This document shows positions 1-43,104 of a DNA stretch of 43,104 nucleotides, one piece after another (position 1 is the first letter of the stretch; each line of letters begins with the position of its first letter). Origin of the DNA: a virus; the IMG/VR virus record IMGVR_UViG_3300037264_001363, positions 1 through 43,104 of that record. One strand, 5' to 3'. The notes beneath the pieces are model-generated. The model was given only the letters and a program-made list of their open reading frames with translations, did not search any database and had not been told where the DNA came from. The position numbers and the translations under genes are program-made.

Positions 1-2
1 CG

Positions 3-677
3 GCGGCGCCGAACCTCGTGCCCGCCTACGCGGCGACCTGGGTCCGCGCGATGGGGTTCTCGGGGGCGAATCTTGTCGCTGACGCCATCGACGCCGCGTT
101 CCCGGCGCCGGGGAAAGAGTTCGGCGAAGAGAAAGTGCCGCCACAGTTCGTGGCGCAGTTCAAACAGTTGCAGCAACAGCACCAGCAGGCGATGCAGGCG
201 CTGCAAGAAGCCCAGAAACTCCTCGAGACCGACGCGATCAAGACGGCCGGGCAGAAAGAGATTGCGGCCATCCGCGCGGGGCTGCAAGAGAAGATCGAGC
301 GGCTGAAAGTCGAAGGCCGGATGATTGAGGCCTCGACCGGGCACCAGGCGGATCGGGCGCTCGAAGCGATGCGCGGCCAGATCGGGATGCTCCAGCAGGA
401 GATGCAACAGCGGCATGAGATTCTGTTGGCGCTGCTCAAGGAACAGGGCGCCAAGGAAGTCGAGCGCCATTCGGTCGAGCTGCATGACGCGGCGGCGGCG
501 GCGGCCGCTGAACGCGCCGAGCTGTCAGCCGTGGGCGCGGATGTGCGGAAGTTCGTCACTGCCCAAGAGGCCGATGCCAGGGCGGAAGGCGCGGCGGCTC
601 GTGGCGATACCAGAGCTGAAGACGCGGCCGTCAGGGCGGCCACGCGGGATGCGGCCCTGACACGCGAAAAGGAGTAA
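3..677 (+). CDS. Portal protein, C-terminal part (cut by window edge)
   Basis: The frame is open from the left edge, so the true start lies outside; the GTG at 18 is only the first visible start-like codon. About 220 residues are seen. A short hydrophobic helical stretch (residues 1-35 from that GTG) is followed by a long, Gln-, Glu- and Ala-rich coiled coil (about 45-215) with runs such as QLQQQHQQAMQ. P22-family portals end in a helical barrel of this type. The position just ahead of virion genes, scaffold and coat fits a portal. The catalytic-free, low-complexity sequence alone is not diagnostic; a different minor head protein is possible. The next gene starts 4 nt after its stop. Confidence 0.5.
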   Translation, partial: AAPNLVPAYAATWVRAMGFSGANLVADAIDAAFPAPGKEFGEEKVPPQFVAQFKQLQQQHQQAMQALQEAQKLLETDAIKTAGQKEIAAIRAGLQEKIERLKVEGRMIEASTGHQADRALEAMRGQIGMLQQEMQQRHEILLALLKEQGAKEVERHSVELHDAAAAAAAERAELSAVGADVRKFVTAQEADARAEGAAARGDTRAEDAAVRAATRDAALTREKE

Positions 678-681
678 CCCA

Positions 682-1113
682 ATGGCCGATCTGGTGACGA
701 ATCGCTGCAAATACGAACTCTTCACCGGGGACGCCAACCTCGACGCGGCCGATCTGCGGATGCTGCTGTTGAAGTCGTCGGCCCCGACGCCGGACACCAA
801 CGTCGTCAACGACCTCGTGCCTGGGACCAACGAGATCGCCGTCGGGGGCTACAGCCGGCAGACGCTCGCCGGGGAGACGGTCACGGAAGATGACACCAAC
901 GACTTCGCGTATCTGGATGCGACGGACCCGGTGTTTACCAGTCTCGTGGCGGGTGAAACGATCACCTGGGCCATCCTGTACCGGTTCGTCACCAACGATA
1001 CCGACTCCCCAGTGTACGCCGGGTACGACATCACGGATACGCCCACCAACGGCGGCAGCGTGACGATCCAGTTCGCCACGCCAGCCAACGGCGGTGCGCT
1101 GAAGGGAGCGTAG
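682..1113 (+). CDS. Small phage virion structural protein (143 aa)
   Basis: The ATG follows an AAAGGAG-like site (near 667-673) at normal spacing. The sequence is Thr/Asp-rich and predicted all-beta. Its N-terminus (lysine, then an LxTGDxNLDxADLRMLLL pattern) resembles a widespread family of small phage structural proteins whose members begin with a 'leader-strand, D-L-D, IKVALLDSS' pattern. Exact role in the particle is unknown; head decoration or a tail/fibre attachment role are both possible. It sits between the portal and the scaffold genes, a slot often used for accessory head proteins. Confidence 0.5.
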   Translation: MADLVTNRCKYELFTGDANLDAADLRMLLLKSSAPTPDTNVVNDLVPGTNEIAVGGYSRQTLAGETVTEDDTNDFAYLDATDPVFTSLVAGETITWAILYRFVTNDTDSPVYAGYDITDTPTNGGSVTIQFATPANGGALKGA

Positions 1114-1117
1114 AGCC

Positions 1118-1522
1118 ATGTTTACGAAAGATTGGATCGCGACGCTGAAGCAGCGGTTTGGGCCACAGCCCCCGCCGCCGGCCGTCGTCCTGCAGATCCC
1201 GAAGGATGTGGCCCGGTCCATCAGAGGGTTCGACCACAGTCACGAATGGACGTGTGGCGGACCCGTCAAGCACAGCGGGATGACCGTCGGGCTCTGCGGC
1301 GCGGTGCTTCGCATCCGATCCCGTGACCAGCGGAAGGACGGGCCGTCGAATTACGTGCTCGGACGCCCGGCGGCGGAGCTGAATTGGAACGGGCTCGCCG
1401 AAGAACGGGGCTGGGATCCCGGCGCACCCGTGTTGTGCCCGGCGTGCCGTGCCGGCCTGACGGTCGCGGCGTATAAACTGATGCGTCGCACAGCGGCCGC
1501 CCGCACCGCGGCCCGCCCGTAA
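1118..1522 (+). CDS. Hypothetical protein with a possible zinc-binding Cys set
   Basis: 134 residues, starting 4 nt after the previous stop. I do not recognise a family. Cysteines occur as WTCGG, GLCGA and a CPAC pair in the second half, which could make one four-Cys zinc site. The N-terminus has a proline run (QPPPPA) and the C-terminus is Ala/Arg-rich. The genomic setting among virion genes suggests a structural or assembly accessory role, which is inference only. Confidence 0.45.
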   Translation: MFTKDWIATLKQRFGPQPPPPAVVLQIPKDVARSIRGFDHSHEWTCGGPVKHSGMTVGLCGAVLRIRSRDQRKDGPSNYVLGRPAAELNWNGLAEERGWDPGAPVLCPACRAGLTVAAYKLMRRTAAARTAARP

Positions 1523-1579
1523 CGTCACTGGAGTGTGGACCCTTGGGGTGACCCCGCCCGCGAATTGGTGGCTTGAGTA

Positions 1580-3364
1580 ATGGCGATCTCCAGCCGTGCG
1601 GCCATAGGTGCCGCTCTGACGACGAACTCGACCGGATTCACGGTCGTGATTCCGTCTACGACCGTGCTCGGCGATCACCTGTGGCTGCTCGTGGCGAACA
1701 GGGGCGCCGCCGCGTCGATGGTCATCACCGACAACGATGGCGGCGTCTGGACCTCGGTGGGGTCTGGCGACAACACGGGCCGCGGGGAACTGTTTCATCG
1801 GCGCGCGACGGCGGACACGGCCAGCAAGACCATTACCGGCACGGGCGCGACAGAGTCCTGCTCGGCGTCCTTGTGGGTCACGGCCGGCACGTTGCTGGTC
1901 GGAACGCCGTGGGAAGCCGTAAGCGTCGAAGTCAACGCCAGCGGGAATGAAACGCATGCGGCGATTACGACCCTCGGCGCTGGCCGCTGGGTGATGCTGT
2001 GCGTGTGTAACCTCAACAACGACGTTACCGTCACATTGGAGGATGCGACCGACCCGAATACCATCACCCACCAGATCGAGCATTTGAATAACCCAGCTGG
2101 CGGGGATTGCGCGACGGTCATCGCGGCGGCGGCGCAAGGCGCGGCTGGGTCCACTGGCACCTTCACTTGGGCGCAGTCGAACCAAATCACGGTCTCGATT
2201 GCGCTGGCGATCATTCCGCAGCCGACGATCACGTTTCTTGAGCCGGGGACGGATGCGACGGGGGATCTGTCGTTCTACTCCAGCACGTCTGGGACGGTGG
2301 CGAGTGCGACCGATCAGGCGTACACAGGGTCGAGGTCCATAAAGTGTAGTCTTGGGGCGCCGGCGACGGCCGCGCGGGTCGAACGGTTGGGCGTACTGGC
2401 CGACGCCGGGCGGCGGATCTCGTTTCGGATGCGGTGCGACACGATCCCAGCGGCTGGGACAACAGCCTTCTGTCATCTCACCACCAGTGGTGGAACACTG
2501 AGCGCGTCCATGTCAATGCGAACAGACGGCACCATAGAGTTCCAGCCAGACGGGGCGACGGCGGTTACCGGATCGACGGTGGTAGCCGCGAATACCTGGC
2601 CGCGCTTCGCGGTCGCCTACACCGTTACGTCTGCGACCGTGTTTCGATTCGACTTCTATGTCAACGGGTTTCTGCAAGGCAGCGCGACGGTTGGTACCAT
2701 GACGACCATCGCGACAGACATGATCCAGTTGCGCGCAAATGCAGGGTTCGGCGATAACGCGAATGTCTGGTTCGACGATCTCTACATCGACGACGGCGCC
2801 GACTACACCGACCCCGGCGCAGGCTTCGACAATTCGGAGGCGTGCCGCGTGTACGCCGTGCCAGCAGTGGCGAACAACGTCAACACGTTCGACACGGGGG
2901 TCGGGGCCACCCCGGCCAATCGCTGGACGAACGTGAACGAAGTGCCGCTGTCAGAGACCAACGGCTGGCAGCAGGCGGCGACGGCCGACACGCAGGAGAA
3001 CTACACGCTCGCGACCAGAAACGCGATGGGCCTGACGCCGAAAACCATTCTGGGGCGGGCGGCGTGGATCTGGGCGAAGGGGGCTGCGGGCGGGGCTGGC
3101 ACGCCGAAGATCATGGACAATGGGGTCGAAACGGCCATCGTCCTCACGTCGGCCGGGAAACTGTTCACGGTGCTCACGACAAACAACAGCTACCCCAGCA
3201 ACGCGGCCGGGATCGGGATGCGGGCCACGAACAACGCGGACAATACGTTCCTGTACGAGTGCGGGACGCTCGTGGCCGCGTCGGGGACGGCGTATCCTGC
3301 CGTCTTTCCTCAACCGCGGCGACCGTTTCCGTATCGTCCGAGCAGCGCACGGCCACGATGGTAA
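1580..3364 (+). CDS. Large beta-rich virion protein with lectin-like middle domain
   Basis: 594 residues, rich in Thr, Ala, Gly and Asp. Residues about 1-210 form one beta-rich domain. Residues about 215-400 look like a concanavalin/LamG-type jelly roll: FLEPGTD start, alternating strands, RFDFYVNGFLQG and an IQLRAN...VWFDDLYIDDGADY end. Phage decoration and fibre proteins often carry this fold to bind carbohydrate. The last ~25 residues turn abruptly Pro/Arg-rich, which looks like an out-of-frame tail (see findings). Start chosen as the ATG at 1580, since the upstream gap holds no better codon. Function as a surface binding protein is inferred. Confidence 0.55.
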   Translation: MAISSRAAIGAALTTNSTGFTVVIPSTTVLGDHLWLLVANRGAAASMVITDNDGGVWTSVGSGDNTGRGELFHRRATADTASKTITGTGATESCSASLWVTAGTLLVGTPWEAVSVEVNASGNETHAAITTLGAGRWVMLCVCNLNNDVTVTLEDATDPNTITHQIEHLNNPAGGDCATVIAAAAQGAAGSTGTFTWAQSNQITVSIALAIIPQPTITFLEPGTDATGDLSFYSSTSGTVASATDQAYTGSRSIKCSLGAPATAARVERLGVLADAGRRISFRMRCDTIPAAGTTAFCHLTTSGGTLSASMSMRTDGTIEFQPDGATAVTGSTVVAANTWPRFAVAYTVTSATVFRFDFYVNGFLQGSATVGTMTTIATDMIQLRANAGFGDNANVWFDDLYIDDGADYTDPGAGFDNSEACRVYAVPAVANNVNTFDTGVGATPANRWTNVNEVPLSETNGWQQAATADTQENYTLATRNAMGLTPKTILGRAAWIWAKGAAGGAGTPKIMDNGVETAIVLTSAGKLFTVLTTNNSYPSNAAGIGMRATNNADNTFLYECGTLVAASGTAYPAVFPQPRRPFPYRPSSARPRW

Positions 3365-3379
3365 CGACAGGAGCAGCAC

Positions 3380-3958
3380 ATGCCGCAACAAGGATGGAAT
3401 GAAGGCGTCGTCACGCAGCGCGCCGCCGGGGCGCTCTACAACACGTACACGACCGCGAAGACGATCATCAATCAACAGGATCTGTACAGCTTGTACCCAG
3501 GATTCTGGACGCTGGGCAAGAAGATCCGCGTCACGGCACATCTGGCGATCTCGAACATCGTCACGACGCCTGGCACGATCACGTTTCAGGTCATGCTGGG
3601 GTCAATAGCCGTCTGGACATCGGGGGCCATCCAACTGAACGCGACGGCCCACACGCTCCTCCCGGCGAAGCTCGTGGTCGATCTGACCTGCCAGCTCACG
3701 AACACCACGGTGGGTGGCGCCATCGCGAAGCTCATGGGCCAAGGCGTGTTGACTGGCGTGATGTTCACGAAGACGGCCGGACAGGTGGACGGCGTCAATT
3801 CCGAAACCATTATCAATGTGCCTGTGACGGCGCCCGCGCTGGGGACGGCGTTCGATTCCACGATCTCCCAGATTCTGGACTTCTTCGTCGCCTTCTCGAT
3901 TTCGAACGCCGGCAACGGCGTCCAGATCGCCCAGTACGACGTGGAATTTCTGAACTGA
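3380..3958 (+). CDS. Putative virion protein (192 aa)
   Basis: The ATG is preceded by AGGAGCA (3370-3376), a good ribosome site. The protein is beta-rich with an N-terminal MPQQGWNEG and a long alternating hydrophobic pattern, compatible with a jelly-roll capsid or decoration protein. It contains no cysteine-rich or catalytic motif. The neighbours are all candidate structural genes transcribed in the same direction. No confident family assignment. Confidence 0.5.
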   Translation: MPQQGWNEGVVTQRAAGALYNTYTTAKTIINQQDLYSLYPGFWTLGKKIRVTAHLAISNIVTTPGTITFQVMLGSIAVWTSGAIQLNATAHTLLPAKLVVDLTCQLTNTTVGGAIAKLMGQGVLTGVMFTKTAGQVDGVNSETIINVPVTAPALGTAFDSTISQILDFFVAFSISNAGNGVQIAQYDVEFLN

Positions 3959-3976
3959 GTGCCAGCGTGATGTAGC

Positions 3977-4507
3977 ATGGGCTTCCAGCAACGGCAAAGT
4001 CGGCGTCCACTCCCGACCTTCCCGGGCCCGGATCAGACGGTCGTGGCCGGGGTGCCGACCGTGACCGTCACCGCGCCGGCGATCACGGTCCTGGCCGCCG
4101 TCATTCTGGCCCTCGGGGCGCAGGCGGTGACCGTGACGGCCCCAGCCGCCACCCGTGTCGCCGCCACCACCATCGCGGCTGGCAGTCAAACGGTCGTGCT
4201 GACCGCCCCAGCCGCGACGCGCGTCGCGGTGGCGACGGTCGTCGCTGGGGTCCAGACGGTGACGCTGACGGCCCCCGCGGCGACCGTCACCACGACGGTG
4301 ACGGCGCAGGCTGGACCCCAAACCGTGACTCTCACGGCGCCGGCCGCGACGCCGGTCGCGACACGCACACTCACGCTCGCCGCGGTGACGGTCACGCTGA
4401 CCGCTCCGACGGCGACACTCCAGCGTGTTGAAGTGGCGGCCGACAAAGGGTGGAGCGGCATGAGCGGCCTGAGCATTAACCCGACCGCGGACCTCTGGAG
4501 GCTCTAA
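3977..4507 (+). CDS. Protein of tandem 22-residue beta repeats
   Basis: 176 residues. Residues 28-159 are six consecutive 22-residue units with the core [TA]V[TV][LV]TAPAAT followed by a variable V/A/T stretch and a GxQ end. The spacing is exact with no gaps. The alternating V/T pattern suggests a beta-solenoid or a fibrous trimer. Residues 1-27 are basic/proline-rich; the C-terminus (GWSGMSGLSINPTADLWRL) is a separate cap. The setting in the head gene block suggests a virion fibre or spike. I do not recognise a named family. Confidence 0.6.
   Translation: MGFQQRQSRRPLPTFPGPDQTVVAGVPTVTVTAPAITVLAAVILALGAQAVTVTAPAATRVAATTIAAGSQTVVLTAPAATRVAVATVVAGVQTVTLTAPAATVTTTVTAQAGPQTVTLTAPAATPVATRTLTLAAVTVTLTAPTATLQRVEVAADKGWSGMSGLSINPTADLWRL
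4058..4453 (+). repeat. Six in-frame 66-bp repeats encoding 22-residue units
   Basis: Units start at about 4058, 4124, 4190, 4256, 4322 and 4388. The protein repeat is well conserved in its TAPAAT core, while the DNA has diverged, so the array is old or under protein-level selection. The sixth unit is degenerate after TAPTATLQ. Confidence 0.75.
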
Positions 4508-4511
4508 CCTC

Positions 4512-4871
4512 ATGGTGCCCATTAATGTCATTCCGCGTCTCGTCACCCTCACGACCCATGCGCCGGCGGCGAACACGGCGGCCGTCGTGACGCTCGCCGC
4601 CTCGGCGAACAAACGGCATGTGATCCGCTTCCTCGTCTGGTCGTACAGCGCGGCCCCGACAAATGGACGCCTCACCATCACGGACGGGGGCGTGACGAAA
4701 GCCGACCTCGACATCACGACCTCTGGGCCTGGGCCGCTCATCCTCGACTCGGTCTTCGGCGTGAACAGTGCCGTGGTGGTCACGCTGGCGGCTGGGTCAG
4801 GGGTCGTGGTTGGGAAACTCACGGTTGGCTCGTACCTCGGATCGGGGACGGCCTTTGAACAGTCCCTCTAA
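4512..4871 (+). CDS. Small beta-rich virion protein (119 aa)
   Basis: Starts 4 nt after the repeat protein. It has a compact beta pattern (RLVTLTTHAPAANTAAVVTLA, FLVWSYSA, GRLTITDGG, VVVTLAAGSG). This is the kind of single-domain fold seen in small phage head-associated proteins that sit on a fibre or capsid surface. The TTHAPA and VVTLAA pieces echo the repeat protein upstream, so the two may share ancestry or interact. No named family. Confidence 0.5.
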   Translation: MVPINVIPRLVTLTTHAPAANTAAVVTLAASANKRHVIRFLVWSYSAAPTNGRLTITDGGVTKADLDITTSGPGPLILDSVFGVNSAVVVTLAAGSGVVVGKLTVGSYLGSGTAFEQSL

Positions 4872-4906
4872 CGTAGCGGCCAGTCGCCGCTAGGATACGA
4901 ACACGG

Positions 4907-5191
4907 ATGACCGAGCGTCAGAAGCAGCGGATCGCCTCGGTGCAGGCGTATCTGTCGCAGGTCCATGCCGCCGCCAGCGCGGCGATGGACGGGCGACCAG
5001 ACGGGTTCACCATCATCGTGCGCGTCCCATGCGAGGCGGTGCTGGAGGTGCGGAAGACGCCGAACGGGAAGAGGCCCGCAGGGCTGGAATTCCGTGTCGT
5101 GGACGACCGGCGGAAAGGCTGGACCGAGCCGAAGTGGCGGCGCCTGCTCGCCGCCGCACCAACAGACTTGCAGCGTGACGCCGTTTCGTAG
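4907..5191 (+). CDS. Hypothetical small protein (94 aa)
   Basis: Mixed alpha/beta protein: an N-terminal helix (residues 1-27), then strand segments around FTIIVRVPCEAVLEV and LEFRVVDD, ending in a helix. No family recognised. There is no clear ribosome site ahead of the ATG. A TAGGAT hexamer lies at 4891-4896, 10 nt upstream, but without a matching -35 element. Its 3' end carries the promoter of the downstream small RNA. Confidence 0.45.
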   Translation: MTERQKQRIASVQAYLSQVHAAASAAMDGRPDGFTIIVRVPCEAVLEVRKTPNGKRPAGLEFRVVDDRRKGWTEPKWRRLLAAAPTDLQRDAVS

Positions 5192-5197
5192 TAGGCT
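5168..5197 (+). promoter_or_regulatory. Sigma70-type promoter for the leader RNA upstream of scaffold
   Basis: TTGCAG (5168-5173), an 18-nt spacer, then TAGGCT (5192-5197). The next A, 8 nt after the -10 box, is at 5205. The same geometry recurs exactly at 36761 and 41304, which supports it as a real promoter. It overlaps the end of the preceding gene. Confidence 0.6.
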
Positions 5198-5204
5198 GAC
5201 CGCC

Positions 5205-5300
5205 ATGTAAACGCGGCTCACCAACGCTTTCGCGCTTACGAGGAACCCCCGAGGCGCGTGTTCTCCCCCTTCACAGGGCTGGACACGCGCCTTTTGTTTT
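5205..5300 (+). ncRNA. Candidate ~96-nt structured RNA or attenuating leader
   Basis: From the predicted start at 5205 to the terminator U-tract, the RNA would hold two hairpins. The first is 5207-5239: GTAA/TTAC and CGCG/CGCG stems split by one mismatch, loop of about 15 nt. The second is the terminator. The transcript would begin with AUG directly followed by UAA, a start-stop pair at its 5' end. No longer reading frame of interest lies in it. It could be a discrete small RNA, or a leader attenuating transcription into scaffold and coat. Confidence 0.45.
5253..5300 (+). terminator. Rho-independent terminator just before scaffold gene
   Basis: A perfect 9-bp inverted repeat, GGCGCGTGT (5253-5261) and ACACGCGCC (5283-5291), is followed at once by TTTTGTTTT (5292-5300). 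The loop is 21 nt. The scaffold start codon lies only 10 nt beyond the U-tract, so readthrough is needed if scaffold is expressed from upstream. Confidence 0.75.
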
Positions 5301-5309
5301 GTGGGAACG

Positions 5310-6536
5310 ATGGAACAAGAGACCGCGACTCCCGCTGCCGCACCCGCCCCCGCGTCCGACGACGGCTTCACGTACGAGTCGGCCTCCGTCCCGTTCGAGC
5401 CCGCGCCGCTCGATACGACCGCTGGCGCTGCCCCCGGTGCCGCGCTCCAGCAGGGTGACGCTCAGGAGACCGGTGAGGGTGACGGCGAGGCCGTCGCTGA
5501 CGCAGCCGCCAGTGCGGCCCCTACTCAGACCATCGTCGCGAAGGCGCCCGCCGGCGGGAAGAAACGGACGACGCTTGCAGAACGCACGGCGGAGTTGCGG
5601 CGACAGACGGATCGTGCCACCTACGAACTGCGGGAGACGGAGCGCCGGATCCAGGAGCGCCAAGCTGAACTGGCGCGGTTGACGCCGCCCGCATCCGCCC
5701 GTCCGGCCACGCCCGCCCGTCCAGACCCACAGACCTCGGACGCGACGCCGCCGCCACACCCGAACTATCGCGACTTCGATACCGACGAGCTCTACGAGAC
5801 GGCGGTCGCGACGTGGCGGGCCGCCATGTCACACTGGCAGATCGCCCGCGAACGCGGGCTGGAGCGGCGTTTGCAGTCGAGCGTGGAGGCCCGGCTTCAG
5901 AGCGAGGCGCACGCGAAGGCCTTGGAACGCGCCGATGCGGCGCTCGTCTCCCGCCTCGACTCGACGCGCAAGAAGTATCCCGACTGGGATGAGAAGTCGA
6001 AAAGCGACGCGCTCGCGTCCCTGACATCGCCCTGGTACAACCCGGCGGAACACGGGCCGCTGCAGACGCCGTTTCTGAGCGACCTCGCCCAACATCACGA
6101 CGACGGCCCAGAATTCCTGTATTGGCTCGCCTCCCATCCAGAGGAGGCGCAAACGCTCGCCGACATTCGTCCGACCCGTCCCTTCCGGGACGCCCTGCTC
6201 CACGCCCCAACGCTGTTGCCGATCCTGCAGCACTTCGCGACCCCAGCGGGTCAGAAGGAACTGCAGACGCTTCAGACGTTGCACCCCGTCCGCCTCTTCC
6301 AGGCCATCGGGGCACTGAGTGTGCGCCTCGCGGCTGCCCCGGGTGGCTCAGCCGCTGGCGCGCGACACGCAATCACGAGTGCGGTTCCCTCCGGTAAGCC
6401 ACCCGGAGGATCGCCAGGCGCGAGCGGAGCGGGAGCCCACGCGGATCCCAAGAGCCAGTCGTTCGACGAGTGGTATGCGGCGGAGAATGCGCGGGAAGAA
6501 TCTGCGCGCCGCCGCTCGGCCGGGATCTCGGCGTAA
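5310..6536 (+). CDS. Scaffolding protein
   Basis: 408 residues from the ATG at 5310; an in-frame GTG at 5301 lies in the terminator U-tract and is less likely. Residues 1-75 are acidic and Ala/Pro-rich. About 80-120 is a basic coiled coil (TLAERTAELRRQT..). About 145-330 is helical and contains YPDWDE and a 'GPEFLYWLASHPEEAQTLADIRP' type segment that recurs in scaffold proteins of P22-like and related podoviruses. The C-terminus is Gly/Pro/Ser-rich, then a charged helix. Scaffolds guide coat assembly and then leave the head. The place directly before the coat gene supports the call. Confidence 0.75.
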   Translation: MEQETATPAAAPAPASDDGFTYESASVPFEPAPLDTTAGAAPGAALQQGDAQETGEGDGEAVADAAASAAPTQTIVAKAPAGGKKRTTLAERTAELRRQTDRATYELRETERRIQERQAELARLTPPASARPATPARPDPQTSDATPPPHPNYRDFDTDELYETAVATWRAAMSHWQIARERGLERRLQSSVEARLQSEAHAKALERADAALVSRLDSTRKKYPDWDEKSKSDALASLTSPWYNPAEHGPLQTPFLSDLAQHHDDGPEFLYWLASHPEEAQTLADIRPTRPFRDALLHAPTLLPILQHFATPAGQKELQTLQTLHPVRLFQAIGALSVRLAAAPGGSAAGARHAITSAVPSGKPPGGSPGASGAGAHADPKSQSFDEWYAAENAREESARRRSAGISA

Positions 6537-6587
6537 CCCCACGGCTCACCGCGCGCTCACCAAAGTGAGTGGCGACATGACACGAAT

Positions 6588-6603
6588 GAAACTCTCCAGT
6601 TTC
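6588..6603. other. Hairpin just past the 3' end of the HNH gene
   Basis: GAAACT and AGTTTC form a perfect 6-bp stem with a CTCC loop (read on +). On the - strand it lies 13 nt after the HNH stop, so it could help end that transcript, though the following bases (ATTCGTGT) are only weakly T-rich. Confidence 0.35.
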
Positions 6604-6615
6604 GTGGCAGACCTG

Positions 6616-7122
6616 CTACGGCAGATGCTTCCACGAACTCCGTTCGCGCACGCTGCGGATGGTATGGATCGACACCCCATACTGGGCGGCCAGCGCTGCC
6701 CACTGCTTGATGTTCGCCCGCGTGCAGCGTGCGCCGCGAATCGCGCGCACATCCTTCTCCGTCAACTTCACGCGTGGATTGCGTTCGCCACGTTGAGGAG
6801 TCAAGGCGGCGTGCGCCTTGGGCGTGACGTACTCCAGGTTGTCTGCGCGGGCATTCTGTTTGTTCGCGTCCTTGTGATGAATGTGGTGGCCAAGTGGGCG
6901 CGGACCAATGAACGCCTCTGCGACCATGATGTGGATCCATCGGTCAGCGCGCTTGCGGCCCTTCGCAGAGAGCGCGACTTTCGGGTATCCATTCGGCCCC
7001 CACACGGACGGCTTCAGGAAAGCCTCGTACCTAATCCTCACGCGGCCAAGGTTACTGACCGCGTGGGTGTGTTCGAAGCCAGGCACTGGGCGCCACGTTT
7101 CCTCTGGTTCCATGACACCCAC
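6616..7122 (-). CDS. HNH homing endonuclease with NUMOD4 domain
   Basis: 168 residues, the only clear gene on the - strand. Residues about 9-28 (WRPVPGFEHTHAVSNLGRVR) are a NUMOD4 domain. The HNH core follows: HIMVAEAFIG, HHIHHKDANKQNA and NLEYVT supply the His/His/Asn metal and catalytic set. The C-terminal third (LTEKDVRAI..LAAQYGVSIHTIRSVR..W) is a helix-turn-helix for DNA recognition. These enzymes cut a target allele lacking the element and spread by repair. It lies antisense between scaffold and coat and appears to have displaced the normal coat start. Confidence 0.9.
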   Translation of the reverse strand: MGVMEPEETWRPVPGFEHTHAVSNLGRVRIRYEAFLKPSVWGPNGYPKVALSAKGRKRADRWIHIMVAEAFIGPRPLGHHIHHKDANKQNARADNLEYVTPKAHAALTPQRGERNPRVKLTEKDVRAIRGARCTRANIKQWAALAAQYGVSIHTIRSVRERSSWKHLP

Positions 7123-7185
7123 GATAGCACAGCCAAAGCAAAGATGTTTGCGTTCGGCGGCATTCTCGCTGCGTCTGTCGCGTGT

Positions 7186-7198
7186 GCACTATTAGTGC
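7186..7198. promoter_or_regulatory. Palindrome between HNH and coat genes
   Basis: GCACTATTAGTGC is a perfect 6-bp dyad around a central T. It lies between the divergent HNH start and the coat gene. It could be an operator or a relic of the insertion target; there is no direct evidence for either. Confidence 0.3.
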
Positions 7199-7230
7199 GA
7201 TGTCTCACAGACTCAGACGGTTACGGGCTG

Positions 7231-8460
7231 TTGTGGTCGATTAACACCTTCGCGACGCCCGACTGGGTCATGCGCAAGGTCGCCCGGCGCCTCACGAACA
7301 ACGCGGTCTTCGCGGCGAACGTGATGCGCGACTACGACGACCAATATCGCCAGAAGGGCGCGAAGCAGGGTGACACCGTCACCCTCCGGCTGCCGCAGCG
7401 GTACGAGGTCACCGTGGGCGCGGTCATGAATCCGACCCCGCTGACCGATCAGACCGTCACGTTGCAGATCACCGACCAGTCGAACATCGGCTTCGAGTAC
7501 GACTCCTGGGCGGCCACCCTTGAGGTGGACGACTACATGGAGCGGTACGGCAACCCCGCGGTTGATCAGCTCGTCAACAACATTGACTACACCGGCCTCC
7601 AGCGGATGTATCGAGCGGTGGCGAAAGAAGTCGGCACCCCAGGCACGGTCCCGACCGCCAACGCGACCTACACGCTGGCCAAAACCAAGCTTGTGGAAGC
7701 GGCGGTGCCCCGGCCGTACAAGGCCATCCTGACGTCGGACATGCACGGGCAGATCGCTAACGCGAATACGGCGCTGTTCAACCCCTCCGCGCAGATTTCG
7801 GCGTTCTTCCGGAAGGGGCAGTTTTCGGGTCCGGCGCTCGGGATCGATGAGTGGTTCGAGGATGAGAACATCGCGACGCACACGGTGGGGAACCTTGGCG
7901 GGACGCCGCTCGTGAACGGCGCCAGCCAGACCGGGGCGTCCATCACCTGCGATGGCGCGAGCAACTCGATCACGGCGTGGGCGAACGTCGGGGATGTCGT
8001 GCAGTTCGCGACGGTCTACGACATCAATCCGCTGTCACGGCAATCGACCAACCGGCTGAAGGACTTCACGCTGACGGAGGGCGAGGACTCGACCGGGAGC
8101 GGCGTGCTGACGCTGGCCATTAGCCCGTCCATCGTCATCTCTGGGCCGTTCCAGAACTGTTCAAACGCGCCCGCCGATAACGACGCGGTCACGATCTTCG
8201 GACACGCGAGCACCCACGCGGACGCCGTGAGCCGGCAGGGGCTCGTGTATCACAAGGAAGCGTTCGCGCTCGTGATGGCGGACTTGATCCTCCCGCGCGG
8301 CCTCTGGGTCGCTGAGCGGATCTCAAATGCGAAGTTGGGAATATCGATCCGCATGTTGAAAGATCACGACATCATCAACGACGTCAGCCCGGCGCGACTC
8401 GATACCGCCCACGGCTGGGGAGCCATTCGCGAAAATCTCGCGTGCCGCGTGTGCAGCTAG
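7231..8460 (+). CDS. Major capsid (coat) protein, P22 gp5-like
   Basis: About 409 residues from a TTG at 7231; P22 coat is 430. Sequence from NTFATPDWV onward matches the usual start of P22-type coats (M-A-N-T-x-x-T-P-x-W). It continues with the typical YDDQYRQKGAKQGDTVTLRLP and DQTVTLQ segments and ends with ILPRGLWVAERIS..SIRMLKDHDI..RLDTAHGWG. HK97-fold coat building the icosahedral head. The start is uncertain: no ATG with a ribosome site precedes the conserved block. Candidates are GTG 7195, TTG 7231 or ATT 7240, and the frame stays open upstream to 6319, including ATG 6577. Confidence 0.85.
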   Translation: MWSINTFATPDWVMRKVARRLTNNAVFAANVMRDYDDQYRQKGAKQGDTVTLRLPQRYEVTVGAVMNPTPLTDQTVTLQITDQSNIGFEYDSWAATLEVDDYMERYGNPAVDQLVNNIDYTGLQRMYRAVAKEVGTPGTVPTANATYTLAKTKLVEAAVPRPYKAILTSDMHGQIANANTALFNPSAQISAFFRKGQFSGPALGIDEWFEDENIATHTVGNLGGTPLVNGASQTGASITCDGASNSITAWANVGDVVQFATVYDINPLSRQSTNRLKDFTLTEGEDSTGSGVLTLAISPSIVISGPFQNCSNAPADNDAVTIFGHASTHADAVSRQGLVYHKEAFALVMADLILPRGLWVAERISNAKLGISIRMLKDHDIINDVSPARLDTAHGWGAIRENLACRVCS

Positions 8461-8470
8461 GAGCATGACC

Positions 8471-9709
8471 ATGACGAACACACTTCGATCTCTCATCCTC
8501 TGGCTCGGCGGCGCCGTTGTCGCGGTCGTGCTCGCTGGCCTCCTGAGCCACCAGTTCGACTCGGTGAGCGCGCAGACCGCTCAAACCCAGACGACCACGA
8601 CGGCCGCCATGACGGCGACCGATACCAGCGTCGCGCTGACGAGCGATACCGGCGTGTCCGCCGGCACGTATCTGTACATCGACGGCGAACTCCTGCGCGC
8701 CCAGAGCGAACAGGGCACGTCGTTGCGGTGGAACGTCCAGCGCGGCCAGGGCGACGGCCTGACGCCGGCGGTGCGGCACGCCTCTGGGGCGCGCGTCTAC
8801 GTCCTCGCCAGCGGGGGGACCGGCGGCAGCGCGTTCACATTCAACATCGTGAGCGGCGCGGCGTGTGCGGGCACGGACGTCGCCTATCTCCCGCGCATCA
8901 ATACCCGGACCGGGCAGATCGCCGACTGCGAAGGCGGCTTCTGGATGGTCCGGCGCCCTGACCCGATCAACGTGCGGGACTTTACCGTCCGCGACTCGTT
9001 CGAGGGCGGGCAGACCATCATGCAGGACGATGGCACCGCCAAGTCCCTCACCGACACCGAGGAGAATTTCGTCTACGGCTCTCCCCTCGGGGCGATCGAG
9101 TACCGGGAGGACGTCAACAAGACGGCGTCCTCGTGGATCGCCATCAACGGGGATCTCGAAATCAGCGCCGACGATGGGGCCGAAGGCGTCGAGATTGTCA
9201 TCGGCGCCAGTTCAGACGCCGCGCTGAACCAGATGTTTGAAGTCGGCACCAGTGGCGGGTGTGTCGCCATGATGGTCACCATCTCGGCCATCACCATGAT
9301 CGACGAGTTCCATATCGGCTTCCGGCAGAATGAAGCGTTTGCCGACATCAACGCGTACGCGACGTATGACGACTACGCCGTCATCGGGCTGGTCGATAAC
9401 GCGGGCGACCTGGATGCGCAGGACGAGGAAGCCGGCGCGGGCATCCAGAATGACGATACGGGCGTGACGTGGGCGGCCGGTGAACGCCGTGGGTTGAAGG
9501 TGTGCCTCAGTAAGACCGGGGTCCCCACGTTCTTCTACACGGCGGCGAGTCCCGATGCCGTCTATCCCGCGTGGGTCCAAGTCAGCACCACCAATACGGG
9601 CGATGCCTTGACGTCCGGCGAAGGCATGGTGCCGTTCATTGAGCACTTGGGCGCGGCCGTGGCGGGCACGATCGCGATTCAGTGGATCGAAATTACGAGA
9701 TTTCCATAA
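8471..9709 (+). CDS. Virion protein with N-terminal membrane/signal segment
   Basis: Start chosen at ATG 8471 because AGGAG (8459-8463) sits 7 nt upstream; an earlier in-frame ATG at 8465 is too close. 412 residues. Residues 1-35 are a signal-type segment (basic N-end, ILWLGGAVVAVVLAGLL core, SVSA then Q). Residues about 45-110 match a small beta domain common in phage structural proteins (SAGTYLYIDGELLRAQ .. VQRGQGDGLTPAVRHASGARVYV). The rest is a beta-rich domain resembling receptor or carbohydrate binding modules. It directly follows the coat gene. Confidence 0.55.
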   Translation: MTNTLRSLILWLGGAVVAVVLAGLLSHQFDSVSAQTAQTQTTTTAAMTATDTSVALTSDTGVSAGTYLYIDGELLRAQSEQGTSLRWNVQRGQGDGLTPAVRHASGARVYVLASGGTGGSAFTFNIVSGAACAGTDVAYLPRINTRTGQIADCEGGFWMVRRPDPINVRDFTVRDSFEGGQTIMQDDGTAKSLTDTEENFVYGSPLGAIEYREDVNKTASSWIAINGDLEISADDGAEGVEIVIGASSDAALNQMFEVGTSGGCVAMMVTISAITMIDEFHIGFRQNEAFADINAYATYDDYAVIGLVDNAGDLDAQDEEAGAGIQNDDTGVTWAAGERRGLKVCLSKTGVPTFFYTAASPDAVYPAWVQVSTTNTGDALTSGEGMVPFIEHLGAAVAGTIAIQWIEITRFP

Positions 9710-9730
9710 TCTGAGAAGGAGCGAGACATC

Positions 9731-10579
9731 ATGCGAATGCGAACTTCTTGGATTCTCCCGGCGCTCAGCGCGTTCATCCTCGCCTGGGCGGGGGTCTCGC
9801 TCGCGCAGAACAGTTCCGGTGGGGCCTTTCTCCCTGGGAACGACTACACGGTCAGCGGGATTTGGACGTTCCGGGGCCGGACGAGTCCGCTCGTCTTTGA
9901 AGGCGCGACCGACAACGCCTTCGAGACGACGTTCACCGTCACCGAACCGACGGCGGATCGGACGTGGACGTTCGGGAATGTCTCGGACACGGTCGTCGGC
10001 CTCGCGACGACGGACACGCTCACTAACAAAACCCTCACCGCGCCCGTGTTCAGCGGGAGCGTGACTGGCACCTACACGCTGGCCGGGACGCCGACCTTCA
10101 CGTCGCCCACGATCACGTCGCCCACGATCACGGGTCCCATCTTTACGACCGAGCTCGTGACGGCGTCAGGGGCGACCGAGACCCTGACGAGCGCGGACTG
10201 TGGTCAGACCGTGCTGATGGATACTGCGGCTGGGGGATCGGACATCACGCTCCCCGCGGCGACGGGGACGGGGTGCGTCTATCGGATCATCGTGACCGTC
10301 GCGGTCTCCTCCGGCGCCGGGCTGCTCATCGTGGTGGGGAATGACGAGTTTGTCGGGGGCTTGCTCAATGTGGGCACGACGGCGGACCAAGCGGACGTCT
10401 TTACGGCGGCGGATGCCGGAGACGTCGACACGATCAGTTTGGACGGCAGCACGACGGGTGGCCTGACCGGTACGATCATCTACGTGCAGGACATCTCGAC
10501 GGACAACTGGGCCATCTGGGGCACCGTTCTGGGCACCGACGCCTCGGGGACCCCGCTGTTGACGGGCCAGGTCTCCTAG
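9731..10579 (+). CDS. Fibre-like virion protein with signal peptide
   Basis: 282 residues; GAAGGAG stands ahead of the ATG. Residues 1-25 are a Sec-type signal (MRMRTSW, hydrophobic core, GVSLA then QN). Then comes a phage fibre pattern: TDTLTNKTLTAPVFSG followed by short TFTSPTITSPTITGP repeats, usual in tail and head fibres. The C-terminal ~120 residues form a beta domain (LPAATGTGCVYRIIVTVAVSSG..) like trimeric phage decoration proteins. Function as a surface fibre is inferred from the repeat pattern and neighbours. Confidence 0.55.
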   Translation: MRMRTSWILPALSAFILAWAGVSLAQNSSGGAFLPGNDYTVSGIWTFRGRTSPLVFEGATDNAFETTFTVTEPTADRTWTFGNVSDTVVGLATTDTLTNKTLTAPVFSGSVTGTYTLAGTPTFTSPTITSPTITGPIFTTELVTASGATETLTSADCGQTVLMDTAAGGSDITLPAATGTGCVYRIIVTVAVSSGAGLLIVVGNDEFVGGLLNVGTTADQADVFTAADAGDVDTISLDGSTTGGLTGTIIYVQDISTDNWAIWGTVLGTDASGTPLLTGQVS

Positions 10580-10611
10580 CGCGTTCACGAGCAGAAGAGA
10601 AGGAGCACCGT

Positions 10612-10851
10612 ATGGCGACCAAGGCACAACTCGAAGCCGACAACGCTGACCTCCAGGCGCAGCTGGCGGCCCTGAGCGCTGACTCTGGACCACGCGCGCC
10701 CGTCGCGCAGTATCCGAAAGCCAAGTACAAGGCCTGTCCGGTCTCAGCACGGTGGCCGAATGGCTACGAGGCCCGGCGCGCGGAGAGCCCCGAGGCGGAA
10801 GCGATCCTCGGCGAAGACTGGGTGGATTCTCCGGCCGATCTCCCTGTATAA
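10612..10851 (+). CDS. Small protein of 79 aa with N-terminal coiled coil
   Basis: GAAGGAG precedes the ATG. Residues 1-25 form a coiled coil (QLEADNADLQAQLAAL). The rest (KYKACPVSARWPNGYEAR..EDWVDSPADLP) resembles short phage proteins found beside coat and tail genes in other podoviruses, whose role is unknown. Could be a head-completion or minor capsid protein. Confidence 0.5.
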   Translation: MATKAQLEADNADLQAQLAALSADSGPRAPVAQYPKAKYKACPVSARWPNGYEARRAESPEAEAILGEDWVDSPADLPV

Positions 10852-10898
10852 CCGCCTCTTGGCGGACCGTCGATCCGCGAAAGGAGTCCCCCACGACC

Positions 10899-12047
10899 AT
10901 GCTGACGTTCAACAGGCACCGGCTGGTGCGAGGGGGGCTCCTCCTCGCCCTCCTCCTCGCCCCGATCCTCCTCCACGCGCAATCCGTCCGTCGAGCGGGC
11001 ACGCTCTCCGCGCTCGGGAGCCTCGCGATCGACGTGTCGCAGATGGGGCAGGCGAGCGTCGATCTCCGCGGCACGTTCACCGCCACCGTCTCCTTTGAAG
11101 TCTCAGCCGACGAAGGCACATACGTGGCGGTGTCGTGCTTCACGCCGGCGGCACCACGGACGGCCGTGACCACGGCGACTGCGGCCGGGCTGTGGAGTTG
11201 CCCGGTCGGCGGGATGCGGACGTTCCGGGCGCGGGTCTCGTCGTACACCTCCGGGTCCGTGGTCGTCACGCTGAGCGCCTCTGCCGGCGGCATGTCCACG
11301 ATTGCCGCCAATGACACCGACGTACCGGGCGACTGGACGGTGGGCGACCAGCTCATTGTGAGTGGTGCGGGGCCGCATGCGATTGGCGGGGCGGTCGATC
11401 TCACGACACAAGTCGTCTTTACGGGCACATTCACGGCGGCTGCCGACGCCACGTCAAGCGGCACGTCGTACGAACAAATTATCAATGTCGCGGCAGGCCA
11501 GTCCGGGAGAGCCGTTCAGTATAATGTTGAACTTGTTGAAGCCGGATCGGGCAATCATACCGCCCTGACCGGACTGCATGTCCAAGCCCCATCCATCACC
11601 GTGGGTGCTGCCACCGTCACAGACGCCACGACGTTGTACGTCAGTGCTGCCCCCACGGCGACGGTCTCAGGCGCCGTGAGAGCGCTCTGGGTCGATGCCG
11701 GGCGGTCCGACCTTGACGGCACCGTCTTCGTTTCTGGGATCAGCGCAGGTGCGGCTGGAGACACGGATGCTTGCCTGAACTCTGTGACCAATGAACTCAC
11801 GGACGCGGCGGCGTCGACGTGCATTGTCTCCTCACTTCGCTTCAAGGATTGGCTCGGGCCGCTCTCGGGATCGCTGGACAAGGTGCTGCGGCTTGAACCC
11901 GGAGTCTACCGCTATAAGTCCACGCTCTATCCGCCAGCGGTCTCCGGACGCGAGCGCATTGGGTTTTCTGCCGAGAACATGGCGGCCGTGGAGCCGCGGC
12001 TGGCGTTCTTCGAGTCTGACGGCACGCCGCTTACCGTGAACTTCTAA
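10899..12047 (+). CDS. Fibre/spike protein with C-terminal S74-type chaperone domain, copy 1 (truncated)
   Basis: 382 residues from the ATG at 10899, with AAAGGAG upstream. Residues 1-28 are a Sec signal (ILLHA then QS). Residues 29-165 are a beta domain nearly identical to copy 2. The middle (about 166-265) differs. The C-terminus has a peptidase_S74-like intramolecular chaperone: SSLRFK (Ser312, Lys316), a LDKVLRLEPGVYRYK segment and RERIGFSAENMAAVEP. These domains trimerise fibres and cut themselves off at the Ser. The frame stops at TAA 12045, yet the same frame continues with homology to copy 2 up to TGA 12138. Confidence 0.7.
   Translation: MLTFNRHRLVRGGLLLALLLAPILLHAQSVRRAGTLSALGSLAIDVSQMGQASVDLRGTFTATVSFEVSADEGTYVAVSCFTPAAPRTAVTTATAAGLWSCPVGGMRTFRARVSSYTSGSVVVTLSASAGGMSTIAANDTDVPGDWTVGDQLIVSGAGPHAIGGAVDLTTQVVFTGTFTAAADATSSGTSYEQIINVAAGQSGRAVQYNVELVEAGSGNHTALTGLHVQAPSITVGAATVTDATTLYVSAAPTATVSGAVRALWVDAGRSDLDGTVFVSGISAGAAGDTDACLNSVTNELTDAAASTCIVSSLRFKDWLGPLSGSLDKVLRLEPGVYRYKSTLYPPAVSGRERIGFSAENMAAVEPRLAFFESDGTPLTVNF
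11208..11350 (+). repeat. Exact 143-bp repeat, left copy
   Basis: Identical to 12428-12570, at an offset of 1220 bp. It lies inside a longer, almost identical block (from about 11091). A second exact block (11733-11770 and 12953-12990) has the same offset, so the variable middle of the two genes keeps its length. Confidence 0.9.
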
Positions 12048-12140
12048 GAGACGACCGCGTTGCTCGCCGGGGCCGTACAAGAACTGACGGCTGAGGTGCG
12101 GCGGTTGCAGCAGCGCGTGGTGGAGCTGGAAGCCAGATGA
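12045..12140 (+). pseudogene. Detached C-terminal coiled coil of S74 copy 1
   Basis: Reading on in frame past TAA 12045-12047 gives ETTALLAGAVQELTAEV.. and a coiled coil ending at TGA 12138-12140. It aligns with the end of copy 2 (YEETVALLVKAIQELEARV..). The stop replaces the Tyr codon of that alignment. The copy 2 ATG overlaps the TGA as ATGA, so the intact gene once ended here. Confidence 0.7.
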
Positions 12141-13327
12141 TGCGCCATCTCGTCGTGCTCGTCCTCGCGCTCCTCCTCGCCCCGATCCTCCTCCACGCGC
12201 AATCGGTCCGCCGCGCGGGCACCCTCTCGGCGCTCGGGAGCGTCACGATCGACGTCTCCGAGATGGGCCAGGCGAGCGTCGATCTCCGCGGCACCTTCAC
12301 CGCAACCGTCTCCTTTGAAGTCTCAGCCGACGAAGGCACATACGTGGCGGTGTCGTGCTTCACGCCGGCGGCACCACGGACGGCCGTCACGAGCGCCACG
12401 GCCGCAGGGTTGTGGAGTTGTCCGGTGGGCGGGATGCGGACGTTCCGGGCGCGGGTCTCGTCGTACACCTCCGGGTCCGTGGTCGTCACGCTGAGCGCCT
12501 CTGCCGGCGGCATGTCCACGATTGCCGCCAATGACACCGACGTACCGGGCGACTGGACGGTGGGCGACCAACTCATCGTGAGCGGTGCGGGGCCGCACGC
12601 GATTGGCGGGGTGACGTACGCCGCAGCCCAGTTAGCCGTTCGGGGGACTTTTACACCGGCCCCAGGGGATGATGGCATCGGGACCATCTTCAATAACACC
12701 ATCAATGTACCGGTGGGGGAACGGGGACTAGGCACTGTCTATAACGGAATCCTCGTGGAGGGGGCGTCCGGCAATCACCCACTCCTCGCTGGCCTTTACG
12801 TGTCCCCAACAGAAGTGACGGCCGGCGTGGCAACCGTAACAGACACGGCAACCGTCTATGTCTTCGGTGCCGGTTCAGCCACCGTGTCAGGCGAGAATAA
12901 AGCCTTGTGGGTGGATTCCGGCCGGACCGATCTCGACGGCACCGTCTTTGTCTCTGGGATCAGCGCAGGTGCGGCTGGAGACACGGATGCGTGTCTCAAC
13001 GCCACGACCAATGAACTCACAGACGCCGGTGCCTCGACCTGCATCGTCTCGTCCCTGCGCTTCAAGTCGAATTGGCAGCCGCTCACGACGGGCCTCGCGG
13101 AAGTCCTGCGCCTCACCCCTGGGTCGTTCCACTACACGAACGATCTGACGAAGCGCGAGCGGATTGGGTTGACCGCGGAGAACATGCAGCTCGTGGAACC
13201 GCGCCTGGCCTTCTACGAACCGGACGGGGTGACGCCACGCGGTGTGGCGTACGAGGAAACTGTCGCGCTGTTAGTGAAGGCGATTCAGGAACTCGAAGCG
13301 CGGGTGCGGACACTGGAAGGTCGATGA
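12137..13327 (+). CDS. Fibre/spike protein with C-terminal S74-type chaperone domain, copy 2
   Basis: 396 residues. It starts at ATG 12137 inside the old stop of copy 1. Signal peptide 1-22 (VLALLLAPILLHA then QS), conserved N-terminal beta domain, divergent middle of equal length, then the S74-type region: SSLRFK, LAEVLRLTPGSFHY, RERIGLTAENMQLVEPRLAF and a full C-terminal coiled coil. The Ser and Lys of the self-cleavage dyad are present. The domain usually folds a homotrimeric fibre or tailspike. The C-terminal part is complete here, so this copy is likely the working one. Stop overlaps the next ATG. Confidence 0.75.
   Translation: MMRHLVVLVLALLLAPILLHAQSVRRAGTLSALGSVTIDVSEMGQASVDLRGTFTATVSFEVSADEGTYVAVSCFTPAAPRTAVTSATAAGLWSCPVGGMRTFRARVSSYTSGSVVVTLSASAGGMSTIAANDTDVPGDWTVGDQLIVSGAGPHAIGGVTYAAAQLAVRGTFTPAPGDDGIGTIFNNTINVPVGERGLGTVYNGILVEGASGNHPLLAGLYVSPTEVTAGVATVTDTATVYVFGAGSATVSGENKALWVDSGRTDLDGTVFVSGISAGAAGDTDACLNATTNELTDAGASTCIVSSLRFKSNWQPLTTGLAEVLRLTPGSFHYTNDLTKRERIGLTAENMQLVEPRLAFYEPDGVTPRGVAYEETVALLVKAIQELEARVRTLEGR
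12428..12570 (+). repeat. Exact 143-bp repeat, right copy
   Basis: Second copy of 11208-11350. Perfect identity beside strongly diverged central regions points to recent duplication or gene conversion of the N-terminal domain. Confidence 0.9.
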
Positions 13328-13461
13328 CGAATCCACTTCTGGAGTTCAGCGGCAAGGACGTAGTGACGATCTACGCCGCCGCGTATGCGCTGACCGGACT
13401 CGGGCTCACCGTGGTCTGGTCCGTGCTGTGGGGGCTGGCGCACTTCGGGGTGTGGCGATGA
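13324..13461 (+). CDS. Small single-pass membrane protein (45 aa)
   Basis: ATG overlaps the stop of the fibre gene (ATGA) and the stop overlaps the next ATG. Residues 12-40 form a transmembrane helix (VVTIYAAAYALTGLGLTVVW..). Translationally coupled to both neighbours. Small phage membrane proteins of this kind can be holin-like or help virion proteins at the membrane; nothing in the sequence decides. Confidence 0.5.
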   Translation: MTNPLLEFSGKDVVTIYAAAYALTGLGLTVVWSVLWGLAHFGVWR

Positions 13462-13838
13462 GAACCGTCCTGCTCGCGCTGCTCCTGGTGTGGCCGTCGC
13501 TGGCTGATGCGCAGGATAGGCTGTTCACCGACATCCTGCTCGGGAGCTATGTCGTCGCAGGCTTCACGGACACGGCGCAGACCTCGTTCTGCCTTGGCGC
13601 CCGCACGTGCCGGGAAGCGAATCCCGCGATGCGGTGGGCGATTGAGACGGGCAGTGTCCCCATCGCGATGACCGCGAAAGGCGCCCTCCATGTCGGCATC
13701 ACCTCTCTCCTCCTGCGCCACCGCGACGCGCACCCCCGCAGGGTGCGGTGGGTGGCCGCAACGCTCGCCGCGATGCAGTTTGCGGTCGTGGCGCAGAACG
13801 TGCGGGCCGTCCGCTCCACACATCGACGCGGACCGTGA
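13458..13838 (+). CDS. Small membrane protein with signal peptide
   Basis: 126 residues from ATG 13458, which overlaps the previous stop. Residues 1-19 are a signal-like segment (VLLALLLVWPSLADA then QD). A motif FCLGARTCREANPAM precedes two further hydrophobic stretches (SVPIAMTAKGALHVGIT and WVAATLAAMQFAVVA). The E-x-N-P motif with following helices occurs in small bacterial integral membrane proteins of unknown function. Its place between fibre and tail-hub genes is unusual for a membrane protein. Confidence 0.5.
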   Translation: MRTVLLALLLVWPSLADAQDRLFTDILLGSYVVAGFTDTAQTSFCLGARTCREANPAMRWAIETGSVPIAMTAKGALHVGITSLLLRHRDAHPRRVRWVAATLAAMQFAVVAQNVRAVRSTHRRGP

Positions 13839-13841
13839 CCG

Positions 13842-14579
13842 ATGCCAAGCATCACCGGCGCCAATATTTGCCGTCAGGCGCTTCGCGAGATCGGCAAGCT
13901 CGACCCGACCGAGACGGGCGAAGCCGAACTCCTCGATGACACCATCGAGGTCGCCACGAATTTCATTGACCTCTGGCGCCGGAAACACCTGACCATCAGC
14001 GGGATCACCCGCACGGTCTACTCCCTCGTGTCTGGGACGCAGTCCTACACGATTGGCTCCGGAGGGACGTTCAACCAAGCCTGGCCGACCGCCATTGAAC
14101 GCTGGAGCGTGATTCCCGACGACGATGCCACCGATCCCGTTGAACAGCCTCGAGGCCGGCCCTACACCTGGGCGGAGTGGCAGGCGATCCGCGTCAAGAC
14201 GCAAGATGGTCCCTATCCGAGCGTGATGTACTGGGACCGTCGGTACGCGTCGGGGCTCGGGAACCTGCTCTTTCATCCTATCCCGGATAACAACGACGTC
14301 GACGTCGTGCTGTACGACGCGGTCCCGGATATCACCTCGTTGGTGCTGGACACGACCTACGATCTCCCCCCAGGGTTGACGCAGGCCCTGATTCTGACCC
14401 TCGCCGTGCGGCTCGGCCATCGGCACGGCAAGACAGTGTCCGCCGATCTGAAGACCGAGGCGCGTGAGGCGCTCGGCGCGGTCAAGGCCGCGAATCACAT
14501 CCCGCGCGAGACGCCGATCCGACCTGAGTTCTCGATCGGCCGTCGCCACGTCGCGACCAATCTCTATACGGACGGCTGA
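13842..14579 (+). CDS. Head-to-tail adaptor, P22 gp4-like tail accessory factor
   Basis: 245 residues, starting 3 nt after the preceding stop. An N-terminal helical block (ICRQALREIGKLDPTETGEAELLDDTIEVATNFIDLW in two pieces) is followed by a beta segment and a C-terminal helical block (LTQALILTLAVRLGHRHGK). This order and length fit the gp4 family (P22 is 166 aa; many relatives are longer). Twelve copies attach below the portal and close the head after packaging. Next to the gp10-like gene, as in P22. Confidence 0.75.
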   Translation: MPSITGANICRQALREIGKLDPTETGEAELLDDTIEVATNFIDLWRRKHLTISGITRTVYSLVSGTQSYTIGSGGTFNQAWPTAIERWSVIPDDDATDPVEQPRGRPYTWAEWQAIRVKTQDGPYPSVMYWDRRYASGLGNLLFHPIPDNNDVDVVLYDAVPDITSLVLDTTYDLPPGLTQALILTLAVRLGHRHGKTVSADLKTEAREALGAVKAANHIPRETPIRPEFSIGRRHVATNLYTDG

Positions 14580-16015
14580 TGCGGGTGCCGAACTTTACCT
14601 CTGGGATGGCGGATGGGCAGTCGCGCATCGTGGCGGGCGATCTGTGCATCAATCTCTTTCCCGAGAGCATCCAGGAAGGGAGTAAAGCGGTGGGCGCGCT
14701 GTGGCCGGCGCCAGGCGTGACCGTGTTCGCGACGATGACCGACACCCCCGGCCGGGGGATTTACTTCGAGAACGGGCGGATGTTCGCCGTGGGCGGGCAA
14801 ACGCTGTACGAGATCACCGAGGACGGGGTCGTCACGAGCCGTGGCACCGTGGGGATCAGCGCCGATCCGGTGACGCTGGAGACACTCCCCGATGGGTCAG
14901 AACTGTTCGTCGTCGCGGGCACGACCGGCTACATCCTCGATCTCGGGACCAACGTCCTCACGACCGAGGTCACCGCCGTCACGATGGGCGGCGAGGTGGA
15001 CGGGTTCTTCGTCGCGCTCGACGCGGAGAGCTCCACGCTGAAAATCTCCGAGTCGCTGGACGGGAAGACGTGGGACGCCTCGCAGATCGCGCAACGGACG
15101 GCCGCCTCCGACCCGTGGATTGCCATGCTGGTGGCGCGGCGGGAAATCTATCTCTTCGGGGAACGGACCGGAGAAGTCTGGTACAACGCCGGCCTGACGC
15201 CGTTTCCCTTCGCACAACGGGGCGGGGCGTTCTTTGAAACCGGGATCGCCGCCGCGCGCTCACTGTCCAGGTTTGGGACGACGATGGCGTGGCTCGGACG
15301 GGACGCCCACGGGATCGGAGCCGTGTACTGGATGAACGGCTATACCCCGAATGAAATCAGCACCCCGGCGATCCGCTGGCAGATTCAGCAGATCGCCAAC
15401 CAGCACGGCATCTCCGACGCCGTGGGGTGGACCTATGAGCGGGAGAAGCATCGGTTCTATGTCCTCACGTTCCCCGCCGGCAAGAAGACCTTCGTCTTTG
15501 ATGCACTGACAGAGAACTGGCACCAGCGCGGATTGTGGAGCGCGAGCGCCAACGACTTCGTCGCGTATCGGCCCCAGTTTCACACCGAAGCGTTCGGCAA
15601 GAATCTGGTCTGTGACCGCGAGAGCGGGAACATCTACGCCTTGTCCTCGACGGTCTATACCGACGTGGGCGGCGCTGCCTTGCGCCGCGTGCGGCGCTTT
15701 CGCCAGCCAGGGAACGAGAACAAGACCGTGTTCTATGCCTCAGCCGAGTTGGAATGTGAACGAGGGGTCGGGCTGACGGATGCCGCCGCGCAAGGGTTCG
15801 ATCCCGTCGTGGTGCTGCGGTCGTCCAACGACGGCGGGCAGACGTTCGGGGCCGATCGGTCACGGCGCGTGGGGAAGCGCGGCCAGTACGCCACGCGCGT
15901 GCGCTGGGATATGTGCGGCAGCGGCCGGGATCGGGTCTGGGAGCTGTGGTCGTCGGATCCGGTCGCGACGCGCTGGTTTGACTTCTACGTCGACGCGCAA
16001 CCGGGGGCGCACTGA
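14579..16015 (+). CDS. Packaged DNA stabilisation protein, P22 gp10-like tail hub
   Basis: 478 residues; P22 gp10 is 472. The ATG overlaps the gp4 stop by one base. Opening residues VPNFTSGMADGQSRIV.. and CINLFPE are typical. A beta-propeller pattern follows (ISESLDGKTWDASQIA, LFGERTGEVWYN, VYWMNGYTPNEIST, GWTYEREKHRFYVLTFP) and a C-terminal RRVRRFRQPGNENKTVFY segment. It forms the tail hub that binds gp4 and carries tailspikes or fibres. Confidence 0.85.
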   Translation: MRVPNFTSGMADGQSRIVAGDLCINLFPESIQEGSKAVGALWPAPGVTVFATMTDTPGRGIYFENGRMFAVGGQTLYEITEDGVVTSRGTVGISADPVTLETLPDGSELFVVAGTTGYILDLGTNVLTTEVTAVTMGGEVDGFFVALDAESSTLKISESLDGKTWDASQIAQRTAASDPWIAMLVARREIYLFGERTGEVWYNAGLTPFPFAQRGGAFFETGIAAARSLSRFGTTMAWLGRDAHGIGAVYWMNGYTPNEISTPAIRWQIQQIANQHGISDAVGWTYEREKHRFYVLTFPAGKKTFVFDALTENWHQRGLWSASANDFVAYRPQFHTEAFGKNLVCDRESGNIYALSSTVYTDVGGAALRRVRRFRQPGNENKTVFYASAELECERGVGLTDAAAQGFDPVVVLRSSNDGGQTFGADRSRRVGKRGQYATRVRWDMCGSGRDRVWELWSSDPVATRWFDFYVDAQPGAH

Positions 16016-16524
16016 TGGCCCTGGAAGATCCACCGCTGTACGAGGCGGTCGTCGTCGCGTCCGATCTGAAACACCCGCTCGCGAAACGACTGCCCACGCT
16101 GATCATGGGCTACGAATGGCTGCGGTGGCTGTCGACGCTCACGACGGCGGTGTCGGCGGCGCCGGATCGACGGGCGACGGTCGCCCTCGCCGGACAGGCG
16201 GCGAGCCTCGGCACGACGGCACTGCCGGTGGCGAGCGTGTCGGCGGGCCTCTGGCGCGTGAGCTACTTCGCCCGGATCACCACGGTGGCTGGGGTGAGTT
16301 CGTCGCTGACGGTGACGATGAGTTATACGACGGGGTCGATTGCCCAGAGCGACAGCGGGGCGGCGATGACCGGGAACACGACCGCGACGCACCAGTTCGG
16401 CACGCTCGTGATTCGCGTAGACGCCGACACACCCATTTCGTACAGTACCACCTATGCGAGCAACGCGGCCGGCGCCATGCGCTACTCCTTGGATCTGGCG
16501 TGCGAGGCGCTGGCCCTAGACTGA
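16015..16524 (+). CDS. Small tail-associated protein (169 aa)
   Basis: ATG overlaps the stop of the hub gene by one base. Residues 1-45 are helical (KHPLAKRLPTLIMGYEWL); the rest is a Thr/Ser/Ala-rich beta domain (GLWRVSYFARITTVAGVSSSLTV in part). Such folds cap tail machines or decorate fibres. The P22 slot here holds the tail needle gp26, but no long coiled coil is seen, so it is not a clear needle. No named family. Confidence 0.45.
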   Translation: MALEDPPLYEAVVVASDLKHPLAKRLPTLIMGYEWLRWLSTLTTAVSAAPDRRATVALAGQAASLGTTALPVASVSAGLWRVSYFARITTVAGVSSSLTVTMSYTTGSIAQSDSGAAMTGNTTATHQFGTLVIRVDADTPISYSTTYASNAAGAMRYSLDLACEALALD

Positions 16525-17537
16525 TGCCTGCCACCGCGACGCTCCCCGTTCCGCGTGATACCGGCCTGCTGGTCGTGCGAGACGACGTGCTGCCCGATCC
16601 TGGCGCCTATCGTCGGTGGGCGCTCGCGCAGCCCTACGAGACGATTCAGACCGGTGAGGAGCACTGGCACGGGATCGCCAGGATCACGGACGGCACGGTG
16701 CCGGCGCTGGTGTCCGCGGTGGTGCCAGGTACGACCGCGGCCCTGACGTTCTTTCGCCAGAGTCCCGAGGGACAGCCAGAGCCGAATTTTATTCACTCGG
16801 ATGAGCTGATGGGCGACTTCACGTCCATCCTGTACCTCACTCCGAAGCCGCCGGAGGGTGACGGCACGGCCTTCTGGCGCTATCGGCCGACCGGGGCGGT
16901 ACAGGGATCGGCGCGGGCACTCCCGAAGACGCCCGATCTGTGGGAACGCTGGCATCACGTCGTGGCGCGCTTCAACCGACTCGTGGTCTTCGACTCCAGT
17001 TATTTCCATTCGCGGGGCCTCGAGGAGAACTACGGCCACGGGGACGACGCGCGGCTGATTCAAGTCGTGTTCAGTCACCGAGTGGCGGGCTGGCAGATCC
17101 GCGAGGCCACCATGGACGACATCCCCGTGCTCGTGTCGATGGGGCAGCAGTTTCGAGCGAGCAGCGCCTACGCCGCGCACTTGCCGGAGAACACCACGCA
17201 GATGGCGGCCATTGCCAAGCGGCTGATCGCGTCGCCGGAAGGACTGGTGCTCGTGGCGACGCGCGACGGGCAGATCGTCGGCACCATCGGGGTGCTGCTT
17301 TATCCGCATCACTTCTCCGGGCTGCCGACTGCGGGTGAACTCTGGTTCTGGGTGACGCCTGAGCACCGGGGGTACGGGGTGCGCTTAGTCCGTCGGGCGG
17401 AGCAGTGGGCGCAGCGACAGGGGGCGACAACCATGCAGATGATTGCGCCGACCCCAGAGGTGGGGACGCTGTATCGGCGGTTGGGGTACACAGCCTTGGA
17501 AGTCGCGTACACGAAGGAGTTGGCACCATGGCCATAG
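16524..17537 (+). CDS. Fused 2OG-oxygenase-like (DUF6445-type) and GNAT acetyltransferase
   Basis: 337 residues, ATG overlapping the previous stop. Residues 1-185 resemble the DUF6445 proteins seen beside phage tail genes: HSD (His91, Asp93), a following strand block with GTAFW, and YFHSRG (His162, Arg164). This is the H-x-D..H iron set of a 2-oxoglutarate dioxygenase fold. Residues about 188-337 are a GNAT domain: WQIREATMDDIPVLV start, GTIGVLLYP strand, and the acetyl-CoA loop HRGYGVRLVRRAE. Likely cytoplasmic modifier of virion or host proteins; substrates unknown. Confidence 0.7.
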   Translation: MPATATLPVPRDTGLLVVRDDVLPDPGAYRRWALAQPYETIQTGEEHWHGIARITDGTVPALVSAVVPGTTAALTFFRQSPEGQPEPNFIHSDELMGDFTSILYLTPKPPEGDGTAFWRYRPTGAVQGSARALPKTPDLWERWHHVVARFNRLVVFDSSYFHSRGLEENYGHGDDARLIQVVFSHRVAGWQIREATMDDIPVLVSMGQQFRASSAYAAHLPENTTQMAAIAKRLIASPEGLVLVATRDGQIVGTIGVLLYPHHFSGLPTAGELWFWVTPEHRGYGVRLVRRAEQWAQRQGATTMQMIAPTPEVGTLYRRLGYTALEVAYTKELAPWP

Positions 17538-18289
17538 CTGCGTCGACCGCAATCGCCCTTGGCATCGGGGCCGCCTCCGCCGGCAGCAGCATCTACAGCA
17601 CAAAGACGGCTGGCAAGCAGAACCGCCGGACGCTCGAAGCCCAGGAGCGGGAGTCCACCCGCGCACTCGACTACGAGAAAGCGTCCATGGCCGAACAAGC
17701 CCGGATCGCCGACGCGGAGCGCGCCGAGGCCGCACGGGTCGCGGATGCCAAGTTAGCCGCCCAAGCGGAGGAGCGGGCGACCAAGGAACGCATCTACAGA
17801 GAGCAACTGGCCCACGATCAACGACGCTGGGATGATTACGTGCGGGTACGGTCCCCGATGTGGAACGCGGGGAACGGCGTCCTCCAGCAGCTCTCGTCGC
17901 TGATGGGGTATCACGGTGGTGGGGCGGCCCCTAGTGCGATGCCGGCCGCGGGTTCACCGCCGCCGTCTAGCGCCGCGGGGTCAGGGTTGGCTGGCGGAGA
18001 CAGAAGCTTCTTACCCATCCCAGAGGGTGAGCAAGAGATTCTCGGCCCATGGGATGGCGTACCGCACGAGGGTAGGCGGCAGGACCCTGGACCCGTGGGC
18101 GGCGGGCGGATACCGTCTGGCCCCTGGGGTGGCCGCAGACCAGGCGAAGGACTGAAACGGCGCGGCTCGTTCATCACCGGGGCCTCCGAACTACCCACAG
18201 GCGGGAGCCCGCTTGCGGGGTTGATGCAGCTCGCCCAACTCGCCCAACTGGGACAGACGCGGACGCCGCCGACCTACGCTGGCACGTAA
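17528..18289 (+). CDS. Internal virion / DNA ejection-type protein (253 aa)
   Basis: Start at ATG 17528, overlapping the preceding gene by 10 nt. Residues 1-25 are a hydrophobic Ala/Gly-rich helix (ALGIGAASAGSSIYS), then a charged coiled coil to about 105, then a Gly/Pro/Ser-rich disordered half. This N-terminal pattern is common in small podovirus internal proteins encoded after the tail hub. These are ejected with DNA to form a conduit. Family call rests on pattern and position. Confidence 0.55.
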   Translation: MAIAASTAIALGIGAASAGSSIYSTKTAGKQNRRTLEAQERESTRALDYEKASMAEQARIADAERAEAARVADAKLAAQAEERATKERIYREQLAHDQRRWDDYVRVRSPMWNAGNGVLQQLSSLMGYHGGGAAPSAMPAAGSPPPSSAAGSGLAGGDRSFLPIPEGEQEILGPWDGVPHEGRRQDPGPVGGGRIPSGPWGGRRPGEGLKRRGSFITGASELPTGGSPLAGLMQLAQLAQLGQTRTPPTYAGT

Positions 18290-18305
18290 GACCGAGGACT
18301 CCATC

Positions 18306-18977
18306 ATGACGCAGCAAGAAATCGTCGATTGGTTCTACGCGAATGGCGTTGGGAGCATCGCCGCGGACGAAGCGCCGTACATCTACTCCCAGTATGGGGG
18401 GCCGACCGACGAACTCGGCCAACTCGGGGCACTCCAAGGCGCCCTTGGGAGCTACCAGCAGCGGGCGAACTCCGGGGGGCCTCGGAGCCAGGGCGGGTAT
18501 TCGACGGACGAGAACGACCCCGCGCAAGGGAACGCCCCGGCCCGGTACGACAGCAACAATTCGGGCCGGTTGGGACCGGTCGGTCCTGAGTACATCCGGT
18601 ACGACAATGCGCACCGGCCCATCCCACGTTCGTGGGACCTATCAGCGCCGCCGGATCAACGGCGCGACTTCGATGAGCGGAATGGCCTGTTGGACCAGCC
18701 AAATCTCTGGTCGACGCGGACATTGTCTGGGGTGGATGCGCCAGGCGCGGGCAGCCCGCAGAGCACCGTCGCCCCAGCCGCTTCAACCATCGGCCCAGGT
18801 ATGACGCTCGATGGGCTCATGCAGCACGCGGGGCGGAACGAGGACGAACTCCCGCCACTGTATTCCGACCCACTGGGGCCGCTGGAGGGTGGGCCGACCC
18901 CGTTGCCGCCTGGTCAGGTCCTGCCGCGTGAGCGGGAGTGGCCGTGGAACCCGCTCGAACCACAGTACGCGTATTAG
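18306..18977 (+). CDS. Unknown virion-cluster protein (223 aa)
   Basis: N-terminal short helical domain (TQQEIVDWFYANGVGSIAA in part) resembling a small sequence seen at the start of phage internal proteins. The rest is Pro/Gly/Asp-rich and predicted disordered. Located among ejection-type genes, so a cargo or assembly role is plausible, but no motif supports more. Confidence 0.45.
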   Translation: MTQQEIVDWFYANGVGSIAADEAPYIYSQYGGPTDELGQLGALQGALGSYQQRANSGGPRSQGGYSTDENDPAQGNAPARYDSNNSGRLGPVGPEYIRYDNAHRPIPRSWDLSAPPDQRRDFDERNGLLDQPNLWSTRTLSGVDAPGAGSPQSTVAPAASTIGPGMTLDGLMQHAGRNEDELPPLYSDPLGPLEGGPTPLPPGQVLPREREWPWNPLEPQYAY

Positions 18978-18986
18978 GAGCCGCCC

Positions 18987-19919
18987 ATGCCGGTCGACTA
19001 CGAAGGCAACCCCATCGAGGACCCACAGGATCCGTCCACGCTGCCCCCACCGCCGGGGATGGAGTGGGATCCGGTCACAGGGCAATGGGTGCCGATCCCA
19101 ACGCCTCCGCCTCCGATAGAGATGCCAGGGAGCGGGGGGCTTCCGCCTTGGTCTGAGCAATATCCCTTACCTGATGGCGGGACCGGGAACCCTGGTGGAC
19201 CAACGATTCCAGATCCGCCGCCGTGGCCTGGACAAAAAATCCCGGCCTCACCGCTGTCGCCTAAGTTACCGGGCCAGCCACCCACAGGGCAGCCTCCACC
19301 TGCAGCGCCTGGGACGCCCGGGCCGCCATCCGGGACGCCGTGGCCCTCCGGGCCGACGTCCGGGCAGACCCCGTTCACGTTCAGCCCGTTCAACCCGCCG
19401 TCGTTCGACATCGGTCGGTTCGAGGCGCCGCCGCCGTGGGCGTATCCCGACTTTGAGCCGACGACCGCCGAGAACTTCCAGACCGATCCCGGCTACGACT
19501 TCCGCGTGAAGGAGATGGAGCGGGCGGTGAACAACGCGGCATCCGCCAAAGGACTCCTGCGGACTGGGGGCACGCTCAAAGCGCTGATGGACTACCGCGG
19601 AGGACTCGCGTCGCAAGAGTTTGGCAACATCGAGAACCGCCGTCTCGGGACGTGGCAGCAGAACCGTGCGAACCAAGCCGACATCTACGACCGAGACGTG
19701 CGGAACCGGCTCACGAAGTACGGGCTCGACTACCAGGGCGAGTCGGACAAGTTTGCACGGGCGCTCGCAACCAATGACACGCAGTACGGCCAAGCCGCTG
19801 GCGGCTTCGGGCTGAACAACAATGCGATGAATCAGCAGATTCGCAACCTCATGAGCCTGTACGGGATCTACACGGCGGGCCTGCCGACCTACACGCCGAC
19901 CGCCGTCAACCCGTTCTAG
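18987..19919 (+). CDS. Proline-rich ejection-type virion protein
   Basis: 310 residues. Residues 1-150 are a disordered Pro/Gly-rich region (PPPPGMEWDPVTGQWVP and later PPSG runs). Residues about 160-310 contain a block seen in many podovirus internal proteins: DPGYDFRVKEMERAVNNAA, then SAKGLLRTGGTLKALMDY and FGNIENRRLGTWQQNRA. These are thought to be injected with DNA. The Pro-rich arm is an unusual addition. Unknown whether it has enzymatic activity; none is visible. Confidence 0.6.
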   Translation: MPVDYEGNPIEDPQDPSTLPPPPGMEWDPVTGQWVPIPTPPPPIEMPGSGGLPPWSEQYPLPDGGTGNPGGPTIPDPPPWPGQKIPASPLSPKLPGQPPTGQPPPAAPGTPGPPSGTPWPSGPTSGQTPFTFSPFNPPSFDIGRFEAPPPWAYPDFEPTTAENFQTDPGYDFRVKEMERAVNNAASAKGLLRTGGTLKALMDYRGGLASQEFGNIENRRLGTWQQNRANQADIYDRDVRNRLTKYGLDYQGESDKFARALATNDTQYGQAAGGFGLNNNAMNQQIRNLMSLYGIYTAGLPTYTPTAVNPF

Positions 19920-19927
19920 GAACGACG

Positions 19928-21199
19928 ATGCCACGCTATCAGGACCGGTACATCGGTGGCGGGATGGTTCCCTTGCCTCAACCAGACGATCCCATGCGGA
20001 CGCTCGCCGGGATCATGCAGTTCATGGGGCAGGCCGACGAGAACCGTGCCCGGAAGGCCGAGGACCAGTACCGCACGTCGGAGCGTGAGCGTGTGGCGAC
20101 GGATCGTTCGGTCCTCCAATCCGCGCATTCGAGCCGGTTGCCACCAGACCAAGTCGAGGCGCAACTCGCGCAACTCGGTCGGGGCGATTTGGTGCCGGTG
20201 TTCAAACAGACCTGGGGCGAGCTCGAAACGTCGCGGTTGGGGCTCAAGAAAGCGCAGGACGAGGCGAAGGAGCGGGAAGCGGACGTGTTCGGGGCATATG
20301 CGGCTGGCATCAAGAAGTCCGGCAACGACCCGCTCGCGGTCGAATGGTCGCTGCAGGAACTCGAACGGGAAGGGCGCGATGTGACCTCCCTGCGTGCGCG
20401 ACTGAAACAGCAGCCTGACGCGCTCGGGCCGCTCCTGGATGAATTTATCGCACGATCTCCCACCCAGCGGAAGCTCGCCGGCGAAGAAGAGGCACGGCGG
20501 TTGTCGGGCGAGCGCGAAGAACGAATGGTCCGGACCCAAGAGACCACGGCGGCCAATATCCTCGCGGATAACGAGAGAGCCAGGCAGGCGGCAGAGGCGA
20601 CGGCAGCGGATCGGCTGAGGAATGACGAGAGAGCCAGGCAGGCGGCAGAGGCAACTGATGCCGATCGACGGAGGAATGACGAGCGGGCGAACCGGCCGCC
20701 ACCGGTCAATAGAGCCCAGGCTGAACAGTGGAGGGCGACCCAGAAGAATGCCGTGGACGAGGCCGCGAGGCCTCGGGAAAATCGGGACGGTGAGATGGTC
20801 CCAGGGTTATCGACCCAAGACAAGGCAACGGCATACGCCCGGATCGATGCGGCCTTCTACGCGGCGATTGGCGAGCCTGCGCCAACGGACCCAGCGCCCC
20901 AGCGCAGCGTCGGTGCGCCAGGCCACTTACGGAAGCCCTCGACGCGCGTCGCTCCAGCCGGTCCAGCCTCTGCTCCCGCCGGCGGGAACGTCTCTCCTGC
21001 ACGAGCGCCACAGGCTGCACCGCCCCAGGCGCCTCGGTCGGCAGGTCGGTCCATCACCGTCAACGGGCAGCCGGTCGAGGTCACATCCACGCCGGTGGTC
21101 GGAAAGATCATCCCGTTGAAGAACGGCGGCTACCTCCTCGTCACCACCGTCGAAGCCAATGGCGATTTTGATGGCGATGAACTGACCGTCCAGCCATAG
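19928..21199 (+). CDS. Long coiled-coil internal virion protein (423 aa)
   Basis: Helical, highly charged protein. Residues 60-270 form an extended coiled coil. At about 216-251 there are two tandem 18-residue units (ERARQAAEATAADRLRND and a near copy). Residues 290-370 are Pro/Ala-rich; the C-terminal ~55 residues (SITVNGQPVEVTSTPVVGK, then IPLKNGGYLLVTT) form a beta domain. It directly precedes the giant protein (3-nt gap), so it may pair with it in the particle. Confidence 0.5.
   Translation: MPRYQDRYIGGGMVPLPQPDDPMRTLAGIMQFMGQADENRARKAEDQYRTSERERVATDRSVLQSAHSSRLPPDQVEAQLAQLGRGDLVPVFKQTWGELETSRLGLKKAQDEAKEREADVFGAYAAGIKKSGNDPLAVEWSLQELEREGRDVTSLRARLKQQPDALGPLLDEFIARSPTQRKLAGEEEARRLSGEREERMVRTQETTAANILADNERARQAAEATAADRLRNDERARQAAEATDADRRRNDERANRPPPVNRAQAEQWRATQKNAVDEAARPRENRDGEMVPGLSTQDKATAYARIDAAFYAAIGEPAPTDPAPQRSVGAPGHLRKPSTRVAPAGPASAPAGGNVSPARAPQAAPPQAPRSAGRSITVNGQPVEVTSTPVVGKIIPLKNGGYLLVTTVEANGDFDGDELTVQP
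20573..20680 (+). repeat. Two tandem 54-bp units in coiled-coil gene
   Basis: Starting GAGAGAGCCAGGCAGGCGG at 20573 and 20627, exactly 54 bp apart. Encodes the 18-residue ERARQAAEAT unit twice, with a partial third (DERAN). Confidence 0.7.
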
Positions 21200-21202
21200 A
21201 CC

Positions 21203-24200
21203 ATGCCGCAATCCGCTCGGCGGCCGCGGTTCACGGCGGCTGACATCGCCCCTCCACCACGGCCGCGCTTCTCGGCGGCCGACATTGCCGATCCAGAGCC
21301 TGATGCAGTGGCCCGCGCGCCGGCTGCCGCACGCTTCCGCGCCGCTGACATCGCCCCGTTACGATTCTCCAGACGCGATCTCGCGCCAGCGGTCGCCACG
21401 CCGCCTCCCGCATTCGCCACGGCTGGGATGCTGCGGCCGAGCACCGCGCAGGACACCATTATTGAGGGGCCAGGCCCACGCACGCGCGGCCAGACGATCC
21501 GTGCAGCGGGGGATGGCGTCCCGCTTGATGGCCGCCTCCCACAGCTCGCCAGGGCGGTCGCCAGAGGCGTTGCCGGCATCCCTGAATTCGCCGCGGAAGG
21601 CGCGGTCGCGGCGGCGCGCATCATCCCACCCTCCATGCCAGGAGTCGCCACACCAGGCGCGGCCGTCAAGGCGCTGATCCCGCTCGCCCAAGCCGTGAGT
21701 CGTGGGGCGCGTGCAGTGCGAGAGAGCGCCGCGTTGGCGCCAACACCAGCCGCACAGGCCATTGCGCAGCGTGACCCAATCGATGACGTCGCGGTGCTTA
21801 CGGAGCCGGACTGGTGGATTGAGAATGCCGGGGAGGGCCTCGGGTCACAGCTCGCGTTCTTCCTCCCGGCCGCCGCGATCCAGAAACTCACCCAGGCGCC
21901 GGCGGCACTCGCCAAAGGGGCCTCACTCGTCGCCAGGGCGAAGCGGTTGGTCGTGGCGAGTCGCGGGGTGGCGGCTGGTGCGGCGTTTGAAGCGTTCGTC
22001 GAAGCCGGGGGCCAACACCGCGATGCGCTCGACAAGGGCGTGGACGCCGATCGTGCGGCCGAACTGGCGGCGTCAGCCTTCGCGCAGCAGTTCGGCCTCC
22101 TGATGGCCTCAGCGGTGCCAGGGTACGTCCTGCCGGCGTCCAAGCGACTCGCGACACGTCTGACGGCTGGCGCCGTCGGCGAAGCGACGCAGGAGAGCGG
22201 CCAGACCGTGATCGGGAATCGTCTGGCGAGGGAATACGACCCATCGAGGCCGTGGTCACAGGGGGTGGCGACGGCCGGAATCGTGGCGGGTCCGCTTGGC
22301 GCGGCTGGGGCGGTCGGACTTCGTCAACAGGCGCCTCCACCCACCCCAATAGAGGCCCAGCGTGAGCCAGGACGGCGCGGCGCCTACAGCCTTGACGACA
22401 TCCAAGAGACTCCGGCGGCCGTGGCGTCGCCCGCGCCCGAGACGGTGCCGCTGCCCTCCTCAGCGGAGACCCCGGCCGGGCGGCCTGCGGCTGCCGGAGA
22501 CGTGGTGGACCTGACGCCGCCGAAGGCCAAGCGCGAGACCGAAAAGGACGCAACGAGTCAGGCTTACCTGGCGCACCCGCTGAAATACAACCCGCTCGAC
22601 CTTTACAACAAGGCCACGTTCAATGAGCCGATGACGGATGACGAGCAGCAGTGGTACTCCTCGCTTCAAGTGTCCCGGCAAGAGGACAAAGAGAAGTGGG
22701 AGCGAGAGTGGGGCGCCAAGCACGACGCGATGCGCGAAAAAGAGGGACTACCGCCGCGAGTCATACCCGCCCAGAAGCCAGCCGCCGAGATGTCCGATGA
22801 CGACCTGACGGCCAAGCCGAGTCTCGGTGTGCGGATCGAAGGCATCACAGACATTCAGGCGGTCGATTCGTGGGAAGCGGCGGGACAGATGATTGATGCC
22901 CTCCGTGACCGGCTTGAGAGCGAGGGAGCCGGTGGTGCGAGTCAGTTTCCAGACATCTCGATTGTGGATGCGCGCACAGGGAAGACCATCGGCCGAGGCA
23001 GTTATAACGGGAGGCTCTGGGACGCTGAGACGGGTGTGGAGATCGAGCGTAATGATGGACGTGGCTATGGGAAGGCTCCTGCTATTGAGGCGGCGCCGCC
23101 GAGCCGGGCCGCCGAGATGTCCGATGAGGAGATCACCGCGGCCATCATGGCGCGGCTGGAGCAGGAGGCCGCGCCGATTCAGACGCAGCCACAGGAATCA
23201 CCAGCCGGCTTTCAGGCGCCAGTGCGACAGAGTGGCGCGGATCTCGGTCGAGCCGCGTTCGCGAAGGGACAGAAGCGAATCGCGCCTCGTGGCGTCATAG
23301 CAAACGGCCATGCGGAGGCGTGGTATCAGGGCTGGGACGAGGCGAACGTCGGGGCACCCGTGCCAGGGTGGACAGCCGAAGAGAACGCCGCGAGGCCATC
23401 CGCGCAGGCGACGCAGAGCCGCGACGCTATGCTCGCCCAATTAGCCCCATTCGGCGAGTCCATCAGCTTCATGCTTGATCGTGCTGACGTGGACTTAGCC
23501 GAGCTGGCCCGACGGCCCAAAGAAGCCGATGCGCTACTAGAACAGCTCGCCGCGTACGACACCGCTTGGCGTGGGATGGAGTCTGGGTCACCAGCAGAGG
23601 CAGTCCAGGGCGTTCACATCGAGAAGTATATCCGGGCGCTCGCGGCGCGACTACGAGAGCCAATCCAAGTTGGGGCTGGGCGGACGACGGCTGCGGCCGA
23701 AGGCCCGCAAATCACCTACAACAGCCGATTGCAGTCCGTCGAGATCGCCTTTCCATCGAAGCCCGCGGCTGATGTCCTGGCTGGGCTCAAGAAGGCGGGC
23801 TACCGGTGGGCGAAGACGAACAAGGTCTGGTATCGGCGGCAGGGGAGCCTGCCAGAGGCGCAGGCGGTGGCGGAGGCGCGTGGGATCGTCGGCATCGGCC
23901 CGACGATGATCCCTGGCATGACCGAGGTGGCGGTCAGCCCAGATGTCCGTGTCCGGCAGGAGATGGAGGCTCGGACGACCGAGGAGTTGACCGCGATCGC
24001 CTACGGCACAGACAAGCGGGCTACAACGAGAGAACAGCGCATCGCGTTAGAAGTGCGCAACGACCGGCTCCCGGACGCGCCGAAGCCAGACAAGGCGCGC
24101 CTCATCCCCACACGGACCGAAGGCGGCGGCGTGCGGTACGTCACCGAGCCGGTGCAGGCGCCTCCGTCGAAGGAGGAGTTCACGACAGGCCAGCAGACTC

Positions 24201-27200
24201 GAAGACCGATTCCGCTCACGACACGATGGTCTGAAGCTCGGAACCAAGCCGCCGTGCGGAAGATCGACATCTCGCGGGCTGAGAACATCGACGAGGCCGA
24301 GGCGATGCTTGCGGCGGTGCCCGTTCCAGCGAAGGCCGCTGACCTGGACGCCAGAAAGGCCGCCAACAAGGCGAAGCGCGACGCCCTTGCGGCCGAACTC
24401 GCCAAAGAGTTAGGGACGACCCTCAACGTCGGCGCCGACCCGAAGCACATCAAATTGATGGTCGGGATCATGCGGACGTACATCGACGACGGCGTCGTGG
24501 AATTCGAGCGTGCTTGGCGGATGTTCAAGGAGGAGTACGCTGTCCTCGCGGCGAAGACCGAGCGGGCGTTTGAACTGGCGTGGGAGATGCTGCGGGGGGA
24601 AACCCGCACAGTTGACAGCCTCCAGGAAGAGGCGCACACTCCGGACCAGGATGTCCAAGGCAACCGACCCGGTCGTGATCCTGCCTCGGAACTACCCGAG
24701 CGTGGAGGCGTCACCGCTCAGCCCAGTGGAACTGGACGCGAAGGCCCATTGGGAGCAGTTCGTCCCGAGTCGGGTCAAGGCGCTCAGGGCGCAGGGGGGC
24801 GAGCAGGCGTTCGAGACAGCGGTCCGGGCGGCGTGGTGGTACCAGGCGTATCAGACGACGCTCGCGCAGGCACGGAACCCGGCACTGCATTCGATCCAAG
24901 CGGCGGAACCGTTTCGGGAGGAGCTCTGGCCACCTCCGGAGACGCCGCCGACCCAGGCGTCCCCCCTGGCGACTACCAGCTCACCCCAGCCCGCATAGCC
25001 GCGATTATCTCGCGTCCAGCCGGCGTCAGACTCAGGGACAACGTCGCCGCCATCAGGATGGTGAAGACGATTCTTGTTGAGCAGCGCCACCCAACCAGCG
25101 CCGAACAAGAGGCCCTCGCCAAGTATGTGGGCTGGGGCGACAACGCCCTTGCGCAGTTCCTCGCCGATGAGCCCAAATACGACTGGAGTGGGCCGCAGAA
25201 GGCGATCTGGCGCGACCTGCAATCCGTTCTGACCGAGAACGAGCGCGCGAGTCTCATCCGCTCGTCGCCGAATGCCCATTTCACATTTGACCTGTACGCC
25301 CCCATCTGGTCCGCCCTTGAGGCGGCCGGGTTCCATGGCGGCCGCGTGCTCGAGCCGGCGGTCGGGACTGGGCACGCCTTTGGGTTCATGTCGCCAGCCG
25401 TGCGGCAGCAGTCCACGTTGACCGCGGTGGAACTGGATGCGTTCACCGCGCTGATCGCGCAGGCCCTCTATCCGTCAGCGAAGGTGCAGGTCAGCGGGTA
25501 CGAGAAGGCACGGATCCCACGGGGGACGCAGGACCTCGTCATCAGCAATGTCCCGTTCGGGGACTTCGGCGTCGAAGATAACCGGTTCCCGAAGTTCATC
25601 ACGGACCGGATCCATAACTACTTCTTCGCTCGCGCACTGGAGCACGTCCGCCCTGGCGGGTTCGTGGTGTTCGTCACGTCCCGGTACACGATGGACGGGC
25701 CGCAAGGGGCCCGGGTCAGGCAATACCTGATGGAGCGGGCACACTTCGTCGGGGCGGTGCGGCTCCCGAATACCGCGTTCGACAAAACGGCCAAAACGGA
25801 AGTCGTGACCGACCTCATCGTGCTTCAACGGATGGAGGACGGCGAAACCGGTGCCGCGCGGAACGCCAAGGCGTTTATTGAATCACCGAAGGTGGAGGCG
25901 TTCAGCGGCGAGGTGACACAGGGCTGGGGCCGGAATGCCAAGCGCGTACAGCGGAACGTCTACCGTTCCTCCTGGTACACCGACCACCCCGAGCTTCTCT
26001 TGGGCACCGAGAGCCTCGAAGGCACCATGCGGGCTGGCGGGGAGTACACGGTCACGGCGACCACCGCCGATCTGCAGGACGCGATCCGGACGGCGCTCCG
26101 CACGATCCTCCCAGAGGGGGCGTATCGCCCAGCCACGTCACAAGCCACCACAGAGGCCCCCACGTTAGCAGAAGGCCGGTTTACGGTCGGGGAGTACCGG
26201 ATTGGACCACAGGGCCAAATCCTCCGTGTGTCTGACCAGGACGGGGCGCTGGTTGACGCGACGCCGAAGGGAAAGACGGCCGCCGCCAGGATTCGCGGCA
26301 TGGTGGGCATCCGTGACTACCTGCGGGCCGTGGTTGCCGCCATGCGGACCGACCAGTCGGACGCCGAGATCCGGACGGCCCAGAAGCGCCTGTCGAAGGC
26401 GTACAAGGACTTTGTCAGCAAACACGGCATCCTGAACGCACTGGAGAACCGCCGGACGTTCCAAACCGATCCGGACGCGACGAACCTCCTTGGGCTGGAA
26501 CACGTCCACATTGTCGCCACCGAGAAGCTGGTCAAAGGCACGCGCACGATAGCCGGGGAAGTGACCGTCAAGGCGCTCTCCGATATCTTCACGAAGCGGA
26601 CGATTCACGCCGTCGCCGAGATCGACCGCGCCGAGACCCCTCGGGACGCGCTCCTGGCGTCCTTGAGTTCTCGGGCCGTGATTGACTGGGACTACATCGC
26701 GCGCATCAGCGGGCAGACAGCCGAGGCACAACAGACCGCGCTGCTCGCCGAGGGGCTCGTGTTCGAGCAGCCTGATGGGACGTGGGCGCTCAGGGACGAG
26801 TACCTGAGCGGCGATGTCAAAACCAAGCTCGCCGACGCGGAGGCGGCTGATCCAGCGACGTTCGCGCGCAACGTGGAGGCGCTCCGTGCCGTCCAGCCCA
26901 CCGAGAAGACGGTCGCCGACACGCAGATTGCCTTCGGGGCGCATTGGGTGCCGCAGGACGTCCGAGAGGCGTTCGTCGCGGAGCAACTCGGGCTCGACGC
27001 CGACGACGTCACGATCCGGCACGACCAGACGCTGACCTACTCCCGCTGGACGCTGAACTACAGGGGCCAGTCGCAGGGGCGAGCCCAAGCGCATCCGCTC
27101 GCCGTGCCGTATGGGCCTGACCACGGCGGGCAGAAGCCCTACGTCTACACGTTTACGGAACTCGTCGATGATGCGCTCAACCTCCGGCTTCCCGATCTGA

Positions 27201-30200
27201 AGTGGACGGAGGGCAGCGGTGACAAAAAGCACACCGTGCGCGATCCGCGTGGCACAGAAGCGGCGCGGGCGAACCTCGATGAACTGGATCGCCAGTGGCA
27301 GACGTGGGTCTACAGCAACGCGGCGCGCACCGATCGCTTGCTGACGATCTATAACGAGCGGATGAACCGGACCGTCCCGCGGGTGTTCGACGGATCGCAC
27401 TTGGCTAACGTCACGGCGTGGAATCCAGAGACGAAGACCGGGACGCGGACGCGCGCCTTGCCTGGTCTCGCCCTGCCGTTCCCGCTCCACCCGCACCAGC
27501 TCCGCGGGATCTGGCGGGCGATCGTGTCGGGCAATACCCTCCTGGCGCACGACGTTGGGGCCGGGAAGACCTTCGAGATGATCGTGATCGCGATGGAGAT
27601 GCGGCGGCTGGGGCGAGCCAGAAAGCCGATGATCACGGTGCCGACGTATCTCCTCGGACAGTGGCGCGAGGACATCGTCAAGGCGTATCCGCAGGCGAAG
27701 ATTCTGGCGTTCACGGAAGAGGATCTCGGGGCGGAGAAACGCCAAGCCGCGATGGCACGGATTGCGTTCGGCGACTGGGACATCGTGCTCGTGCCGCACT
27801 CGTCGTTTCAACTCCTCTCGGTGTCCGATGCGCGCATGGCGTCCATGCTCCAACAGATTCTGGACGAGATCGTCGCGGCGGAGGCAGAGGCCATCGACCG
27901 AGACGGGGCGGATCACCCCTCCGTCAAGCAACTGGCCCGACGCCGCAGGCAAATCGAGGACAAGCTCAACGAGAAGCTCGACAAGATCAAGAAGGCGGGC
28001 TCATCGAAGAATCTCACGTGGGAGGACCTCGGCGTCGATGCGCTGATCGTCGACGAAGCCCAGAGCTTCAAGAACCTGTACTTCCACACCAACATCAACG
28101 GCCTGCGTGGGCTCTCGAACTCGGAGGCGGATAAGTCGCTCGACCTGTACGTCAAGGTCCAGGACATCAACGAAGCGAGCCACTACCGGAACCTGATCTT
28201 CGCCACGGCGACGCCCGTCATGAACTCGCTCGCCGAGGCGTTCACGATGCAGCGGTATCTCCAGCCTCAGCGGCTCAGGGATGCGGGCCTGCATCACTTC
28301 GACAACTGGTATGCAGCCTTCGCGAAAGTGGCCAGCGCCCCTGAGCAACTGCCGGACGGCAGCTATCGCGAGGTGCGGCGCCTCCAGGACTTTAAGAACC
28401 TCAAGACGCTCCACCAGATGTTCGCCGAGGTGATGGACTACGTGTCGATGGCTGACATGCCGTACCTCAAGCTCCCGACGCTCGAAGGCGGCAAAGTCAC
28501 GGTAATCAACACCGACCCGCATCCGGCGTACGACATCATCAAGAACTGGTTCACGCGCCGGCTGGATGAACTGCGGAAGAACCGGCCCTGGTACAACTAC
28601 CGGACGAAGGTCTACAACGCCCCGACCCGGATTCACCCGATCAGCGGGCAGGTCATTGCAGGACAGAAGGGGCCAGCCAAGGACAATATCCTGACGGTGA
28701 TGAAGGATGCGGCCTTCGCGGCGGTCGATCCACGGCTCGTGCTCGGCCGCTACGTGGAGGACGTCAAGGGGTCACGGGTGCAGACCGCAGCGAGGGAGAT
28801 GGCGGCGTGGTATCGGAAGGAGCGCGGCAAGAAGGGCGTCACCCTGGTCTTCATGGACGTGGGGACGCCACAGAGTCCTTCGCCGCTAGAGTTTCTCGGG
28901 ACGGTCGCCAGCTCGGCTGAGGGCCTCGAGGAAGCCGGGCTCGACGATGTGCCGTTCGACGAAGAAGCGGACGGGCCAGACGTCGAGGATACCGCGGCGG
29001 CCTTCAACCTCTACGACGCGCTGAAGCAGGCCCTGATCGAGCGGGGCGTCCCGTCGCGCGAGATTGCGTATGTCCACCAAGCGAGGAACGCGGCGGAACG
29101 GCTGGCGCTGTTTCAAGCAGCGCGCGCCGGAGAGATCCGGTTCGTGTTCGCCTCGACCGACATCGGCGGCGTCGGGATGAGCATTCAGGAGCGCCTTGGG
29201 CACATGGTGGAGATCGATGTCCCGCGCCACCGCCGCCCTGGCGACGTGCGGCAGCGGTTCGGGCGCATCATCCGGCAGGGCAACACCTACGACACCGTGC
29301 GGATTACGCGGTTCGTCACCAAGGGCACCAGTGACGAATGGAGCTACGGCCTGATCGCCAAGAAGGCGACCGGGATCGACCAGTTCATGCGTGGCGAGGC
29401 GGATACCTTCAGCGACGAGGACCCGCTCAACCGGTCGATCGAGGAAGCGCAGATCCTGGCGACCGGCGATCCGCGCGGGATCGACCTCATCAAGCTCCGG
29501 AACGAGGCGCAGCGGCTGGAGTCGCAGGCGATTGCGCAGAAGCGCAGCCTTGCGAGGGCGACGGGGGCGCAGCAGGAAGCGACGGCCGCCATCGCGACGT
29601 ACACCGAGCGGCTCCAAAGGTTTACGGAGTGGATGGCGAAGCACTGGGTGTCGCTGAAGGCAGACCGGTTCGTGATGACGGTCGACGGGACGGCGATCAC
29701 GGACCGGAAGGCGGCCAATACGGCGCTCCTCGCGCACGGGCCGGCCGTGCTACAGGCGCGCAACCTCCAGACGCCGGTCGTGCTCGGGAAACTCGGGCCG
29801 TTCCCGCTGACGGCGCTGTACTCGGAGGACTCGTATGGGCGCGGCTCGGTGTACTACGCCTTCGATGCCCAGAGCACAGACATGGGCACGATTGGCGTGA
29901 TCGTCGACAAGCCGCCCGCTGGGGAGACATTCGGTGAGGGGTCGAACGTCGTGCAGTCGCTCGTGAGCCGGTACGAGAATATCTCCAACAAGGCGGCCGA
30001 CCTTCAGGCGTCTCTCACGCACTGGACGAAGGAACTGGCGACCGCCGAGCAGGCCATCCGCCAAGCCGGCGAGAGCGACATCGTGCGTCGGTGGCAGGCC
30101 GCGAAGCAGAAGGCCGAGGCGTTGGGGGCCACGCTGGCCGCGGAGAGTGCCGCGCAGGCCGCCACCAGAGACGAGGCCGCCAAGGCGCCGAAGGCCGTCG

Positions 30201-32917
30201 CGGCGCTGGACAGTATCGAGGACGCGGCGAAGGCGCGTATCGCGGAACGCGGCACCTTCCGCGGCGGCCGTGTGGGCGCCGGGATCCCTGTCGATGACCT
30301 CGCGGACTTGGTGATTATCGGCGCCGCCAAGATCGCGAAGGGCACCATCCAGTTCGCGCAATGGTCAGCAGAGATGGTGCGCGAGTTCGGCGAGGCGGTC
30401 CGGCCGCACCTCCAGACCATCTTTGACCAAGCGAAGCTGCGGGCGGCGGCATTCGGGCCGCGGCCGTTCTACCAGGACTCCGGGCGCGCTGTGCCGCCGG
30501 CGAAGCCAATCCCGGATGCGCGCATTCTGGAGTTCCCGTCCATTCAGAAGATGCCGGAGGCGATCCGGCTGGATGTCCAGCACCTCCTCGAGGAGTTCGG
30601 CGGCTTCGAGGGGCAGCGCAGAGGCGTGCAGTCATGGGCGAGAACCGAGGAACTGGCGAAGGATGTCTGGCTCCCGCTGGAGACGTTGAAGCCTGGGACG
30701 ACGGCGAACGCGGCGGAGTTGAAGCAGTACCAGAATGCCATCGCCGCGGCCTTGTCGGCCCGCAAGCCGCTCCTTCAGAAACTCGCGGACAAGACGGCGA
30801 CCGATTGGGACAAGGCGCAGGTCGTGTACTTGACCAACGTGGCGACGGTGTTGACGGGCAGTTACCGAGGGCTCAAGGCCGAAACCGGGCGGGCCATGAA
30901 CATCCTGAAGACCCAGGGCCGTATCCTCGACTTGCGCGAGTCGAAGTTTTTAGAGCGGATGCTTGAGGCCACAGGGTTCAACGGGGATCTGGCCCAGATT
31001 GCCGCCGACGACTTGAAGGCCGCTGGGGACCCCTTGAAGCAGTTGCAGCTCCTCCGGCAGCGGACGCGCGGGACATGGTTCGACTACGTGCAGGCGTACT
31101 ACTACGGGAATATCCTCTCCGGGATCAAGACGCAGGAGCGCAACACCATCGGGAACAGTTTCAACGCCCTCGCGAATCTCGTCGTGCCACTCGGGGCTAT
31201 CCCGGCTGATCTGTATCGCGTGGCGAGGCATGGGGGCGAGCGGTCGATCTACGCCAGCGAACTCCCCCACGCCATTGCGGGCACGTTCGTGGGCGTCGAC
31301 GTGGGTGTGCGGAATGCGTGGTTCGTCTTCACGCAAGGGTTCAGGCGCTCAGCCGTGACGGCGGCGGAGGAGACGGGGAAGTTCGACACGCCGCGGTTCG
31401 AGATGCCTGGCGGGCTCAAGAATCCCTGGAACATCCCTGGGCGTGGGCTCGAAGCGATGGATGAGTTCTTCGGCGGCATCGCCTACCACCAGGAACTCCA
31501 CGCAGGCGCGTTCGCCCAGGCTCGGCAGGAAGGGCTGAGGGACAAGGCCAGCATCGCTGACCGGATGGCCACGCTGTTCGCGGCGACGGACCGGAACACG
31601 CGGGATGGGCAGATTGCGGAGGCGTTGATCGCACGGGCGGCGCAGTACAAGGCGCACGCGACCTTTAACGAGGCGCCAGGCGAGATCACTAAGGGGTTCC
31701 TGTGGTTCAAAGATCAGGAACGATCGGTCCCGGTGCGCGCCGCCTCGACGATTCTGGCCCCCTTCATGCGCATCACAGGGGCCATCACGCGCCAAGGGTT
31801 CGAGTGGTCTCCGGCGGGCTTCGCGATGCGTGGCGCGCGGTCATCCGACCCGCGGGTGCAAGCCCAAGCGCGCGGCCGGGCGATCCTTGGGAGCCTCCTC
31901 ATGGCGCCGATCATCTGGGCCGCGGCGAAGGGCTTGTTGACAGGAGCGCCGCCTGATGACGAAGGCGAACGCGAAGAGTTCTACGCGCAAGGGAAGATCG
32001 GCAACGCGGTAAAACTCGTCCTCCCGTGGGGCGAGTACTGGGTGAGGTACGTCCTCTTCCAGCCGTATTCGATCATGCTGTCAGCATGGGCCAACGCATG
32101 GAAGGCTTGGGAGGAGTCAGCGCAGGACGACGCCGCGGCGCAACATGCCCTTCTGGCTGGACTGGCCGGCGCGGGACGGTCTCTGCTCGATCAGTCCTTC
32201 CTCTCTGGGTTGGAGTCGTTCCAAGCGGCCCTGGACGACCCGAGAGCGGCGTGGCGGTGGGGCAGCCTCTTCGTGCAAGGGCTGGTGCCGCTGAGCGGGC
32301 TCGCGCGCAACATCACCCAGGCGGTCGATCCGTATCAGCGGGCCCCTGTCGGGGTCCGCGAGAGCGTCATGGCCATCACGCCTGGGCTGTCGTCACGGGT
32401 GCCGGTTAGGCGGGATCGGTTCGGTGAGCCCGTGGTGCCACGGCCTGGCGGGGCTCTCCAGCGTGGCTTCGCGGTGCCAGAGGTGTCCAAGGCCGTGGAA
32501 GACCGCGTGACGGAGACGTTGGCGCGGCTCCGAGTGCGCCCGGGGCGTCCCAACACCAGCCTCACGATTCGCGGAGAGACGGTGCGCCTGACGCGGCCAC
32601 AGCAGGACGCCCTCATCGAGGCGGTCGGGCGTGAAGCGAAAGTCGCGCTGGAGCGGACGATTGCGCGGGAGCAGACGGAGGAACGACGCGCGTTCGCGGA
32701 CGTGGCCGATGAGATACAAGTCGAACGACTCCAAGGGGCACGTGAGCGGGCCAGTCGCTCTGTCCGGGCTCGCGCAACACGGGCCATGCTTCGAGGGACA
32801 CCCTTCACTGCAGAACATCTCATATCGGACGACGTCCGCGCGCAGCAGGAGCGGGATCAGCGTACCCTGCTCCGCGGGTTGCGAGAGAGGCCAGTGAGTC
32901 GTGCTGTGGGTCAGTGA
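21203..32917 (+). CDS. Giant polyvalent protein: adenine-methylase-like, SNF2 helicase and LPD domains
   Basis: 3904 residues, one uninterrupted frame. Residues 9-61: four RFxAADIA-type motifs. About 90-390: Ala-rich, partly hydrophobic. About 836-880: a polyvalent-protein domain (GLKKAGYRWAKTNKVWYRR). About 1259-1548: N6-methylase-like domain with LEPAVGTGHAFGF (about 1383) and NVPFG (about 1450). About 2095-2694: SNF2-type helicase with DVGAGKT (about 2119), DEAQ (2284-2287), FATATPVMNS (2333) and QRFGRIIRQGN (2684). About 3016-3060 and 3113-3735: further LPD regions, the last resembling LPD38. Such proteins (DarB-like in phage P1; polyvalent proteins) enter with DNA and counter host defence. 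Cargo role here is inferred from its place after ejection genes. Confidence 0.85.
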   Translation: MPQSARRPRFTAADIAPPPRPRFSAADIADPEPDAVARAPAAARFRAADIAPLRFSRRDLAPAVATPPPAFATAGMLRPSTAQDTIIEGPGPRTRGQTIRAAGDGVPLDGRLPQLARAVARGVAGIPEFAAEGAVAAARIIPPSMPGVATPGAAVKALIPLAQAVSRGARAVRESAALAPTPAAQAIAQRDPIDDVAVLTEPDWWIENAGEGLGSQLAFFLPAAAIQKLTQAPAALAKGASLVARAKRLVVASRGVAAGAAFEAFVEAGGQHRDALDKGVDADRAAELAASAFAQQFGLLMASAVPGYVLPASKRLATRLTAGAVGEATQESGQTVIGNRLAREYDPSRPWSQGVATAGIVAGPLGAAGAVGLRQQAPPPTPIEAQREPGRRGAYSLDDIQETPAAVASPAPETVPLPSSAETPAGRPAAAGDVVDLTPPKAKRETEKDATSQAYLAHPLKYNPLDLYNKATFNEPMTDDEQQWYSSLQVSRQEDKEKWEREWGAKHDAMREKEGLPPRVIPAQKPAAEMSDDDLTAKPSLGVRIEGITDIQAVDSWEAAGQMIDALRDRLESEGAGGASQFPDISIVDARTGKTIGRGSYNGRLWDAETGVEIERNDGRGYGKAPAIEAAPPSRAAEMSDEEITAAIMARLEQEAAPIQTQPQESPAGFQAPVRQSGADLGRAAFAKGQKRIAPRGVIANGHAEAWYQGWDEANVGAPVPGWTAEENAARPSAQATQSRDAMLAQLAPFGESISFMLDRADVDLAELARRPKEADALLEQLAAYDTAWRGMESGSPAEAVQGVHIEKYIRALAARLREPIQVGAGRTTAAAEGPQITYNSRLQSVEIAFPSKPAADVLAGLKKAGYRWAKTNKVWYRRQGSLPEAQAVAEARGIVGIGPTMIPGMTEVAVSPDVRVRQEMEARTTEELTAIAYGTDKRATTREQRIALEVRNDRLPDAPKPDKARLIPTRTEGGGVRYVTEPVQAPPSKEEFTTGQQTRRPIPLTTRWSEARNQAAVRKIDISRAENIDEAEAMLAAVPVPAKAADLDARKAANKAKRDALAAELAKELGTTLNVGADPKHIKLMVGIMRTYIDDGVVEFERAWRMFKEEYAVLAAKTERAFELAWEMLRGETRTVDSLQEEAHTPDQDVQGNRPGRDPASELPERGGVTAQPSGTGREGPLGAVRPESGQGAQGAGGRAGVRDSGPGGVVVPGVSDDARAGTEPGTAFDPSGGTVSGGALATSGDAADPGVPPGDYQLTPARIAAIISRPAGVRLRDNVAAIRMVKTILVEQRHPTSAEQEALAKYVGWGDNALAQFLADEPKYDWSGPQKAIWRDLQSVLTENERASLIRSSPNAHFTFDLYAPIWSALEAAGFHGGRVLEPAVGTGHAFGFMSPAVRQQSTLTAVELDAFTALIAQALYPSAKVQVSGYEKARIPRGTQDLVISNVPFGDFGVEDNRFPKFITDRIHNYFFARALEHVRPGGFVVFVTSRYTMDGPQGARVRQYLMERAHFVGAVRLPNTAFDKTAKTEVVTDLIVLQRMEDGETGAARNAKAFIESPKVEAFSGEVTQGWGRNAKRVQRNVYRSSWYTDHPELLLGTESLEGTMRAGGEYTVTATTADLQDAIRTALRTILPEGAYRPATSQATTEAPTLAEGRFTVGEYRIGPQGQILRVSDQDGALVDATPKGKTAAARIRGMVGIRDYLRAVVAAMRTDQSDAEIRTAQKRLSKAYKDFVSKHGILNALENRRTFQTDPDATNLLGLEHVHIVATEKLVKGTRTIAGEVTVKALSDIFTKRTIHAVAEIDRAETPRDALLASLSSRAVIDWDYIARISGQTAEAQQTALLAEGLVFEQPDGTWALRDEYLSGDVKTKLADAEAADPATFARNVEALRAVQPTEKTVADTQIAFGAHWVPQDVREAFVAEQLGLDADDVTIRHDQTLTYSRWTLNYRGQSQGRAQAHPLAVPYGPDHGGQKPYVYTFTELVDDALNLRLPDLKWTEGSGDKKHTVRDPRGTEAARANLDELDRQWQTWVYSNAARTDRLLTIYNERMNRTVPRVFDGSHLANVTAWNPETKTGTRTRALPGLALPFPLHPHQLRGIWRAIVSGNTLLAHDVGAGKTFEMIVIAMEMRRLGRARKPMITVPTYLLGQWREDIVKAYPQAKILAFTEEDLGAEKRQAAMARIAFGDWDIVLVPHSSFQLLSVSDARMASMLQQILDEIVAAEAEAIDRDGADHPSVKQLARRRRQIEDKLNEKLDKIKKAGSSKNLTWEDLGVDALIVDEAQSFKNLYFHTNINGLRGLSNSEADKSLDLYVKVQDINEASHYRNLIFATATPVMNSLAEAFTMQRYLQPQRLRDAGLHHFDNWYAAFAKVASAPEQLPDGSYREVRRLQDFKNLKTLHQMFAEVMDYVSMADMPYLKLPTLEGGKVTVINTDPHPAYDIIKNWFTRRLDELRKNRPWYNYRTKVYNAPTRIHPISGQVIAGQKGPAKDNILTVMKDAAFAAVDPRLVLGRYVEDVKGSRVQTAAREMAAWYRKERGKKGVTLVFMDVGTPQSPSPLEFLGTVASSAEGLEEAGLDDVPFDEEADGPDVEDTAAAFNLYDALKQALIERGVPSREIAYVHQARNAAERLALFQAARAGEIRFVFASTDIGGVGMSIQERLGHMVEIDVPRHRRPGDVRQRFGRIIRQGNTYDTVRITRFVTKGTSDEWSYGLIAKKATGIDQFMRGEADTFSDEDPLNRSIEEAQILATGDPRGIDLIKLRNEAQRLESQAIAQKRSLARATGAQQEATAAIATYTERLQRFTEWMAKHWVSLKADRFVMTVDGTAITDRKAANTALLAHGPAVLQARNLQTPVVLGKLGPFPLTALYSEDSYGRGSVYYAFDAQSTDMGTIGVIVDKPPAGETFGEGSNVVQSLVSRYENISNKAADLQASLTHWTKELATAEQAIRQAGESDIVRRWQAAKQKAEALGATLAAESAAQAATRDEAAKAPKAVAALDSIEDAAKARIAERGTFRGGRVGAGIPVDDLADLVIIGAAKIAKGTIQFAQWSAEMVREFGEAVRPHLQTIFDQAKLRAAAFGPRPFYQDSGRAVPPAKPIPDARILEFPSIQKMPEAIRLDVQHLLEEFGGFEGQRRGVQSWARTEELAKDVWLPLETLKPGTTANAAELKQYQNAIAAALSARKPLLQKLADKTATDWDKAQVVYLTNVATVLTGSYRGLKAETGRAMNILKTQGRILDLRESKFLERMLEATGFNGDLAQIAADDLKAAGDPLKQLQLLRQRTRGTWFDYVQAYYYGNILSGIKTQERNTIGNSFNALANLVVPLGAIPADLYRVARHGGERSIYASELPHAIAGTFVGVDVGVRNAWFVFTQGFRRSAVTAAEETGKFDTPRFEMPGGLKNPWNIPGRGLEAMDEFFGGIAYHQELHAGAFAQARQEGLRDKASIADRMATLFAATDRNTRDGQIAEALIARAAQYKAHATFNEAPGEITKGFLWFKDQERSVPVRAASTILAPFMRITGAITRQGFEWSPAGFAMRGARSSDPRVQAQARGRAILGSLLMAPIIWAAAKGLLTGAPPDDEGEREEFYAQGKIGNAVKLVLPWGEYWVRYVLFQPYSIMLSAWANAWKAWEESAQDDAAAQHALLAGLAGAGRSLLDQSFLSGLESFQAALDDPRAAWRWGSLFVQGLVPLSGLARNITQAVDPYQRAPVGVRESVMAITPGLSSRVPVRRDRFGEPVVPRPGGALQRGFAVPEVSKAVEDRVTETLARLRVRPGRPNTSLTIRGETVRLTRPQQDALIEAVGREAKVALERTIAREQTEERRAFADVADEIQVERLQGARERASRSVRARATRAMLRGTPFTAEHLISDDVRAQQERDQRTLLRGLRERPVSRAVGQ

Positions 32918-33053
32918 GGGCTTGGGGCGGCTCCTATGGGCCTCCGAGACGCCATGGCTCGTGTTCGCTGGCGCGATGATGGCGACGGTGAGCCACGGCC
33001 TAGCGGTCGGGCTGCTCGCCCGGTGGATTCTCAGGCGGTTTGTGGCAGAATAG
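32901..33053 (+). CDS. Small membrane protein (50 aa)
   Basis: GTG at 32901 overlaps the end of the giant gene in another frame; GAGAGAGG lies about 10 nt upstream. The protein has one clear transmembrane helix (WLVFAGAMMATVSHGLAVG) and a basic C-end (ARWILRRFVAE). It ends 10 nt before the fibre ATG. Possibly an ejection or membrane accessory; no family. Confidence 0.45.
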   Translation: MLWVSEGLGRLLWASETPWLVFAGAMMATVSHGLAVGLLARWILRRFVAE

Positions 33054-33063
33054 GGACACTCCG

Positions 33064-34746
33064 ATGATGCGAGTCCGACGCGCGCTGGTCTTCCTGGCGC
33101 TCCTCCTATGTGCGCCGCTGGCGTTCGGACAGAGCGGAACGCCCGCCCCTGTGATCTCTCATCAGTTCCTCACCAACACAGGCGCGGTCTGCAGCGGATG
33201 CTTGCTCAATGCCTATCTGACCGGCACGACCACGCGACAGGACACGTTCACCGAGGTCACGCTCACCACCGCGAACGCGAATCCCATCGTGCTCGACAGT
33301 GCGGGGCGGGCGACCATCTTCCTCTCGGCCACGAGTTACCGGTTCGTCCTCACCAACTCGACAGGCGGCACGACCTACTGGACCCGCGATAATGTCTCGG
33401 CCGTCCCATCGACGGCGGTCTCCCTGGACGTGACCGGGACGGCCGGGGTGGCGATCTCGGTCGGGCAAGTGGTCTACCTCTCGGATGGCAGCGGGGCCTT
33501 GACCGCAGGGCGCTGGTATTTGGCCGACGCCGATTTCACCTATGCGTCGAGCTTCGCGCGGGCGATTGCGATCGCCCCAGCGGCCGTCGCCAGCGGGGCC
33601 GATGGGTCGTTCCGGCTCCAAGGGCGCGTGACCGGGCTGTCGGGCCTGACCGCTGCCGGCACCTACTACGTCTCCACTACAGCCGGCGCGACCACGGCGA
33701 CGGCGCCCACGAATGCCAGGTTCGTCGGTGGGGCGGATTCCACCACCTCCCTGATCGTCGCGGCGAACCCGTTTATGGCGACGGCGCTCACCCAGAACCT
33801 CCAGATCCAAGCTGCCACGCCGTACACGATGACCTTTCCCGCGGCGGCGTCCTACGGGCTTCTCCTGAGCACGGCCGCCGGCGTCGTCACCATGAACGCC
33901 GACATGATCCCGCTGGCGTGTCAAGGCCGGCTGACGCTCACCACGGCGGTCCCGGTGACGACGTCCGATGTGACGGCGGCGGGCACTATCTACTACACGC
34001 CCTACTTGGGAGGCGCCAGGTGTGCGCTCTTCGACGGGACGAATTGGTCGGTGTCCACCTTCACCGAGCGGTCGCTGGCGCTGACGGTGACCTCGGGGAA
34101 CAACTACGACGTCTTTCTGTACTCCAACGCGGGCACGCTGACACTCGAGCTCTCCGCGGTGTGGACGAACGACACAACGCGGGCCGACGCCATTTCGCTC
34201 CAGAACGGGGTGTATGTCAAAACGTCGGCGACGACCCGGCGATACCTCGGCACGATTCGGGCGTCCGGGTCAAACACGACCGAGGACAGCGACCTGAAGC
34301 GGTTCGTCTGGAACGTCGAGAACCGCGTGCCACGAGTCCTCCGCGTCGCCGAGGGGACGAACACCTGGACCTACACCACGGCCACCTTGCGGCAAGCCAA
34401 CGGCGCGGCGGGGAATCAGGTCGAGGTCGTGGTGGGACTGGTGGGGACGCCCATCAGGCTCGACCTGGCCGCGAACGCGAAGAATACCGGCGCCGGCGTG
34501 GAATTCCAGTCCACGATCGGGCTCGACTCAACCACGGCTGGGACCACCGTCCTGGGCGGCAATGCCCACGCCCCCGCCGCGAATGTCCCCGTGTACGTGC
34601 GGGCGACGTTACGCGCCGCCGTCCCGTTGGGCTACCATTTTTACGCCTGGCTGGAGTATTCCGGCGCCGCCGGGACGACGACGTGGACCGGGGACGACGG
34701 CACGACACGTATCGTGACCGGCTTGCTCGGCTGGGTGGAAGGGTGA
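33064..34746 (+). CDS. Tail fibre protein with signal peptide
   Basis: 560 residues from ATG 33064. Residues 1-22 form a Sec-type signal (MMRVRRALVFLALLLCAPLA; cut near FGQ). Residues about 25-110 are the N-terminal fibre head common in podovirus fibres (GCLLNAYLTGTTTRQDTFTE, NPIVLDSAGRATIFL, YRFVLTNSTGGT). The C-terminal half carries a widespread fibre domain: IYYTPYLGGARCALFDG, YDVFLYSNAGTLTLELSAVW, ISLQNGVYVKTSATTRRYLG, RVPRVLRV. Likely receptor-binding appendage attached to the hub. The signal peptide is odd for a virion fibre. Confidence 0.75.
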   Translation: MMRVRRALVFLALLLCAPLAFGQSGTPAPVISHQFLTNTGAVCSGCLLNAYLTGTTTRQDTFTEVTLTTANANPIVLDSAGRATIFLSATSYRFVLTNSTGGTTYWTRDNVSAVPSTAVSLDVTGTAGVAISVGQVVYLSDGSGALTAGRWYLADADFTYASSFARAIAIAPAAVASGADGSFRLQGRVTGLSGLTAAGTYYVSTTAGATTATAPTNARFVGGADSTTSLIVAANPFMATALTQNLQIQAATPYTMTFPAAASYGLLLSTAAGVVTMNADMIPLACQGRLTLTTAVPVTTSDVTAAGTIYYTPYLGGARCALFDGTNWSVSTFTERSLALTVTSGNNYDVFLYSNAGTLTLELSAVWTNDTTRADAISLQNGVYVKTSATTRRYLGTIRASGSNTTEDSDLKRFVWNVENRVPRVLRVAEGTNTWTYTTATLRQANGAAGNQVEVVVGLVGTPIRLDLAANAKNTGAGVEFQSTIGLDSTTAGTTVLGGNAHAPAANVPVYVRATLRAAVPLGYHFYAWLEYSGAAGTTTWTGDDGTTRIVTGLLGWVEG

Positions 34747-34760
34747 GGGGCTTAGAGACG

Positions 34761-35018
34761 ATGGCCAGCGACGAGCACGACCATGAGCCCAACGGGTTGA
34801 CGCCCCTCTGGGTGCGGCTCGTCTACCGGTACGGGGTGCCCGCGGCGATCGCGCTGTTCCTGACCTACACCATCACGAGTTCCGTGGCCTCCGATGTGAC
34901 GGCCATGCGGCAGGAACACTTAGAACTGCGGTTCTACTTGCGCGGGATCTGTTTGAACACCGCGCAAAGTGAATCCCAGCGTTCGGCGTGCGTGCCACCT
35001 AATGAGGCGCCGCGATGA
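34761..35018 (+). CDS. Small membrane protein of lysis cassette (85 aa)
   Basis: ATG 34761 after a GAGGGG site. One transmembrane helix at about 24-43 (VPAAIALFLTYTITSSVA), then a periplasm-like C-terminal part with two Cys (GICLNTAQ, SACVPP). Its stop overlaps the endolysin ATG (ATGA). Holin- or spanin-like by context; not assignable by sequence. Confidence 0.5.
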   Translation: MASDEHDHEPNGLTPLWVRLVYRYGVPAAIALFLTYTITSSVASDVTAMRQEHLELRFYLRGICLNTAQSESQRSACVPPNEAPR

Positions 35019-35467
35019 CGCTCTTCGAGTGCGCTCAGCGGTTCGTCGGGGAGGTCCAGGAGCGACCGGGCGGGCTGGACTCGCCATTCATCCAGTGGTG
35101 CCACGAGTCGTGTGGCCTGAGCCCCGATACGCCTGACGAGATCCCCTGGTGTAGTTCGTTTCTCAATCGGCTCTGCTGGCAACTGCGGCTCCCGCGGTCG
35201 AAGTCGGCGCGGGCGAGGTCATGGCTCCTCGTCGGACGCGTGGTGCCGCTCCATGATGATGCTCAGATTGGGGACGTGGTGATTCTGCGGCGGGGGGGAT
35301 CGACGGCTGGCCCGGAGGTGATCAACGCCCCCGGGCACGTCGGGCTCTTCGCGGGCGCGGATCTGATGCGCGGCACCGTGCACATCCTTGGTGGCAATCA
35401 GAGCGATGGCGTCACGGTGGCGGCGCTGAAGGCCATGGACGTGCTCGGGGTGCGGAGGCTCACATGA
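35015..35467 (+). CDS. Endolysin-type cysteine amidase/peptidase (TIGR02594/CHAP-like)
   Basis: 150 residues. Catalytic triad pattern of NlpC/P60-CHAP folds is visible: Cys46 in IPWCSSF, His108 in GHVGLF, and Asn128 in LGGNQ. The GDVVIL strand precedes the His. The length equals that of the single-domain TIGR02594 group. It should cut host peptidoglycan peptides or amides for lysis. Overlaps genes on both sides by ATGA, so it is translationally coupled to membrane proteins. No signal peptide, so a holin is needed for release. Confidence 0.75.
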   Translation: MTLFECAQRFVGEVQERPGGLDSPFIQWCHESCGLSPDTPDEIPWCSSFLNRLCWQLRLPRSKSARARSWLLVGRVVPLHDDAQIGDVVILRRGGSTAGPEVINAPGHVGLFAGADLMRGTVHILGGNQSDGVTVAALKAMDVLGVRRLT

Positions 35468-35682
35468 GTAAAGAGTTGATCGCAATCCTCGCCTTGACCG
35501 TGACACTGATCACGGGGCTGATAGGCGCGGTCTTCTCCTATGGCCGGTTGTCTGAGCGCGTGGATGTGCAGACGATACAAATCGACGGCCTCACGTCGGA
35601 GGTGAAAGCCTTGAATGCGCACCTGATTGGATACGTGCAATTGCACCGGGATGTGCCAACGTCCACGCCGCGCGGCCGATGA
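35464..35682 (+). CDS. Small membrane protein with coiled coil, spanin-like (72 aa)
   Basis: N-terminal transmembrane helix (LIAILALTVTLITGLIGAVF), then a short coiled coil (LSERVDVQTIQIDGLTSEV) and a polar tail. This layout is that of inner-membrane spanin or similar lysis accessory proteins. Start overlaps the endolysin stop, and the stop overlaps the next ATG. Role by context only. Confidence 0.5.
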   Translation: MSKELIAILALTVTLITGLIGAVFSYGRLSERVDVQTIQIDGLTSEVKALNAHLIGYVQLHRDVPTSTPRGR

Positions 35683-36002
35683 CGCGCATGCTCCCGAGGT
35701 GGCGTGACGAGTGGTCTGATGGCTGCTCGTTCGCCCCGATCGCGTCGGCGACCGCCTGTCGCGCGTGCTGTGTCCGTCATGACGAGGCGTATTACTACGG
35801 GGGGGGCAAGGCAGATCGACGCCGCGCCGATGAACAATTCCTGGTCTGCCTCGTCGGGCGCGGGATGCCGTCAGCCCTCGCAGAGGTCTATTACCGGGCG
35901 GTGCGTATCGGTGGGGCTCCACGGTTGCACATTCCTCGCGTCTCATGGGCTTTCGGCGGGCAGGTGTTCCGGTACACCGAGCGTCCGGCGGAGGCCACGT
36001 GA
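35679..36002 (+). CDS. Phospholipase A2-like small protein
   Basis: 107 residues. The pattern SDGCS .. CRACCVRHDEAYYYGG contains the His-Asp dyad (His34, Asp35) after a Cys pair (Cys30-31), as in secreted phospholipases A2 (CCxxHDxCY). Cys16, 27 and 57 could form disulfides. There is no signal peptide. A similar HD protein family of unknown activity occurs in bacteria and phages. It sits in a lysis-type cassette, so membrane lipids are a plausible target, but activity is not proven from sequence. Confidence 0.5.
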   Translation: MTRMLPRWRDEWSDGCSFAPIASATACRACCVRHDEAYYYGGGKADRRRADEQFLVCLVGRGMPSALAEVYYRAVRIGGAPRLHIPRVSWAFGGQVFRYTERPAEAT

Positions 36003-36247
36003 ATCCGCTCCGCCTGCTAACCATCTACCGCCGTGCCAGTCGGCTCGGCGACGTATTCGAGGAGGCTGCTATGTCCAAATCGCTGTTCACATCGAAACTG
36101 TTCTGGTTTAACGTCCTCACTGGCGCGGCCGGGCTGCTCGGCGTGATTCCGCTCCCGCCTGAATACGTCGCACTCGGGACCGCGATCATTAACGTCGCGC
36201 TACGGTTCGTCACCAGCGCGCCGGTGCATCTCGTGGCGCCGAAGTAA
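35999..36247 (+). CDS. Putative holin, possible dual start
   Basis: 82 residues from GTG 35999, which overlaps the preceding stop in the same GTGA/ATGA way as its neighbours. A second in-frame start, ATG 36071, has a strong GAGGAGG site and gives 58 residues. Two transmembrane stretches follow (LFWFNVLTGAAGLLGVIPL and YVALGTAIINVALRFVT). The longer form adds 24 residues rich in Arg (LLTIYRRASRLGDVF). Two starts differing by a basic N-terminal extension are known for the holin/antiholin of phage lambda and P22. Holin identity is inferred. Confidence 0.5.
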   Translation: MNPLRLLTIYRRASRLGDVFEEAAMSKSLFTSKLFWFNVLTGAAGLLGVIPLPPEYVALGTAIINVALRFVTSAPVHLVAPK

Positions 36248-36254
36248 GCCCACA

Positions 36255-36575
36255 GTGACGCCCACCTATCGCTACGCCGCGCGGCTCCACAGGGTCATCG
36301 ACGGGGACACCTACGAGCTCGTCGTAGACCTCGGGTTCACGGTGCGGGTCATCGTGCCGATCCGGTTGCGGGGGTGGAACTGCCCAGAGAGAAACACGGA
36401 AGCCGGCCAGCTTGCGCTGCGGTATGCCGAGGCGGTGCTGAGCAAGGCCGAGATCGCGATCGAGAGCTTCAAGGGGCGGCAATCGTTTGCCCGGTGGGTA
36501 GCGGATGTCTACGTCGATGGACGAGACGTGGGAGACCTGCTCGAAGGCGCGGGACACGCCTCGCGCGCCGCCTGA
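36255..36575 (+). CDS. Staphylococcal nuclease-like (SNase) protein
   Basis: 106 residues, GTG start. Visible SNase features: RVIDGDTYEL (Asp16, Asp18), RLRGWNCPE (Arg37, Glu45) and SFARW (Arg80), which match the calcium-ligand and catalytic Arg/Glu/Arg set. The end (DGRDVGDLLEGAGHA) is usual. It may degrade host nucleic acid or process DNA; no signal peptide, so it acts in the cytoplasm. Placed at the boundary of the lysis-type cassette and the second unit. Confidence 0.7.
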   Translation: MTPTYRYAARLHRVIDGDTYELVVDLGFTVRVIVPIRLRGWNCPERNTEAGQLALRYAEAVLSKAEIAIESFKGRQSFARWVADVYVDGRDVGDLLEGAGHASRAA

Positions 36576-36585
36576 GTGAGACGCG

Positions 36586-36744
36586 ATGGAATGCCTCGAA
36601 GGCCGCATCGGGGAGGATGTCCCGCAGCCGGTCGCTGGGCTTCCCGTGTGGCTACGGTGGGCGCTGTTCCCGTTCGCGCTCGTGGCCTACCTGATCGCGG
36701 CGGTCGTGGTGCTGGCAGGCTGCGCCGTCCTTGACCACGAGTGA
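36586..36744 (+). CDS. Very small membrane protein with lipobox-like motif (52 aa)
   Basis: ATG at 36586. A hydrophobic helix (ALFPFALVAYLIAAVVVLAG) ends in LAGC, which fits a lipoprotein signal cleavage box, leaving only AVLDHE after the Cys. The N-terminal 22 residues are longer than a usual lipoprotein leader. Too short for a full outer-membrane spanin. Could be a lysis accessory. Confidence 0.35.
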   Translation: MECLEGRIGEDVPQPVAGLPVWLRWALFPFALVAYLIAAVVVLAGCAVLDHE

Positions 36745-36760
36745 GCCAACACCCTATCAG

Positions 36761-36790
36761 TTGACAACTAGGCCGCGCATGCACTAGGCT
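36761..36790 (+). promoter_or_regulatory. Sigma70-type promoter for the right-hand gene block
   Basis: Consensus TTGACA (36761-36766), 18-nt spacer, TAGGCT (36785-36790). The A of the next gene's ATG stands 8 nt after the -10 box, so the mRNA likely starts at the start codon. Confidence 0.7.
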
Positions 36791-36797
36791 CTCCGGT

Positions 36798-37055
36798 ATG
36801 GAGTCAGGAACAACGACGGCGGAGCTCGGCTGGTGCCCGCAGTGCGGGGATTACGGTGTGGCGGGGTGTCGATGCGACGACTGCGGGACTGCGGTGTATG
36901 GCGCCCCGGTCGCGGACCGAGACGCTAGTTCAGCGATCGCCTGTGTCGAGTGGGACGGCGACACATGCCGACTCGGTCCCAATTGCCTGCGCCTCACACG
37001 ATGTGGCCCATCCGTGGTCCCGCTCGCCCAAGGCGATGGAGACCCCCGACCATGA
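36798..37055 (+). CDS. Zinc-ribbon protein, probably leaderless (85 aa)
   Basis: N-terminal CPQC and CRCDDC clusters (residues 13-29) make a zinc ribbon; two further Cys lie downstream. There is no ribosome site, and the predicted transcription start coincides with the ATG. First gene of the block, so made early. It may be a small regulator or host-interfering protein; not recognised. Its stop overlaps the next ATG. Confidence 0.5.
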   Translation: MESGTTTAELGWCPQCGDYGVAGCRCDDCGTAVYGAPVADRDASSAIACVEWDGDTCRLGPNCLRLTRCGPSVVPLAQGDGDPRP

Positions 37056-37327
37056 GCAAAGCGACCGGGCGCACGTACGGCCGCGGCAGCATCTTCACCG
37101 GCAAGGTGAAGGGGGACAGCCGCTACCGCAAACAGGGCCTCCTCACGCACGTCGGGCTCGAGAAGTTCGACGCGGCCGTGGCACGGCTCAAGGCGCTCTA
37201 TCACGAGATCATGGGACATCCCAGGGAAGCGGTGAGCGACGGCGACGTGTTTGAATTCGGCGCCAGAGGCGAGGCGAATACCCGCGCCTACTTGCGGGCG
37301 AAGAAGAAGCAGCAGGACGAAGCGTAA
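37052..37327 (+). CDS. Small basic protein (91 aa)
   Basis: ATG overlaps the stop upstream (ATGA). Basic N-terminus (TGRTYGRGSIFTGKVKGDSR), helical middle (DAAVARLKALYHEI) and a basic tail (RAKKKQQDEA). Could bind nucleic acid. No family recognised. Followed by a strong hairpin at 37336. Confidence 0.45.
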   Translation: MSKATGRTYGRGSIFTGKVKGDSRYRKQGLLTHVGLEKFDAAVARLKALYHEIMGHPREAVSDGDVFEFGARGEANTRAYLRAKKKQQDEA

Positions 37328-37335
37328 ACAAAAGC

Positions 37336-37367
37336 GGGCCGACGCTGAGAAGAAGCAGCGCCGGCCC
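37336..37367 (-). terminator. Strong hairpin, intrinsic terminator in the - direction
   Basis: GGGCCGACGCTG and CAGCGCCGGCCC form a 12-bp stem with one mismatch and an 8-nt loop. Read on the - strand it is followed by GCTTTTGTTTACG, a U-tract; on the + strand the downstream bases are G-rich. No - strand gene is known to feed it. Confidence 0.5.
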
Positions 37368-37415
37368 TTGGGGGAGAGGCTGTGGAAGCCCTAATCTACC
37401 CCAGAAAGGCCTCCC

Positions 37416-38333
37416 GTGGCAACCAGAGACAGGAAACACATACGGCGACCAGCGCCGCGGGCCTCCACGGCCTTGGTGCGTCGACGTGCCATGGTTCGGC
37501 GGCTGGATCCTCGACCGAAGGCCGCGCCAAAGCCGGCGGCCGTGCTCCCGGCTGAGTCTCCAGAGCGCACATTGGAACGCACGGTCTCGGGCGGCATCGC
37601 GCTCGGCAGTCTGGGCCTCGTCGAGATTACGCTCACCGAGAAGGAAGAGGCCGTCCTCGCGGAAGCCGTGAACCCGGCCGATGTCCTCTGGCGTGCCCAA
37701 AAGAGGGACGGGCCCCTCGTGATCCCCTACCTCCCCCACCAAACATATACCCGCTGGTTCAATCGCGCCTTCGGGCGGACTGGATGGGCGCTGGTCCCGG
37801 TCGGCCTCCCGTCCATGGACGCCGCGAACAAGTGCGTGGTCTGTCCCTATATCCTCCACATCCACCGTCAACCGGTGGCCTTTGCGATGGGGGAACAGGA
37901 GTTCTTCGGCGGCGAGCACCAAACCTACGGGGACGCCTTGGAATCGACGGTGGCCTCAGCGCTCAGGCGATGCGCCAAGCGGCTTGGGGTGGGGCTGGAA
38001 CTCTGGGACAAGGCGTATGTCGCGCGGCTGCGACGGCAGGGGGGGCAGCAGACGAGCCCGGCTACGGATGCAGTCCCGCCGGCGGGAAGACCTCCCGCCG
38101 CGAGCCACCACCCGAAGGAAGACGAGCCCATCACGCAACCCCAGCGACAACGGCTCTGGGTGATCCTGAAGAAGTCCGGTCGTGTGGAGACGGAGGCCAA
38201 GATGTGGCTGAAGGCGGTCTACGGGGTCGACTCGACCAAAGAGCTGAAGCGGCGGGATTACGATGACGTCTGTGCCGCGATTGAGGCGACCGGGCCGCTC
38301 CCAATGCCGCGTGACGTTGGGGAGGAAGGCTGA
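37416..38333 (+). CDS. Rad52-family single-strand annealing protein
   Basis: 305 residues from GTG 37416. Residues about 1-45 are basic. About 85-205 match the Rad52/Mgm101-like annealing core: TYTRWFNRAFGRTGWALVPV, FAMGEQEFF, TYGDALESTVASALRRCAKR and LGVGLELWD. The C-terminal 80 residues have a Pro-rich linker and a small domain (QRQRLWVILKKSGR..WLKAVYG) seen in phage recombinases. It anneals complementary strands during phage recombination. The next gene is a nuclease, as in other phage exonuclease/annealing pairs. Confidence 0.75.
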   Translation: MATRDRKHIRRPAPRASTALVRRRAMVRRLDPRPKAAPKPAAVLPAESPERTLERTVSGGIALGSLGLVEITLTEKEEAVLAEAVNPADVLWRAQKRDGPLVIPYLPHQTYTRWFNRAFGRTGWALVPVGLPSMDAANKCVVCPYILHIHRQPVAFAMGEQEFFGGEHQTYGDALESTVASALRRCAKRLGVGLELWDKAYVARLRRQGGQQTSPATDAVPPAGRPPAASHHPKEDEPITQPQRQRLWVILKKSGRVETEAKMWLKAVYGVDSTKELKRRDYDDVCAAIEATGPLPMPRDVGEEG

Positions 38334-38335
38334 CC

Positions 38336-38923
38336 GTGCAGGCGGTGCCGTTTCGGTTCAACGGTGGCAACGTCCACGAGTACATCGCCCTCGACACCGG
38401 CGAGGAGCTGCCGCATGTCACCGGGATGCTTGAAGCCACCGGGTGGGTGGACAGTACGTGGATGACCGAGGCCTCGTGCGAGCGTGGACGGGCCGTGCAC
38501 GCCCTCGCCAGCGACTACGACCTCGGGGCGATTGAGGACGTCACGCAGGTGGACTCCCGATACGCAGCCTACCTGCACGCGCACGCCCAGGCGATGCGGA
38601 TCATCCAGCCCGTGATCCTCGCGGTGGAGGAGCCGCTGGTCCATCCGACCTTCCGATTCGCTGGGCGGATCGACCGACACGCCATCACCTACGGGCTCCA
38701 GTCGGTGATCGAAATCAAGAGCGGCGCGCCGCTGAAGGGTCATCCGATCCAGTTGGCGCTCCAGGCGTTCCTCCTCGAGCCGACGGTCAACGTGCCGGCG
38801 GACGCGATCGCGCGCTTTGCGCTCTACCTGAAGCCGACAGGCAGATTCAGGCTGGAGCGGTTCGACAAGCGCACGGACGTCGACAAGGCCCGCAGGATTA
38901 TTAAGCAGACGTGCGGCCGATGA
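38336..38923 (+). CDS. PD-(D/E)XK nuclease (RecB/Cas4-type exonuclease)
   Basis: 195 residues, GTG start 2 nt after the annealing gene. Core: FAGRIDR with Asp113, then VIEIKSG with Glu126 and Lys128, then an IQLALQAFLL helix with Gln. This is the restriction-endonuclease fold active site. With the Rad52-like protein it likely makes a two-gene recombination system in which it resects duplex ends. No zinc or iron-sulphur Cys set, unlike true Cas4. Confidence 0.75.
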   Translation: MQAVPFRFNGGNVHEYIALDTGEELPHVTGMLEATGWVDSTWMTEASCERGRAVHALASDYDLGAIEDVTQVDSRYAAYLHAHAQAMRIIQPVILAVEEPLVHPTFRFAGRIDRHAITYGLQSVIEIKSGAPLKGHPIQLALQAFLLEPTVNVPADAIARFALYLKPTGRFRLERFDKRTDVDKARRIIKQTCGR

Positions 38924-39075
38924 TGGGAGTCATGAGGCGTTGGCTGTGCCGCTGGTTGCGCTGGCATCAGGCGCCGCTGGTGCAATCGTTCGATGGCGCG
39001 TCGTTCTGGGGCCGGTGCCAGCGGTGTGGGGCACGCGTGTACTTTCGACGCTGGGGATGGAGGGCTGACGCATGA
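38920..39075 (+). CDS. Small Arg/Trp-rich protein with CxxC (51 aa)
   Basis: ATG overlaps the nuclease stop (ATGA) and its own stop overlaps the next ATG. A Trp/Arg-rich N-terminus (RRWLCRWLRWHQ) and CQRCG make a half zinc ribbon with Cys12-like residues. Function unknown. Confidence 0.4.
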   Translation: MMGVMRRWLCRWLRWHQAPLVQSFDGASFWGRCQRCGARVYFRRWGWRADA

Positions 39076-39302
39076 TGCGCTTTATTTGTGCCCTGAACGG
39101 GCACCCGAACTCGATCCTGGAGATGTCAGACGGCCGGTTGTGGACGCGCTGCCTCGACTGCTGGGATGTCAGCCCTGGGATTGCCATCGGCATGGAGCCG
39201 GAGCCCTGCGTCTGCGGGACGCGTGAGCACCCACGGTTCGATGCGGCCTGTGAACAACATCACGATCTGGCTGAGGGGAGGGTCCGCGATGAGCCAGCCT
39301 GA
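39072..39302 (+). CDS. Small Cys-rich protein (76 aa)
   Basis: ATGA overlap with the gene before. CLDC and CVCG pairs plus His (GHPNS, EHPRF, EQHHD) suggest a zinc-binding mini-domain. The first half resembles short phage proteins with a GH..RC..C..SPG pattern. Role unknown. Confidence 0.45.
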   Translation: MMRFICALNGHPNSILEMSDGRLWTRCLDCWDVSPGIAIGMEPEPCVCGTREHPRFDAACEQHHDLAEGRVRDEPA

Positions 39303-39732
39303 CGCCCCGCACCAGTGTCCTCGTTGCGGGTCGCGCGATTGCAGTAACCCCGACGACAAGGCGTGTTCCGATAACTGCATCACAAGGCTCCACGCGGAGG
39401 TCGCCACGCTCCGCGAACAGGAGAAAGCAGCACATAACCTATTGGATGACGCTGCGCCTATAGAGGTCAATCACCACAGGCTCACGCTCGTCGAGCGCAT
39501 CCAAGAGGTGTACGACACGCACGACCTCGTAGACGACAAATTGCAAACCGCCGAGGCCCGCCTCGCCGCCCAGGCAGAGGCCCTGGAGAGGCTGGAACAG
39601 GAGATGACCGAGGCGCTGTCGGTTGGGGCATTCTTCAACCCTGAGCAAGGAATTGTCAGGCAGGACAGACAGAACGCGCTCCTCCTGTGGCGCGATCGAC
39701 TCGCCGCCCTGCGGACCAAGGTAAGCCGATGA
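39289..39732 (+). CDS. Zinc-ribbon and coiled-coil protein (147 aa)
   Basis: Start ATG 39289 preceded by GGGGAGGG. CPRCGSRDC (residues 10-18) and further Cys make a ribbon. Residues about 35-135 are coiled coil (HAEVATLREQEKAAHNLL; ARLAAQAEALERLEQEM). Common among phage early proteins of unknown job. Overlaps the upstream gene by 14 nt. Confidence 0.5.
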   Translation: MSQPDAPHQCPRCGSRDCSNPDDKACSDNCITRLHAEVATLREQEKAAHNLLDDAAPIEVNHHRLTLVERIQEVYDTHDLVDDKLQTAEARLAAQAEALERLEQEMTEALSVGAFFNPEQGIVRQDRQNALLLWRDRLAALRTKVSR

Positions 39733-40112
39733 CCTTCCCAAAGCCAACGAAACGTAAAGCCATCAAGGCCCGCCAGGATCGCCATGAGGCGGCGGTGATC
39801 AAGGCGGTGCGCGCGGCCTGCGTCGAGCGAGACGGCTACTGTCGGGTACGTCAGTCGCATCATTACGATAAGATCCTTTTAGACTTAGACCTCCTCGAAT
39901 GTGCTGGCTCCTCGCAATTTACCCACTTGCCGCCGAAAACCAGAGCCGCCACGAGAAACATGGCGCCAGAGGAACGGCACGGAACAGCTTGGACTATTCA
40001 GGCGTGCCGTCGCCACCACGACATGATCGACGGCCGGCAGCGGCCGCGGATCGTGGTGCGGTGCCTCACCCCAGACGGGGCAGACGGACCGATTGCGGTG
40101 GAGGTGGCATGA
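39729..40112 (+). CDS. HNH-type nuclease-like protein (127 aa)
   Basis: Start at ATG 39729, overlapping the stop before it. Basic helical N-terminus, then RDGYCRV, a CAGSS..THL strand and KTRAATRNMAPEERHGTAW, ending in CRRHHDMID. This His/Cys spacing is that of HNH endonuclease domains, here without a homing-type DNA-binding tail. A phage nuclease in recombination or packaging is possible. Local composition (39840-39920) is less GC-rich than around it. Confidence 0.55.
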   Translation: MTFPKPTKRKAIKARQDRHEAAVIKAVRAACVERDGYCRVRQSHHYDKILLDLDLLECAGSSQFTHLPPKTRAATRNMAPEERHGTAWTIQACRRHHDMIDGRQRPRIVVRCLTPDGADGPIAVEVA

Positions 40113-40189
40113 ACTGGAACGAGGCCATCGCGGCCCTGAAAGCCCAGACACTCCAAGAGGGCCGTTGCCCGGCGCGGACGGGCCAGTGA
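40109..40189 (+). CDS. Possible micro-protein (26 aa)
   Basis: ATG overlaps the HNH-like stop (ATGA), the rule in this block. MNWNEAIAALKAQTLQEG.. could form one amphipathic helix. Short enough to be chance. Confidence 0.25.
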   Translation: MNWNEAIAALKAQTLQEGRCPARTGQ

Positions 40190-40206
40190 GCGTAGAGGCG
40201 AGACCA

Positions 40207-40620
40207 ATGAGTGATAAGCCGCCGCGCTGCAAGGTGCACGGGTTTGTGATGTGCGAGAACTTCGACTACACGCGAATCAATAATCGTGCAGAACTAGCGA
40301 CCCCTAACGGCACGTATACCTGCTACTTCTGCGTCCGAGATACTGCACGCGCTTCCAAGAAACGTAAACTGGCGGCGGATGGGCCGATCACGGTGGAGAG
40401 GGCGTTGACCGCGCGCCGCCCCTGCGAGGTGAGCGGGCCGACCTGCACGGCGCCGGCCGGGTACGTGACTGGCGGCGGCTACACTGAGGGGAGCCGGTCC
40501 TGTCGTGCGACCTGCCTGTCGTGCGGCCGGCCGGTCTGCGGGCAGTGCTCGAAGGTGCGACAGCGCGACGGCGACCGCGTCAGGATTTGCGACGAGTGCG
40601 CTGAGGACAATTCGAGGTAA
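40207..40620 (+). CDS. Multi-Cys zinc-finger protein (137 aa)
   Basis: Start ATG 40207 with GAGGCGAG upstream. Contains CYFC, and a C-terminal set CLSCGRPVCGQC plus CDEC: two or more zinc sites, resembling treble-clef or LIM-like ribbons. The first part (NFDYTRINNRAELATPNGTY) is less GC-rich. No enzymatic motif. Could bind nucleic acid or a host protein. Followed by a 163-nt gap with no supported gene. Confidence 0.5.
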   Translation: MSDKPPRCKVHGFVMCENFDYTRINNRAELATPNGTYTCYFCVRDTARASKKRKLAADGPITVERALTARRPCEVSGPTCTAPAGYVTGGGYTEGSRSCRATCLSCGRPVCGQCSKVRQRDGDRVRICDECAEDNSR

Positions 40621-40783
40621 GCACGGCAGCGTCGGCGTGGTGAGATGACACGCGGCAATAGCCCCTAAAAAGGTGAGCGACCAGGAGTGATGTGTCGGCA
40701 GAGGCATCTGTCGGCCCGTGTAGGCTCCAAGCGGGGCAGAACCGGCACGCTGCCATCAACAATAGAGCGGAGGAGGAACTGGC

Positions 40784-41122
40784 ATGATGTATCGGATACT
40801 TTCGGCTGGCGCGATCGTCGAAGCCGACTCGGTCGAGGCCGTGGTTGCCTTTCTGGCTGCGGTTGCGCCAGTCACGACTACGCCATTGAAGCCGAAGGCC
40901 ACGGCGGCACGCCCGGCGCGTCAGATGCGCGGCGCATCAAGTGGCTCGCTTGAGGGGCGCATTCTCGATGTGTTGCGGGCTGGCCCGATGTCGCCGGCCG
41001 ATGTCGTAGCCTCAGTCAAGTGCGAGCGGTCGAGCGTGGTAAAGGCGGCGCACCGTCTACAAGCCAGCGGAAAACTGGTCGCCTCTGGCGCCACGTTAAA
41101 GCGCCGCTGGAGTCTGAAATAG
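40784..41122 (+). CDS. Small winged-helix/HTH protein (112 aa)
   Basis: Strong GGAGGAGG ribosome site. The C-terminal half is a helix-turn-helix: LEGRILDVLRAGPMSPADVV then RSSVVKAAHRLQASGKLV and a wing-like ATLKRRWSL. Likely a DNA-binding regulator of the phage block. N-terminal 45 residues are a separate hydrophobic strand/helix and linker. Target unknown. Confidence 0.55.
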   Translation: MMYRILSAGAIVEADSVEAVVAFLAAVAPVTTTPLKPKATAARPARQMRGASSGSLEGRILDVLRAGPMSPADVVASVKCERSSVVKAAHRLQASGKLVASGATLKRRWSLK

Positions 41123-41130
41123 GAGGAAGC

Positions 41131-41307
41131 ATGCGAAAAGTAGTGAAAGCGAAGAAGCCCCAGGACGCCAACGTGCGGGCGGCGGTGAGCCGGCATGTGG
41201 CGCTTGAAGCTCGCGTCGAGCTCCTGGAAACGACGGTCATCAAGCTGCTGCGACAGGTCAAGGTGCTCTCGGCCGCGGTGCCGAGCGGGGCCGTGCGGAG
41301 TAGTTGA
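41131..41307 (+). CDS. Small coiled-coil protein (58 aa)
   Basis: AGGAGGA stands ahead of the ATG at normal distance. Basic N-end and a leucine-zipper-like helix (LEARVELLETTVIKLLRQV). May dimerise or partner the HTH protein just upstream. No family. Confidence 0.5.
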   Translation: MRKVVKAKKPQDANVRAAVSRHVALEARVELLETTVIKLLRQVKVLSAAVPSGAVRSS

Positions 41308-41333
41308 CAACCACGTATCTCCTGATCTAGGAT
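41304..41333 (+). promoter_or_regulatory. Sigma70-type promoter inside the right-hand block
   Basis: TTGACA (41304-41309), 18-nt spacer, TAGGAT (41328-41333); the next A 8 nt on is 41341. This leaves a ~50-nt leader with a GAGGAGGGGG site before ATG 41390. Overlaps the end of the coiled-coil gene. Confidence 0.65.
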
Positions 41334-41389
41334 CTGGCTCAGCGCACCGAGGCGGGACCCTCGGGCGCTCGGCAGAGGAGGGGGACGTG

Positions 41390-41602
41390 ATGAGTATTAC
41401 CCGTGCGGCGGCCAATCGGCTCGGGCGTGGCCTCGGGATCTCGGTGGGCCTGACGTGGGCGAAGGCGCCGGACGGTGTCACGTTCATCAGCCCACGGATT
41501 GAGATCCGGCGCTTCACCACACCGCGAGAGGCGGTGCGGTTCCTGATGGACTTCGCGTCCAGCATCGAGTCGATCTGGCTGCTGAAGGACGCGATTCTGT
41601 AA
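41390..41602 (+). CDS. Small protein, unknown (70 aa)
   Basis: ATG 41390 behind GAGGAGGGGG (an in-frame GTG at 41387 is adjacent). Compact alpha/beta pattern: LGRGLGISVGLTWAK, VTFISPRIEIRRF, helix REAVRFLMDFASSIES. No family recognised. First gene after the third promoter, so it may be made early and strongly. Confidence 0.45.
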   Translation: MSITRAAANRLGRGLGISVGLTWAKAPDGVTFISPRIEIRRFTTPREAVRFLMDFASSIESIWLLKDAIL

Positions 41603-41618
41603 CACGAAGGAGTTAGCG

Positions 41619-42608
41619 ATGGCAAAGACAGCGACAGCGCGCAAGGCAGAGGTGTTGCCTCCGGAATCACCCGATCTCGCGCTGGTGCAGACGGACGGGC
41701 AGAAGGTCGGATCGTTTCTCGCCGGCATTGTGCCGTTCTTCCGCGAGGCGGCGGCGCTCGAACGGAAGGCGAATGCGACGCTCGTGTCAGCACGTGCGCT
41801 CGATCCACCAGTCGCCGCGGACGGGGACGCTTACATTCAGACCTTCATCCGCACGGCGAGCGCCGACACCAAGGCTGTCGAGGCGCACTGGTCGGTGTGC
41901 CAGACGTTCTCGGCGCTCCATCGACGCCTGACGGCCGCACGGGGCCGGGCCACGCAACCCCTCGAAGAGGCCAGCGGCATCGCCCAGCGGCTCCACAACC
42001 GCTACAAAGAGGACCAGGAGCGGAAGGCCCGTGAGGAGACGGACCGGCTCCGGATGGCCGCGGAGGCCCGCGCACGTGCGGACCGTGAGGCGGAGGCGAA
42101 GCGCCTCGAGGCCGAGGCAGAAGCGGCCGAGGCGGCACGGACGGACCTGAGCGAGCGAGAAGAGGCATTTGTGAGCTACCTCACCGGGCCGTATCCGATG
42201 CCAGAGCGCGCCGCGCAGCAGGCCGGCTACAAGGAGCCCATGAAGGCCGCGGCACGACTGCTGAGCCTGGATAAGATCCGGGCGGCGATCGAAGCCGTGC
42301 AAACGGCCAAGGCGGCGCGTGAGCAGGCCGCGGCAACCCGCCAGCAACCCGTGCTGGTCGAGGTGGAGGCCGTGCGGCCGGATGTGGCGAAGGTCGGGTC
42401 AGACCGCGTCACCTGGAGCGGCGAGGTGACCGACGAGGCGAGCTTCATCGCGGCGGTGCTCGATCCAGCCACCCGGATGCGGCTGGGCATTCCTGCGGAC
42501 GTTCTGCAGATCAACGGCGTCAAGCTCAACGAGTTCGCCAGATCGCTCCACGAGCAACTGGACCGCTGGCCGGGTGTCAGGGCCAAGAAGTCCACAAGGA
42601 CGATATGA
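41619..42608 (+). CDS. Phage recombination-module protein with terminase-small-like HTH
   Basis: 329 residues, AAGGAG site. About 25-125: helical domain (FFREAAALERKANATLVSAR). About 125-175: charged coiled coil. About 177-225: LSEREEAFVSYLTG..ERAAQQAGYKEPMKAAARLLS, a pattern like the DNA-binding HTH of small terminase subunits. About 260-329: a C-terminal domain (VTDEASFIAAVLD..LNEFARSLHEQLDRWPGVR) found in phage early proteins next to annealing proteins. Likely binds DNA; role in packaging or recombination is open. Confidence 0.5.
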   Translation: MAKTATARKAEVLPPESPDLALVQTDGQKVGSFLAGIVPFFREAAALERKANATLVSARALDPPVAADGDAYIQTFIRTASADTKAVEAHWSVCQTFSALHRRLTAARGRATQPLEEASGIAQRLHNRYKEDQERKAREETDRLRMAAEARARADREAEAKRLEAEAEAAEAARTDLSEREEAFVSYLTGPYPMPERAAQQAGYKEPMKAAARLLSLDKIRAAIEAVQTAKAAREQAAATRQQPVLVEVEAVRPDVAKVGSDRVTWSGEVTDEASFIAAVLDPATRMRLGIPADVLQINGVKLNEFARSLHEQLDRWPGVRAKKSTRTI

Positions 42609-42799
42609 GCCCTCTCCACCCTGACGACATTCGCACGAACCCGCGTGTCCGGCGGCAGACCAAGTGCGCCAACTGCGGCGCGCGGATGCGGGCGAGTCGG
42701 CTTCGCGTCTGCGTGGACTGTCGGATCGCGGGCGGCTACGGGGCTGGGCTGGCGTTCCTACTGGATGTGCTCGTGAGGCTGGCCGGATGGTGGCTGTGA
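42605..42799 (+). CDS. Zinc-ribbon plus hydrophobic helix protein (64 aa)
   Basis: ATG overlaps the stop upstream. CANCGARM..CVDC is a classic zinc ribbon; the C-terminal half is a hydrophobic helix (GYGAGLAFLLDVLVRLAGWWL), possibly membrane-bound. Unknown role. Confidence 0.45.
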   Translation: MSPLHPDDIRTNPRVRRQTKCANCGARMRASRLRVCVDCRIAGGYGAGLAFLLDVLVRLAGWWL

Positions 42800-42809
42800 T
42801 GGGGCGCCT

Positions 42810-43104
42810 GTGAGCGGGACACTTAGACCGTACCAAGTCGCGTGTCTCGACGCGATCGTGCAGGCGCGGGCGTCTGGTCTGACGCGCCTGTTGGTGCAGG
42901 CTGCCACGGGGCTCGGGAAGACCCAGATATTCGCCTCGCTCCCGAGCCGCCTGCGGCCGTGGCTGGAGACGTTTCCCCTCGGCCAGCGCGCGGTACTTAT
43001 CATCGCCCACCGGGACGAACTTCTTGATCAGGCGTCGACCCGGATACGGTCGCTCCATCCGGAACTGCTGGTGTCAATTGAGCAAGGCGAGCGGCACGCG
43101 AACC
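42810..43104 (+). CDS. SF2 DNA/RNA helicase, N-terminal part (cut by window edge)
   Basis: GTG start at 42810; no stop before the window ends. The 98 codons seen give LRPYQVACLDAI (Q-type motif), ATGLGKTQIF (Walker A) and VLIIAHRDELLDQ (motif Ia) of UvsW/RecG-type DEAD-box-like helicases. Acts in phage replication or recombination, consistent with the block's annealing protein and nuclease. Confidence 0.8.
   Translation, partial: MSGTLRPYQVACLDAIVQARASGLTRLLVQAATGLGKTQIFASLPSRLRPWLETFPLGQRAVLIIAHRDELLDQASTRIRSLHPELLVSIEQGERHAN

Follow-up and report, generated by a model that had tools for sequence, protein, structure and literature searches.

The giant protein encoded by this phage DNA looks, from comparison of its sequence with those of its relatives, less like a single new enzyme than like a delivery chassis whose cargo is interchangeable: relatives keep a C-terminal module that shares homology with internal virion protein D from T7-like phages, and the enzymatic domains that precede it are exchanged. 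The window analysed here spans 43,104 bases, the whole of a virus record from IMG/VR that is classed as linear, and has the giant gene in one copy; no close DNA relative was found in the phage collection searched. As an earlier note on this DNA had stated, the 3904-residue frame runs with zero internal stops, and each of the five motifs quoted in that note occurs once in the protein (Table 1). The choice of start codon is supported by the N-terminus (MPQ..RFTA-[AS]-[DE]-I), which resembles the start of the related giant L002, the first 24 residues being alike (p 0.005).

Table 1. Features of the giant protein and its gene neighbourhood in the window.
Feature	Residues	Position	Strand	Basis or remark
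Head closure protein, P22 gp10-type ("packaged DNA stabilization")		14579..16015	+	
DNA ejection protein (phrog_598)		18987..19919	+	upstream of giant in L002, L003, L015, VvAW1 and L004 too
Uncharacterised 423-aa gene directly upstream of giant		19928..21199	+	in place of JC1 gp68 (JC1 gene order: PMC9144972)
Giant ORF, 424.7 kDa	3904 aa	21203..32917	+	reading frame without internal stop
Four copies of RF[TSR][AR][AR]D[IL]A, in first 62 residues	9-16, 22-29, 44-51, 54-61	21227..21385	+	
Ala-rich, partly hydrophobic region	~100-380	21500..22342	+	same place as other giants' N-terminal region
Small segment, phrog_19458 type (annotated primase)	810-879	23630..23839	+	E 7.3e-5; also in L002
Predicted adenine N6-methylase domain with helical N-terminal part	1256-1720	24968..26362	+	fold model and profile
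Methylase motif I LEPAVGTGH (AdoMet binding)	1383	25349..25375	+	
Methylase motif IV NVPFG (NPPF-type)	1449	25547..25561	+	as in P1 DarB
SNF2-type ATPase, C-terminal to methylase	~2096-2740	27488..29422	+	Pfam, PHROG
Walker A DVGAGKT	2117	27551..27571	+	
Walker B DEAQ	2284	28052..28063	+	
Helicase motif VI QRFGRIIRQGN	2684	29252..29284	+	
Constant C-terminal module, "internal virion protein D"/phrog_6651 type	2998-3890	30194..32872	+	proposed ejection vehicle
Small helical hinge domain at cargo-vehicle junction	3005-3085	30215..30457	+	in most giants
Next gene downstream of giant		33064..34746	+	conserved after giant in L003 and L015

Judged by sequence, the enzyme core of the giant is of a known, DarB-like kind, in line with the polyvalent methylase-SNF2 identity first proposed for it. 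The family phrog_10089 ("DarB-like antirestriction") matches residues 1272-3004 with 1191.6 bits, which indicates that the five motifs are not chance occurrences, and Pfam recognises SNF2-rel_dom (2.7e-10) and Helicase_C (1.5e-7). A tblastn search with residues 1901-2866 matched 76 phage records, the match spanning 80% or more of the query in 49, with identities of no more than 36% among the matches listed. The methylase part, modelled from eight sequences (pLDDT 77, pTM 0.76), resembles lmo1582 (2.2e-11), EcoKI M (4.5e-10), TaqI (1.1e-8, rmsd 3.2 over 190 columns) and also BseCI M in the PDB, and a sequence-profile search agrees with the model (EcoKI M 1.2e-9, TaqI 2.3e-7). With a predicted TaqI/EcoKI M fold and a matching profile, the domain falls into the gamma class of adenine methylases, with NVPFG as a variant of motif IV. 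This motif reads NVPF in the window, L003, L008, L009, L013, L014 and P1 DarB; the remaining phage giants in which it was located have NPPF. Motifs I and IV are retained in most of the relatives sampled (in L009 motif IV only was found). Close relatives were checked for loss of the Walker A and methylase residues, and L003 shows no such loss: it keeps every motif at only 36% identity. Pfam gave no LPD match in any part of the protein, so the LPD domains that had also been assigned to the giant could not be recovered. Ahead of the methylase, where LPD36 (helices, GXGU motif) would be expected, there are helices and a YVGWG motif, and neither LPD38 nor any other Pfam model matches residues 3001-3904. 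The giant likewise gave no Pfam or PHROG match to a lytic transglycosylase domain.

The earlier note had further suggested that residues 2700-3904 could hold new effector domains. Instead, residues 2998-3890 share homology with internal virion protein D and remain constant while the effector domains change, which points to delivery and not effect; on sequence grounds a new C-terminal effector is unlikely, and the module is best read as a delivery vehicle. A tblastn search with residues 3101-3904 found six phage records only (E 8e-9 to 1e-17), half of them annotated as internal virion protein D, from T7-like phages, and the module matches internal virion protein D of the Roseobacter and Desulfovibrio T7-like phages CRP-804 and ProddE. 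The family phrog_6651, "internal virion protein", matches the window at E 7.6e-14 and is also matched by L002, L004, L015, L016, ProddE, CRP-804 and ctQWt234. In ProddE the gene for internal virion protein D comes after those for internal virion proteins B and C, and in the window, as in phrog_6651 (ProddE-type) phages, the module gene adjoins other ejection-cassette genes. In phage ctQWt234, where a large part of the gene order seen in the window recurs but the cargo is missing, the module is a bare 1121-residue protein at the same syntenic place, a few genes after an acetyltransferase gene.

The module profile matched neither P1 DarB nor any of the eight known DarB-like giants compared with it (VvAW1, LASTA, CSP3, 8P, Y7 and POI1126 included); profile-profile comparison (hhalign) of the module with the C-terminal parts of the known giants was borderline (E 0.024), as was the pairwise comparison of those C-termini with T7 gp16 (E 0.038). 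Direct homology to T7 gp16 was not detected, the module giving no match by hhalign and ProddE protein D none by blastp. The structure model of the module (AlphaFold2, six sequences) was poor, with a pLDDT of 47. Another copy of the hinge domain, suspected by eye near residues 1090-1160, was discarded, since the domain HMM finds only residues 3005-3085 in the window. A relative of the module is carried by a 39-kb Bordetella bronchiseptica "plasmid" (NZ_CP132331.1, 18024-18992), which may for that reason be a phage or phage-plasmid.

The exchange of cargo is seen directly when the relatives are aligned. Across the relatives the module is 54-70% identical; that of the window shares 63, 57 and 56% with those of L003, L002 and L015, respectively, and L002 and L015 share 70%. 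Over the methylase-helicase part the window and L003 are 36% identical, against 63% for the module, so that it is the module that appears conserved with the phage lineage; identity changes at residue ~2998 of the window's giant, where the small helical domain begins. L003, the closest full-length relative (1313-12655, 3780 residues), combines the methylase-helicase with an extra 2H phosphoesterase ahead of it (residues 613-733; PF13563 1.4e-12; anti-CBASS Acb1 model 0.0005, below the cut-off), possibly a second, ejected anti-defence activity. The L015 giant (L015:3221-12709, 3162 residues) has neither methylase nor helicase and carries a ParB-like region, two ART-PolyVal stretches (1.3e-29), a PBECR5 nuclease (6.4e-21) and, by eye, a HEIGH zincin-like motif; its contig, JACDCY010000010.1, was binned as Gemmatimonadaceae, a weak clue to the host. 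In L002 the giant is cut by the contig end (2062+ residues) and includes the phrog_19458 segment, and methylase and helicase are absent both from it and from the rest of its 61-kb record.

At the opposite end of the protein, the four short repeats are a candidate capsid-targeting signal, proposed by analogy with P1 DarB, whose N-terminal 30 residues target a reporter to the capsid (PMC9024508). The motif occurs on no other protein of the window. In L004, L007, 8P and CRP-804 other short sequences are each repeated twice near the protein start. In a test with composition-preserving shuffles, 5 of 20 giants had N-terminal repeats at p <= 0.005, whereas among the controls, scored at p <= 0.01, one internal window out of 120 and one N-terminus out of 65 from other phage genes passed (Fisher 2e-4 and 0.002); these p-values are optimistic because the test was designed after the pattern had been seen in some of these proteins. 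A match of residues 85-400 to the N-terminal domains of other giants was not accepted (best hhalign E 0.002, probability 13%). From residue ~380 to ~1250 the giant is mostly low-complexity linker plus the small phrog_19458-type segment, and a new effector domain was not demonstrated in that stretch. Around residues 685-720 (about 23255-23362), AAFAKGQKRIAPRG...AWYQGWDEA resembles a ribosome modulation factor motif by eye, with no Pfam match.

The giant gene sits in a structural operon, between ejection and fibre-like genes; PHROG matches of the window's genes show, in order, genes for scaffold, major head, fibre-like and ejection proteins, and the L003 record shows the same gene run (seen in L010). 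The P22-like setting described before holds, as the head closure protein matches P22 gp10-type packaged DNA stabilization proteins. The statement that the giant follows directly after ejection proteins is close to correct: a phrog_598 ejection gene does lie upstream, with the 423-residue gene between the two. Several further observations concern this region. An acetyltransferase-like ORF (15780-17537; phrog_1249, plus phrog_1644 minor coat in the same frame) lies between the head closure and ejection genes, and JC1 and ctQWt234 have an acetyltransferase at the corresponding place. Two fibre-like or structural genes, 12137-13327 (MMRHLVVLVLALLLAPILLHAQ) and 33064-34746 (MMRVRRALVFLALLLCAPLAFGQ), start with apparent secretion signal peptides, which is odd in virion proteins. 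A small endolysin-like protein (phrog_1259, 35015-35467) has a homologue (L017:11594-12004) in Roseobacter phage CRP-804, which also shares the C-terminal module. In the end regions (1-3364 and 41619-43104), a small terminase lies near the right end, and the libraries used recognised no large terminase or portal on the ORFs tried; probably the genome in this record is circularly permuted or has been cut.

Taken together, we consider it likely that the giant is a polyvalent protein that is packaged in the virion and ejected, and that consists of signal, cargo and vehicle. Packaging and ejection are very likely for this protein of an uncultured phage because its homologue JC1 gp69 is found in virions and is encoded in the same gene order. 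During assembly, the N-terminal repeats and the C-terminal module of ~890 residues would place the giant inside the head beside the other ejection proteins. On infection, to judge by its homologues, it would exit through portal and tail, at least partly unfolded, and in the envelope conduit the module would behave as other internal virion proteins do. In the cytoplasm, as P1 DarB and the predicted fold suggest, the SNF2 ATPase may track along the entering DNA and the adenine methylase may mark or shield it, such that type I-like restriction by the host could not act; the antirestriction role is thus one we infer. The cargo appears exchangeable: on this module, relatives have ADP-ribosyltransferases, nucleases or a 2H phosphoesterase, which replace the methylase-helicase or accompany it.

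How the C-terminal ~890 residues are read is central to this model. That they act as an effector inside the host cell, with ejection left to separate upstream proteins only, would fit a long region that is predicted to be mostly helical and has no Pfam family. However, this is the part conserved when the cargo changes, its homologues among T7-like phages are internal virion proteins in the gp16 gene position, and the few invariant columns of a nine-sequence module alignment contain no obvious catalytic-type motif, so we regard an effector role as improbable. Still less probable, to the point of being doubtful in the extreme, is that the giant is made in the infected cell and stays there as a helicase-methylase for replication or self-modification of progeny DNA: methylase-helicase fusions are widespread outside virions (PMC5512222), but the gene lies between ejection and fibre-like genes in a structural operon, the enzyme core is fused to an internal-virion-protein module, and both P1 DarB and JC1 gp69, the closest characterised analogue, are virion proteins.

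A variant of the preferred reading, in which the giant is packaged and ejected as proposed and the methylase is catalytically dead, deserves more weight than either of these, although we still think it rather unlikely. Protection would then come from physical coating or clearing of the entering DNA, as the strictly cis action of Dar proteins and the physical obstruction proposed for them (PMC12707154) could suggest, and motif IV reads NVPFG and not NPP(Y/F), with V replacing the first P. Against this, L003, L008, L009, L013, L014 and P1 DarB retain motif I as well as the N, P and F of motif IV (for L009, only motif IV was found), which suggests selection, and the model predicts an intact methylase fold.

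Giant DarB-like virion proteins, polyvalent modularity and packaging into virions are already known. What appears to be new is the fusion of a DarB-like core to an internal-virion-protein family and the comparison of a constant vehicle with changing cargo, neither of which was found in the literature searched. This natural comparison separates the part that delivers from the part that acts in a giant ejected protein. More tentatively, with confidence a little short of even, we propose a general phage protein-delivery chassis shared by P22-like and T7-like phages, in which a short repeated N-terminal tag and a conserved C-terminal ejection module would bring interchangeable multi-enzyme payloads, up to some 3000 residues long, into the host, among them the antirestriction methylase-helicase, ADP-ribosyltransferase/nuclease sets and the 2H phosphoesterase. 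If tag and module suffice for packaging and ejection, the way in which podophages bring 400-kDa enzymes into a cell can be tested one part at a time, and unknown anti-defence enzymes can be sought in the payload region.

The nearest characterised homologues of the window's giant are the DarB-like giants (~4500 residues) of Bcep22-like podophages, a group comprising Lessievirus JC1 gp69 and CSP3 orf43 with the relatives VvAW1, LASTA, Atu_ph08 and POI1126. They share its methylase-SNF2 core (29-36% identity) and are of similar size, whereas their C-terminal parts are undetected by the window's C-terminal profile and borderline by hhalign; CSP3 and others additionally carry a lytic transglycosylase in the same chain, a domain that Pfam and PHROG do not find in the window's giant. 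JC1 gp69 is the nearest published homologue of the whole layout: this 4515-residue protein was detected in purified virions by mass spectrometry with 51 unique peptides, and its gene follows head closure, acetyltransferase and virion-protein genes, the same order as in the window (PMC9144972). P1 DarB, a virion-packaged antirestriction protein with an N-terminal targeting signal (PMC9024508), has the same NVPFG motif and is 31% identical to the window's giant in the methylase (over 176 residues) and 22% in the helicase. In contrast, it is 2255 residues long, lacks the C-terminal internal-virion module and works from a myophage head with DarA and Hdf as partners; PHROG matches of the window genes scanned included no DarA, Hdf, DdrA, DdrB or Ulx. 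Type I restriction is countered in cis by the co-ejected Dar proteins (PMC12810830, PMC12707154); with protection only in cis and physical shielding proposed, the enzymatic mechanism of DarB is unsettled (PMC12707154).

Other systems match parts of this layout. The internal virion protein D of ProddE and CRP-804 (Autographiviridae, phrog_6651) is homologous to the window's C-terminus over ~800 residues and is also encoded in an ejection cassette, but measures only 1217-1268 residues and has no methylase or helicase cargo. Polyvalent proteins resemble the giant in being multidomain conflict proteins that combine a methylase-SNF2 dyad with effector domains open to exchange, whereas a constant C-terminal internal-virion-protein module with swapped cargo is not described in the passages of that work consulted here (Iyer et al. 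2017). The N4 virion RNA polymerase (gp50) holds a different enzyme, and no sequence match with the window was detected; nevertheless, it is a single chain of ~3500 residues with the enzyme in the middle that works like the window's giant (PMC5512222, PMC12633501). Its N-terminal region is reported to be involved in injection and its C-terminal region to be required for encapsidation (PMC5512222), and as an ejection protein this polymerase exits the particle (PMC5512222, PMC12633501).
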